Shown piece by piece: positions 1 to 44,154 of a stretch of 44,154 bases of DNA. The DNA lies in IMG/VR virus record IMGVR_UViG_3300024520_000144, positions 1 to 44,154 of that record; one strand, given 5' to 3'. The notes beneath the pieces were generated by a model that was not told the DNA's origin, ran no database searches, and saw nothing but the letters and a program-made list of their open reading frames with translations. The position numbers and the translations under genes are program-made. This stretch comes from a virus. How positions within the stretch are numbered: the first letter of the stretch is position 1; the number at the start of each line of letters is the position of its first letter.

Positions 1-39
1 CATTAGTGGGCCATAATCGGGTTGTGTTTGCTCACCCAT
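1..39 (-). other. Divergent 5' stub with alternative gene start (partial)
   Basis: Reading leftwards from the ATG at 39, the window encodes MGEQTQPDYGPLM and runs off the edge. The equivalent start at 44037 encodes MGEWISVEDRL, a DUF551 protein. The two versions share the upstream DNA and the first nine coding bases, then diverge. The stub may be an alternative allele from a co-occurring relative, or an unresolved assembly tip. It is too short to identify. Confidence 0.5.
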
Positions 40-156
40 CAGCCCGCCCCTCCAAGAACTCCACGCACACGCGGATTGTATTGAGGCTTACATCGTCCCG
101 CCCATCGCGCTCTGCTCTGTGTGTTTCCGATTTCACAGGGTCATGGATATTTATCC
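31..156. repeat. Terminal direct repeat, left copy
   Basis: These 126 bases are identical to the last 126 bases of the window (44029-44154). Identity stops abruptly on the left: base 30 is g, while the matching base before the right copy (44028) is a. The repeat covers the 3' end of the leftward gene at 32-385 and the first codons of the gene that follows it. It shows that the two ends join. The length of 126 equals k-1 for an assembly k-mer of 127, so it may be a circular-assembly overlap rather than a physical terminal repeat. Confidence 0.95.
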
Positions 157-385
157 ATAGTCCGGGTGCCTTAAAATGCGCCCCCTGAATTTCGGCAGAA
201 AAATCATAACCGGCGGCAAGAACCTCCATTACAAGCGCAGCGGCGAGTGCGTCCAGCATGAATTGGCGAACATCTGATTCCGCATCAATTGTGAAATAGT
301 GCCCGGACGGGAGGGTTAGCTGGTTCTCAGTCAGGTCAAAGCCCGGACAGATTTCAACGGCACGGCGGATTATGTCAGTTTCCAT
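32..385 (-). CDS. Hypothetical phage protein, 117 aa
   Basis: I do not recognise this protein. The start ATG (METDIIRRAV) overlaps the stop of the 28-aa membrane peptide upstream as TGATG, which argues against the longer open frame reaching back to 517. The product is acidic with mixed alpha/beta character and contains a WINIHDPVKSE segment and a C-terminal VCVEFLEGRADG. There is no signal peptide or membrane segment. It is followed, across the circular join, by the DUF551 gene with an 8-base overlap. It belongs to the leftward early operon, and its function is unknown. Confidence 0.75.
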   Translation of the reverse strand: METDIIRRAVEICPGFDLTENQLTLPSGHYFTIDAESDVRQFMLDALAAALVMEVLAAGYDFSAEIQGAHFKAPGLWINIHDPVKSETHRAERDGRDDVSLNTIRVCVEFLEGRADG

Positions 386-471
386 CACAGCCCCATCCAA
401 ATCAGAACCATGAACACCGCAAGCACCGCTGCGCATTTCATTGCGTCGTGCGTTTCGTCTTTGCTGGTCAT
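385..471 (-). CDS. Small single-pass membrane peptide, 28 aa
   Basis: This short frame begins with MTSKDETHDAMK and ends in a hydrophobic helix (CAAVLAVFMVLIWMGL). Both ends are coupled: its ATG overlaps the upstream stop as ATGA (471-468), and its TGA overlaps the next start as TGATG (387-383). Such exact fits on both sides support a real gene despite the length. It is predicted to insert in the inner membrane with a charged N-terminus in the cytoplasm. Function unknown. Confidence 0.6.
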   Translation of the reverse strand: MTSKDETHDAMKCAAVLAVFMVLIWMGL

Positions 472-881
472 TGTGGAAAATCCCCGTCTGGTTGCCGCCG
501 ACCGAGGTGCCCTTCACGACCGGCCTTTAATTTGCTTTGAAATACAGTTATTTTCAGCACCGCTGCTTCTTTCAATATATTCATTCTCATGTAGTCAGCA
601 CATGCGTTCGCGTAGTCATCGCATGCCTTTCGGTATTCGGCTGACCGTTCTGCGTACATCATGCAGTCTTGGTTCGATGGCTTATTGCCGACCGTGGACT
701 TCGCTATATCGTACTGCTGCGCCCGTACCGTCTTGCGATGCAGGTCGCCGTGGCGCATTCTTCCATAAGCATTACCCACATCCTCAGCATAGTAGCTCAG
801 CCAGTACAGCGCCTTTTCCGGGCTGGGGTCAGCAGCCACAGCCTTCGCGTTGAATTCGTCGTCGGTCAGATGTTCGGTCAT
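468..881 (-). CDS. Hypothetical protein, 137 aa, helical
   Basis: The product is predominantly helical and rich in Ala, Asp, Tyr and Arg, with repeated YADYMRMN/ACDDYANAC-like stretches, no membrane segment and a polar C-terminal tail. I recognise no catalytic motif. The ATG overlaps the stop of the upstream gene as ATGA (881-878), and its own stop overlaps the start of the small membrane peptide. It sits downstream of the gpO-like gene, so a role in early DNA metabolism is possible by context only. Confidence 0.75.
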   Translation of the reverse strand: MTEHLTDDEFNAKAVAADPSPEKALYWLSYYAEDVGNAYGRMRHGDLHRKTVRAQQYDIAKSTVGNKPSNQDCMMYAERSAEYRKACDDYANACADYMRMNILKEAAVLKITVFQSKLKAGREGHLGRRQPDGDFPQ

Positions 882-1207
882 TCATCCATCCCCAGTGAAT
901 CCCGAAGCTGGAAGAACTTCGGATGGTCCGCGCCGTGCAGCTTCATGAACAGCCGCGCCATGCCACTGATGTAATTATTATTTATGCGGAACTGCACATC
1001 CGAATCCTGCAGATCAGTGTCCCATCGGATCGCGTGAACGATGGCCCGCGCCGAATACCTCTTCCTGACCTGAGCCATCTGCTTGGCACGCTTCACGAAC
1101 TCAAAGTAGATATCCTGGTTCTGCTTTTTGTCCATCCATGTCCAGAAGCCATTCGGATATTTCATCTGTTCCTTCGGTGCCGGTAAATTCAGTGTCGCTT
1201 GATTCAT
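878..1207 (-). CDS. Conserved phage hypothetical protein, 109 aa
   Basis: The segment YFEFVKRAKQMAQVRKRYSARAIVHAIRW, followed by FRINNNYISGMARLFMKLHG and FFQLRDS, matches a conserved small-protein family that I recall from many phages and prophages near replication genes. No function is established that I know of. The ATG overlaps the stop of the gpO-like gene as ATGA (1207-1204), so the two are translationally coupled. The many Arg/Lys and conserved Asn residues would suit nucleic-acid contact, but that is inference. Confidence 0.8.
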   Translation of the reverse strand: MNQATLNLPAPKEQMKYPNGFWTWMDKKQNQDIYFEFVKRAKQMAQVRKRYSARAIVHAIRWDTDLQDSDVQFRINNNYISGMARLFMKLHGADHPKFFQLRDSLGMDE

Positions 1208-1806
1208 TGTGCAGATCCTTTCAGCACCCGGTGCTTCAAACTCAGCCCCAGGTCAATGTCAAATCTGGAAAGCATCGTATCAGCCAGCAGCACAGCCATA
1301 TCGTGACGCACCTTCTTGTCGCCTTCCGATGCAACGATTTCTTCATTGATCGCTGGCAGCAAATCCTTGAGCGTTTCTTTCTTGATGCTGATCATTTGCT
1401 TCAGCCTTTCCGTTGACAGCCCTCCGGAACATCTCAGATAGTCGCGCGCCAGCCGGTTCAGCATCTTTTCCCACATCGTCAGATCCGGGCCGGTGTCTTC
1501 GGGTGATACATACTTGCGTTCCACGTAGCCATCTTCCCTGCCCCGTGTCTTGACATCATCTTCCCAGCCTTCGTCAAGGTAACGCCCCTGATTGATCCAG
1601 GTGGCAGCGTGTGGAACTTTCGACTTGTCAGCAGCCCACCATTTCAGGCGCGTTCGCTTTTCCAGATTGTCGATGATCGCTTGCACCATGAACGCATCGG
1701 CTTCGTCTACATGCTTCTGCCAGGATCGCCATGCGACTGCCTTCGCGGTCTTGCGTGGATACGCTTGCCAGAACTGTTCGAACTTCTGCGAATACTTTTC
1801 AGCCAT
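1204..1806 (-). CDS. Replication protein, gpO C-terminal-like
   Basis: Residues 8-60 (FEQFWQAYPRKTAKAVAWRSWQK ... PHAATWINQGRYLDEGW) carry the pattern found in many phage replication initiator or helicase-loader-like proteins related to the C-terminal part of lambda O. There is no recognisable N-terminal winged-helix origin-binding domain, so this is a short version of about 200 aa. I prefer the ATG at 1806, preceded by AAGG, to a TTG seven codons upstream. It is the only plausible replication protein in the genome, which implies that host helicase and polymerase are recruited. Confidence 0.65.
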   Translation of the reverse strand: MAEKYSQKFEQFWQAYPRKTAKAVAWRSWQKHVDEADAFMVQAIIDNLEKRTRLKWWAADKSKVPHAATWINQGRYLDEGWEDDVKTRGREDGYVERKYVSPEDTGPDLTMWEKMLNRLARDYLRCSGGLSTERLKQMISIKKETLKDLLPAINEEIVASEGDKKVRHDMAVLLADTMLSRFDIDLGLSLKHRVLKGSAQ

Positions 1807-1894
1807 TTGCCTTACTGTTTCCCACAACGAAACCCTGCACTTCGGGATAAATCCCAGACCATAATGCCTTCAATCTGCCGGTGCCCTTTCGCAT
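1799..1894 (-). CDS. Possible 31-aa basic peptide upstream of the replication gene
   Basis: A short frame starts MRKGTGRLKALWSGIYPEV and ends eight bases inside the start of the gpO-like gene. The end overlap resembles the coupled starts elsewhere in the operon. There is no convincing ribosome binding site, however, and the frame lies inside the segment proposed as a structured RNA. It is listed as possible only. Confidence 0.3.
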   Translation of the reverse strand: MRKGTGRLKALWSGIYPEVQGFVVGNSKANG

Positions 1895-2150
1895 AACTAT
1901 GCTATCGACGTTTGGCCGGCTCCATTGTCGGGGACGGGTGGCTTCGTATGCCAACTCCAGCGTTTTCCTCCCGCTGGCTCACTCCCAGGCTAGTATTCTT
2001 GGGTGACGCGATACGTTTTGCGCCGCTGGCTGCGGCTTCGCGTTTACTAGATGTTGGGGTTTCGTGTTAAGATTCGCCCCACATCTGGTGTCCGTCGAAG
2101 ATCAACCAGATTCGAAAGCCCTGATTCGCGCAATGCGGGTCGGGGCTTTC
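1877..2150 (+). ncRNA. Candidate structured noncoding RNA with 3' terminator hairpin
   Basis: This is the longest stretch without a convincing gene in an otherwise overlapping operon. On the plus strand it offers successive stems: 1877-1881 with 1916-1920 (inner GCAT/ATGC at 1891-1902), 1957-1962 with 1972-1977, 1979-1984 with 2001-2006, 2006-2011 with 2038-2043 enclosing 2022-2026 with 2032-2036, 2045-2059 with 2077-2090 (one bulge), and a 16-bp terminal hairpin at 2114-2150. In the last two, G-T pairs would be G-U in plus-strand RNA but A-C mismatches in minus-strand RNA, pointing to a plus-strand transcript. I see no convincing promoter and recognise no known family. Confidence 0.4.
2114..2150 (+). 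terminator. Strong hairpin, probable intrinsic terminator (plus strand)
   Basis: The arms 2114-2129 and 2135-2150 pair over 16 bp with a 5-nt loop (GCAAT). Three of the pairs are G-U wobbles that work only in plus-strand RNA. It is followed by a weak pyrimidine-rich tail (TTCCATTC). It would end a rightward transcript although all surrounding genes run leftwards, so it is best explained as the 3' end of a separate RNA or as a block to transcription against the operon. Confidence 0.55.
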
Positions 2151-2192
2151 TTCCATTCAAACTACATCAAGCAGCTTTCCTTTGCCACTTGT

Positions 2193-2354
2193 TTATTCCT
2201 GTGACGCCATCCAGAACAACGTCAGACTCATTGATGCGCACCCCATAACCTGCGCAAATGCAGATAGTTCATGCGCGCCGGTCGCAACCAGTCCACCAAT
2301 GACCAGCCAGACAACACCGAAGATGGAAAAGGTGATGCGGAAAAATAGGTTCAT
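2193..2354 (-). CDS. Small two-helix membrane protein, 53 aa
   Basis: The frame begins MNLFFRITFSIFGVVWLVIG and contains two hydrophobic helices (about residues 4-24 and 33-50) separated by a short polar turn around TGAHEL. A good ribosome binding site (GGAG, five bases before the ATG) lies in the end of the upstream gene, and the start overlaps that gene's stop as ATGA (2354-2351). Function unknown. Small phage inner-membrane proteins of this type may affect superinfection or host physiology, but nothing here decides that. Confidence 0.65.
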   Translation of the reverse strand: MNLFFRITFSIFGVVWLVIGGLVATGAHELSAFAQVMGCASMSLTLFWMASQE

Positions 2355-2656
2355 ATCTGCTCCAATTCGAAACCGGGCGCGGGTGGTGCTGAAGCGTTGG
2401 GCACCCGCAGCACATCAACCCGCAACCCGGTGGCTCTTTTCACGTAGAGCCGACACGAAAATTCAAAACCGGGGCGGGGAGTGCTGAGGGTAGACTTTGA
2501 CCCAACACTCTGACCCCGCTGCCCGGTCGCTGCTGGGAAAATGAGCGACCACAATCCAGCAACTTCGGTTTTATATTTCGTCCGATCCCGCAAAACGGAC
2601 AACCCGGCACCCAGCCTGGTGGTGTGTTGATGACAATGATTAAGAAGACCAGGCAC
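2351..2656 (-). CDS. Hypothetical protein, 101 aa
   Basis: This frame starts at GTG with GGAG nine bases upstream, within the end of the preceding gene, and ends by overlapping the next ATG. The product is rich in Pro, Arg and Gly and has two similar stretches (RPGFEF and APGFEL). I recognise no domain. The composition is less protein-like than its neighbours, so the gene is supported mainly by its coupled ends. It could be a fast-evolving accessory protein. Confidence 0.5.
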   Translation of the reverse strand: MPGLLNHCHQHTTRLGAGLSVLRDRTKYKTEVAGLWSLIFPAATGQRGQSVGSKSTLSTPRPGFEFSCRLYVKRATGLRVDVLRVPNASAPPAPGFELEQI

Positions 2657-2662
2657 CGTGAT

Positions 2663-2920
2663 TTACTCCGCGCTTTCCTTCTTCTGCCCTTCGTACAAAT
2701 TCAGCAGTTCCGCTTCAGCCGAAGCAGCCAGCTTGTTGATGCAGTGCTTGCGGATCGTTTCGACACGACCACCAGCAACCAGCGCCGCAATCGTGACGCT
2801 TCTGATCGGTGTGGCATGAACGACTTTTTGCAACTGCTTGTGCGCATCTTCCACCATACGTTCCAATGTGAAAGCGGCATCTTTCTTCAACTTCTGCCGC
2901 AGCGTTTCTTTCTTGCTCAT
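2663..2920 (-). CDS. Hypothetical helical protein, 85 aa
   Basis: A lysine-rich, strongly helical product (MSKKETLRQKLKKDAAF ... LLNLYEGQKKESAE) with heptad-like spacing around residues 8-35, which may form a coiled coil. The ribosome binding site AGGTGAAG lies just before the ATG at 2920, four bases after the stop of the putative regulator upstream. No membrane segment or cysteine motif. It may be a DNA-associated early protein, but that is inference from charge and position. Confidence 0.75.
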   Translation of the reverse strand: MSKKETLRQKLKKDAAFTLERMVEDAHKQLQKVVHATPIRSVTIAALVAGGRVETIRKHCINKLAASAEAELLNLYEGQKKESAE

Positions 2921-2924
2921 AACT

Positions 2925-3209
2925 TCACCTGTCGTCAGTCTGTGACTGTTCTGTTAAAACTTTATCGCGGGCTGATCGCAGCGTTCGAACCTGCGTGCCG
3001 TGGAACCGCATCAATGCCATGCCGTGCGAAAATCTGGGATCATATTCACGATCTTCCAGCATCTTCTTCAGCAGGTAATTCGGCACGCCCGTTTCCTTCG
3101 CAATCGCATAAAGCGAATAGCCAAGTGCTTGCAGGTTAAAGACCATTTCATCGAACCCGATCCGGTCGCCCTGCTTCAGTGGTGCTGTTTTTGCTGTACC
3201 GCGTCCCAT
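2925..3209 (-). CDS. Putative HTH regulator, first leftward gene
   Basis: The central part (MVFNLQALGYSLYAIAKETGVPNYLLKKMLEDREYD) has the spacing of a helix-turn-helix, with SLYAIAKETGVP as helix-turn and NYLLKKML as the likely recognition helix. It is the first gene of the leftward operon, and the nested dyad at 3294-3342 lies between it and the rightward operon, so it is a reasonable candidate to bind there. The open frame continues to a GTG at 3257, but that codon lies next to the -10 box, so I take the ATG at 3209, although its ribosome binding site is weak (GGGG, 15 bases away). Activator or repressor role is unknown. Confidence 0.55.
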   Translation of the reverse strand: MGRGTAKTAPLKQGDRIGFDEMVFNLQALGYSLYAIAKETGVPNYLLKKMLEDREYDPRFSHGMALMRFHGTQVRTLRSARDKVLTEQSQTDDR

Positions 3210-3257
3210 GCAACCGATACTAAGCCCCGCTGCGAAGGATGCAAGCGGTTTCGACAC

Positions 3258-3263
3258 ATTATA
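3258..3263 (-). promoter_or_regulatory. Leftward promoter -10 box (P_L)
   Basis: A perfect TATAAT on the minus strand lies about 50 bases upstream of the ATG at 3209. No good -35 hexamer is present at 16-18 bp spacing, which suggests dependence on an activator. It would drive the leftward early operon across the circular join. Confidence 0.5.
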
Positions 3264-3293
3264 TATAGCGGTTTGCCCGCCTTTCCGGGTGAA

Positions 3294-3342
3294 GTGCCGT
3301 AAGTGCCTGAAATCTGGCTGGTTTCAGTTGTGGATACGGCAC
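3294..3342. promoter_or_regulatory. Nested inverted-repeat operator between divergent promoters
   Basis: Two perfect inverted repeats share nearly the same centre (3317-3318). The outer arms are GTGCCGTA (3294-3301) and TACGGCAC (3335-3342). The inner arms are CTGAAA (3307-3312) and TTTCAG (3322-3327). The element lies between the two perfect -10 boxes and covers the -35 area of the rightward promoter. It is well placed to bind a dimeric regulator that switches both operons. Confidence 0.6.
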
Positions 3343-3354
3343 CCTGCCTATGCG

Positions 3355-3360
3355 TATAAT
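3355..3360 (+). promoter_or_regulatory. Rightward promoter -10 box (P_R)
   Basis: A perfect TATAAT sits 46 bases upstream of the first rightward start codon. The expected -35 position (around 3332-3337) reads GGATAC, which is poor, and overlaps the right arm of the nested dyad. Transcription would start near 3367. Confidence 0.55.
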
Positions 3361-3367
3361 CTACTGA

Positions 3368-3385
3368 CCGGGTAGGTGTGCCCGG
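3368..3385 (+). promoter_or_regulatory. 5' leader hairpin of the rightward transcript
   Basis: CCGGG (3368-3372) pairs with CCCGG (3381-3385) around an 8-base loop, at the extreme 5' end of the transcript predicted from P_R and just before the ribosome binding site at 3394-3398. It may stabilise the mRNA or tune translation of the first gene. Confidence 0.4.
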
Positions 3386-3406
3386 AGCCACAGAAGGAAG
3401 ATGACA

Positions 3407-3685
3407 ATGACAACTGTATTCAAAGAAAAGCCGATTATCGGCCTGGTAGAACTTGAATCGTGGAGCGATAACGATAACTACGTGGAAAAGCACGATGGTG
3501 AACAAACCCATCTTTATGCTGATAGTTATGTCAGCGGTATTTCGATAAGTGTTCAAACTACGTACCTTTATAAGTCTGGGCGCACCAGTAGCCATTACAA
3601 CAATGTAGACCTGACCGCAGACCAGGCGCGGCTGCTTGCGAAAAAGCTGAACGAAATCGCTGACAAGCAGGATGCCAGATCGTAG
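3407..3685 (+). CDS. Hypothetical protein, first rightward early gene, 92 aa
   Basis: First gene of the rightward operon. I choose the second in-frame ATG (3407) because AAGGA lies eight bases before it, whereas it is only two bases before the ATG at 3401. The product has a beta-rich middle (SYVSGISISVQTTYLYKSGR) and a helical C-terminus (LTADQARLLAKKLNEIAD) that resembles short domains found in small phage proteins. No catalytic motif is visible. As the first product it may act early in host take-over, but that is inference from position. Confidence 0.75.
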   Translation: MTTVFKEKPIIGLVELESWSDNDNYVEKHDGEQTHLYADSYVSGISISVQTTYLYKSGRTSSHYNNVDLTADQARLLAKKLNEIADKQDARS

Positions 3686-3694
3686 TTGTTCGCC

Positions 3695-3721
3695 GGTAGC
3701 CCGTTCGGTGAGCGGGCTATC
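3695..3721 (+). promoter_or_regulatory. Intercistronic hairpin after the first early gene
   Basis: The arms 3695-3703 and 3713-3721 pair over nine base pairs (one G-U) around a 9-base loop, between the stop at 3685 and the next start at 3747. No T-run follows, so it is not a classical terminator. It may be an RNA processing or stability element that separates the abundance of the first gene from the rest. Confidence 0.45.
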
Positions 3722-3746
3722 ACGGGGAACATCAAAGGTGACGACA

Positions 3747-3920
3747 ATGAACGAAACCATCCACAAACTGTGCGACGACATCCGCGCCCTGGGCCGGGAA
3801 TTCGAAACGGAAGAAAGTCAAGGCAACCCGATCAAGCAGGAATGTAGCTTTGCGAAAGCCGACCTGTGCAGCCAGCTTGCCAGCACCATCGAATTTTCCC
3901 TGACAGGGGAAGAACGGTGA
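3747..3920 (+). CDS. Hypothetical protein, 57 aa
   Basis: Small acidic helical protein beginning MNETIHKLCDDIRALGREF. The ATG at 3747 has AAAGGTGA just upstream; the longer open frame from 3672 lacks such a site and crosses the hairpin. Two cysteines (residues 9 and about 33) are too far apart to suggest a metal site. Its stop overlaps the GTG start of the next gene as GTGA. Function unknown. Confidence 0.7.
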   Translation: MNETIHKLCDDIRALGREFETEESQGNPIKQECSFAKADLCSQLASTIEFSLTGEER

Positions 3921-4219
3921 ACGATCAAATCGACCGCGACGAACTGCGGGATCAGTCACTGAACAATGATCCGACCGACGAACCGAACCAATTACTGATC
4001 AACCGCTTGCGGCAACTGGATACACCCGATTGGACGATGCCCGAAGCAGCCGATGTGATCGAACGTCAGGATGCCGTGATCGCGGCGGCAAAGGAACTGC
4101 GCAGAATGTGCGCCATTACGTTCGAAGACTTCAGCGACTGCTTCACCTTTGCGAAGGCATTGACAGCATTCGACGCTGCCGTGGTGCGGCACTTGGAAGG
4201 TGATTCCGATGCGCGATAA
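3917..4219 (+). CDS. Hypothetical protein, 100 aa
   Basis: Starts at a GTG overlapping the preceding stop (GTGA, 3917-3920) with GGGGAAG upstream. The middle of the protein (PDWTMPEAADVIERQDAVIAAAKELRRMC) resembles a short helical segment common in small phage early proteins. The N-terminus is acidic and low in hydrophobics. No enzymatic motif is recognised. It is co-transcribed and coupled with its neighbours. Confidence 0.7.
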   Translation: MNDQIDRDELRDQSLNNDPTDEPNQLLINRLRQLDTPDWTMPEAADVIERQDAVIAAAKELRRMCAITFEDFSDCFTFAKALTAFDAAVVRHLEGDSDAR

Positions 4220-4436
4220 TCACATGATCGAACCCTTCGCTGACGACGATGCCGTGAGCATCGAACACTGCGACAAGCACGACATCGACTTCGATGCCAG
4301 CGGGTGCTGCCCTGACTGCTATCTGGATTGGCGGCATCAGGACTTGCAGGAACGTGCAGCGAAGACGCGCCGCCGTGCCCACGCGAAGAAGGTAGCTGAT
4401 GATCTGGTGTGCCTGATCAGGGACATCGCAAAGCCA
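4209..4436 (+). CDS. Small Cys-containing protein, 76 aa
   Basis: The ATG at 4209 lies eight bases after GGAAGG and 11 bases inside the upstream gene; a GTG at 4200 is the alternative. The protein contains HCDKHDIDFDASGCCPDCYLDW, where two separated Cys/His clusters could bind zinc, followed by a basic helical tail (RRRAHAKKVADD). A small zinc-binding, nucleic-acid-interacting protein is a fair inference, but I recognise no family. The frame ends at the TGA at 4437-4439. Confidence 0.65.
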
Positions 4437-4594
4437 TGAAGCACCCCAGCGAACGGCGCATCAGCGCACTGCAGAAAACCATCAAGAATTTCGATCCCGC
4501 TGGATACCGGAAGGCATGGCATCGGGCGGGCAACCAACTAGAACGGAGCAAACGAAATGACCACAAACAAACGAACGGTGACAGACGCGGTTGA
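4436..4594 (+). CDS. Small basic protein, 52 aa
   Basis: The ATG at 4436 overlaps the preceding stop as ATGA. The product is strongly basic (MKHPSERRISALQKTIKNF then YRKAWHRAGNQLERSKRN), and its last 12 codons overlap the start of the ERF gene in another frame. Such an overlap would couple it to Erf translation. The charge suggests nucleic-acid binding. It is supported by the coupled start and not by homology. Confidence 0.5.
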   Translation: MKHPSERRISALQKTIKNFDPAGYRKAWHRAGNQLERSKRNDHKQTNGDRRG

Positions 4595-5345
4595 AGTGAC
4601 CGATCCAGCAGACCCGCTGGCAGTGGATGCCATTGCCGATCCCGGCAACAAAGAACTGGCTGAAATCATCCCGCAGCGCAATACCGTGCTGGCGACATCA
4701 CCGATGGAAATCATTGCGCAAGCAGTGGAACGCGGTGCCGATGTCGATGTGCTGGGGAAGATGTTCGACCTGTACGAACGTGACCAGGCGCGGATTTCTG
4801 CGCTGCAGTTCGATGCAGCGATGGCGAAGTTCCAAGCAGATGCGCCCGCGATCCAGCGGGTGAAGGAGGCAGATCGCTACTGGTACGCACCTATAGAAGC
4901 GGTGATGCAGCAGATTCAACCGGCACTGACCGCGCACGGATTGTCGGTTCGGTTCGATACCAAGCTGGCAAGCGACGGGTATTTGACCGCGCTCTGCACC
5001 GTCGCCCACACGGGCGGGCACAAGGAAACATCGGAATTCACCTGCCCGGTGGACAAAGACAACAAATCGAAAATCAACGTAAGCCAGTTGCAAGGCAGCG
5101 CGAACAGCTATGCCAAACGCTACGCACTGTCCAATGCGCTGAACATCGTGTATGTCGATGAAGACGACGACGGTGCAAAGGCTGGCACGAAGACCATCAC
5201 CGCAGACCAGGCAACCGAAATCCGCGACCTGATCAAAGAAAAAAAGGTGAACGAAGGATTGTTTTTCCAGTGGGTTGGTGCGGATACTTATGAAGGAATC
5301 CCGGCAAACAAATACGAAGCGATCAAGCGGGAATACGGATCGTGA
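4557..5345 (+). CDS. erf: ERF-family single-strand annealing protein
   Basis: Residues 75-205 match the ERF family, including RVKEADRYWYAPIEAVMQQIQPAL and the family signature GSANSYAKRYALSNALNI at 180-197. ERF proteins, named for the P22 essential recombination function, anneal complementary single strands and support recombination and genome circularisation. An acidic run follows (DEDDDG), then a short C-terminal domain (residues 218-262) that probably mediates partner binding. With the YqaJ-type exonuclease at 6687-7286 it forms a two-part recombination system. The length of 262 aa is normal. The start has no long leader and overlaps the small basic gene upstream. Confidence 0.9.
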   Translation: MTTNKRTVTDAVEVTDPADPLAVDAIADPGNKELAEIIPQRNTVLATSPMEIIAQAVERGADVDVLGKMFDLYERDQARISALQFDAAMAKFQADAPAIQRVKEADRYWYAPIEAVMQQIQPALTAHGLSVRFDTKLASDGYLTALCTVAHTGGHKETSEFTCPVDKDNKSKINVSQLQGSANSYAKRYALSNALNIVYVDEDDDGAKAGTKTITADQATEIRDLIKEKKVNEGLFFQWVGADTYEGIPANKYEAIKREYGS

Positions 5346-5608
5346 ACTTCGGTCCCGGCTGGGGATGCGCACCCTGCAAAACCAAACTGCGCCCACGGAA
5401 AAACGAAATCATCGTGGAAGAAACCTTCGAAGATGGTCGCCCTTATCGCGTCTGGGCGGCAGACCTTTGGGAATGTCCTGACTGCGGGCATCAGTTGATT
5501 CTGGGTTACGGGAAGGAACCGCTTGCCGAACACTTCGAAGACAATTTCGAAACCGAACATGCCCGCGTCACCCACACGCTGAACGGCAAAGTGAAGGCAC
5601 TGTCATGA
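5342..5608 (+). CDS. Zinc-ribbon-like small protein, 88 aa
   Basis: Starts at GTG overlapping the erf stop (GTGA). Two CxxC pairs (CAPC near residue 9 and CPDC near residue 45) are spaced as in a zinc ribbon, followed by HQLILGYGKEPLAEHFEDNFETEHARV. It probably binds zinc and perhaps nucleic acid. Translational coupling to erf suggests a recombination-associated role, but no family is recognised. Confidence 0.7.
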   Translation: MNFGPGWGCAPCKTKLRPRKNEIIVEETFEDGRPYRVWAADLWECPDCGHQLILGYGKEPLAEHFEDNFETEHARVTHTLNGKVKALS

Positions 5609-5880
5609 CTGCCGAAGAAGACACCGCACTGGCTGACAAACTGGTTGCGGCGGGGATTGGCCGATGGGCTGCTGACAAGGCTCATATCTGGATACCGGGC
5701 GGCAACCAATGCTTGACCGTTGATGAGTTCGTCCGTGATTGGCGTGTGGCGGGAGCGTGTATGGATCGGATGCGATACGAATTCCTGACCGGGGATTACA
5801 GTCACCTTGACAATAACGGAAGTCTTCCCCGTGCAATATGCGAAGCGTACATAAATTATTTTTTGGAGGAACGGAAATGA
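5605..5880 (+). CDS. Hypothetical protein, 91 aa
   Basis: Start overlaps the preceding stop as ATGA (5605-5608). The sequence includes an aromatic-rich middle (RWAADKAHIWIPGG) and WRVAGACMDRMRYEF, then a C-terminal helix (RAICEAYINYFLEERK). The pattern is typical of small phage early proteins. No catalytic or membrane motifs are visible. Function unknown. Confidence 0.7.
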   Translation: MTAEEDTALADKLVAAGIGRWAADKAHIWIPGGNQCLTVDEFVRDWRVAGACMDRMRYEFLTGDYSHLDNNGSLPRAICEAYINYFLEERK

Positions 5881-6230
5881 GTAACTTTGGGGCACCGGGG
5901 CCGGGAGGTTCAATGGGGGCATGTGCTGTTTGTGGTGGAAATTTCACAGCAGGTGTATTGCTTGATCTTGTCGGACTACCGACTGGCATATGCAGTTTCA
6001 AGATAGGGTTCGTTGATCAAATTCTTTACGCGCATGATCCCGATTGCAAAAGCACGCTTGAACGCGCATGGGGAATAGCGAAAGACGATGCCCTTAACAG
6101 AAAACAAGAGGCAGAGATTCTCCGCGACGGACTACCGGACGGGCCGCTAAAGAAATGCCTGATCGAATTGATTGCAACCCACTCCCCCGCGCCATCTGCA
6201 TGGCATTCGTCGCTACACGGGAGCAAATGA
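5877..6230 (+). CDS. Hypothetical protein with Cys/Gly-rich N-terminus, 117 aa
   Basis: The ATG at 5877 has an ideal ribosome binding site (GGAGG seven bases upstream) and overlaps the previous stop as ATGA, so I reject the longer frame from 5838. A Gly/Pro-rich start (GAPGPGGSMGACAVCGGNF) includes a CxxC pair, and CSF...DPDC follows, which may complete a metal site. The C-terminal half is helical. The base composition here and in the next gene (5877-6690) is a little more AT-rich than in the neighbours, which hints at separate acquisition. Confidence 0.7.
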   Translation: MSNFGAPGPGGSMGACAVCGGNFTAGVLLDLVGLPTGICSFKIGFVDQILYAHDPDCKSTLERAWGIAKDDALNRKQEAEILRDGLPDGPLKKCLIELIATHSPAPSAWHSSLHGSK

Positions 6231-6231
6231 A

Positions 6232-6690
6232 ATGAACCCACAAAAGAAAAGGTTCTGGGCAAAGGTGGATATTTCTGGTGATTGTTGGCTGTGGAAGGCA
6301 TGGCGAAAGCCTAGCGGTTACGGGCAGTTTCGTTTTAATGGAATCAATATGCACGCGCATCGTGTCGCATGGATGCTGACAAACGGCAACATCCCCGAAG
6401 GAATGTGCGTCCTGCATCGATGCGATAATCCACCTTGCTGCAATCCTGACCATCTAAGGCTGGGCACTCAACAAGAAAACATTGCTGATCGGGATTCGAA
6501 GGGGCGGCACAAGGCATTACGCGGGGAAGAACAAGGGTCGTCAAAACTGAATGACGACAGCATCCGTGAAATCAGAACGCTTTATGCAACCGGCCTTTTG
6601 TCACAGAAGGATTTGGCGGATGGATTCGGGGTTTCGCAGGCAACGGTAAGCTCTATTGTGCTGCGAAAATCATGGGGGCATGTGAAATGA
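6232..6690 (+). CDS. HNH homing-type endonuclease
   Basis: 152 aa. Residues 30-92 carry an HNH_3-type fold: GQFRFNGINMHAHRVAW, then VLHRCDNPPCCNPDHLRLGT with H62, D65-N66, C69, C70 and H74 as metal and catalytic residues, then ENIADRDSKGR. Residues 108-150 form a helix-turn-helix (LSQKDLADGFGVSQATVSSI) for target recognition. Such free-standing HNH genes are usually selfish elements that nick related genomes. It lies between unknown genes and the exonuclease gene, starts two bases after the previous stop, and its TGA overlaps the next ATG. Confidence 0.88.
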   Translation: MNPQKKRFWAKVDISGDCWLWKAWRKPSGYGQFRFNGINMHAHRVAWMLTNGNIPEGMCVLHRCDNPPCCNPDHLRLGTQQENIADRDSKGRHKALRGEEQGSSKLNDDSIREIRTLYATGLLSQKDLADGFGVSQATVSSIVLRKSWGHVK

Positions 6691-7286
6691 AAATAATTAG
6701 TTGTGAGCAATACTCAGAAACTTGGTGGGCAGCACGGCGCGGTCTGCCCACCAGTTCGAAGTTCGACAAACTGATCACACCGGGCGGCAAGGCATCGACG
6801 CAATCGACGCAGTACATGTACGAACTGATCGCGGAAGGCACCGTCCACGAAGAAGAAGAAGCATTTGAACAGTCGGAATGGATGCTGCGCGGCAGCGAAC
6901 TGGAACCGGAAGCACGGAACTGGTTGTCGATGAAGCGCGGCGAAGAAGTCCGGCAGGTGGGCTTGATCGTGAACGATGCCGGAACATACGGCGCAAGTCC
7001 TGACGGATTGCCGGGTGACGCTATCGGTCTGGAAATCAAATGCCCGAAAGGATCAACGCACGTTCGCTACCTGGACGAAGGCAAGCTGCCGCCGAAGTAC
7101 GCGCCACAGGTTCACGGTCAGATGCTGGTGACGGGGTTCGATGAATGGTTGTTCATGTCCTACCACCCGAACTTCGAACCGCTACTGGTGACGGTCAAGC
7201 GCGACGACTACACGAAGAAGCTGGAAATCGCAGTGGATGCGTTCGTCACCCGGCTGGCAGAAACCCGCAAAAGGCTGGGACTGTGA
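6687..7286 (+). CDS. YqaJ-like (lambda-exonuclease-type) recombinase nuclease
   Basis: 199 aa from the ATG at 6687 (ATGA overlap with the HNH gene). The fold is the PD-(D/E)XK of the YqaJ/lambda Exo family: TWWAARRGLPTSSKFDKL at the N-terminus, then YGASPDGLPGDAIGLEIKCPKG with D106, E116 and K118 as likely catalytic residues, then QVHGQMLVTG. The family digests one strand of double-stranded ends to yield single strands for annealing. It therefore partners with the ERF protein encoded 1.3 kb upstream in the same operon. The length is typical. Confidence 0.9.
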   Translation: MKIISCEQYSETWWAARRGLPTSSKFDKLITPGGKASTQSTQYMYELIAEGTVHEEEEAFEQSEWMLRGSELEPEARNWLSMKRGEEVRQVGLIVNDAGTYGASPDGLPGDAIGLEIKCPKGSTHVRYLDEGKLPPKYAPQVHGQMLVTGFDEWLFMSYHPNFEPLLVTVKRDDYTKKLEIAVDAFVTRLAETRKRLGL

Positions 7287-7540
7287 CCGGCTGGGCCGGA
7301 ACATACGGCACCGGCTGGACGGCAGAACGCGAATCCGAAGGCAGGTTCCGGGGCTTCCCAATCCAGGCAACCGATGAAGACACGCAACTGCTGACCCGGC
7401 TGCTGACAGATTGGAAAACGCCAGAACAGGCCATGCAAGCCCGTCCAATCGCCCGTGCCACCCGATTCCCGCGAAAGCTATGGGATACTATTGCCCCAGC
7501 AGGTTCTGAACCGCACAGGGGCTTTCTGGATGCTGGCTGA
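7283..7540 (+). CDS. Hypothetical protein, 85 aa
   Basis: Begins at GTG overlapping the exonuclease stop (GTGA). The sequence starts with Gly/Trp/Tyr-rich VTGWAGTYGTGWTAERESEG, then a helical part with TDWKTPEQAMQARPIARATRFPRKLWD. No motif is recognised. Its 3' end overlaps the next gene by 11 bases. It is probably co-translated with the recombination genes. Function unknown. Confidence 0.65.
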   Translation: MTGWAGTYGTGWTAERESEGRFRGFPIQATDEDTQLLTRLLTDWKTPEQAMQARPIARATRFPRKLWDTIAPAGSEPHRGFLDAG

Positions 7541-7736
7541 AAAAGACCGGAAAAAGCTGGAAAAAACGACCGGACTCAGGTTCCGCGTTGATATGGCATG
7601 TAAAGACTGCGTTTATGATGAAATATCGCCCGGAACGTGGCGAAAACAGACCGCAGAATGCGAAATAAGCACATGCCCACTGCACCCGATACGCCCGCAG
7701 CATGGAAAATCCACCAAAACGGAGCAACCCCAATGA
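7530..7736 (+). CDS. Four-cysteine phage protein, 68 aa
   Basis: The protein has the pattern CKDC ... GTWRKQTAEC ... STCPLHPIRP, which I recall as a recurring small phage protein. The four cysteines are spaced to bind one zinc ion. The charged N-terminal helix (MLAEKDRKKLEKTTG) precedes the cysteine domain. I choose the ATG at 7530 because it starts a complete domain and follows GGGG at about nine bases. No biochemical role is known to me. Confidence 0.7.
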   Translation: MLAEKDRKKLEKTTGLRFRVDMACKDCVYDEISPGTWRKQTAECEISTCPLHPIRPQHGKSTKTEQPQ

Positions 7737-7996
7737 TCAGAACCCATTCATTCGGCAGGATCGCTGCCACCGTCCAGCCCGTGACCCCCCAGGAATCCGC
7801 CCGCTTGCTGGAAAAGCAGTGGCGGGCACGGGTGGCAATGCGGGCCAATCCATTCGCCAATGCCATGAACGTGCGCTGGAAACACTACTATCGCAGGGCG
7901 GCGACCGTGACAACATTAGTGGCGCACACTAAATTCCCTGATGTCAGTTGGTCATTTCCCAGCGTTCTGGAACCGGACACGGAGCAACCGAAATGA
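7733..7996 (+). CDS. Hypothetical basic protein, 87 aa
   Basis: The ATG at 7733 overlaps the stop of the four-cysteine gene (ATGA). The middle (SARLLEKQWRARVAMRANPFANAMNVRWKHYYRRAAT) is an Arg/Trp-rich helical stretch compatible with nucleic-acid binding. The C-terminus is short and polar. No family recognised. The longer open frame from 7637 lies over the preceding gene and is not needed. Confidence 0.65.
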   Translation: MIRTHSFGRIAATVQPVTPQESARLLEKQWRARVAMRANPFANAMNVRWKHYYRRAATVTTLVAHTKFPDVSWSFPSVLEPDTEQPK

Positions 7997-8169
7997 AAAA
8001 ACGGGACATCAGTTTCGATCTGGACAAAGAGAACCTGACCGTGGTTGCCCGTGGTAAATCGGGTGGGTCAATCAGATCGCAGTCAGTCGAAGCCTTGCTG
8101 CTGCTCGCGATACTGGATGAACTGAAAGAAATCCGATTATCAGTTCAGCCGGTCAGTCGCCGTTTTTAG
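7993..8169 (+). CDS. Hypothetical protein, 58 aa, last rightward gene
   Basis: The ATG overlaps the previous stop (ATGA). The product (MKKRDISFDLDKENLTVVAR ... LLLLAILDELKEIR) has a short beta-rich N-terminus and an amphipathic helix. Its last 17 bases overlap the convergent holin gene at 8153, so the rightward and leftward transcripts meet here with no intergenic terminator visible. Confidence 0.65.
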   Translation: MKKRDISFDLDKENLTVVARGKSGGSIRSQSVEALLLLAILDELKEIRLSVQPVSRRF

Positions 8170-8680
8170 CCATCGCTGCGGTCTTTTCCTTTGACCCGGA
8201 TGAACTGCCGAAGAAGAACTGCAGGATGATCGGGATGCCCACGCTGAACGCTGCCATCAGCGTCTTGATCAGGTCGGCAAGCTGTTCGGACATGACGATG
8301 CCGGATGCGGCAAGATAAATCAGGTAGCCCAGCGCACTGAAGTATCCCAGCAGGTAGGTGGCGGCAATGATCATCTGCGGCATCAGCGTCGTCTTGATTG
8401 CCATTTCCCGTGCGCTATCCCGATCCCCGGCGTGAATCTTTTCCAGATCAACATCCAGTTCCTTCAGGTGCTTCTGAAATTCCAGTTCCGCGACCTTCAA
8501 TTCCTTCAGCGTTTCCGGGTTTGACGACAGCAGGAAGTCTTCGACCTTACCGGTTTCGCCGCCCGTGAATTTGTCAGCCAGGAACTTCATGGCGATGCCA
8601 CCGAACGGGCCACCGACTGCCGCGCCAATGGTCGGCGCGATGCCGCCCAGAATCTTTTTCAGACTTGTCCCGATGCCCAT
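8153..8680 (-). CDS. Holin, GTA-type 3-TM family
   Basis: 175 aa. The N-terminus is Gly-rich (LGGIAPTIGAAVGGPFGGIAMKFLADKF), followed by a charged helical region (about 55-95), and two clear hydrophobic segments at about 100-127 (MPQMIIAATYLLGYFSALGYLIYL) and 138-157 (TLMAAFSVGIPIILQFFFG). This arrangement matches the holin family described for gene transfer agent release (GTA_holin_3TM). It would permeabilise the inner membrane for lysis. It is the last gene of the leftward late run; TAATG overlap with the gene before and good AGGGGA binding site. Confidence 0.75.
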   Translation of the reverse strand: MGIGTSLKKILGGIAPTIGAAVGGPFGGIAMKFLADKFTGGETGKVEDFLLSSNPETLKELKVAELEFQKHLKELDVDLEKIHAGDRDSAREMAIKTTLMPQMIIAATYLLGYFSALGYLIYLAASGIVMSEQLADLIKTLMAAFSVGIPIILQFFFGSSSGSKEKTAAMAKNGD

Positions 8681-8928
8681 TATTTATTTCCCCTGAACCA
8701 TTTCCACCCGGTCATGAAGTGCGGGATCAACCAGGCAAACAAAGCCAGCAAGCCGATGCGCCATATCCAATGATACCAGTTTCGATCCTGCGTCTTCGTG
8801 CCGACAAGTTTCCAGATGTGTTCGCTTAAAGTGTCGCCGGTATCCTTGTCGTTGATCGCTGACCATTCGATCGCACCGAATGCCAGGATCCAGATCGCCC
8901 AAGCCCAGGTATATTTAGAGTTCAGCAT
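8680..8928 (-). CDS. Small membrane protein in lysis cluster, 82 aa
   Basis: From the ATG at 8928 (14 bases inside the upstream gene, GGAAG before it) the protein has a first helix WAWAIWILAFGAIEW, a polar loop of about 35 residues and a second helix WIWRIGLLALFAWLIPHF, ending in a basic tail. The Trp-rich helices and its place between the holin and a spanin-like gene suggest a lysis accessory or second holin. No family recognised. The open frame extends further upstream but over a coding gene. Confidence 0.6.
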   Translation of the reverse strand: MLNSKYTWAWAIWILAFGAIEWSAINDKDTGDTLSEHIWKLVGTKTQDRNWYHWIWRIGLLALFAWLIPHFMTGWKWFRGNK

Positions 8929-9265
8929 ACGCTGCTTCCAGTGCTTCCAGTTCGATCTTGCGTTCAGCCAATAACGCTGCGTGTTCTGCCAGCCAGGTTC
9001 CTTCTTCGTGGCTTTCCCGCCATTCCAGCATGGCAATGCTTCTCTTCAGTTTGTCGATGTCGGCTTTCAGCAGCACTTTGAATGCGGAAGAAATCGGCAC
9101 CTGATGCGAATGAATCTTCTGATCGATGTCGTCACTGATTGCCGCGCTGACTTGCTGCACCACAATGGGTTGCATCACAAACCAGACAATGCCCAGGACG
9201 CTGGCAAGCGATATCACCGTGCTGATCGACACGTTCACGGTCTTGTCTTTCAGATCATGGGTCAT
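8915..9265 (-). CDS. Spanin-like or holin-associated single-pass protein, 116 aa
   Basis: An N-terminal transmembrane segment (residues 11-32, VSISTVISLASVLGIVWFVMQP) is followed by a periplasm-sized soluble region with a long charged helix (residues 63-115) suited to a coiled coil. This is the topology of an inner-membrane spanin (Rz-like), though there is no identified outer-membrane partner. The ATG overlaps the previous gene by 11 bases. Spanins join the membranes in the last step of lysis of Gram-negative hosts. The assignment is by topology and position. Confidence 0.5.
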   Translation of the reverse strand: MTHDLKDKTVNVSISTVISLASVLGIVWFVMQPIVVQQVSAAISDDIDQKIHSHQVPISSAFKVLLKADIDKLKRSIAMLEWRESHEEGTWLAEHAALLAERKIELEALEAAYAEL

Positions 9266-9431
9266 TGTTGCCGCCGCTGTTGTTCTGAGTAACCTGCTTC
9301 CACATCGATTTCATCTGCAGTTCCACAGTCAGCAATCGCCTATCCATCTTCCACAGCAAAAAGGCAAACAGAATCATGGCGGCATCCGCTCCGCTGGACA
9401 GTATATCTTGAATCAATTCCACTTCGTTCAT
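9255..9431 (-). CDS. Small membrane protein in lysis cluster, 58 aa
   Basis: A short frame from the ATG at 9431, with AAGGGG nine bases upstream. It encodes an acidic start (MNEVELIQDILSSG), one hydrophobic helix (AAMILFAFLLW) and a charged tail. The stop overlaps the next gene. It may act as a holin, antiholin or spanin partner; sequence alone does not decide. It lies directly after the endolysin gene. Confidence 0.6.
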   Translation of the reverse strand: MNEVELIQDILSSGADAAMILFAFLLWKMDRRLLTVELQMKSMWKQVTQNNSGGNNDP

Positions 9432-9477
9432 CGTGATAATCCCCTTGCGCGATGCTCCCTATAGTAAACGGGAAGGC

Positions 9478-10002
9478 TTACTCACTAGCTGACTGCAATG
9501 CTGCTGCCAGGTTGATGATGGCTGCATCCCTGCCCGCCTGAATTAAATCGTTCCTTTGCACAAAATCCGGTTCGATAATAACAGCAGGGCACTTTGTTTT
9601 CGCAAGGAAGAAGTCAGCACCGCGTTCAGGGTTCATCTGATACCAGCCTTCTTTCACGCCACGATCAGGCGGAAACGTGTCAGCCAGTACGTTCTGGCAC
9701 CGTTCCGCCAGTTCCTTTCCGGCTTCGCTGCCTGGGTAGTAAAGCGTTTCGCTGCCCCTGCCGACATGCTTGCCATCGACCATTGCACTGTTGAAATGGA
9801 TTTCCAGCGCGATGTCACCATCCATCACGCGGGTGTTAATGAAGTCTACTTTGTCGCGCAGTACGCCTGCGGGCACCAGCATCGAATCGTCCAGTGCGGC
9901 ATTCAGTGCATCAGCCCAGATGACTGCTTCATCGTGTTCCACGAACCGTTCGAACGTGGCACCGGGTGCTGCCGGGTGATGTCCTGCGCTGACGAAAATC
10001 AT
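9478..10002 (-). CDS. N-acetylmuramoyl-L-alanine amidase endolysin (Amidase_3)
   Basis: 174 aa from the ATG at 10002, which overlaps the tip-protein stop (ATGA). Motifs of the zinc Amidase_3 family are visible: FVSAGHHPAAPGA near the N-terminus (first zinc His), a Glu in FVEHDEAV, EIHFNSA (His of the HxN motif) and CPAVIIEPDFVQ with the catalytic Glu. The enzyme cleaves the bond between muramic acid and the L-Ala of the stem peptide. There is no signal peptide and no separate binding domain, so release probably needs the nearby holin. Alternative start: ATG at 10011. Confidence 0.88.
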   Translation of the reverse strand: MIFVSAGHHPAAPGATFERFVEHDEAVIWADALNAALDDSMLVPAGVLRDKVDFINTRVMDGDIALEIHFNSAMVDGKHVGRGSETLYYPGSEAGKELAERCQNVLADTFPPDRGVKEGWYQMNPERGADFFLAKTKCPAVIIEPDFVQRNDLIQAGRDAAIINLAAALQSASE

Positions 10003-12395
10003 GCCGACCATCGCCAGCGGAATACGTTGTGCCGCGCATTGATGCTGGTATCAATGGACACGCCACTGGAACCGACTGCCCATTTCATAATCGGGCGAAC
10101 ATACGTTGACCCAGAACCAACCAGATTTGCCATGCTGACATCAGCGGAAATCGTGTACCAGGAACCATCCATTGTGATCGAATTGGTTGCGATCAAAACT
10201 TCATCTGTTGCCAGTAGCGAATAAGACCGGGGATCAGTTTGTTCGGTTTTCGATACGTCCTGCCCGGATATTGGTGTCGGGTAATAACCATTAGTCTGAA
10301 AGATCAGCGCGCACGAATTCGGCCAGGTGCCATAATTGGAATTCACCCGGTAACGCGTTGTCAGTCTCAGCGTGTCACCATCTATCGGGAACACCTGTTT
10401 CGTCCGAACGGAAACGCCCGTATTGTTATTGCCGATCTTCGCCGCGCCCAGCGCATGTTCACCGTTTTCGCCCCCCGTCGTGTCGATCCACACGCTGCTG
10501 GTTGCAGTCCAATAATCACTGACATCATCGGACAGGTCGAAGGATGGATCGAACCTGCCGCCCAGCAATGCCGGGTTGCCGAATACATCGGTATAATCTG
10601 AGTTCGGCACGCGATCACTTTCCGCGCCCGCGAAGTTCACGGATGCCGCGAAATAATACCGGGTCTGTGGCTTGTCGAATTTGTGGAAGAACGAATCGCC
10701 ACGCACCTGCACCAGTTCTTCCGCGTCCGTCCAGGCAGATGTCGGTGACGCATAAAACTTCGTGTATTCATACAGCCGCGCTGCGGTCGGTGTCGTGAAC
10801 AACTGGATGCCATCAGGTCGCGCTTCCACCCACAGGCTTGACGGTGGCGGCACGCCTGGATTGTTCGCGGTCAGATTGCCCCCGGAACTGACACCGTATT
10901 CCGCAGTCGCCACATCGGTATACGCAGCAGCGGTGTCTTCCTGCAGCACCAGATCGATGCCTTGCATGTCGGAAAGACGGTAGTTCGTGACCCGGAACGT
11001 GTCTTCGCTCCACCCCATCTTCGTGTTCGAAAGCCCGATGGTGCCGCCGATTTCCACCGGCAGGGTTTTGAAGTTGGACGGATAGATGATCTTGCGCTGC
11101 AGGTCGCTTTGTTCCAGCAGTCCTGCCGCCAGCCGCTGTGCCATCCAGTTGTCGTTCGTCATCGGCAACTGAATGTCCTTGAAGATCGTTTCCCCATTGT
11201 CCCGCGCCACGTATTCGCTTGCGGTGAATGCTGGGAACTGGTGCGACTGATACTTCCGATCCATGTCGATGAAGATGCCGCGCACGGTGTTATAGCGTTT
11301 TGCTTCTTCGGTTGACAGTTCGATCTGGATATCGTTGCGCAGATCGTCGTCATTGAATTGCAGTGTCGGCGTTTCATATCCGAACCCGCGCAGGTTCCAC
11401 GCGCCCTGCACCAGTGCCATCGTCATGTTCCCCGCAGACAGGATGCTGCCCAGGTTCGCATCGTAGCGATTCGCAGTGCTTAACGTGCCATTACACCGGA
11501 ACCGTCTGTCGGTGCCGACCGGCGTGAACACAACGGCATCACAGATTTCTGCGGCACTGGCGACGTAGCCATAATTTATCCGGCTGCTATTCTCACCGAA
11601 CCCCAGATCGGCATCGATCATGTAATCAGCCCAGCACAATGCCGGGTTGTCAGACCATTCCCAGGTCGCGTCACTGTTGACACGATGCGGCCCGGTGCCG
11701 AACGACTGACTGCCATCGCTGCGCGGATCGTAAACCTTCTTGCCGCTGACCAGTGCCCGGTAGTTGCGTGGCGCACCCGCAGACCAGACCTGTGTTTGAC
11801 CGTCGAAGAAGTCACACCGCGCAACGAACCCCGCGATGCCGTGCCCGTTGTGCGATGTGCCAACTTCAGCAAATGCGGATGTCAGGAACGTCGGCGCGGT
11901 CTGGTTTGCAACGCCCAGGAACTTCTGAAAAAACGTCGTCGGGTTCGCAGTCACATCACCGCGCAGGTCACCACTGTCCACGCTGCCGTTGCCGCTCCAA
12001 TCAATAGCAGCTTCGGGGATTTCGATATCGTCCAGCCACATGTCGGTCAGGTCTTCGCATTCGTGACCCGCAACAACCACGCAGTGATACATGGATTGAT
12101 TGTGACTGCCTGCGCTGTTCATGTATTGGATCGGCCCGCTGACCAGCGCCTTGCCATAAATGATGCGCTGATGCTCTATCGTGCCGCGGGTCGTCACCAG
12201 ATTGTGCGCAGCGGTTTGCGTCAGATCGGGAATATCCACCAGCTTGCCAGCCAGGTTTCCCAGCAATGACAGTCCCGCTAACTTGATTCCAGTGTCCAGA
12301 ATGAACCATGCGGCAGCTTCGCTTAACCCTATCGCTTGCAGTCCCGTGGCTATCGCACCGACAACGCTGGTGACAAAGATGATGACTGATTCCAT
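9999..12395 (-). CDS. Tail tip / host-specificity protein (gpJ or GTA gp15-like)
   Basis: 798 aa. Two N-terminal hydrophobic stretches (about residues 3-22 and 35-53) precede the conserved core with TTRGTIEHQRIIYGKALVSGP and YHCVVVAGHECEDLTDMWLDDIEIP, a pattern I associate with lambda J-like and GTA tail-tip proteins. A middle region holds the beta-rich hub fold (PALCWADYMIDADLGFGENSS), then FnIII-like segments (residues 530-620), and a C-terminal jelly-roll-like domain (about 650-798) likely to contact the receptor. The ATG at 12395 overlaps the peptidase stop (TGATG). Confidence 0.85.
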   Translation of the reverse strand: MESVIIFVTSVVGAIATGLQAIGLSEAAAWFILDTGIKLAGLSLLGNLAGKLVDIPDLTQTAAHNLVTTRGTIEHQRIIYGKALVSGPIQYMNSAGSHNQSMYHCVVVAGHECEDLTDMWLDDIEIPEAAIDWSGNGSVDSGDLRGDVTANPTTFFQKFLGVANQTAPTFLTSAFAEVGTSHNGHGIAGFVARCDFFDGQTQVWSAGAPRNYRALVSGKKVYDPRSDGSQSFGTGPHRVNSDATWEWSDNPALCWADYMIDADLGFGENSSRINYGYVASAAEICDAVVFTPVGTDRRFRCNGTLSTANRYDANLGSILSAGNMTMALVQGAWNLRGFGYETPTLQFNDDDLRNDIQIELSTEEAKRYNTVRGIFIDMDRKYQSHQFPAFTASEYVARDNGETIFKDIQLPMTNDNWMAQRLAAGLLEQSDLQRKIIYPSNFKTLPVEIGGTIGLSNTKMGWSEDTFRVTNYRLSDMQGIDLVLQEDTAAAYTDVATAEYGVSSGGNLTANNPGVPPPSSLWVEARPDGIQLFTTPTAARLYEYTKFYASPTSAWTDAEELVQVRGDSFFHKFDKPQTRYYFAASVNFAGAESDRVPNSDYTDVFGNPALLGGRFDPSFDLSDDVSDYWTATSSVWIDTTGGENGEHALGAAKIGNNNTGVSVRTKQVFPIDGDTLRLTTRYRVNSNYGTWPNSCALIFQTNGYYPTPISGQDVSKTEQTDPRSYSLLATDEVLIATNSITMDGSWYTISADVSMANLVGSGSTYVRPIMKWAVGSSGVSIDTSINARHNVFRWRWSA

Positions 12396-12778
12396 CAGGC
12401 CAGCTTCCACCCCTTGCTGCACTTCTTCAGCGGCATCTTCGCCACCTTCTTCGCAGTCTTGAACAGTCCGTGACCATCGAACACAAAGCCCACGGCAATG
12501 CCGCCACCCACATTGGCACTGACCACATCACCATCACCGCACTTCATCGGATCAACCGAATATCCCAGCGTGCCGGTGGTCAGTGCTTCGATGCCACCGT
12601 TGTCAGCCATGTATTCTTCGGCTTTCTTCTTCGTCCGGTAGCGATGCAAATGCCTGTAGTCAACGCCATGCCATTCCCGCACCAGTGCGTTCGTGAAGGT
12701 GAAGCAGTCGTTCTTTCCGTATTCGAAAGGCTTGTCAGCTAGTTCGTTGATGCGGTCGTTCATTCTGTTCAGTTTCAT
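12395..12778 (-). CDS. NlpC/P60-like tail peptidase (DUF6950-like)
   Basis: 127 aa. FEYGKNDCFTFTNALV holds the likely nucleophilic Cys in the N-terminal part, and a later VGFVFDGHGLFKT supplies the His position, matching the small phage-tail members of the NlpC/P60 superfamily. It lies between the hub protein and tip protein, exactly as in lambda K and GTA gp14 arrangements, so it probably opens the peptidoglycan during DNA entry. Start taken at the ATG overlapping the hub stop (TGATG); a GTG one codon earlier is possible. Confidence 0.78.
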   Translation of the reverse strand: MKLNRMNDRINELADKPFEYGKNDCFTFTNALVREWHGVDYRHLHRYRTKKKAEEYMADNGGIEALTTGTLGYSVDPMKCGDGDVVSANVGGGIAVGFVFDGHGLFKTAKKVAKMPLKKCSKGWKLA

Positions 12779-13428
12779 CACCTGTCATCACCTGTTTTGT
12801 CAAACGGATTGTTTCGCCCTGCGGATGAACCACCGATCCCCGTAACATTCTGATATCCGGTGCGAACTTTTTCGCCACCCCAGACCACCTGCGCGTCCAT
12901 CAGGTGCGGCAGGAATTCGAAAAACATGTCGCCAGGATGATCAACAATATGTTCTTCGTGCGTGTAGCGTTTATTATTGCGCTGCGATAGCCGACTGGCA
13001 CGCGACTGCAACCGTATCTTCACCCCGTCGGCCCTGCCCAGGGTCAACTGCACGCCTTCCATGTGCCCGCTGAACCAGTTTTCCGGCGTGCCCAGCAGTT
13101 CGCCATGATCGTTTAGCACGCCCAGGTAGATATCAGCTTCCCTGCCGAACACATCGTCGGTCTTGATCGCATCGATGATGCCGGAAGTGATTGAAGAAAG
13201 TGTCAGGTTCACAGGCTTGCTGACCAAATCCAGCGTGTCTTCCAGAACGTCGATGCTGCCGAACGCGCCCACGCCTGCGTAGTCATCACCACCGAACGTG
13301 TAAGTGCCGACACCGTTGTGAACGTAAACCGTGCCCGATGGAAACGCCAGTTTCGCAAACACCACGTAATTGAAAACCGCGCTTTCTGCGCCGGTCTGCA
13401 GATCAGCATCAAGCGTGCGCTGACTCAT
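12778..13428 (-). CDS. Tail hub protein, DUF2163-like
   Basis: 216 aa, with the features of the baseplate-hub family next to NlpC peptidases in GTA-like tails: YVVFAKLAFPSGTVYVHNGVGTYTFGGDDYAGVG near the N-terminus and VQLTLGRADGVKIRLQSRASRLSQRNNKRYTHEEHIVDHPGD in the C-terminal half. The order distal tail, hub, peptidase, tip is conserved in lambda-like and GTA-like siphovirus tails. The ATG overlaps the preceding stop (ATGA) with GAGG upstream. Confidence 0.75.
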   Translation of the reverse strand: MSQRTLDADLQTGAESAVFNYVVFAKLAFPSGTVYVHNGVGTYTFGGDDYAGVGAFGSIDVLEDTLDLVSKPVNLTLSSITSGIIDAIKTDDVFGREADIYLGVLNDHGELLGTPENWFSGHMEGVQLTLGRADGVKIRLQSRASRLSQRNNKRYTHEEHIVDHPGDMFFEFLPHLMDAQVVWGGEKVRTGYQNVTGIGGSSAGRNNPFDKTGDDR

Positions 13429-15167
13429 TCGGTCATGTCCTCAATGACATCGAACACCACATCCATTGCCTTGATTGACTTGTCGATGTATTGGATCGTG
13501 CCACCGACCAGGCGGGCTTTCATTTCAGGCTGGTGGAAGATGACAGCATTGTGCAGGGTTTCGCCCCGGTGATTGCCGGTGATGAATGACCTGTCAGTGG
13601 CGGGCGCGTTCCTGATTGGTGGATCGAATTCGATTTCCGCCCACCCCTCCCGATGCACCACCGTTTCTTTTGTAACCCGCTTGAATTCGCTGCGTTCGAA
13701 GGTGCTGTTGTCGGTGTTGTGGTATTGGTTGATCAGTTCAAACCGCTGCCCAGCCTTTATGATTTCGCTGCCATCAAACCCGTCAAGCACTAACGTCGAT
13801 CCGGTCTGCCATCCCGAACCGACCACCGCAGCGTCGGTGGTTTCGCGGTACGGTTTCGGGAACGGGAACTTCGTCATCTGAAAACCGAACACATCCAAGT
13901 CCATCGAATCGGTGGTGGCGAAGCTGGCATTGCCGTCACTGTCCACGGCATAAAGCCTGTAGTTCAGCGTATCGTGACTTGATATCAGTGCGGTCAGTTG
14001 TATTCGGTAGTAACCCGATGTCACATCGACAATGGCTCTATGCGGTCGTTCGATATTGGTGCCGTTCGTGATCAGGTTACTAGTGGCACCTGCGCCTGAT
14101 GTAACAATGAAGTCAGCATAAGCATACGCGCCCGCGCCGTCCCGCAGTTCCAGGCGGCAACGGTCAAATGTGGATGCCCTGACATACGCTGACGCGCAGA
14201 ATAAATCTTCCGTGTTCAGCTTGGTATATGCCTGCTCAAGATAGTGATTCGCACTGGCTTCGTCGGAATTGACGAATAGCTGCCAGCTATCACTGCCGCC
14301 CTTCGGGTCAGTATTCGCACCGGACTGGACGCTGCAGGCTGATTGCGTCCAGTCAGCGTGCGCGAAGTTGTTGGATCGCGTCAGCAGGTTTTCCGAATTG
14401 GCTACAAGCGCACACCGCTTCAGTTGATAGTCGGCATATTCCCACCCCGCACCGACCAGGCTGGTGCCGCTGGATGTCTGCTCACCGATCCCCGCACCTA
14501 TCTCAGTGGTGTCGCTGGGTTCAGCAAAGAACGGTGTAGACAGCACGCCGGGGCTGCTGACTGCCGCCGTTCCTGGGCCTGCCATCAGTTCCGCACCAGC
14601 CGCACCGGAATGCACGGCAAGAAAACAGTTGTGGTTTTTGCTGTGCGTGAAGTGCTTGACCCGGTGCAGATACGCCTTGCCGGATTCCAGCGAATTGACT
14701 TCGCCCGCGCTGCCGTGCCCGAACCAGGCAACGCTTTCGTGATCGGAATGCTCCAGCCATTCCATGCGCAGCGTCCGTTCGTCGGTGACATGGTGCGCCA
14801 CTTCCGCGCCCGCGCTGAACCACGAATTGACCTTCAGCGTGTCCGATCCCGCGCTGACATTAAACGATCCGTATCCGCTGAACACATCAATCCAATCCGA
14901 CACCGTGCCCCGGATTTCATAGTCGCCTGGATCAGTGACGCGGAAGGTGTTCACGCTGCCTTTACACCGCAGCAGAAATGCCTGCACCACTTCGCGTTCG
15001 CTTTCACTCAGGTCGGTGAATTCAAACGTCCAACCCCACACTGGATTTCCGCGGCTGACCACCTGCTGAACATTCGTTAGCGGTGATGCGATGGTTTCAT
15101 CCACGCGCCGAAGCTGCGCCGTGACCCGCGCAGGTTTGATGTGATTGGGGAAATCAATAAGACTCAT
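13425..15167 (-). CDS. Distal tail protein with internal lectin-like insertion
   Basis: 580 aa, long for this position. Residues 1-95 (PNHIKPARVTAQLRRVDE ... FLLRCKGSVNTFRVTDPGDYEI) and 450-580 (LINQYHNTDNSTFERSEF ... VFDVIEDMTE) look like the two halves of a distal-tail protein. Between them, residues 258-440 (NSENLLTRSNNFAHADWTQ ... ASAYVRASTFDRCRLELRDG) have the pattern of a carbohydrate-binding-module-like jelly roll, common in phage tail tips that bind sugars. It starts on the tape-measure stop (ATGA). Probably forms the ring between tube and hub and gives an extra receptor contact. Confidence 0.7.
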   Translation of the reverse strand: MSLIDFPNHIKPARVTAQLRRVDETIASPLTNVQQVVSRGNPVWGWTFEFTDLSESEREVVQAFLLRCKGSVNTFRVTDPGDYEIRGTVSDWIDVFSGYGSFNVSAGSDTLKVNSWFSAGAEVAHHVTDERTLRMEWLEHSDHESVAWFGHGSAGEVNSLESGKAYLHRVKHFTHSKNHNCFLAVHSGAAGAELMAGPGTAAVSSPGVLSTPFFAEPSDTTEIGAGIGEQTSSGTSLVGAGWEYADYQLKRCALVANSENLLTRSNNFAHADWTQSACSVQSGANTDPKGGSDSWQLFVNSDEASANHYLEQAYTKLNTEDLFCASAYVRASTFDRCRLELRDGAGAYAYADFIVTSGAGATSNLITNGTNIERPHRAIVDVTSGYYRIQLTALISSHDTLNYRLYAVDSDGNASFATTDSMDLDVFGFQMTKFPFPKPYRETTDAAVVGSGWQTGSTLVLDGFDGSEIIKAGQRFELINQYHNTDNSTFERSEFKRVTKETVVHREGWAEIEFDPPIRNAPATDRSFITGNHRGETLHNAVIFHQPEMKARLVGGTIQYIDKSIKAMDVVFDVIEDMTE

Positions 15168-16771
15168 AAACGCACCGACCCGGTTTCAACGTATTCCTTG
15201 ACCTTCATCATCAGCCTGCGGTCACGTTGTTCCATGTACTGCGGCAACCGCGCAATCAACCCAGGATCGGCACCACGCGCATCGATCTTCGTCACGAACT
15301 GCATACCACCGGCACCAGACATCAGCGCACTGTTCGATGCGATACTGCCGCTGGCATTTGGGATGAACATTTCCGGCCCACGTTCGCCGACGATGTACGG
15401 TGTGCCTTTCGATACTGGCCCACCACCTGCCCTGCCTTCAAGCATTTCACTGAAGAATGCTGTGAATGGTTCGGTCAGCAGCTTGCGTGTGACCAGGCGC
15501 AGCATATCCTTCAGCAGCCCCTGCATCACTTCGCGGAACTTCTTGCCTTCCACGATAGCGTCTTCAAACGCCGACACGAATTGCAGTCCCAGGTCTTGCG
15601 CGGTTTCGGATATTTCCTTCGTCTTTTCGCTGACTTCCCCCAGACCTTCCAGCAGGCGTTCGGGGATCATCGACATTTCGTTCTGCTGCAACCATTCCGC
15701 AAACCCGTCGAAGGTGCCGACCAGGGTGCCGGGTTTTTCCAGTGGCGAAAGCGTTGTCGGTCGCTTCGTGCCGCCACCACCTGCGCCGGAACCACCGCCT
15801 TCACCATCTGGCGCATCATCACGCAGGTTGTTCAATTTGGTGATCTGCGCAATTACATCAGCAATCTTGCCTTCAAGACGTTCGAAGTATGGCGACTGTG
15901 CTGCCACAGTTTCGCCCACCTTGTTGACGAATTCGATCTGTTCAGCCAGCAGGCCAGCCAATTCGCCCTGCAAATCTGCAACCGTCTTATCGATAAGACC
16001 CATCCACTTACCGAATTCCGTAAACGCTTTTGCAGATTCGATGACAACGTTAAGGAACGCAGTTGCCATCAGTTCAATAGCTTCAGCATTATCCGCAAAT
16101 GCCTGGATGAACTTTGTGCGGATCGCGGTTTCCAGCCGATTGAAAGCATCCTGCGCTTTTTCAGCTTTGGCAATGGATTCGTTATCGATGACCAGTCCCA
16201 GCCTGCGGGCTTCGTCGGTCAGTGCCTTGATGCCGTCCACGCCCTGATCGGTGAGCGTGACCAGCTTCGGCCCGAAGTCATCACCGAACAATTGCGCGGC
16301 AACGGCAGACCGTTCGGCAACCGTTTCCATGCTTTGCATCGCATCAACGACGCGGAAGAAGGCACGTTCGGTGCCGATAAACTTGCCGCTGGCATCAGTG
16401 ATTTCGATGCCCAGGCTTTCAATGGCTTTCTGCGCTGGCCCTGCGCCACTGTTGATGAACTCACCCATGCGCCGCTGCATACGCCGCAGCGAATCATCCA
16501 GGCCACGGGCTTCAACACCGGACTGCGCTGCCGCGAATCGGAATTCCTGCAGGGTTTCGGCACTGACCCCGATCACCTTCGCAGTCTTGCCTAACTGATC
16601 CGCCATGCCGATGGCGCGCTTTGTGGCAACCAGCAATGCCGCGCCGATCCCGGCAGCAGCCAGTGACAGCTTCTTCGCAAAGGCACCGAACTTCTGCGAC
16701 ATCGTGCCTAGCTTGGTGCTGAACTTGTCAACGACTTCGACGCTGAATTGAATTACGTTCTTACGTGCCAC
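15164..16771 (-). CDS. Tail tape measure protein
   Basis: 535 aa from a GTG at 16771, which overlaps the end of the frameshifted chaperone frame. An N-terminal helical region (FSTKLGTMSQKFGAFAKKLSL) includes a hydrophobic helix (AAAGIGAALLVATKRAIG, about 36-53). A long helical middle, a Gly-rich linker (DGEGGGSGAGGGG, about 315-330) and the typical C-terminal motif GRAGGGPVSKGTPYIVGERGPEMFIP (about 435-460) follow. Tape measures set tail length; about 535 aa implies a fairly short tail of roughly 80 nm by the usual 1.5 angstrom per residue rule. Confidence 0.9.
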   Translation of the reverse strand: MARKNVIQFSVEVVDKFSTKLGTMSQKFGAFAKKLSLAAAGIGAALLVATKRAIGMADQLGKTAKVIGVSAETLQEFRFAAAQSGVEARGLDDSLRRMQRRMGEFINSGAGPAQKAIESLGIEITDASGKFIGTERAFFRVVDAMQSMETVAERSAVAAQLFGDDFGPKLVTLTDQGVDGIKALTDEARRLGLVIDNESIAKAEKAQDAFNRLETAIRTKFIQAFADNAEAIELMATAFLNVVIESAKAFTEFGKWMGLIDKTVADLQGELAGLLAEQIEFVNKVGETVAAQSPYFERLEGKIADVIAQITKLNNLRDDAPDGEGGGSGAGGGGTKRPTTLSPLEKPGTLVGTFDGFAEWLQQNEMSMIPERLLEGLGEVSEKTKEISETAQDLGLQFVSAFEDAIVEGKKFREVMQGLLKDMLRLVTRKLLTEPFTAFFSEMLEGRAGGGPVSKGTPYIVGERGPEMFIPNASGSIASNSALMSGAGGMQFVTKIDARGADPGLIARLPQYMEQRDRRLMMKVKEYVETGSVRL

Positions 16772-17012
16772 TATTGAATTCCTTGATCAGTTCCACCAGC
16801 ACAATCTTCAAAATATCCACGACACATTGTTCCTGTTCGATCAGCGGTTCGCCATCCGGCCAGGCTGTGAAGTAATACCCCATGCCGCCGATGGTATAGG
16901 TTTCCTCCGTCAGTTCGATCCATATCGAAACCGGGAACCCCGCAACAATCTGATCATCAAAATGCGTTCCTTTCGCGGCTGCTCTTGTGCCCCTGCGTAG
17001 CAGCCTTACGAT
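16761..17012 (-). CDS. Tail assembly chaperone T extension (made by -1 frameshift)
   Basis: This 83-residue frame has no own start. It continues the chaperone gene after a -1 slip on seven A residues (minus strand 17018-17012, codons GCA AAA AAA in the zero frame, slip to ATC). It stays open to a TAA at 16761, 11 bases inside the tape-measure start. The extension includes FPVSIWIELTEETYTIGGMGYYFTAWPDG and a helix VVDILKIVLVELIKEF. It is the counterpart of the T part of lambda gpGT, which binds the tape measure and recruits tube subunits. The fusion would be about 206 aa. Confidence 0.8.
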   Translation of the reverse strand: MVRLLRRGTRAAAKGTHFDDQIVAGFPVSIWIELTEETYTIGGMGYYFTAWPDGEPLIEQEQCVVDILKIVLVELIKEFNSGT

Positions 17013-17380
17013 TTTTTTGCATCAGCCCCCTTCAGCACCATGCTTGCGTCCAGAATGTCCATCGCAATGTCGCCAGCCAGGTCGATGAAATACGTGTCAT
17101 CCGCAACCGTGTCGATGCTGATCGCGTTGCCAGCCTTGTCGGTCAGACCGTCGATTTCTTCAACGTAGGACGGCAGCAAGTCCAGCATTGACCCCAGCAT
17201 TTCAGTTGAGAATTCTGCCATCTTCGACTTGTCACCGTCTTCGCCTACCGCATCCCGCGCTTGCTGGATCAGCGGCATCAGCTTGAACATGTGTTTCCGC
17301 TTCAGCCTTGCAAATCGTACCTTTACCGTGTCGCCTTCGAATTCATACTGCTTGTTCACCAGTGGTGTGAAGTTGCTCAT
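17006..17380 (-). CDS. Tail assembly chaperone G-like protein
   Basis: 124 aa, helical, between the tail tube and tape measure genes, where lambda gpG lies. It starts with a strong site (AGGAGG, four bases before ATG) and ends GADAKKS, the Lys codons being part of the slippery run of seven A. Most ribosomes stop at the TAA at 17006; some would shift to make the GT fusion. The protein (FEGDTVKVRFARLKRKHMFKLMPLIQQARD) matches small phage tail chaperones in size and style. Confidence 0.8.
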   Translation of the reverse strand: MSNFTPLVNKQYEFEGDTVKVRFARLKRKHMFKLMPLIQQARDAVGEDGDKSKMAEFSTEMLGSMLDLLPSYVEEIDGLTDKAGNAISIDTVADDTYFIDLAGDIAMDILDASMVLKGADAKKS

Positions 17381-17392
17381 TGAGCCTCCTGA

Positions 17393-18367
17393 TCAGAAGT
17401 TTTGCCATGTGGTTGTAAGTGCGAACGCAATCGACGTTGCCGATCCCGTGTGGTATTCAGCCTTACCTTCGAACGATACCTGCAGTTCGGATGCATCACT
17501 GAATTCAACCGGGTAAGCCAGATACTTGAACGACGGCACCACGATATCCAGAACGTCGTAGTAGCCGGATTGGATAGCCACCGGGCCGGTCAGCGTCAGC
17601 CGGAAAGCCTGCGTGGTCTGCGCCAGGAACAGATCATATTCGGTCTGATCCTGAAAGCGCACCGTGCCGTTCACCCGAACCTGCCTGCGCCCGTCGCGTT
17701 TCACGCGGGCAGGGTCAAGGCTGTTGTTCAGGACGTGGCGCGGGCTTGCCTGTTCGTCAAGGATGACCGTGACATCGGCGAAGTCCGTGTTCGCGGCACC
17801 ACCAAGTTGCAGGCTGGACACATCCCATGTCCACTTTTTGCCGATGGCTGAACCGATATCCGCGCTGCTGATCTTCGTGCCGACCACCCCACCAGTGAAG
17901 TCCATCGCGGCGACTAGGAACTCCCCATTCGAAACCTGCAGTTCCAGCCGGGTGCCAACCAAATCCTGATAGATCGGCACGGTTCCACCGTCTGCCAAAT
18001 TCTTGTACAGGGTCAGCGGGTGGCTGGAAACATTGTCATCGAAGTCCGATGTCCTGGGCTTGAACGTATGCGTGCGCAAGCTGTCACTGGTCACGATGGT
18101 GGATGAACCACAGATGGCTTTCAGCATCACGCCGACCGTGACGGGCTGGGCTTCCATCGACAACGTGCCGCCGACATTGCGGGCACCTGAATACGCTTCG
18201 CCTTCATCGAACCTGCCTTCCATGTTTTCGGATAACAGTTCCGGGTATGCGGGAGTTAAAGATTCGCTCAGGAACGGCATCGGATAGAATGAACTTGTAT
18301 CGCTTACCACTTGCCCGTGCGAAGTCTGAAACGCGATTCCTATTTTTGCGTCTTGACCGTATGGCAT
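17393..18367 (-). CDS. Major tail tube protein
   Basis: 324 aa, beta-rich, with the long form of the phage tail tube fold: an N-terminal half (FLSESLTPAYPELLSENMEGRFDEGEAYSG) and a C-terminal half with repeated strand patterns (RQVRVNGTVRFQDQTEYDLFLAQTTQAFRLTLTG). It lies directly before the chaperone genes, as expected. No sheath gene adjoins it, consistent with a non-contractile tail. SD: AGAGG about nine bases upstream. Hexameric rings of it would form the DNA conduit. Confidence 0.85.
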   Translation of the reverse strand: MPYGQDAKIGIAFQTSHGQVVSDTSSFYPMPFLSESLTPAYPELLSENMEGRFDEGEAYSGARNVGGTLSMEAQPVTVGVMLKAICGSSTIVTSDSLRTHTFKPRTSDFDDNVSSHPLTLYKNLADGGTVPIYQDLVGTRLELQVSNGEFLVAAMDFTGGVVGTKISSADIGSAIGKKWTWDVSSLQLGGAANTDFADVTVILDEQASPRHVLNNSLDPARVKRDGRRQVRVNGTVRFQDQTEYDLFLAQTTQAFRLTLTGPVAIQSGYYDVLDIVVPSFKYLAYPVEFSDASELQVSFEGKAEYHTGSATSIAFALTTTWQNF

Positions 18368-18378
18368 GACTAAAACCT

Positions 18379-18822
18379 CTACTTCACTTCAAAAGATACC
18401 TGCGCCGTTACTTCGATCAGCGCGCCCTGAAAATACATTGTTTTCCTGTCGGTTTCTAAATACGCATATTCCACCGACACATCTGAAAAGTGGTCGATGT
18501 AAGTGCGTGGCACCTGCACCAGCCGATCCAGCACTGCTTTCACGCTTTCTTCCAGTGCGTCTTCCGCGTCCTGCCCGGATTCCAGGCTGGTGCGCTGCAC
18601 CACAATATCGAAAACCAGTTCCCCGTGGTAGTTGTTCGGTGGCGTTCCCAGGTTGCGCGGGTCGTAATCCACGCTGCGCCGGTACAGTCCCAGCCACCCG
18701 TTCACTGCCTGCCCTGCGTCGTTGTTCACGAATTCGCTGCGGCTGACCCGTGCCCCGTCCAGCGCGGCATCGTCTTCGAACCATTCGCAAAGCTGGTTCA
18801 TGATGGTGCTGACGTTGATCAC
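18379..18822 (-). CDS. Tail terminator / completion-like protein
   Basis: 147 aa starting at GTG, overlapping the previous stop (GTGA). Size, alpha/beta character and position just before the tail tube match tail terminator proteins, which cap the tube and join it to the head. Features include LGLYRRSVDYDPRNLGTPPNNYHGELVFDIVVQ and a C-terminal strand GALIEVTAQVSFEVK. No single motif proves the family; the assignment rests on gene order. Confidence 0.65.
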   Translation of the reverse strand: MINVSTIMNQLCEWFEDDAALDGARVSRSEFVNNDAGQAVNGWLGLYRRSVDYDPRNLGTPPNNYHGELVFDIVVQRTSLESGQDAEDALEESVKAVLDRLVQVPRTYIDHFSDVSVEYAYLETDRKTMYFQGALIEVTAQVSFEVK

Positions 18823-19283
18823 TTCTTGGTTACCTTTTCCAGATAGCCCGCATAAATCCCATAAAGCGCGGTGCTAACTGCCTGGTCATTCACTTCCGGC
18901 AGCATCCGGCGTTTAGGCAGGTTCCGCATCGGCAGACCTTCTTCGTGATAAAGCGAATATGACAGGTCGGAACCCACAATCACGGTCTTCTGGGTTGCCT
19001 TGAAGTCGAAACTGGCGCGCAGTCTGCCCGTGTCCTGCAGCAGCTTGGCTGTGGTGTCCAGACCAACACCCTTCTGCCATCTGCCGCCACGCTTGAGCCT
19101 GTCCCATTTCCTGCCAGTGTGCCCACCCTGACTGCGGAAGTTCTGATTGATCCAGCGCATCAGCCAGATACCAGCCCGCCGATTCGCAGGCCGCGCATCC
19201 TTCAGGTCGTGCTGAACCTGGGCGAACTTCCGCACCAGCCTGCGCTGGCTGGACTTGTCGGGCTTGACTTCGACTTCAATCAA
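18819..19283 (-). CDS. Head-tail morphogenesis protein, Mu gpG / HK97 gp10-like
   Basis: 154 aa beginning at TTG, overlapping the previous stop (TTGA). The sequence AGIWLMRWINQNFRSQGGHTGRKW ... LLQDTGRLRASFDF ... SLYHEEGLPMRNLPKRRMLP is characteristic of the virion morphogenesis or neck proteins that carry a conserved LxDTGxLxxS element followed by a P-x-R-x-hydrophobic-P ending. These proteins fit between connector and tail. Highly basic N-terminus. Confidence 0.75.
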   Translation of the reverse strand: MIEVEVKPDKSSQRRLVRKFAQVQHDLKDARPANRRAGIWLMRWINQNFRSQGGHTGRKWDRLKRGGRWQKGVGLDTTAKLLQDTGRLRASFDFKATQKTVIVGSDLSYSLYHEEGLPMRNLPKRRMLPEVNDQAVSTALYGIYAGYLEKVTKK

Positions 19284-19726
19284 TTGCGCTTGCCTTCGTC
19301 ATCGTCGGCGTGGTCTTCGTCAATCTTCCAGTTGATCGGATCGTCCATGCCAAATGAGGTGTGGTATGAATTCGTGTTACTGACCACGAACGATTTATCC
19401 AGCGACGGGATCAGCGTTCCTGCATCGTCGTACATGTTCAACTGCCGATCTTTCAGCAAGCCGACCGTTTCCCAGAATGACGACTTCACTTCGATGGCAT
19501 CATCCAGTTTGAAGCGTGCCGCCCGCCAGAAGCACCAGTCAATCGACAGATCACGGATGATCATGTTGTTGCTGCTGAATGGTGGCGTGAAGTGCGTGCT
19601 TAATGCCGCGTCCACGTATGATTCGGCGTAAACGATATATGCCGAAGAAAGCTGATCCGCGCCACCCAGCGTGTTCAGTTCCGGGTATCGGTCAATGACA
19701 TCTTCCCAATCAATATAGCGTCCCAT
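19280..19726 (-). CDS. Head-tail connector protein (DUF1320 / gp6-like)
   Basis: 148 aa from the ATG at 19726 (TGATG overlap with the preceding gene). A helical bundle start (WEDVIDRYPELNTLGGADQLSSAYIVYAESYVDAALS) and the region MIIRDLSIDWCFWRAARFK fit the small head-tail connector family of Mu gp36 and HK97 gp6. It forms the ring beneath the portal. The acidic C-terminal tail (DEDHADDDEGKRN) is probably disordered. Confidence 0.7.
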   Translation of the reverse strand: MGRYIDWEDVIDRYPELNTLGGADQLSSAYIVYAESYVDAALSTHFTPPFSSNNMIIRDLSIDWCFWRAARFKLDDAIEVKSSFWETVGLLKDRQLNMYDDAGTLIPSLDKSFVVSNTNSYHTSFGMDDPINWKIDEDHADDDEGKRN

Positions 19727-20010
19727 CAATCCACCTCACTAAGCACAGCTTTGAATCGCTTGCGTGCCTTGTACGGCAACCCCGCAATCGTCGCATCCCA
19801 CTGCGCCACATAATAACCTGCCGTCGATACACCGCTGACCACGTTCCTGTAGAAGTGCCCGTTCTGACTATTCACCCCGGCACCGCTGCTCACAATCAAA
19901 CCGGCACCATCAAGGATCGATGCCACGATCACGGACGGGTCGGTGCCGCTGGCAATGAACGTCTGTTTGAACGTGTTCCCCACCAGGACTTGCTGTAGTT
20001 TTCCGCTCAT
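19726..20010 (-). CDS. Small beta-rich structural protein, 94 aa
   Basis: Lies between the repeat-rich island proteins and the connector. It consists of short strands (LVGNTFKQTFIASGTDPSVIVASILDGAG ... GYYVAQWDATIAGLPYKARKRFKAV), a pattern of small Ig-like modules in virion proteins. Ribosome site GGCAGG before the ATG, ATGA overlap with the previous gene. It may be a head fibre cap or connector accessory. No family recognised. Confidence 0.6.
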   Translation of the reverse strand: MSGKLQQVLVGNTFKQTFIASGTDPSVIVASILDGAGLIVSSGAGVNSQNGHFYRNVVSGVSTAGYYVAQWDATIAGLPYKARKRFKAVLSEVD

Positions 20011-21503
20011 GTTTCCTGCCTCAGTCTGGTAACGATGTGCCTGTTTTCGATGTCGTGCGTCATGGCAAACTGGTCAACATCGTGCCTGATCACAAATTCG
20101 AATGCGCCCTTTATCCGCTGCGCCACGATATTGTCAGTGACATCAATGGTTTCCGTGACAGTCACTTCGTTCAGTGAAGTGACGAACGTTGCCGTGATGT
20201 CATCAGCAACATCAAACGCATCTGCCGCAATCTTAGTTCGAATTCGGCTTAATTGCGATGCGTCCACCACATCCGCCGATTCTGTCAGTGTGCGCGGCTT
20301 GTTCGCCCACGCACTAACCCCGTCAGCCACATCGAACGAATGGATTGCCTTCCGGGTGCGCTGGCGTAGAGACACCACCGCATCAGCAACTTCCAGGCTA
20401 TCGGAAACTGTGACGCTATTGATCGCGCCTGCCGCCGTGACTGTGACTGAATCCGTGACCGATATGGCATCAGCAAGCACCCGGTTGCGTTCGCGGGTTC
20501 CCACCGATACGTCAGCAGCTTCCAGGCTATCGCTGACCGACCTGGGCCGGATCGCGCCACCCAATGCGCTATCGGTTGCGGTCAGGCTATCCGACTGAAC
20601 CCGATTGCGTTCACGCTGAATATCAGTTGCATCATTGGCAGCAAGTGAATCCGAAAGGGTTTCGCTGCTTGTCTGCGCGCCTATTGCGACCGAATCCGCG
20701 ACAGCGATTGAGTCAGCCAGGACACGCTTGCGGAAACGCTGCGGATCAATTGCATCCGCTGCGGCAATAGCATCATTGGCTGCACGGTTGCGTTCGCGCA
20801 ACGGTGCTTGTGCATCAGTGGATGCCAGCGTGTCCGTGATGGTCTTTTCGCTGGCCGCAGGACGAAGCGCGAACGTGAAGCAAGCTGGGTCCTCCGTGCC
20901 AGCAGCGCCTGTTAGCCCCCAGGCACCCGGTGATTCTAGTCCAGCAGTCGCCTTGATTTTGTATGCCACACCAAAATGCCTGCTGTCTTCGATATTTTGT
21001 GCAGCCAGCGTATACCCGCTTGGTGGGACAATTGCTGTAACGGTATTGTTTTTGCAGTGGACGACGCATACCACCATCGCGCCATCGTTTAAAGTGGTGA
21101 TCGGGTCGGGAGTTGGCGCGACTTCGTTGAGTTCCACATGGAAGTGGTCGCCCACTGCATACGCGACATCCATCGGCGTGGTGAGGTGCACGCCCCGAAA
21201 AATACTGAGCATTCCGACAGTTTGATTGCTGCTGGAACCACTATCGCCAACAATAGCCTGCGTTCCGCTTTCGCTGGATGCGAATTTGCGCAGCGCAGCA
21301 ATTGTTCTGTCGCCACCAGTGATATCGCCTTCACTTGCGATCACCGTCATTCCCGAAGATGTTACCGGGTCGGCTAGATCATCACCGTTGCCGTAAGTGG
21401 CAAGCGCAAAGTCGTTATCCGCAGTGCTGGCGTGCCACGCGGGGCTAGCTGTCTTGGTTGATCCTGTAAAATCTTTTTCTGTTCCAATGTGGGCGATAGT
21501 CAT
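20007..21503 (-). CDS. Repeat-rich virion-associated protein, 498 aa
   Basis: Residues 1-215 form a beta-rich domain (KFASSESGTQAIVGDSG, MLSIFRGVH, GVAYKIKATAGLESPGAWGL) like domains appended to phage and surface proteins. Residues 220-475 consist of short repeats of the form RxRNRVxxDSLxAxDS (for example RERNRVQSDSLTATDS, RERNRVLADAISVTDS), each about 20-25 residues, Ser/Asp/Ala-rich and Cys-free. A short unique tail follows. The next upstream protein has a related repeat. It lies in the island between capsid and connector genes, so it may be a fibre on the head, or a tail fibre. Function unknown. Confidence 0.7.
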   Translation of the reverse strand: MTIAHIGTEKDFTGSTKTASPAWHASTADNDFALATYGNGDDLADPVTSSGMTVIASEGDITGGDRTIAALRKFASSESGTQAIVGDSGSSSNQTVGMLSIFRGVHLTTPMDVAYAVGDHFHVELNEVAPTPDPITTLNDGAMVVCVVHCKNNTVTAIVPPSGYTLAAQNIEDSRHFGVAYKIKATAGLESPGAWGLTGAAGTEDPACFTFALRPAASEKTITDTLASTDAQAPLRERNRAANDAIAAADAIDPQRFRKRVLADSIAVADSVAIGAQTSSETLSDSLAANDATDIQRERNRVQSDSLTATDSALGGAIRPRSVSDSLEAADVSVGTRERNRVLADAISVTDSVTVTAAGAINSVTVSDSLEVADAVVSLRQRTRKAIHSFDVADGVSAWANKPRTLTESADVVDASQLSRIRTKIAADAFDVADDITATFVTSLNEVTVTETIDVTDNIVAQRIKGAFEFVIRHDVDQFAMTHDIENRHIVTRLRQET

Positions 21504-23665
21504 TATTGTGCCTCTATCCCGGTCACGATCTTCACGGACGGTGGAAGGCGAATATCAAATCCATCAGTAACATCAAGCGCATCGGACAGCACTGCTGTGT
21601 TCAAAATGGCAGGACGCGACAACCTGACGTTGTCAGTCACCGCAACCGTATCTAATCGAATTTTGCTGGTGATCGACAGCATCCGGCTGAACGTGTCGAT
21701 CTGCGATTCCAGCGATCTGTTCAGGTTGCGCTGAATCACTTCCGCTTCGTTGATCGAAATCGAATCAGTAAGCTGCCGGGGATGGATGCCCAGGAACGTG
21801 GCATCGTTGTCGTCGCTGACGCTTACCTGATCAGTCAGCACTTTGGTGACGGTCTTTGATGGGGCCAAACCGATTGTTATTATTTTCTGGAATCCATCTG
21901 TCACGGTGATGTAATCAGCCAGCACCTGGAAAACAGTCTTGCCTGCGGCGATAGTTACCTTTTGAAATCCATCGCTAACGCTTAACTGATCAACCAAGTC
22001 CCGAAAAGTCGTTTTTGACGCAGTGGTTACTATTTTTTGCTGACTGTCGCTGACACCTAACTGGTCAGTCAGTTGCCGGAAAACCGTCACTGAAGGTGCA
22101 ACCCAAATGGTGACGACTTTCTGGAAGCCATCACTCAGCGTGATGTAGTCAGTCAGTTCCCGAAACGATTGCCGAAGGATTGCAAGAGCATCCTCCACCG
22201 TTGCTGCGTCAGTCAATGTTTTCCGTAACTGATGTTCAAGGACCATTTGATCCTCAATGCTAAAATAATCCTGAACTAACCGGGCATGAGCAAGATGAAG
22301 AAACATTGCGTCAGCAAAGTTCTCAATTTTGTCCCCGGGGCGACGTTGATAATTAGTTAGGCAGTCTTGAGGGTCCGTTACATTTACAGCATCAGTCAAT
22401 GTAACCGTGTTCACATTACCCGGGGGCTTAACTTGAACGGCAAGCATGGGCCATTTCCGTGCCGTGGAATCTGCTGTAGTGATGTCAGCAGCAATTACGC
22501 GCCAACCATCCTCAGTCGGTTGAAGGTTTTGCAATTCAACTGTCGCATCGATGCCGCCCTGCGTTGACAGGAACAGCCCCGTGTTCATCCGGCTGCTGGC
22601 AATACCGTTCTGTATTGATAAATCTCTAGCGGTTTGCGATGTGCCGCAGGCAGACATTTCTGCGCCAGTTTCTTCTTCATGGCTGAAGAAACTGAACGGC
22701 GCGGCATGACCCCCGGTTTCGCTGGCGTTTTCTGTTCGGTTCCTGTTGCAGATCAATGCCACATACTGTAGTTCAAACGGCAACCCGCTATAGTCCCAAT
22801 CACTTGACGCTGAAACGGGCGAATCAATGATGTCCACTTTGGCATCGACATTGCTGCCTTCCACCAACAAACCCTGCATCTGCCCGGTCAGTGCGCCAGC
22901 ACGCACAGTGAATGTGACATTCGTGGCATCAAGCGCAGTCAGTTCCACACCGTCAATTTCCGCACCTGTATTGGAAACGGTAAGCCCTACCCGGCTACTG
23001 CTATTCCGTGAACTGTTGTTTGTCACGGTCTGAAGGGTTTCCAGGTGAAGCCCCCATGCTGCTTGTTCAATTGTTGAATCACGGTAGGCATGGAAGCCCA
23101 TACTTAAACGACCCTCCCCGGAATTGCCGCCGTTTACATGGGACAGTGAGTAGAACCCGAATGAAGGCGCGTTTGAAAATCCGTGCGCAATTTGGAACGT
23201 GGCATCTTCAGCAACAGCATTGCCGCCGCTGAACATCTTGCAGGCACTTTCAAATACCAGATCGACAGTGAAATAGTATTGTTTCGTATCAGTAGCCAGG
23301 CAGGTTATTTTCACACCCCCTGTGATTTGCTCCACTGTGCAAAACTGCTGCGTATTGCCGCTACCGGGGATTGGCATACTGATCGGCCAGCCCGTATGGG
23401 TGGGTGACGATTCAGATGTTCGGGTGGCGCTTAATCCTTCACCAGCATCAATGTCCTTTTCGCTGATGGTGATGTTGCCGCCATTAGTGAAATCGGTATA
23501 GCCGACGTTATGGATCAGATCATTGCTTGCCGAACCAAGGATGGTTGCGTCAACACAATGGATGACTGCGCCGGTCGGTTTATCATCGCGCCCTGGTATG
23601 GTGATGTTTACATACGAACCGGCATCAGTTGGCAGCAGACCGATTGCTTTGCGCAGGACGGTCAT
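21503..23665 (-). CDS. Repeat-rich virion-associated protein, 720 aa
   Basis: An N-terminal beta-rich region (residues 1-415) with Asn/Ser/Gly-rich loops and several cysteines is followed by a repeat region (about 415-690). There, units of about 30-36 residues read like VFRQLTDQLGVSDSQQKIVTTASKTT, VFQVLADYITVTDGFQKI and VLTDQVSVSDDNDA. The core (hh-LTD-x-hxVSD-GFQK) resembles the DSLxAxDS unit in the next protein, so the pair probably arose by duplication or domain exchange. The stop overlaps the next start (TAATG). Likely a fibrous virion component. No enzymatic motif seen. Confidence 0.7.
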   Translation of the reverse strand: MTVLRKAIGLLPTDAGSYVNITIPGRDDKPTGAVIHCVDATILGSASNDLIHNVGYTDFTNGGNITISEKDIDAGEGLSATRTSESSPTHTGWPISMPIPGSGNTQQFCTVEQITGGVKITCLATDTKQYYFTVDLVFESACKMFSGGNAVAEDATFQIAHGFSNAPSFGFYSLSHVNGGNSGEGRLSMGFHAYRDSTIEQAAWGLHLETLQTVTNNSSRNSSSRVGLTVSNTGAEIDGVELTALDATNVTFTVRAGALTGQMQGLLVEGSNVDAKVDIIDSPVSASSDWDYSGLPFELQYVALICNRNRTENASETGGHAAPFSFFSHEEETGAEMSACGTSQTARDLSIQNGIASSRMNTGLFLSTQGGIDATVELQNLQPTEDGWRVIAADITTADSTARKWPMLAVQVKPPGNVNTVTLTDAVNVTDPQDCLTNYQRRPGDKIENFADAMFLHLAHARLVQDYFSIEDQMVLEHQLRKTLTDAATVEDALAILRQSFRELTDYITLSDGFQKVVTIWVAPSVTVFRQLTDQLGVSDSQQKIVTTASKTTFRDLVDQLSVSDGFQKVTIAAGKTVFQVLADYITVTDGFQKIITIGLAPSKTVTKVLTDQVSVSDDNDATFLGIHPRQLTDSISINEAEVIQRNLNRSLESQIDTFSRMLSITSKIRLDTVAVTDNVRLSRPAILNTAVLSDALDVTDGFDIRLPPSVKIVTGIEAQ

Positions 23666-25941
23666 TAGTGATCCTTAACAATGTTCATCCCAAGAAACTG
23701 CGTGTTCCCGTTCGTCTGCACTTTGATATCCGCAGACATGTCGCCCTCCACCGTCCCGGTATTGAATGCGTGGAACGATGGAATCTGCGCCACTATGGTC
23801 TGCAAATCGCTGTCGCCAGTTGGCGTATACGTGAACTGTCCACCTCCGATTCCGTTGCCGTCATTCTTGTTCCATTTTACCGTGATCGGATCGGTGTTCT
23901 GGTTGCGGAAGAAGATGCGCAAGATGATCGGTTGATGCCCGCTGATATATAACGGATCGACAGCAAAATGAATGTTCGATCCTTTCATTGCCCATTTTGC
24001 GTTTTGATAACCTGACAGCAATCCGGTGGTTCCCAGATCAATGTCATAGTCGCGTTCCCAGGTGTAGTTTCCATTCCCCAAGTAGCCGCGCTGGTACAGC
24101 CAGTGTTCGATGTTGTTCATCCTGTATGTGCCCCAGGTAGGCATCTGCCCGCCCCCGCGACAGTGCCACTGACCCAGCCAGCAGAACGCTTCCGCGCTAT
24201 CATCTTCGGGCCGTTGACCTAACTGGTATCCCAGCCAGTGTTCGGCGCGCTGATCAACTGTTTCGCTAGGTGGCGGAATGAACACATTGTCACACCGAAG
24301 CTGTACGCAGCGCATTGTCGCCATCAGGTGATGCGTCTGGTTCATTGTGATGTCGTCTGGATATTCTTCGTTTTGCTCCTGTAGCGCAGCTGCGTTTTTG
24401 ACGGGCGGAAAATCCGGGTCTTGCGTCAAGTAGAATTCAGCACGCGGGTCGTCATCCCCGTATCCAGCATAAGCTGCTTCGTTGTAAATTTCCGCAATCA
24501 GTCCGTTATCGGCTTGATGCCCCGGTGAATACTTGTTCCCCAGATAGTGTTCAATCCTGCCGCCCAATCGGGTACCGCATCCGTTGTTGATGGTGTAATT
24601 GAAGAAGGAATCTGGATCACGCTTCAACCACATCAACCGACCCGGCACACCAGCATCAACAAACGCATCTGTCCATGCCTTGATGTACGGCAACCACGCG
24701 TCTTCCGTGGAAGGTGATGTGCGGTTTACCTGCGATCCAGTCCATTCTTCCCCTTGACTGTTTGACACTCCGTGCAGCATAAAATTATGCAGACGGGGAT
24801 GGTTCATGAAGTTAGTAGCTTTCAACTTGGTCACAATCTTCAGGAACCGCGCCTTCACAAACGAATCAGTCAAGTCCAGATTGACGCGCCGAATGTTGCC
24901 CTTTGTTTCAACAAACGTTTTTATATAGTCCGGGTGGCTGCTGGATAGATTGGTTCGGTCAATAACCCACTGTGGCGCAGTAACCTGCCCCGTTTGAACT
25001 TCAACACCAGTGTCGATTCTGGTTGTCTTGCACACTACTCCGCGCATATTCAGGTGCGCTGCGTAATACTTGGTATCCATGTTGTCCAGCAGGTCATTGA
25101 TGAAATCAACGTTCCAGTTGTTTTCTTCCGGTTCAACATCCTCCCAATTGACTTTTAGGCGCACTATCTGATGACTGTCATTGTATGACGCAATACCATA
25201 TCCTGTCGGCCCTTGAAACGTGCCCGCGTGCTTCAGTATGTGGCTGGGGTTCACGGACAGGTCGATGCCTTCGCGGATGAAGGAACCAGGCTTCCATCCT
25301 TCGTCTGATTTCGTGTGCCCCGCGTCGTGATATGTTTTTTCTTGCGGGTCAACTGGATCAAATGAAATCTGGTCAGTGTCGAAGATAAAGAACGTGCTGA
25401 TGGACTGCGTGCCCAGGATCGGCGCACCCGCATCCCCGCTGATCAGCACCGGGTTCAGGATTTCAACGGTGCCTTCTTCATTGGTGTCAACTTCGTCAGC
25501 AGTAACGTCGATGGTCTTCGAAGATTCACCTGCCTGGAATCGCTGCGTGCCTGATAGTGGCGAAGTGCTAGCATTGACCACTGCCCAATCTACGTCAAGC
25601 ACCTGATCGGTTCTGATACTGCGTTCGATGGTAAACGAAATGACCGTGCCTTCGTTGCCCGAATACGATGTTTCATCCAGATCGAATTCAGCCTGCGCTG
25701 CCGGTGGGTCTTCTTCTTCGATGGTGTGACCCAGCACCACATCCCTGATCCTGACCATGTAATACAGACCCCCATCGACCCGGATTTCATAGTCACCGGG
25801 CACACCGCGCTGAAGCGCATGTTCTTCAGCGTGTTCTATCGCTTCGACTAAAGCGGTGTGCCTGTTCGATGCCCGTCCATCGGCAACAGCAGGTTCGTCA
25901 TTTAGCCAAAGTTCAAGATAGTTCTTCCGCGTGATATCCAT
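23665..25941 (-). CDS. Calx-beta plus glycosidase-like virion protein, 758 aa
   Basis: Residues 1-75 are a small N-terminal module. Residues 85-187 look like a Calx-beta domain (SYSGNEGTVISFTIERS ... LDVDWAVVN ... FQAGESSKTIDVT ... EGTVEILNPV). Residues 195-620 resemble a glycoside-hydrolase TIM barrel: IVRLKVNWEDVEPEENNWN at 259-277 is like the first strands of GH5/GH42-type enzymes, and GLIAEIYNEAAYAGYGDDD further on could carry an acidic catalytic residue. A C-terminal beta sandwich follows (about 630-758). It is a candidate depolymerase for host surface sugars. Family placement is tentative. Confidence 0.65.
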   Translation of the reverse strand: MDITRKNYLELWLNDEPAVADGRASNRHTALVEAIEHAEEHALQRGVPGDYEIRVDGGLYYMVRIRDVVLGHTIEEEDPPAAQAEFDLDETSYSGNEGTVISFTIERSIRTDQVLDVDWAVVNASTSPLSGTQRFQAGESSKTIDVTADEVDTNEEGTVEILNPVLISGDAGAPILGTQSISTFFIFDTDQISFDPVDPQEKTYHDAGHTKSDEGWKPGSFIREGIDLSVNPSHILKHAGTFQGPTGYGIASYNDSHQIVRLKVNWEDVEPEENNWNVDFINDLLDNMDTKYYAAHLNMRGVVCKTTRIDTGVEVQTGQVTAPQWVIDRTNLSSSHPDYIKTFVETKGNIRRVNLDLTDSFVKARFLKIVTKLKATNFMNHPRLHNFMLHGVSNSQGEEWTGSQVNRTSPSTEDAWLPYIKAWTDAFVDAGVPGRLMWLKRDPDSFFNYTINNGCGTRLGGRIEHYLGNKYSPGHQADNGLIAEIYNEAAYAGYGDDDPRAEFYLTQDPDFPPVKNAAALQEQNEEYPDDITMNQTHHLMATMRCVQLRCDNVFIPPPSETVDQRAEHWLGYQLGQRPEDDSAEAFCWLGQWHCRGGGQMPTWGTYRMNNIEHWLYQRGYLGNGNYTWERDYDIDLGTTGLLSGYQNAKWAMKGSNIHFAVDPLYISGHQPIILRIFFRNQNTDPITVKWNKNDGNGIGGGQFTYTPTGDSDLQTIVAQIPSFHAFNTGTVEGDMSADIKVQTNGNTQFLGMNIVKDH

Positions 25942-25947
25942 TGGAAT

Positions 25948-25964
25948 GGGGCTTGATCAGCCCC
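25948..25964 (-). promoter_or_regulatory. Hairpin immediately before the glycosidase-like gene
   Basis: GGGGCT and AGCCCC pair over six GC-rich base pairs around a 5-base loop, in the 28-base gap between the 165-aa protein gene and the ATG at 25941. There is no usual ribosome binding site before that ATG. The hairpin may attenuate transcription or control translation of the glycosidase-like protein. Confidence 0.4.
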
Positions 25965-25969
25965 GTCCG

Positions 25970-26467
25970 TTAGATGTTATGCGAACCGACTTGGACTTGA
26001 ACTTCCAGGTGCAGGAAGTCAGAGTCAGCCAGCACCGTCGAAAGTCCTGCCGCGACATTCAGATAATGACCGGAACCTGATGTCGGGTGATTGGCAATGC
26101 CCGCCATTTCCAGGTCGTTACTGGTCACGCTATCTGCGGCACCACCCCAGGTGGCAATCGCAACGATCAGTTCGCTGGAATTACTGATCAGCGCGGCCTG
26201 CTTGCGGTCGCATTCCAGAATTTCCTGTGAATTGATGTGCGCGGTGTAATCCGCCGTACCGATTGCGATCCAGTTGTACTTCGATCCGGTGTCACTGATG
26301 GCACGATATGCCAGGTGATCCAGGCCACTGGCTGTGACGATATTCGGCAAAACCTTGCGTTCGATTTCGCCATTTGCGCGGGTGATTGTCCTGATGAACG
26401 TGCCTTGAATCGGAACGCTTGACAGGAATGCCGCAGCAACATCTGCTTCAGCGATACTTTTCTTCAT
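25970..26467 (-). CDS. Putative virion protein, 165 aa
   Basis: I choose the ATG at 26467 (MKKSIAEADVAAAF), which has GAGG nine bases upstream; a second ATG at 26482 lies on that site. The beta-rich product has LPNIVTASGLDHLAYRAISDTGSKYNWIAIGTADYTAHI and repeated GS-rich turns, a style I associate with small phage tail or capsid appendage proteins. Its start is 20 bases inside the glycosyltransferase gene. It may be the acceptor or anchor for island products, but nothing proves that. Confidence 0.65.
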   Translation of the reverse strand: MKKSIAEADVAAAFLSSVPIQGTFIRTITRANGEIERKVLPNIVTASGLDHLAYRAISDTGSKYNWIAIGTADYTAHINSQEILECDRKQAALISNSSELIVAIATWGGAADSVTSNDLEMAGIANHPTSGSGHYLNVAAGLSTVLADSDFLHLEVQVQVGSHNI

Positions 26468-29414
26468 AGCTCTTGACCTCATCGTTTATCAGAACCGATA
26501 AAAACTTATCCAGGTGCCGTTGATTCAGAAACCGCGCCGACAATTCTGGCACCTGTGCCAACTGTGGCGCGTTGACCCCATCCCCACTTGAGAACTTGAA
26601 TCGGAACGTGAATCCACGATCCAGGCAATTCACAAGCACATCATAAAACTCTAAATGATCCCTGACCATCCGCTTCACTTGCGGGTGGTCACCGTGATCA
26701 TCCAGTGTTCTTTCCCACAATTCCAGTCCCATCATCGCACGTTGTTGCATTTCAGCGGTAACGCCACCACCCGTGGACTCCAATTCGAAGCGGTTCATCA
26801 GTGCCAGATCACGTATCCAAAGGAACGCGCCCAGCAGCCGATCAGGGTTTTCCTGCCTGTCCCGCGCCATCAGCGACACGTTGCGTTCGAACCGCTTGCG
26901 CCTGACTGATTCGATATTGTAGCCACCATGCGCGAAGTGCATTTCGTGGCAGACCCACGCAAACCCCACACCTTCGTTCGGTTTGTTGATGTTTTCCGGG
27001 TGTTCGTGAACCACACCCAGGAACTTCACATCGGGATTTCGCCGGAACAGGCGCACCGGAAAGTCCGTGCTGAGTACGGCAGTCGGTTCCACGCTGAAGT
27101 GGTGCTGCGCGATCCCGTAGCCTTGCCAGGTATTGTGCCGCAGGTATTTCGCCATGCGGTCACAGCCGACGAATTCTTCGTCAGCATCACCCCAGAAAAT
27201 CCAATCACACTGCGCCTTTTCGATGACTTCATTGCGCGCTGCATCGAACCCGATGTCCAGCGGTGACGGGATATCGAACTGCGTCACGGGAATCCTGGGA
27301 CTGCGGTGGCTGTGAACCACATCGGTTTCGAATGCCGTGATCACTGCGCGGGTGTTGTCCGATGTGCTTTCATCCACGCCGATGATGATTTCATCGACCA
27401 CGGGCGCGATGCCACGCAGCAGTCGCGGCAGATCATACTGCCCGTCTTTCACGATGGCGCAAAAGCTGACCGTCTGTTTCGGACGCTGCTGCCAGTATTT
27501 GCGGTCATAGTCGATTGGATATGCTGCCGTGTTGTCCACATCCAGCGTGAACGTGGTGATGTACCAGCCCAGCACTTCGCCTTCGCCCGAATGCCCACCA
27601 GCAAGGCACATGATCTTGAAACCATCGTGGTGTTCAAACAGTTCGGTCAGGTCTTCGCGTTCTAGGTGGTGCAGGTGGAAGCGTTTCGGGTGGTCGGACT
27701 GATACGACATTTCTTCCCAGGGGCCGAACGGTGTAGTGATCACCACCGGCACATCACCGCAGATGCCCTGCACCGTGTCCATGAATTCGACGGGATCGGG
27801 AACGTGTTCAAGAATTTCGCCCAGAATCACCATGTCGCAACCACCGGCACCAGACCAGTCGTTCTGGGATGCGTTCAGCCAGTCATCTTCGATGAACACC
27901 ACGTTCGGCAATTCCCATTCGTCAGCCTTGTCCCGCGCCACCTGCACCGCTTTCGGACTGACATCGACACCGACGAATTCAATCGCTGGAAACTGCTTTG
28001 CCAGATTGTTCGTGAAGTGCCCGTGCGCGCACCCGTAGTCGATCACCTTTGCGCCTTCCGGCAGCGTCGCTACAGCCTTTGCGACTTCCTGGTATCGCGG
28101 GTGATGCTCAAATCCGACTTCATAGTGAAAATCAGGCCCGTCGTACATTTCTTCCGTGCCTTCAGCGTAGTGGGCGGCATAGGTCGCCGGATCGTTCATC
28201 CACTGATAAAGCTGCAATTCTTCGGCAATTTCGGGGCTTAACGACGGCATTTGACCCAATGCCACAATGTCAGAGTTCCGCAGGTAGTGCCGTGCCATCG
28301 CGTCTGGGTTGCCGCAGGCTTCCATGAAACTGTCCCGAATCACTGCTTCGATTTCATCGGTTGCCTTCTCCCACGTATATTCGCGCCGGGGCCTGCGCCG
28401 GAACTGGTTGTTGAAGTCACTCAAGCGTTCCACGAACCGATCCACGTTCACCCCATCATCGGTGTTCGGAATCTGCGTGCAGTTCGGATAATCGCCCAGC
28501 GTTTCCGGTAGCGCAGCAGTCGGTGTGGTGAAGATCGTAAGCCCTGCCGCCATCGCTTCCATTGCCGTGATGCAGGACACTTCTTCGAACTCCGTCGGGT
28601 AGCACCAGACATCCGCTTCCTCACACATGAACTTGTACAATTCTGCCTTCGTCAGCGCGCCCATGTGTTCGCAGTTCGGCAAGGCATCTACCTGTTCGCG
28701 CAACATGGCATAGAACGGCGCAAGCTGTTCCACGGGATGTTCATACCCGCAGACCTTCAGCGTGATGTGCGGTGCCTTTTCAGCCAACTGTTCCATGATC
28801 TGTCCAGGCATCACCAGATTTTCCAGACCACGTTCCGGGCGGGAACAGTAAAGCAGGGTGATCGGCTTGATGCCGTCTTTGCCTGCCTTGCTGTTGTCCT
28901 TCAGTTCGAACTGTTCAAACAGATCGTAATCCACCCCGTTGTGGATCGGCGTGATGCGTTCGGGATCGACCAGCCATTGTTCGGCAATCTGCTCCTTGAA
29001 CCAGTTGCTGACCGGCATGATCTGCGTGGTCTGCCAGTTGCTTGACATGATCGCATCGTTGTTTCGGCGCAGCGCGATATCGTGCGCCCACCACAGGTTG
29101 ATCTTGCTTTGGTAGTTGAAGTAAAAACCGACCGGCACCCGCTGGATGATGTTCACATCGTGCGGTGTGTTTTCGCAGTAGAAGTGCCAGTTCGTACCCA
29201 TCGGCTTTTGTTCATTCTTCGGCCCGATGAACAGATAGTTCACACCATCGAAGTTGCCTTCTTCTTCGCTTTCGGTGAAGACGTTGACCCGGTGTCCACG
29301 GGCGGCAAGTTCCTTTGCGACGTAGTAGGCAGCAGATTCGCTGCCACCCAATGATCGCTCATTGACGGTGTTGCCATTGAACGGGATTCCGCTTGCGTAG
29401 ATAACGATGTGCAT
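26448..29414 (-). CDS. Three-domain enzyme: GT4 glycosyltransferase, SAM methyltransferase, GT2 glycosyltransferase
   Basis: 988 aa from the ATG at 29414 (GGAG nine bases before). Residues 1-360 are a GT-B fold of the GT4 family: LGGSESAAYYVAKELAARGH at the N-terminus, LLYCSRPERGLENL in the middle and EFEEVSCITAMEAMAAGL (E-x7-E motif) near 285. Residues 445-625 are a class I methyltransferase with VIDYGCAHGHF (SAM loop, about 457-467), VGVDVSPKAV and LGEILEHVPDP. Residues 655-830 are a GT2 domain with FCAIVKDGQYDLPRLL, DEIIIGVDESTSDNT and WGDADEEF (DxD-like, about 751-758). It could build and methylate a short glycan on the virion or host surface. Coupled to the sulfotransferase gene. Confidence 0.88.
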   Translation of the reverse strand: MHIVIYASGIPFNGNTVNERSLGGSESAAYYVAKELAARGHRVNVFTESEEEGNFDGVNYLFIGPKNEQKPMGTNWHFYCENTPHDVNIIQRVPVGFYFNYQSKINLWWAHDIALRRNNDAIMSSNWQTTQIMPVSNWFKEQIAEQWLVDPERITPIHNGVDYDLFEQFELKDNSKAGKDGIKPITLLYCSRPERGLENLVMPGQIMEQLAEKAPHITLKVCGYEHPVEQLAPFYAMLREQVDALPNCEHMGALTKAELYKFMCEEADVWCYPTEFEEVSCITAMEAMAAGLTIFTTPTAALPETLGDYPNCTQIPNTDDGVNVDRFVERLSDFNNQFRRRPRREYTWEKATDEIEAVIRDSFMEACGNPDAMARHYLRNSDIVALGQMPSLSPEIAEELQLYQWMNDPATYAAHYAEGTEEMYDGPDFHYEVGFEHHPRYQEVAKAVATLPEGAKVIDYGCAHGHFTNNLAKQFPAIEFVGVDVSPKAVQVARDKADEWELPNVVFIEDDWLNASQNDWSGAGGCDMVILGEILEHVPDPVEFMDTVQGICGDVPVVITTPFGPWEEMSYQSDHPKRFHLHHLEREDLTELFEHHDGFKIMCLAGGHSGEGEVLGWYITTFTLDVDNTAAYPIDYDRKYWQQRPKQTVSFCAIVKDGQYDLPRLLRGIAPVVDEIIIGVDESTSDNTRAVITAFETDVVHSHRSPRIPVTQFDIPSPLDIGFDAARNEVIEKAQCDWIFWGDADEEFVGCDRMAKYLRHNTWQGYGIAQHHFSVEPTAVLSTDFPVRLFRRNPDVKFLGVVHEHPENINKPNEGVGFAWVCHEMHFAHGGYNIESVRRKRFERNVSLMARDRQENPDRLLGAFLWIRDLALMNRFELESTGGGVTAEMQQRAMMGLELWERTLDDHGDHPQVKRMVRDHLEFYDVLVNCLDRGFTFRFKFSSGDGVNAPQLAQVPELSARFLNQRHLDKFLSVLINDEVKSYEEKYR

Positions 29415-29437
29415 TTTGTATTGCTCCAAGTTGGTGG

Positions 29438-30097
29438 CTAGTAGCCGAATCGTCTTGATAGTTCCCAGATGTCTGCGGGTGGATTATGAAACATTTCTGC
29501 CTGATCTGCAGTGAAACCTTCGGCGGTAGTCACGGCATTCGGTCGGTCGGTGCCAATGTCGGTCGGCTGACCCACGAATTCAGCATCCGGGCAATCCAGA
29601 TACCGGGCAAGGCTTCGGAATTCGGCCCGCTGATCAGGCGCATCGACCCGGAACAGAATCACATCATGCCGTTCCACGATGTCTTCCAGGTCGGAAAAGG
29701 CTGACAGCACGTATGGCACGTATTCATCCGCGTCCCAGGCGTACCGATAAACATGCGTCTTGAAGACTTCGACGGGGTTGCGCACGGGGATCACCACCCG
29801 TTCGGTGGTCAGGTACGATTCCCACCACCGACCGATTTCGATGTGGCTGTGGATTAACTGGTGCTGCCCGGTGACGTTCTTCTGCGTCATGTTGCGCCAA
29901 TGCACCGAACACAGGTCATACCCGCACAGACGCAGGAATTCGTACATGTAGTGCGTCCCGGTGTGGCGAACGCTCAACAGCCAGATGCGATCAACGTCGT
30001 CAGGTTCATTGACCAGCACGAACTTGCGCGCAGGCCCTGGACGCGACGACGTATCAGGCGGGCTATGTTGATCTGCCCGCTGGACAATCAATGGCAT
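29438..30097 (-). CDS. Sulfotransferase-like protein
   Basis: 219 aa. Residues 39-51 (WLLSVRHTGTHYM) match the 5'-phosphosulfate-binding loop of sulfotransferases, and residues 102-119 (VIPVRNPVEVFKTHVYRY) match the 3'-phosphate-binding segment (R-[DN]-P ... Y/S). FSDLEDIVERHDVILFRVD is the usual following beta-alpha unit. The family transfers sulfate from PAPS to hydroxyl groups, often of sugars. The short product lacks some C-terminal helices of typical members. It lies 23 bases before the glycosyltransferase gene, suggesting that it sulfates the glycan made there. Confidence 0.75.
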   Translation of the reverse strand: MPLIVQRADQHSPPDTSSRPGPARKFVLVNEPDDVDRIWLLSVRHTGTHYMYEFLRLCGYDLCSVHWRNMTQKNVTGQHQLIHSHIEIGRWWESYLTTERVVIPVRNPVEVFKTHVYRYAWDADEYVPYVLSAFSDLEDIVERHDVILFRVDAPDQRAEFRSLARYLDCPDAEFVGQPTDIGTDRPNAVTTAEGFTADQAEMFHNPPADIWELSRRFGY

Positions 30098-30231
30098 CAG
30101 CTATTCCATTTGCTGCCTGGATTGCGACGGTGCCAATCAGCCTTCTGCTGCTGCTTGCCCTGCCGGGTGCGCTCCTGTTCGTTCACAGGTCGCTTTCTGC
30201 CGGTGCGCTTTTCAAGCGGGCGCAGTGCCAT
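30097..30231 (-). CDS. Tiny very basic protein, 44 aa
   Basis: The sequence (MALRPLEKRTGRKRPVNEQE then RTRQGKQQQKADWHRRNPGS) is about one-third Arg/Lys. Both ends are coupled: the ATG overlaps the previous stop as TAATG, and its TGA overlaps the sulfotransferase ATG as TGATG. It may bind DNA or acidic glycans, or modulate the neighbouring enzyme. No homologue recognised. Confidence 0.55.
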   Translation of the reverse strand: MALRPLEKRTGRKRPVNEQERTRQGKQQQKADWHRRNPGSKWNS

Positions 30232-30287
30232 TATTTCTTCGGTTTGGGTTTTGGTTTCGGCTTGCCGCCGACTGGTACATGTGCCAT
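30231..30287 (-). CDS. Micropeptide with Lys-Pro repeat, 18 aa
   Basis: The frame encodes MAHVPVGGKPKPKPKPKK, preceded by AGGGAA seven bases before the ATG, and its TAA overlaps the next start. Similar tiny Lys-Pro tails follow capsid genes in some phages as leader peptides; here it follows the capsid terminator. It may be a leader for the island transcript. Low complexity limits certainty. Confidence 0.45.
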   Translation of the reverse strand: MAHVPVGGKPKPKPKPKK

Positions 30288-30303
30288 GTCAAATTCCCTA
30301 TGT

Positions 30304-30347
30304 AAAATGGGGCGACACCGACCCGGAGCAATTAGGATCGGTGCCGC
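30304..30347 (-). terminator. Intrinsic terminator after the major capsid gene
   Basis: On the minus strand, arms 30347-30335 and 30324-30312 pair over 13 bp (two G-U) around a 10-base loop, followed by CCCATTTTAC. It starts 25 bases after the capsid stop. It would let the capsid gene be transcribed far more than the island and tail genes downstream. Confidence 0.75.
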
Positions 30348-30371
30348 GCCATACTGCAACGCCAGCAGAAA

Positions 30372-31328
30372 TCAGGTGCTGGAATTCACCGCAGTCAGCA
30401 AAAAGCTGTACGCACTGCCGGTGATCTTTTCGTCCTGGTAGTAGCCGACTTCGACTTCTTCCGTCTTCGTCTTCGGATCGAACGGATGCCGTTCGGCCTG
30501 CATGTCCGGCAGACCTCCCGCATTCCACCGCATCGAATACATGAAGGCAGGCATGTCACGCGACGGTGCGGTCGGGCTGTAGTAGCACAGCACGTTATCG
30601 CCCCAGATCGCTGACAGGCTTTCGGCCTGCGCTTCGTTCGCGGTGTTCTGATAGGCGGCACCGACCAGCAACTGATCAACTTCCAGAAGTGCTGCCACCT
30701 GTTCGCGGGTAGCGTAACCACCACCGTTGTTTGTGCCGAACAGACGATTCAGAATCTGGTCATTGCGACGTAACGAACGCCACGCTGCCAGTCCCATCAC
30801 GATTCGATTGCCACGGGTGCCGGTCAAATCCTGAATGTTATCCAGGGCTGTGTTCATGTCGCCCAGCGGATCACTGGACGCGGCTGAATCCCATTCAGAA
30901 CCAACAGCGGCAGACGACCCGACGTTTGAAGTCGAATTGACCTGTCCCGCAACCCGGTTTTCCCAATCCAGCATCAACTTGCCGGTGATGAAACCCACCC
31001 CGTCGTTGATGATGTTCTGGGCGTGAATCGGATCAGCGTTTTCACGATCTTCGATAGTGATCGGATACTTCAGCGCATAGTTCTGCGCGTAGTACGTATC
31101 ACTGGAAATCGTGCGGCTGACCTTGTTGGCCTCCGTTGCCGGTGCCCGTTTCGTGTCTTCGACGCGCAACGCATCTGCCCTGCTGAAGATCGCATAAGCA
31201 TCCGACTGTTTGCCAACACTGACGACCGGCGCAATCGCGCCCGCCACGGTGTCGCCCACGGAATACCCGATTGCGATGTTCGACAGCAAAGTGTCGATGT
31301 GAAGATCGCGTCCTGTAGATTGTCCCAT
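30372..31328 (-). CDS. Major capsid protein
   Basis: 318 aa. Position after protease/scaffold and cement protein, strong ribosome site (AAGGAG, nine bases from ATG) and the downstream terminator all fit the most abundant virion protein. Features: an N-terminal arm with LLSNIAIGYSVGDTVAGAIAPVVSVGKQSDAY, a central DWENRVAGQVNSTSN helix, GNRIVMGLAAWRSLRRNDQILNRLFG and a C-terminal strand region. The pattern suits the HK97 fold of Mu-type or marine siphovirus capsids. It would assemble with the scaffold, then be matured by the protease. Confidence 0.88.
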   Translation of the reverse strand: MGQSTGRDLHIDTLLSNIAIGYSVGDTVAGAIAPVVSVGKQSDAYAIFSRADALRVEDTKRAPATEANKVSRTISSDTYYAQNYALKYPITIEDRENADPIHAQNIINDGVGFITGKLMLDWENRVAGQVNSTSNVGSSAAVGSEWDSAASSDPLGDMNTALDNIQDLTGTRGNRIVMGLAAWRSLRRNDQILNRLFGTNNGGGYATREQVAALLEVDQLLVGAAYQNTANEAQAESLSAIWGDNVLCYYSPTAPSRDMPAFMYSMRWNAGGLPDMQAERHPFDPKTKTEEVEVGYYQDEKITGSAYSFLLTAVNSST

Positions 31329-31340
31329 TTTACGATCTCC

Positions 31341-31694
31341 TTACGCGATTTTATCGGCGGGAAAGCTGCCGATAAGTTCGAAGATGTCGCCGGATGCAGC
31401 AGCGGTTTTGGCATAGCCGACCGATGCGGAACCCGTGACAGTGATAAGAAAGCCCGATGCGGTCACGCCGATCAAGGCACCGGATGCGATTGCAGCACCG
31501 GCATACGCCTTCATGTGTCCTTTATAAGCGACAGTTGCGTGATCACCATTGGCAGGCTTGTTCTGCAGGATACCGACCGACAGCAGCGACGTAACGCCGA
31601 CACCACCAGACAGGTCGACGGGCTTGTACTGATGCCCGGTCAAGTCCTGGGAAGCCTGAAGCGTGATTGTTTCGAATTTGCCTTGTACCGTCAT
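31341..31694 (-). CDS. Capsid cement / DUF2190-like protein
   Basis: 117 aa, Gly/Ala-rich, beta-rich (LSVGILQNKPANGDHATVAYKGHMKAYAGAAIASGALIGVTASG ... VGYAKTAAASGDIFELIG). This style is characteristic of DUF2190 proteins encoded just before capsid genes, which stabilise capsid surfaces. The ATG overlaps the scaffold stop (ATGA). Lies 12 bases before the capsid gene. Confidence 0.8.
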   Translation of the reverse strand: MTVQGKFETITLQASQDLTGHQYKPVDLSGGVGVTSLLSVGILQNKPANGDHATVAYKGHMKAYAGAAIASGALIGVTASGFLITVTGSASVGYAKTAAASGDIFELIGSFPADKIA

Positions 31695-32236
31695 GCTCCC
31701 TGCTCCCGATTGCTGTCAAGCCAGTCCTGGTGAAGATCAGGGTTCGCCCGCGCCACAGCAGTCAATGCGCGGGTGAAACTTTTTTCGCCGTGTTCTGCCA
31801 TGAATGCATGCGTCATCGCGGTCAGGTCTTTGCTGGCATCGCCAGTCAGATCGTCGCCCTTATTACGCTTGCCTTCTTCGTCGGTCTTGCCGACCTTCGT
31901 GACATTGCACATCAACTTCACCTGTTCGATGTCGATGCCCAGCACGCTTTCGTCATCGTCAACACCGATCTGCGTCGAATACACTTCGCGCATTGCCGGG
32001 GTCAGATGCTTGTCACGCACTGCAGCATCCAGAATTTCGGTCACGGTCTTGCGTGCCGCAACGATCTTCTGCTTTTTCTGATCCGCTTCGAAGTCTGTTT
32101 GCTTCTTGTTAGCAGCGTCCAGATCAACCCGAAGCTGGTCACGGTCTTTTGTGACATCTTCAAGCGAATCCTTCAGCGGCTGAACCGCAGTCGCAACAGC
32201 ATCCGCAACGAATTGCTTCAACTCTTTGGAATCCAT
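31691..32236 (-). CDS. Scaffold protein nested in the protease gene
   Basis: An in-frame ATG at 32236 (MDSKELKQFVADAV) has a strong ribosome site GGAGG eight bases upstream (minus strand), in the middle of the protease frame. The 181-aa product is the scaffold part only: helical, charged, with coiled-coil heptads (LKDSLEDVTKDRDQLRVDLD). Nested scaffold genes are known in lambda (C/Nu3) and Mu (I/Z). It would assemble the procapsid in large excess over protease. Confidence 0.75.
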   Translation of the reverse strand: MDSKELKQFVADAVATAVQPLKDSLEDVTKDRDQLRVDLDAANKKQTDFEADQKKQKIVAARKTVTEILDAAVRDKHLTPAMREVYSTQIGVDDDESVLGIDIEQVKLMCNVTKVGKTDEEGKRNKGDDLTGDASKDLTAMTHAFMAEHGEKSFTRALTAVARANPDLHQDWLDSNREQGA

Positions 32237-32749
32237 TTCTGGTTCCTCCGTTCGTTGTGTTTGAGTTTTTCCTGTTTTCTTCCCGGCAATAGTCTCAAAG
32301 CACAAACGCCGACCACCAGCAAAACTGGATCGCGTAGCAAGTAAGGCATCAAGATCGGACAAGGTGTTGACTGCCGGATGGTCAGCACCCAATAAAGCAA
32401 CAGCGTCCAGAACGTGTCCGAATCGCTTTCCCTGGTGGTCAACATCGAACAACAGTTCAACGCTGACCGTGCGATACAACTTCTTTTTGATCGCTTCGAA
32501 TACCGTGTTCGGCATGTCGGTGAAATCCGCGTATAGCTTTTTGCCTTCGCGGAACACCCTGCTGATCCAGCCGATTGCTGGCTGTCCATCAGTCAGGGGC
32601 TGTTCATCGTTGTGCCCGAACTTCAGCGGCACACGGTGGATAGCATTCAACGCTTCGAAATTCGAAACGATGTCATCCAGGTCGGCTTCCGTGAAATTCA
32701 TTTCATTCCACTTGCCGACCGCGAAGATTTCCCTGCCCTTCAGTTCCAT
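31691..32749 (-). CDS. Prohead protease fused to scaffold (Mu gpI-like)
   Basis: 352 aa. Residues 1-150 resemble Mu gpI-type head maturation protease: FGHNDEQPLTDGQPAIGWISRVFREG, LYADFTDMP and LYRTVSVELLFDVDHQGKRFGHVLDAVALLGADHPAV, with H46 and S95 as likely catalytic residues. Residues 172-352 are a charged, helical scaffold (coiled-coil around 180-235). An internal start produces the scaffold alone (next entry). The protease would cut the scaffold and the capsid arm during maturation. Confidence 0.82.
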   Translation of the reverse strand: MELKGREIFAVGKWNEMNFTEADLDDIVSNFEALNAIHRVPLKFGHNDEQPLTDGQPAIGWISRVFREGKKLYADFTDMPNTVFEAIKKKLYRTVSVELLFDVDHQGKRFGHVLDAVALLGADHPAVNTLSDLDALLATRSSFAGGRRLCFETIAGKKTGKTQTQRTEEPEMDSKELKQFVADAVATAVQPLKDSLEDVTKDRDQLRVDLDAANKKQTDFEADQKKQKIVAARKTVTEILDAAVRDKHLTPAMREVYSTQIGVDDDESVLGIDIEQVKLMCNVTKVGKTDEEGKRNKGDDLTGDASKDLTAMTHAFMAEHGEKSFTRALTAVARANPDLHQDWLDSNREQGA

Positions 32750-32768
32750 CGCGTGTTCCCCATGCGCG

Positions 32769-33464
32769 CTATCTTATGTCACGAAAGCCTTTGATTTCAA
32801 ACCCACCTGACACCGCAACATCGTCAGTGTTGATGTCAGTGACCCGCAAGCGCACATCCATCAGCGGTTTGATGATGGTCGTCTTTGTGCCGAACGCCCG
32901 GTTCGCGTTCGTGCCGTTGACGACTTCGAAGGTGTCTTTTGTGCGCCAGCCTTCGCCCGCAATGCGGGTCTGTAGCTTGATGGTTGCTGCCACATCGGTC
33001 TTGTTTGCCACCCGCGCCGCCGTCGCCCGCCACGATTCAACGTGACCACGTATGCCCGCAGGCATGGTGAAGATGGCTTGCAGTGTCTGACCTTCCTGCG
33101 GACTGATCCGCGCCAGTGTCGCGCTGCCGGTATGGGTCACGCTGATGTTGCCGCTGTTTACCAGGGAGGCACCAACTGCCCTCACATACGCCCGGTTCAC
33201 CCGGTAGTACGAATTCGCCAGCACCACGGGTGTGGCACCGTTCAGCGTAGCGACTTCGATGATTTCGGCCCCGTTGATATCCAGACCTTCGACCTGGACA
33301 GTGTGGATTCCGTCGCTGCTGGGGATGTCGTTCGCTAGGCCGACGATGCCGGTTTCAAATGCCACGGTCGGGAATTCGTAATCGCCCGTGCTGACATCGT
33401 AAACATCGCCCGCTGCGTCAACGTCGCCAGCACGACCGTATTTGTTCACTTCATAGTTGCTCAT
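32769..33464 (-). CDS. Putative capsid decoration or head protein, 231 aa
   Basis: Beta-rich product located between portal and protease. Sequence such as FPTVAFETGIVGLANDIPSSDG and RISPQEGQTLQAIFTMPAGIRGHVESWRATAA resembles structural proteins often found near capsid genes in marine phages. No known enzyme motif. The ATG overlaps the portal stop (ATGA) with AGG upstream. It may be a head decoration or a spike adaptor. Confidence 0.65.
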   Translation of the reverse strand: MSNYEVNKYGRAGDVDAAGDVYDVSTGDYEFPTVAFETGIVGLANDIPSSDGIHTVQVEGLDINGAEIIEVATLNGATPVVLANSYYRVNRAYVRAVGASLVNSGNISVTHTGSATLARISPQEGQTLQAIFTMPAGIRGHVESWRATAARVANKTDVAATIKLQTRIAGEGWRTKDTFEVVNGTNANRAFGTKTTIIKPLMDVRLRVTDINTDDVAVSGGFEIKGFRDIR

Positions 33465-35773
33465 CCTGCTTCACTCCCGAACCCCTTCTGCGGTTCCTTA
33501 GTTGGTGGCTTTGACCACCTGCTGCCCTTCTGCTTGTCTTTGCCTTCCACGGCAGTATCGACAATCGTGACCGGCACCAGTAGCGACCGGCAATTGTGGT
33601 GATTGGGTGGGCGAATGCTGTTCCATTCGTCACTGTTTGCCGGGTACACCCTGCCATCCAGGTGCAGGCAAATGTCTGTGGTGCGGTTGTCCAGAATCGC
33701 GGAGTATTCCATCGCTTCCACGAACCCGTCCAGCGATGGGTCGGTGTACGTCGCATATCTGGCTTCGTTGATCGCTTCAAATGCGTTCGTGCGCACTGCG
33801 GTGTTGACCCGGTGCGGTGTCGTGCCTGCACCCTGCAGGATTTCAGCCAGTTCATCTGCGCTGCGACCTGTCGCACTTGTGTTCGTTTCCGCAGTCAGGA
33901 ATCCGCCCGTCGTCCATCCATCGTAAATCTTGTTCACGATCTCACGGGTTGCCCAGCTATATTTCAGCCCGTTCATCAGCACGCCTTGCACTATCTTCAG
34001 CATGTCTGACGACAGGTTCCCCAGCATCCTGAACCCATTGGCCCGCAACCATTCCGATGCCATTTCATCGATGCGATCCATATCGGCTTTCAGGCTTTCA
34101 CCCTGGGCGATGGAAATCTCATCCTTCGAATGCTTGAACCCTAGGTTCCACGCTGCCTGCAACGATTTGTCGATGGCTTTCCTGACCTTCGTTTTGTCAG
34201 GCTTTGCAAAATCCAGCTTTTCAACCGCTTCCACACCACCGGCAGGCGTGCCCAGCTTGTTATCTTCGATGACCTGGATCAGTCCTGCTGCCATTGCTGC
34301 CAACTGGCTTTCGATCTTTTCCGTGTGTTCGGTTTCGATATCCCTACCCTTGCGGTCGATCACCTGGAATGCCACCCGCTTCATCGCGTTTGTGCGCGCC
34401 ATAGTCGACACCAACTGACCGGACGGCACACCCATGACGGTTTCGCCTTCGCCATCGTCTTCGTCAACGGGTGGCTTTTTCGTGTCATCGTCATCACCAG
34501 GCGGCACCGCACCCGGCACCAGTGCGGGCGGGATCGGGTTCTTCACGGGTTCGCCCTTTTCAGGGAATTCCAGCAATTCCCGCAGATGAACTTCATCCGT
34601 GTCCGTGACTTCCACCGCAGACTTGCCCACCAGATCAGCCCAGACCTTGATCACATCGAACTTCTTCTGTTCGCTGACAGGCTTGAATTGAATGGTCGGG
34701 CCAATGCCATCGGCAAAGTTCAGTAGCGAAAGCGGGTGAAACACCTGTTCGTTCAGTGCGTCCTTCAACCGCTTCGCATCCGCGTCCAGTGTCCATAGGA
34801 ACGCTTCAAGCTGCGTACTGGCTTGTGAGTAGGAACCAGTATCACCCTGATGCGTCACGCCGATCAGGTTCGGCACCAGCAGTGCTTTCGCAATCTGCAG
34901 ATCGTGCATGACGATTGCCTTTTCGAACTGGTCGGTGGTCTTCGGCTGGTGGACTTCCAGCGACATCTTTTCAGGAAACAGGACGCTGGACTGCGCCCGG
35001 ATGTTGTTGATCGCTGCCTGGATCGCGTTGAATTCCTTCGTGCCAGATGTGAGCGTCATGCCGTCAGTGGGCTGTGCCACCACGAACCCACCAGCAAAGC
35101 GTTCCAGAAACTGATTGTACAGCCGGATCACGACATCTTTGCTGTACCAGGATCGGTAAGCCTCCCGCAATTCCGACTGCCCGTAGTGCTGATCAAATTC
35201 CGGGTTGTGCGTGAAGTAGACGAACTTTGCCAGGTCGATGACTTGTTCCTGACCGTTCATTTCCTGCAGTGCTTCGTCAATGTTGCCGTAGTCATCGATC
35301 TTGAATTTGAACGTGTCGTAAGGCTTCGGGTTCAGCTTCGTCAGTCCGATGTACGGTCTGCCGTCGTAGTCGATCACATCGTGCATTTGTTCCGTGAGAG
35401 AAAAGCCTTGATACATCGCAGACATGATGTAGTTCAGCCCGTCATTGAACGAACCGCACATCTGATCGATCATGTTTTCGTATAACTGCACGCGCCGTTT
35501 CGCTTCTTCTTCCGGCACGCGATCATCTTCCAGCTTGAACAGGAAGTCCCGCGAAGTGATCGCATCACGCTTGAACTTGACGACAGCCTTAACCTGTTCG
35601 TCAATCATCATCTTGCGGTATATCTTGAAGCCCTTGCGACCGATCAAGTCATCCGGGTTGTACTTCGGGAAATCGCCGGTATATAGCTGCGATTCAGACC
35701 AGGCAACATCACCCTGCTGAACCGGAACGGGTTCCGGTGCGCTTCGGAAAAGACTACGTAATTCCGCCATCAT
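33461..35773 (-). CDS. Portal protein fused to MuF-type head morphogenesis domain
   Basis: 770 aa. Residues 1-400 look like a DUF935/Mu gp29-type portal (FKIYRKMMIDEQVKAVVKFKRDAITSRDF ... YGQSELREAYRSWYSKDVVIRLYNQFLERFAGG). An acidic Pro-rich linker (about 415-445, PPGDDDDTKKPPVDEDDGEGE) leads to a helical region and, at about 590-740, a MuF/SPP1 gp7 domain (VRTNAFEAINEARYATY ... RTTDICLHLDGRVY ... PPNHHNCRSLLVPV). Portal and MuF are separate genes in Mu and SPP1, so the fusion would place one MuF copy on each of 12 portal subunits. ATG at 35773, GGAGA nine bases upstream, overlapping terL. Confidence 0.88.
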   Translation of the reverse strand: MMAELRSLFRSAPEPVPVQQGDVAWSESQLYTGDFPKYNPDDLIGRKGFKIYRKMMIDEQVKAVVKFKRDAITSRDFLFKLEDDRVPEEEAKRRVQLYENMIDQMCGSFNDGLNYIMSAMYQGFSLTEQMHDVIDYDGRPYIGLTKLNPKPYDTFKFKIDDYGNIDEALQEMNGQEQVIDLAKFVYFTHNPEFDQHYGQSELREAYRSWYSKDVVIRLYNQFLERFAGGFVVAQPTDGMTLTSGTKEFNAIQAAINNIRAQSSVLFPEKMSLEVHQPKTTDQFEKAIVMHDLQIAKALLVPNLIGVTHQGDTGSYSQASTQLEAFLWTLDADAKRLKDALNEQVFHPLSLLNFADGIGPTIQFKPVSEQKKFDVIKVWADLVGKSAVEVTDTDEVHLRELLEFPEKGEPVKNPIPPALVPGAVPPGDDDDTKKPPVDEDDGEGETVMGVPSGQLVSTMARTNAMKRVAFQVIDRKGRDIETEHTEKIESQLAAMAAGLIQVIEDNKLGTPAGGVEAVEKLDFAKPDKTKVRKAIDKSLQAAWNLGFKHSKDEISIAQGESLKADMDRIDEMASEWLRANGFRMLGNLSSDMLKIVQGVLMNGLKYSWATREIVNKIYDGWTTGGFLTAETNTSATGRSADELAEILQGAGTTPHRVNTAVRTNAFEAINEARYATYTDPSLDGFVEAMEYSAILDNRTTDICLHLDGRVYPANSDEWNSIRPPNHHNCRSLLVPVTIVDTAVEGKDKQKGSRWSKPPTKEPQKGFGSEAG

Positions 35774-37349
35774 AACTGGATGTCTCCATCACCTGCCCGG
35801 TGAAGAAATTCGCTAGATCACCCGCACTCACCTCCGGTGCTTGCGTGGCGAACTGCATGGCAATCGAATCAGCACGGTCGGGACTGATCGTTCCCGCGTT
35901 CTGCATCTGTTCTTTGGTCAGCAAGTCTTCGACCCGCTCCGTGCCGTGCCTGATTTTGATGCTGCAAAGCTGTCCATATACATCATCCCAATCCAGCAAC
36001 GGCACGAATTCGTCATCGAAAACGATCTTCCCGTCACGGAATTTATCACGACCGACCAGAAAAGACTGTACCCGTCGATTCCGGTACAACTTCAGGTTGT
36101 CGCTTTTCGCGCCACCGATGTATCGCACAACAGGATACCCGGCTTTGATCAGGATCGCACAAACGCCTGCGCCGACACCCAGACTGTCCACCACGATATC
36201 GTCGCCTGCCTGTGCCGTCATTCCCTGTGCGTCCCAGATACGCATCACTTCGTCAGCCAGCATCGTCGGTGCCTGCCCGCCTGGAAAGTTGAACTGTTCC
36301 TGCTTCTTCAGCAGCGTCAGTGATTGGTAGTGAACCCCGTGCGTGATCACGCTGAAGTTGCCACCACCGTCAGCGCAATCCACTGACAATCGGTTCCTGG
36401 GCAGCGATCCATCTTCCACGAAGTCTGTGTTGCGCGCATCGTCCAGCCACTGCATTGCAATCAGTTGGTTGTCATCTTCTTCCGCGAACTCCCCATAACA
36501 GCGCACCCTGACGATAGGCGAATCCGCGCCATACTTCGCTTCCATGCGCTTCACCCACTCAGGACTGACCCGTGCCGTCTTGTCCAGGCTGATGTGCATT
36601 TTGTACCAGTGTTCCGACACACCGGGTTTCAGATGTGACGCTGCGAACGTGCCTTGCAGTTTCGTCGGGTTCGAAATGATGACCAGGATCACGTATTTGC
36701 CGGTGCTGGTTGCGCCTTCGATGACCGGCCAAAGTGCCTCTGTCACGCCCGTCGCTTCATCCACGCAGATCAGCATGTACCTGTCGTGAAGTCCTGACAG
36801 GTTTTCCGGGCTGGACGCGGTTTCCATGAATGACCAGTGGTCAGGATCGAACTTGCCGTCAGCACCCAGCCAGTGAACCGTTTCAGTCTGGACTTCCTGC
36901 AGGGAGCTATACCCGGTGATCGCCCTGCGCCTGATCTTGCGGAACTCCGGCCAGAGTCTGCGCTTCAACTGATCCAGCTTTGGTGCCGTGCAGGGGTTCT
37001 TGCCGTAGAAGCAGAACCCGAACCAGTGCATCAGCAGCGCAAGCCCGAACGTCTTACCCGGCCCATGCATCGCCCGGATCGTGATCTGGTTCAGCCCCTG
37101 GTGGTTCGTAACGGTCGGAATGCCTTCCTTGCGCCTGACTACATCGGCAACCGCTTCCAGCAGTTCCAGCGTCCACTGGTCAAGTTCCCAGGACATGTTC
37201 GGATCGGTCTTCAGGGTTGCTTCACCGGGAAGCTGCCGCAGTTGCAGTATGTGCTTGGCAAACCAGACCGGATCGGTTCTGGCTTTCAGCCTTGCCTGCG
37301 CTATAAAGTTTGGTTCGCCGCCACCGACCTGATCAGCCGCCGCTGCCAT
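35754..37349 (-). CDS. terL: Terminase large subunit
   Basis: 531 aa. ATPase domain: Walker A-like RAMHGPGKT at residues 92-100, Walker B MLICVDEA at 192-199, coupling motif VIISNPT near 224-230. Nuclease domain: VDCADGGGN with D324/D327, VVDSLGVGAG with D388, and SPDRADSIAM with D491/D494. It translocates DNA into the procapsid and cuts the concatemer. I take the ATG at 37349, preceded by GGACAGG, and not the TTG four codons before. It overlaps the TerS stop by 17 bases. Confidence 0.92.
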   Translation of the reverse strand: MAAAADQVGGGEPNFIAQARLKARTDPVWFAKHILQLRQLPGEATLKTDPNMSWELDQWTLELLEAVADVVRRKEGIPTVTNHQGLNQITIRAMHGPGKTFGLALLMHWFGFCFYGKNPCTAPKLDQLKRRLWPEFRKIRRRAITGYSSLQEVQTETVHWLGADGKFDPDHWSFMETASSPENLSGLHDRYMLICVDEATGVTEALWPVIEGATSTGKYVILVIISNPTKLQGTFAASHLKPGVSEHWYKMHISLDKTARVSPEWVKRMEAKYGADSPIVRVRCYGEFAEEDDNQLIAMQWLDDARNTDFVEDGSLPRNRLSVDCADGGGNFSVITHGVHYQSLTLLKKQEQFNFPGGQAPTMLADEVMRIWDAQGMTAQAGDDIVVDSLGVGAGVCAILIKAGYPVVRYIGGAKSDNLKLYRNRRVQSFLVGRDKFRDGKIVFDDEFVPLLDWDDVYGQLCSIKIRHGTERVEDLLTKEQMQNAGTISPDRADSIAMQFATQAPEVSAGDLANFFTGQVMETSSYDGGIT

Positions 37350-37854
37350 TGACCTGTCCAAGTGCAGGCATATCCAGTTCGCCTTCGATCAGGGTGCCCG
37401 TGTCATCCGCTTCTGATTCCAGTGCCTGTGCCCATGCCTTCGCCATGCCTTCGAAGAAGTTGCCGCCTGCCTGATCTGTCACAGCCAGCTTTTTGCCCCA
37501 GCGTGCATGATGCTTGCGTTCCAGCTTCCAGGCTGCTGCTTGCCATACGCCTGCTTGCGCAGCGGCATCGATCGCTGAAACATCCCTGACTTCCGCTTCA
37601 GCCATAGCACGATCAACCGCAGTCACGAAATTGGCACAGTTCGCGTCATGTGTTGAAATGTCCGGTTGTTCGTTTTCGTGGGCTTCGGCTATGTCGTTCA
37701 GGACTTGCCGGCCACGCTTCAGGTAGTTGTGAAGTGCTGTCTTGCTGATCCCGGCATACTGGACTGCTGTTTCCAGGTAGCAGCCGCGCTGCAGTGCAGC
37801 GACGATCTTCGACTGAACGTCTTCAGTCAGGCTTGATGGTCTGCCGTGATCCAT
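37333..37854 (-). CDS. terS: Terminase small subunit
   Basis: 173 aa. GRPSSLTEDVQSKIVAALQRGCYLETAVQYAGISKTALHNYLKRG (residues 4-48) is the helix-turn-helix typical of small terminases, which bind the packaging site. An Ala-rich helical middle (RAMAEAEVRDVSAIDAAAQAGVWQAAAWKLERKHHARWG) forms the oligomerisation core, and the acidic C-terminus would touch TerL. No ribosome binding site precedes the ATG; see the promoter entry just upstream. First gene of the late module. Confidence 0.82.
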   Translation of the reverse strand: MDHGRPSSLTEDVQSKIVAALQRGCYLETAVQYAGISKTALHNYLKRGRQVLNDIAEAHENEQPDISTHDANCANFVTAVDRAMAEAEVRDVSAIDAAAQAGVWQAAAWKLERKHHARWGKKLAVTDQAGGNFFEGMAKAWAQALESEADDTGTLIEGELDMPALGQVNGSGG

Positions 37855-37860
37855 CGGTTC

Positions 37861-37889
37861 AGGATAGCGCGGAACAGGCTGATTTGAAA
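37861..37889 (-). promoter_or_regulatory. Possible late promoter before terS
   Basis: Minus-strand TTTCAA (37889-37884), 17 bases, then TATCCT (37866-37861). The predicted transcription start falls at the terS ATG (37854), which has no Shine-Dalgarno sequence, so a leaderless message is possible. The hexamers match consensus only partly. Confidence 0.35.
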
Positions 37890-37911
37890 CAGGATTAGCT
37901 ACCTGGTGGGT

Positions 37912-39132
37912 TCAAAATAATCGCGCCTGTTCACCCCATTCCTCTTTTCGCCTGCGCATTAAATCCAGATATTTGTGATATGCCGCGCTTTTGTGCTGGG
38001 TGAATCCTAGCCCCTTGCACCAGTAATCATTCCGCAACAATGACTTGCACACCCGCCGCCAGCTTGGAACGTCCCGCTTAACTTCCAGAACATAATCTGC
38101 TTCATCTGGAATATCGTCCTCATATCCGCGCTCCATCCACCACTTCCGAAACAGAACTATCTTGTTCTCATAATGCTCTTTTGTTTTTGGTGGCATTGAG
38201 TTGAGCAGCATTTCCGCGAAACTTTTCCACGTATGTCCATCTGGCTTATGGACTTTATGGTATCCGTTGATGTTGCCGCTTTCATTGACGTAAAGCGCGC
38301 CTGAATTTGCGCCATTGACGCGGGCGACAACCCTTGCCCATGTTTCCGGTTCTATCAGATGGAAAAGCCACAGCCCGCGCCTTTGGTCGTCCCCATAAGG
38401 CTGACATATGCGCATGTTGCCCAATGCCACACCTGCCTTAAACATGTATTCGTAAAGATGATTGAAGGGTTTCCCCGTCTTAGCATGGTAAATCCAGATA
38501 TCATCCTGCTTCCAATCATAAATCGGATAGATGTTATAGACATTATCGGTGACTTTTGTCGTCCACTGCTTATTGTCATACCGTGTTTTTGTGGCACTGG
38601 CTATCGTGCGAAAACGATTCAGGCTTTCATCTGTACGAATGCCGACCATGCAGGCGCACTTTTCTCCTTGCGCGTACCATTCGCCAAACAGCGGAACGAA
38701 TTCTTCAAATTCCATGCCAGGATGGAAGAAGTCAAAATAATCGTCATCTGTGATAGAGGTTTCTTCAGGCTCCCTGATCCAATCGTCTTCCCTGCCGCGC
38801 TCCCAGCAGCACCACTTCGGTTCATAAACGCTAACCGCATTCCTCAGGCTGATCGGCAAACAAACCCAGAATACATCTGCCACATCCGCAATATCAGCTA
38901 ACTGATCCCTGGCGTGCTTGATGGTCATCTTGTATTGACCTTCAAGATCAACCAGAAGAACCCCGAACCGTCTGCCACGCTGCCGCGCCTCATCTGCCGC
39001 AATATGCAACATGACGGTCGAATCCTTGCCCGCAGAATACGACAGATACACCTTTTCAAAATGATCGAAGGTGTAGCTGGTTCGCTCTACAGCAGCTTCG
39101 TAGACGTTTTGACCGATATTCCTCTTTGGCAT
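37912..39132 (-). CDS. ibrA: IbrA-like PAPS-reductase-family protein (DUF3440)
   Basis: 406 aa. Residues 28-45 (VYLSYSAGKDSTVMLHIA) are the PP-loop (SxGKDS) of the PAPS reductase/ATP pyrophosphatase superfamily. Long conserved middle with YNIYPIYDWKQDDIWIYHAKTG and MRICQPYGDDQRRGLWLFHLIEPETWARVVARVNGANSGA is typical of DUF3440/IbrA proteins. In E. coli ibrA and ibrB are needed for expression of the Eib surface proteins; the chemistry is unknown. It lies with an IbrB-like gene as usual. Ribosome site AAGGAG before ATG. It could activate sulfur or adenylate a substrate. Confidence 0.85.
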   Translation of the reverse strand: MPKRNIGQNVYEAAVERTSYTFDHFEKVYLSYSAGKDSTVMLHIAADEARQRGRRFGVLLVDLEGQYKMTIKHARDQLADIADVADVFWVCLPISLRNAVSVYEPKWCCWERGREDDWIREPEETSITDDDYFDFFHPGMEFEEFVPLFGEWYAQGEKCACMVGIRTDESLNRFRTIASATKTRYDNKQWTTKVTDNVYNIYPIYDWKQDDIWIYHAKTGKPFNHLYEYMFKAGVALGNMRICQPYGDDQRRGLWLFHLIEPETWARVVARVNGANSGALYVNESGNINGYHKVHKPDGHTWKSFAEMLLNSMPPKTKEHYENKIVLFRKWWMERGYEDDIPDEADYVLEVKRDVPSWRRVCKSLLRNDYWCKGLGFTQHKSAAYHKYLDLMRRRKEEWGEQARLF

Positions 39133-39485
39133 TCCCAGCTCCTTATCGCTTCGTCTGCTTTTGCGTTCGCTTCCACCTGTTGCTGTTCAGTAAGTTCTGA
39201 CCAGGCAGCCCGCACAATGTCTTCAGGACATCGAAAGGCTAGCGCGCAAGCCGCATGACCGATCCATGCCCTTCTGTTCAGGCTTCGATCCGTTAAATTA
39301 TGCTCACATGAATACGTCCATTCATTTGCGACATGCAACATACACTCTCCGTACAAATTCGCGTTTCCGGTAAAGGTGATTGCAAGTTGCAAGTAGTGGC
39401 TTCGGTTATCCACCGATCCCCACATGTTGAATTTGGTTTCTTCCCACTTCCAGTAAGGATGCCAAATCCTATTCAAGTTGTTCAA
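39087..39485 (-). CDS. Conserved protein of the IbrAB cassette, 132 aa
   Basis: The best start is the TTG at 39485, because GGAGG lies six bases upstream inside the end of the IbrB-like gene; the longer frame lacks a site. The C-terminal half (RSLNRRAWIGHAACALAFRCPEDIVRAAWSELTEQQQVEANAKAD) looks like a conserved element I associate with genes next to phage ibrAB. It overlaps the IbrA start by 46 bases, so all three proteins are translationally linked. Probable role is as cassette partner; biochemical function unknown. Confidence 0.7.
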   Translation of the reverse strand: MNNLNRIWHPYWKWEETKFNMWGSVDNRSHYLQLAITFTGNANLYGECMLHVANEWTYSCEHNLTDRSLNRRAWIGHAACALAFRCPEDIVRAAWSELTEQQQVEANAKADEAIRSWECQRGISVKTSTKLL

Positions 39486-40119
39486 TTGAATCCTCCAGAA
39501 TTTCTGCCTCCCATGCCTCACTGAATTCTTTATCCGCGAACATTTCTATCAGGCCGGTAATCTGGCAAAGCCTCAAAACTTCATCTTGATCCATGCCCAA
39601 TTGTTTACCGATCTTTTTCGGTGACCAGTTCCTGCGCTTCAACTCAATAACAATTTCTGCCATCGCGTCTACTTTATGCTTGCCTCTGGCCCTGTTGTGC
39701 CGAATGGTCGAAGCTATGCGGTCGCCACGATCCTCCCTGGACTGCTTGATAACAGAAACCGGCAAATAGCCATGTAACTTTTGCTTAACGTCTTCGCATT
39801 CCTTGCCCACACGGTTTCGGTGAAACCCATCCACAACTTCTGTCACATCATCGTGCTGCCATGCCACAATCGGCTGAGTGTAACCATCAGCCATGATTGA
39901 TAGCCTTAACAGTTCCATTTCCGGTGGAGCAACAGCATTCGGGTTGTAGTCATTCGCCTGTATCTCATCCGCCAATACCCACTGCACGCAATCCACTGGC
40001 TCATCCGCGAACGGGCTTATTGCATGTAATGCTTTGCGGGCTTCGTTGATTGCTGCAACCCTTTCGGCAAGCGGCAGACTAGCAATCTGTTCAGTTATCT
40101 CAGTTATCTGTTTCATCAT
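39469..40119 (-). CDS. ibrB: IbrB-like ParB-domain protein
   Basis: 216 aa. Residues about 45-115 are a ParB/Srx-type nucleotide-binding domain (VQWVLADEIQANDYNPNAV ... DGYTQPIVAW ... EVVDGFHRNRVGKE, with the DGxHR motif). An HTH follows (NWSPKKIGKQLGMDQDEVLRLCQITGL, about 165-190). ParB-type domains bind CTP or act as small nucleases in some families. With IbrA it forms a regulator or DNA/RNA-modifying pair. The ATG at 40119 follows AGGA and overlaps the previous gene. Confidence 0.85.
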   Translation of the reverse strand: MMKQITEITEQIASLPLAERVAAINEARKALHAISPFADEPVDCVQWVLADEIQANDYNPNAVAPPEMELLRLSIMADGYTQPIVAWQHDDVTEVVDGFHRNRVGKECEDVKQKLHGYLPVSVIKQSREDRGDRIASTIRHNRARGKHKVDAMAEIVIELKRRNWSPKKIGKQLGMDQDEVLRLCQITGLIEMFADKEFSEAWEAEILEDSIEQLE

Positions 40120-40351
40120 CACTTAGATTCCTATCCATAATCGCCCTTAACGCCATCGCTGCAATCTGTATGCACTCCCCCCGTCCACTTGCGCCCACTT
40201 CATGCGACTTCTTTTTACGGACATGCTCCCATAATTCGTCCATTTCCTCCGCTACAACCGCATACGCTTCGTGCAAGCTATGAAATCCTGGGTACTGTGC
40301 TTGTGCGCACAGCAACTCATGTTCAACTTCTTTCAATAGTTGTTTAATCAA
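40100..40351 (-). CDS. MazG-like nucleotide pyrophosphohydrolase-type protein, 83 aa
   Basis: Helical, with EVEHELLCAQAQYPGFHSLHEAYAVVAEEMDELWEHV followed by ECIQIAAMALRAIMD. The EExxE spacing (EEMDELW) and second acidic helix match the all-alpha NTP-PPase superfamily, which hydrolyses non-canonical or signalling nucleotides. The start is TTG with GGAG eight bases upstream, overlapping the preceding stop. Short for MazG, but typical of small phage versions. Confidence 0.65.
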   Translation of the reverse strand: MIKQLLKEVEHELLCAQAQYPGFHSLHEAYAVVAEEMDELWEHVRKKKSHEVGASGRGECIQIAAMALRAIMDRNLSDDETDN

Positions 40352-40721
40352 TTAACCCACTCCAAAATTCCTGCACCTTCGCCGCGATTTCCTTCGGCAC
40401 CCGGTATTCTTCCCAGCCGATGTCCGTGAGCAGGTGCAGCAGGAAGTTCTGCGTAGCCAGTATCCGATGCTCCCTGCCGAAGCGTTCCCGGTACAGCCTG
40501 CGATCCTTCGCCATGCTGGGGCCGTCGTAGTATTTGACGATATCGGTCTGCCCGCGATGATGCCAAGGGCACGCACCGTATGTGAACTTGTGCCCCAGAC
40601 GTTTCATTCCCTGAACGATGTGGTGTTCTTCGCAGCGGATGTTCAAATCATTGTTCAGCAGGCAGGGAATGCAGCCGCCGTATGTCTTGATCAGCCTGGT
40701 GCGTTCGCGCATGACGGTCAT
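40344..40721 (-). CDS. Ref-like RecA-dependent HNH nuclease
   Basis: 125 aa from the ATG at 40721 (AGGAG eight bases before; ATGA overlap). GGCIPCLLN ... RCEEHHIVQGMKRLGHKFTYGACPWHHRGQ carries zinc/HNH residues C17, C20, H33-H34, C51, H54-H55. I recognise the Ref family (phage P1 recombination enhancement function), which cleaves at RecA D-loops. PSMAKDRRLYRERFGREHRILATQNFLL is the typical following segment. It links phage DNA repair to host RecA. Confidence 0.8.
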   Translation of the reverse strand: MTVMRERTRLIKTYGGCIPCLLNNDLNIRCEEHHIVQGMKRLGHKFTYGACPWHHRGQTDIVKYYDGPSMAKDRRLYRERFGREHRILATQNFLLHLLTDIGWEEYRVPKEIAAKVQEFWSGLID

Positions 40722-40978
40722 TCGGTTTGCTCCTGTAGGCAAGGCACTTCCCTGCCGAATTCGTTTTTGCACACCTGCACGGGTTCGGGCCGGTTCGCGT
40801 GTTCCCAGACCGGACGCATCAGGTAGACCAGGAACCCCGTGCCGATGATGGCGACGACCATCACCAGCAGGAAGGTCTTCGCCCGTTCCCGGCGTGCGTA
40901 CTCCGTTGCTGCCGCCCTGATCAGTTCTTCCCTGCTGTCAGTTGGTTCCCTGAATGCTGGTCGGGTGCGCTTTGTCAT
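40718..40978 (-). CDS. Single-pass membrane protein, 86 aa
   Basis: A basic N-terminus (MTKRTRPAFREPTDSREELI) and charged helix precede one transmembrane segment (about residues 35-55, TFLLVMVVAIIGTGFLVYLM). A short periplasmic tail with two cysteines (VCKNEFGREVPCLQE) could form a disulfide. Positive-inside charge suggests N-terminus in the cytoplasm. Both ends overlap neighbours as ATGA. Function unknown. Confidence 0.65.
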   Translation of the reverse strand: MTKRTRPAFREPTDSREELIRAAATEYARRERAKTFLLVMVVAIIGTGFLVYLMRPVWEHANRPEPVQVCKNEFGREVPCLQEQTE

Positions 40979-41172
40979 TCCGCAACACCCACTTCATCCT
41001 TCAGTAATTCGATGATGGTGCAAGCGCGATCGATGTCGGGATCGTAGGCACGCTGCGAATGCGTGAACCCCAGTTGAACTTTATCCATATCCTTCAGAAA
41101 GCGTTCCGCTTCTTCGATCAGGTCGGGTTCGTCATCGTAAGGTGACGCGGTTTTCCATTGGTCGTAGCCCAT
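40975..41172 (-). CDS. Small acidic protein, 65 aa
   Basis: The ATG at 41172 overlaps the VRR-NUC stop as TGATG, so the longer frame is not needed. MGYDQWKTASPYDDEPDLIEEAERFLKDMDKVQ begins like many small phage early proteins. The acidic N-terminal half is followed by a helix (DPDIDRACTIIELLKDEV). No motif known. Its position between two nuclease genes hints at a nuclease modulator, but only by context. Confidence 0.65.
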   Translation of the reverse strand: MGYDQWKTASPYDDEPDLIEEAERFLKDMDKVQLGFTHSQRAYDPDIDRACTIIELLKDEVGVAE

Positions 41173-41570
41173 CACTGAACCCCCAGATAAGTCTTGATCG
41201 CATCGATGGCTTCGTCGGCACCGTATGCCAGCCGCTGAAAGTAACCCTGCTGCCCCATCAGCAGCAGCCAATCCTTCTGATGTTCGGTCGCTGCGTTTTC
41301 CGCTTCACTTTTGCAGCGGTAATCCTTGCGGCACTTCTTCATTTCGATCCAGCACCCGTGCATCGTCGTGACCGGGTAGGCAAGGAACAGATCACTGACA
41401 CCCGGTTTCAGTCCCAGCTTTTTGAACTTCTGCCCGGTGCGCGGTGATCGCTGCCCTTCGTTCGGGATCGCAATCAGGAAATCTGCGACCTTGTGCGTCG
41501 TGCCGGGGATGCGCTGGACGCGTGCCCACTGCATGACTGCCATTTGTTCCATGTCTTCCAGGTGAAGCAT
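41172..41570 (-). CDS. VRR-NUC domain nuclease
   Basis: 132 aa. IPNEGQRSPRTGQKFKKLGLKPGVSDLFLAYP, then GCWIEMKK and EHQKDWLLLMGQQGY, match the single-domain phage VRR-NUC family of the PD-(D/E)XK superfamily; D60, E76 and K78 are likely catalytic residues. The fold resembles FAN1 and Holliday-junction-type nucleases. It probably acts in processing recombination intermediates or branches before packaging. ATG overlaps the previous stop (TGATG). Confidence 0.85.
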   Translation of the reverse strand: MLHLEDMEQMAVMQWARVQRIPGTTHKVADFLIAIPNEGQRSPRTGQKFKKLGLKPGVSDLFLAYPVTTMHGCWIEMKKCRKDYRCKSEAENAATEHQKDWLLLMGQQGYFQRLAYGADEAIDAIKTYLGVQ

Positions 41571-41746
41571 CAGCCGCCCCTTTTCGATCCGACCATCGAC
41601 TGCAGCAGCGACCGGATCGCGTTCATCGGGTCACCTGCCGGAATGTCAATGGTGCGGTACTGCTTCGACATGCGACTAAACGGACTGCGCAATCGGCGCA
41701 TGTCCTGCTTTCTTGCCTTCCTGGTCTTCCAGTTGCCGCGCTTCAT
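41570..41746 (-). CDS. Small basic protein, 58 aa
   Basis: Frame starting MKRGNWKTRKARKQDMRRLR with ATGA overlap to the gene before and TGATG overlap to the VRR-NUC gene. Strongly basic N-terminal half, then IDIPAGDPMNAIRSLLQSMVG. May bind nucleic acids or its partner nuclease. Real by its two coupled ends, though no family is recognised. Confidence 0.6.
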   Translation of the reverse strand: MKRGNWKTRKARKQDMRRLRSPFSRMSKQYRTIDIPAGDPMNAIRSLLQSMVGSKRGG

Positions 41747-41937
41747 TCGTCCTGTCTCCTGTTGATCACCGGGAATTTATTGTCACTTTTTAAGTGATAC
41801 GGTTTCCAGTGAATAGTGTGCCCCTGCTCCAATGCGTCCACGATCTTCTTCAGATCATCCAGTGACAGGTCTGCATCTATGGTGCAACGATGTGCGTCCC
41901 CATCCACGTATTCGCCTTGCCAAGCAACGTCACTCAT
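41743..41937 (-). CDS. Hypothetical protein, 64 aa
   Basis: I choose the ATG at 41937 (MSDVAWQGEYVDGDAHRCT), which is nine bases after GGAGG; an ATG at 41946 abuts the site. It has an alpha/beta pattern with ADLSLDDLKKIVDALEQGHTIHWKPYH. No catalytic motif. Coupled to both neighbours. Function unknown. Confidence 0.65.
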   Translation of the reverse strand: MSDVAWQGEYVDGDAHRCTIDADLSLDDLKKIVDALEQGHTIHWKPYHLKSDNKFPVINRRQDE

Positions 41938-42031
41938 TCGCCGCATCCTCCGCAGCGAACTGCCGACAGAGAAGGTACAGAATGATGCCCGCGATCAGCG
42001 GGGCGATTGATAATGCGAGTGCAGTCATCAT
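41930..42031 (-). CDS. Small membrane peptide, 33 aa
   Basis: Short frame (MMTALALSIAPLIAGIILYL then LCRQFAAEDAANE) with one hydrophobic helix and a mixed-charge tail. AGGAG lies seven bases before the first ATG, and the stop overlaps the next gene by eight bases. One of several small membrane peptides in this operon. Function unknown. Confidence 0.55.
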   Translation of the reverse strand: MMTALALSIAPLIAGIILYLLCRQFAAEDAANE

Positions 42032-42138
42032 TGCCTTTCTCCTGTCCGGTGTCTTCGTGGTACTAAAGTAAGGACGCGGTTCTCTCCACCGCCCGAAGTC
42101 AAGCCTAGTCTCTGACCTTTGTTTCCCGGCTTTCTCAT
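42028..42138 (-). CDS. Possible small basic protein, 36 aa
   Basis: Frame starting MRKPGNKGQRLGLTSGGGEN and ending with an ATGA overlap to the membrane peptide gene. No ribosome site is visible. Basic and Gly-rich; may be spurious. The interval 42032-42241 otherwise holds only this and another short frame. Confidence 0.35.
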   Translation of the reverse strand: MRKPGNKGQRLGLTSGGGENRVLTLVPRRHRTGERQ

Positions 42139-42142
42139 AACG

Positions 42143-42211
42143 CTAATTACGCCTTGTCAGTAGGGGCTGGTGCATACGTCGCATCTTCTGCCAGCACGGG
42201 TCCTTAATCAC
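42143..42211 (-). CDS. Possible 22-aa peptide
   Basis: A GTG frame (starting VIKDPCWQKMRRMHQPLLTR) with GGGGGT shortly before it and a stop four bases before the next possible start. The only support is the ribosome site and the need to explain a 200-base gap; I regard it as tentative. Confidence 0.25.
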   Translation of the reverse strand: MIKDPCWQKMRRMHQPLLTRRN

Positions 42212-42241
42212 TGCGACCCCCGAAATTCTGTTGTTGTAGGA

Positions 42242-42343
42242 CTAAATCCAAAGCCAGAAAAGCACGTATGGAATCCCGACAAAAACAAAGATAATCGGCA
42301 TCCCCCACGGCGAATGTATGAACCAGTTCCATAATCGTTTCAT
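42242..42343 (-). CDS. Small membrane peptide, 33 aa
   Basis: Frame starting MKRLWNWFIHSPWGMPIIFV, then FVGIPYVLFWLWI, with one aromatic-rich hydrophobic helix. AGGA lies seven bases before the ATG, 22 bases after the preceding gene. It ends at TAG. Trp/Phe richness suggests interfacial insertion in the inner membrane. Function unknown. Confidence 0.55.
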   Translation of the reverse strand: MKRLWNWFIHSPWGMPIIFVFVGIPYVLFWLWI

Positions 42344-42364
42344 TTCAAATCCTGCCTGTTGTAG

Positions 42365-42622
42365 TCAGTTGACCGGATGCAGAACGAGACAACGGGGCTG
42401 CTTTTTGAGGCTCTCCCACACGTCGTCGTCCATAGCTGCATCTCCCGCTGACCAGTTGGTGTCGTATACCTCTCCGCTCCACGTGCTATCCGGCCTGTAG
42501 ACAGCATCCGCATCAGCGCCGCTCAGAGGCGAATACCCGTTGCCCTCGGCATCCTTTTGCAGAATGACCTCCATATCATCAGGAAGGTCTGCGATTGCCT
42601 GTTTCAGTTCGCTTACTTTCAT
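42365..42622 (-). CDS. Conserved small phage protein, 85 aa
   Basis: MKVSELKQAIADLPDDMEVILQKDAEGNGYSPLSGADADAVY is a pattern I recall from a family of short phage and prophage proteins. No function is assigned to my knowledge. Alpha/beta pattern with acidic C-terminal half and KKQPRCLVLHPVN at the end. ATGA overlap with the gene before. Confidence 0.75.
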   Translation of the reverse strand: MKVSELKQAIADLPDDMEVILQKDAEGNGYSPLSGADADAVYRPDSTWSGEVYDTNWSAGDAAMDDDVWESLKKQPRCLVLHPVN

Positions 42623-43248
42623 TGGGGTTCCTGTCGGTTGTCGTCAGCGGCATCGAGTGAGTTACGCAGATCGGCCACCCATTTGTTGCGAGTGTTGACT
42701 CGCTTAATTTCTTCGTCCCGATGCTTTATGTTGCGCTCCAGACTTTGTTGCGCCGCTGCTCGCTCACGCTCTCGCCATTCTTTCCCGGTTTCGCGTTCCG
42801 GGTGCTTGTCCCAATTACTTCCGCTGCAATCGAAGTCGATGGACTCGACCAACTGCTTGCGCATGAAGGCTTTCAGTTCTTTGTGGTCGAGCGTCGGCGG
42901 CTTCCAGCTATCTACTTCTAAGAGCATTCGTTTGTATCTCATGCGCTGATCCTCGCGGTCCTTACATCGCTCCTTGTAGTCGGCTACGTTTTGCTGAAAA
43001 TCAGTGAGTGCTTCCTTTTCGCAATCCTCGTCGCTCATGGCTCGGATGCTCTCGATGGATTCTTGCGCGCCCTTGATTGCTCTGTCGTTATGCTCCGTGT
43101 TCACCTCGAACTGATCGGGAATTGGCGTTCCTGTCGGCTCGTCGCGCATGGTGATGCAAGCTCCGAAAGCCCGAGCGCAGTCGAGAGCAAAGTCACGGAA
43201 ATCCGTTACTTTTCCTGACTGAACATCACATGTGTATCCGGTTGGCAT
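42619..43248 (-). CDS. Coiled-coil-rich hypothetical protein, 209 aa
   Basis: The N-terminus (MPTGYTCDVQSGKVTDFRDFALDCARAFGACITMRDEPTGTPIPDQFE) is conserved in a widespread phage family of unknown function. A long helical region follows (about residues 60-110, 150-195), rich in Arg, Glu, Lys and Asp, likely to form coiled coils. Good ribosome site (GGAGG, eight bases before the ATG). No enzymatic motif. Confidence 0.75.
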   Translation of the reverse strand: MPTGYTCDVQSGKVTDFRDFALDCARAFGACITMRDEPTGTPIPDQFEVNTEHNDRAIKGAQESIESIRAMSDEDCEKEALTDFQQNVADYKERCKDREDQRMRYKRMLLEVDSWKPPTLDHKELKAFMRKQLVESIDFDCSGSNWDKHPERETGKEWRERERAAAQQSLERNIKHRDEEIKRVNTRNKWVADLRNSLDAADDNRQEPQ

Positions 43249-43291
43249 TGTCTATTCCTCCGTGGTAGCGGGTCGTCGTGCGTCAGTGACC

Positions 43292-43574
43292 CTAGGCCGC
43301 TTCTGGTTCATAAGTGATAGCCCGAAGCTTTCCAATTTTGGCGTCCAGGTCGGCCATCTCACTCAAATGTCGGAGGCGTGCGCTCTCTTTTTGCTTGTTC
43401 AAGCCGTCTACTTGTTTTTGAATGGTGTCCGCTGGTGGTAGCTTGATAAATTCAACCTCGACAGGCTCAGTAAGGCGAACCCATCTATCAGAGCTCTCCA
43501 TGTAATCGGTGACTTCATCGAAGTCACTCCCAGTCGCCCACATCATCAACACGCTTGTAGGTCGCAATTTTCAT
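43292..43574 (-). CDS. Frame-disrupted gene, apparent +1 shift, about 93 aa
   Basis: A very strong ribosome site (AAAGGAGG) and ATGA overlap mark the start at 43574, which encodes MKIATYKRVDDVGDWE and then TGA (43526-43524). The natural continuation lies in the +1 frame from 43525: DFDEVTDYMESSDRWVRLTEPVEVEF ... KLRAITYEPEAA. The context GAG TGA C allows a +1 slip like that of RF2 genes, but a single-base error or mutation would look the same. The alternative start in the second frame has no ribosome site. C-terminal half is a charged coiled coil. Function unknown. Confidence 0.55.
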
Positions 43575-43834
43575 GTCTCCTCCTTTAGTCCGTCGTGGAC
43601 AGGAACTGTGTCCACAATTTTGCCCCGCCCATTTTCCGTGGACAGAGCATTTTTGGCGATCAAGTATGAAACATCCTCGCCATTTTTCGCTTCAATGTGG
43701 TCGAAGAAGAATCTGCCGCCTGAAATTTTCAAATCGACACACCCCCTGACAAGCAGCGTCATTACGGTTTGCAGCAATTTCCATGCAATAGTTCTGTCCC
43801 GAATCTTCCAGATGATGTGAGTCTGTTCATCCAT
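43571..43834 (-). CDS. Hypothetical protein, 87 aa
   Basis: Product MDEQTHIIWKIRDRTIAWKLLQTVMTLLVRGCVDLKISGGRFFFDHIEAKNGEDVSY ... is alpha/beta, one cysteine, no membrane helix. ATG overlaps the DUF551 stop (TGATG), and its end carries the strong ribosome site for the next gene. No family recognised. Confidence 0.7.
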   Translation of the reverse strand: MDEQTHIIWKIRDRTIAWKLLQTVMTLLVRGCVDLKISGGRFFFDHIEAKNGEDVSYLIAKNALSTENGRGKIVDTVPVHDGLKEET

Positions 43835-44037
43835 CAGCCTGACTCCGGGGGTGAGGGTAGGGGCATCCAGTGAGTGATGATTTCCTCATAATATGACCAG
43901 CCGTATTCTGTCCACGACACGATAGCTTGTGGCTCTGAACCCTTCATTTCGGGGTCATCAAATAGATCAGGCGCAAATACCTGATAACTGCCGAACGCTT
44001 CCGGCAATCGGTCCTCAACTGAAATCCACTCACCCAT
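43834..44037 (-). CDS. DUF551 protein
   Basis: 67 aa. MGEWISVEDRLPEAFGSYQVF and THWMPLPSPPE are the two ends of the DUF551 family (W-[IV]-x-V-x-x-R-L-P ... THWMPLPxPP), common in phages of Gram-negative bacteria and of unknown function. It overlaps the gene at 32-385 after circular closure by eight bases. It is the counterpart of the alternative gene beginning in the stub at 1-39. Confidence 0.85.
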   Translation of the reverse strand: MGEWISVEDRLPEAFGSYQVFAPDLFDDPEMKGSEPQAIVSWTEYGWSYYEEIITHWMPLPSPPESG

Positions 44038-44154
44038 CAGCCCGCCCCTCCAAGAACTCCACGCACACGCGGATTGTATTGAGGCTTACATCGTCCCGCC
44101 CATCGCGCTCTGCTCTGTGTGTTTCCGATTTCACAGGGTCATGGATATTTATCC
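44029..44154. repeat. Terminal direct repeat, right copy
   Basis: Right copy of the 126-base repeat at 31-156. Joining here gives a unique length of about 43,998 bp. The gene with its start codon at 44037 lies immediately downstream of the leftward gene at 32-385 after closure, with an 8-base start/stop overlap (ATG inside the end of the upstream gene), which is the same coupled spacing seen elsewhere in this operon. This supports real contiguity. Confidence 0.95.

Follow-up and report, generated by a model that had tools for sequence, protein, structure and literature searches.

The window analysed here, the whole 44,154-bp virus record IMGVR_UViG_3300024520_000144, carries on its minus strand an island of about 10.6 kb, flanked by the major capsid gene on one side and the first connector-type gene on the other. 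On this strand the late genes follow the order terminase, portal-MuF fusion, 231-aa protein, protease/scaffold, cement, capsid, island, connector-type genes, tail tube and tape measure. A cement or decoration protein of 117 aa (31341..31694, minus strand, as are the capsid, island and connector features located below; Pfam Phage_cement_2, E 6.7e-7) is encoded immediately before the major capsid protein (318 aa, 30372..31328), which matches phrog_1005 (3.7e-67), is Phage_cap_E-like with a Pfam score lying at the cut-off (5.6e-5), and ends in VNSST. Standard head-tail order resumes at 19280..19729 with a 149-aa product, taken by synteny as that of the first connector-type gene. A previous sequence-only reading of this DNA had remarked on the roughly 10 kb, all in one orientation, that separate capsid and connector genes usually found close together. 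Both remarks are borne out, by these positions and by the capsid relatives of cultured phages (less than 30% identity), in which only small genes and no annotated glycosyltransferase (GT) follow the capsid gene, one of these records being unannotated.

Downstream of the capsid gene come, in order, an 18-aa ORF, a 44-aa ORF, genes for proteins of 219 and 993 aa, and p170, p758, p720, p498 and p94. Relatives were taken from IMG/VR, 80 loci being fetched by the capsid protein and 80 by the 993-aa enzyme. The limit previously given to the island on the capsid side, 30287, coincides with the start of the 18-aa ORF (MAHVPVGGKPKPKPKPKK, 30231..30287), the basic 44-aa ORF (30097..30231) coming next. 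Both are probably real genes, since relatives have counterparts (L005 and L047 for the first; L009, L011 and L012 for the second). Small basic ORFs of the MAHVP..., MALTP..DDPN... and MLRDDAI... types stand directly after the capsid gene in most loci. From the 219-aa gene onwards, adjacent ORFs overlap by 1-35 nt or sit 8-28 nt apart, which makes translational coupling of the island genes plausible; promoters and terminators were predicted in the island no more often than in shuffled DNA. A megablast of the record against the loci assembled at that stage aligned L001/L004, which represent one near-identical contig, and otherwise nothing but 783 bp of L009. L001 differs from the record at two positions over 15.6 kb: at 29745 an Arg becomes Gln at residue 118 of the 219-aa protein, a residue invariant in four aligned homologues, and at 25153 one A is missing from an AAAA run, resulting in a frameshift of p758. 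Either difference may be real or an artefact of assembly.

The conserved core of the island is the 993-aa protein (26448..29429), identified by Pfam, invariant motifs, an AF2 model, its linkage to the capsid gene and dN/dS. The GT4, methyltransferase and GT2 functions that had been read as separate genes are all recovered by Pfam, but they reside in this single ORF. Its GT4 domain (approximately residues 1-385, 28275..29429) corresponds to a retaining, MshA-like GT-B fold (Pfam Glyco_transf_4, 2.7e-10; Foldseek MshA, 2.5e-14). A SAM-dependent methyltransferase (MT) domain follows (approximately residues 440-610, 27600..28112; Pfam Methyltransf_31, 4.2e-18) and then a GmaR/SunS-like GT2 domain with DADEE and VHEHPE motifs (approximately residues 645-880, 26790..27497), assigned by PDB profile search and Foldseek. 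Translation likely starts at M6, where most homologous alignments begin. The AF2 model is of high quality (pLDDT 90.5, pTM 0.90). Across 40 aligned sequences, D748, D750 and E751 (DxD) and H808-E809-H810 of the GT2 domain, G470 of the methyltransferase and R197, E199 and G201 of the GT4 domain are invariant, and E291, D464, G466 and E309 show at least 90% conservation. Where synonymous change is unsaturated, overall dN/dS is 0.06-0.15, and it is low in every domain for which it could be computed. With intact catalytic motifs and purifying selection, the fusion thus looks active. An intein with a LAGLIDADG-like domain interrupts the C-terminal third of the fusion in L076 (11472-15515), within or just after the GT2 part. 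Shorter GT4-GT2 relatives (L099, L100 and L101) have no methyltransferase domain, so methylation is not universal.

The nearest solved structures to the GT2 domain in the PDB profile search are GmaR (5.3e-29) and SunS (3.2e-23), the latter also found by Foldseek (4.6e-14). GmaR glycosylates flagellin (PMC9638930), and SunS is, by its NCBIfam name, a peptide S-glycosyltransferase. These proteins and ThuS, the nearest in solved sequence and fold, have the VHE[HE]P motif and its arrangement in common with the GT2 domain; unlike the three-domain fusion, they are single-GT enzymes. Against the NCBIfam SunS model (TIGR04195) the domain scores 34.6-62.5 bits for a cut-off of 350, and is therefore a relative of SunS, not a member of its family. 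SPbeta-like phages contain GT2 relatives annotated as LPS-biosynthesis GTs. As SunS-related enzymes include such LPS-annotated ones, a protein acceptor remains putative.

The stretch that separates the capsid gene from the fusion gene varies among loci, and we call it the tailoring slot. In the studied phage and its closest relatives it encodes the 219-aa protein (29438..30097), predicted from motifs, AF2, Foldseek and VIA to adopt a PAPS-sulfotransferase fold. The AF2 model, built on a four-sequence alignment, has a pLDDT of 70.6 and a pTM of 0.70; its top 23 Foldseek rows are all sulfotransferases (best E 1.7e-5), and VIA gives Z of about 10 to SULT, heparan 3-O-sulfotransferase (3-OST) and tyrosylprotein sulfotransferase (TPST) structures. 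The motifs SVxHTGTHY, FIHxH and RNPVEVFK are conserved and, compared by eye, VxHTGTHY, FIHxH and RNPVEVFK[ST] would fall at the places of the PAPS-binding loops (5' loop behind the first strand; 3' loop R..S/T) and catalytic base. The sulfotransferase proposed by the sequence-only reading is thus supported by its predicted fold, while searches by sequence in Pfam, PHROGs, NCBIfam and the PDB returned no sulfotransferase match. Homologues in IMG/VR amount to a handful, all in the closest relatives of the studied phage, so sulfation is not general, and the glycan of the studied phage itself may be sulfated. Among open-licence papers we found neither a phage sulfotransferase nor a sulfated phage glycan. 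A DUF3440/PAPS-reductase-domain protein (37912-39132) is encoded elsewhere in the record beside a weak ParB_N-like protein (39469-40122); the two resemble the IbrA/IbrB pair and probably have no part in supplying the sulfotransferase with PAPS. In other loci the slot contains two methyltransferases (L013), an extra GT4 (L054, L061, L068, L069 and L075) or a Rha protein (L049). The island of L064 encodes radical-SAM proteins (14643-16569) downstream from the fusion.

The search suggested earlier, for the gene set between capsid and connector genes of other phages, recovers the fusion. Starting from the capsid, it is present within 2.6 kb downstream in 49 of the 50 viral contigs that extend at least 3.2 kb beyond the capsid gene, the sole exception (L073) having no adjacent fusion and a separate GT4 about 7 kb downstream. 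Starting from the enzyme, a capsid gene lies within 2.6 kb upstream in all 56 viral loci with enough upstream DNA. This linkage is far above chance. The fusion also diverges together with the capsid (r 0.76 for pairwise divergences) and the head protease (0.79), as capsid and protease do with each other (0.72), and so behaves like a core head gene. Moreover, it is found downstream of an unrelated, SU10-type capsid gene (PF17236, E 1.5e-52 to 3.1e-76) in the prophage-like contigs L097, L098 and L100, this arrangement occurring in Mariprofundaceae, Poribacteria and Hebobacteria contigs. In two Myxococcales MAG contigs (L093 and L094), full-length GT4-MT-GT2 fusions have no capsid match nearby and are preceded by small proteins.

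Could the fused enzyme instead alter the host surface (LPS, O-antigen or capsule), thereby excluding other phages or changing serotype, its position after the capsid gene reflecting nothing but late expression? Phage GTs often act in this way, cytoplasmic GT4 and GT2 enzymes also build LPS, and the annotation of the SPbeta-like relatives points in the same direction. Serotype-conversion genes, however, are usually lysogenic morons accompanied by membrane partners. Unlike them, the fusion is fixed in the late head operon at the frequencies given above, it co-diverges with head genes and recurs beside a second capsid family, and neither a flippase nor any other membrane partner was recognised among the scanned genes of the record. 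We therefore consider an action on the host surface unlikely.

The remainder of the island is a fibre-like module. p170 (25970..26482; 48 ORF hits) is a putative fibre-like protein of the virion, and its gene begins before the fusion gene has ended. Of the 34 members of its family, 16 have a match to phrog_4176, 'tail fiber protein'; its own matches to the PDB are at chance level. The 165 aa previously assigned to it are obtained from its second ATG, the listed start giving 170 aa. p758 (23665..25941), with homologues only in L009- and L012-type relatives, has a weak GH42-like stretch (Pfam E 0.0033, 17.3 bits for a gathering cut-off of 21) and no match among PDB sequences, so that the glycosidase call made for it falls short, and Pfam did not find the Calx-beta domain also ascribed to it. 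p720 (21503..23665; a family of about 35 ORF hits) is a repeat protein related to p498 (20007..21503), in which DSLxVxDxVxxxRxRxR repeats can be read. At the DNA level their genes contain no tandem repeats beyond one short array, and the repeats are therefore those of the proteins. Finally, p94 (19726..20010) is a small protein recognised by its co-occurrence with p170 and a repeat protein.

This module is separate and optional. Among 72 distinct, mutually related enzyme loci with a connector, p170, a repeat protein (p720/p498) and p94 are all present in 23 and all absent in 44, with p94 only in four and p170 plus p94 in one; given the kinship of the loci, a Fisher value for this association does not stand for a probability. 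Where p170 is present (24/72), about 4.2 kb separate enzyme and connector; where it is absent (48/72), the median gap is 13.5 nt. That the glycan sits on this module (p170, p758, p720 and p498) would fit with two facts: the p170 gene begins within the 3' end of the fusion gene, overlapping it by 20 nt in 20 loci and by 41, 35 or 44 nt in others, and p170 is found among these loci only together with the enzyme. Yet the enzyme does without p170 in two thirds of the loci, with hardly any space left before the connector, and the module cannot be its only substrate; as the main site of the glycan it is improbable. The idea of a dedicated substrate among the fibre-like and repeat proteins is thereby left unsupported, and the island is not one co-inherited set: it comprises a fixed core, the fusion enzyme, and two variable parts. 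The fibre-like module may nevertheless be an additional acceptor.

A Pfam scan of 20 further proteins of the record, a part of its ORFs, recognised ERF, YqaJ, a RecA-dependent nuclease, the PAPS-reductase/DUF3440 protein, the cement protein and a tail protein. Glycosylation of hypermodified phage DNA as a protection against restriction is very improbable: DNA-acting phage GTs are known, sets of methyltransferase and GT occur in DNA hypermodification and an additional island GT2 of L075 shows a marginal TAGT match (E 0.041, under the cut-off), but these 20 proteins gave no base-hydroxylating or thymidylate-synthase-like family match, the GT2 domain is nearest to protein and peptide GTs, and DNA-modification genes are not typically located beside the capsid gene as this one is.

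We therefore favour virion protein glycosylation: the island is probably a system of this kind, embedded in the head operon of a widespread and apparently uncultured lineage of tailed phages. Of the methylated and sulfated glycan that had been suggested, the setting stands, in that the enzymes are encoded within the head operon and the fusion is linked to the capsid gene, while sulfation does not extend to the lineage. In the mechanism we consider likeliest, the C-terminal GT2 domain would act in the cytoplasm of the host while late genes are expressed, linking one sugar to a virion-protein side chain. The N-terminal GT4 would then add a second sugar and the central methyltransferase would cap the glycan by O-methylation. 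In the studied phage the extra sulfotransferase would sulfate the glycan using host PAPS; in other relatives the place of this enzyme is taken by additional methyltransferases or one more GT4. The benefit could be shielding of the surface or altered adsorption. The order of reactions, the acceptor, the identity of the sugars, the sulfation and the benefit are what we infer here. A more ambitious version, in which the lineage always glycosylates its capsid by means of one fused GT4-MT-GT2 enzyme, across two unrelated capsid families, with sulfation in addition in the studied phage and a swappable slot changing the surface chemistry, is advanced only tentatively, and we would rather doubt that it holds in full.

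Nearly all carriers must have the acceptor, which favours the capsid or cement protein over the optional fibre-like module. The C-termini of carrier capsids are unusually regular (VNSST, VTSV, VGSAQ), with Ser or Thr in the last three residues in 101 of 114 capsids with the enzyme versus 4 of 15 cultured relatives without it, a contrast between one clade and its outgroups that shared ancestry may explain. L079 and L090 have the enzyme and no such residue at the very end of the capsid. Ser/Thr at the capsid C-terminus (VNSST in the studied phage) is thus one candidate acceptor site, judged from sequence.

The closest parallel is the head operon of Corndog (mycobacteriophage Cluster O), which includes an O-methyltransferase, two glycosyltransferases and a GlcNAc-transferase, for which its authors suggested capsid modification (PMC4351075). 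Both systems have GT and methyltransferase genes inside a head operon. In Corndog each enzyme has its own gene, these genes lie between portal and protease, and the arrangement is that of a single phage cluster; here one fused polypeptide, conserved in a wide lineage, directly follows the capsid, and the studied phage has a sulfotransferase as well. Capsid and tail-tube subunits of mycobacteriophages bear glycans at their C-termini, according to passages of PMC12619734 that cite Freeman et al. 2023, and the F1 phage Maravista has GT genes near the 3' end of its genome (PMC11256854). There as here the GTs are phage-encoded and decorate virion proteins, in the present system putatively. No fused GT4-MT-GT2 comparable to ours was found in the phage collection searched, none of whose 50,697 records matches 80% of the length of the fusion. 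In the uncultured podovirus ctKR88 (MW202524; L237 1656-7307), the capsid gene precedes three genes with GT-like names. This run of GT genes after the capsid gene is similar in layout, but it consists of different, separate GTs, covering 31% of the fusion at 28% identity.

Phage virion glycosylation as such is already known, having been reported for a few mycobacteriophages. New are the fusion itself, the fact that it is almost invariably linked to the capsid gene in a large lineage and is found again with another capsid family, the slot with its exchangeable enzymes, and the likely sulfotransferase. A sulfated phage glycan, if true, would be new to the open-licence literature searched. The fused enzyme is convenient to reconstitute in E. 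coli, and the variable slot, with its methyltransferase, GT4 or sulfotransferase, lends itself to comparing surface chemistries as they occur in nature. In a broad environmental lineage the enzyme looks like one of the core head genes, and the collection searched has no full-length counterpart of it; many uncultured phages may therefore glycosylate their capsids. A sugar coating of the virion may be a built-in trait of this lineage, the fused enzyme being no less constant than the capsid gene.
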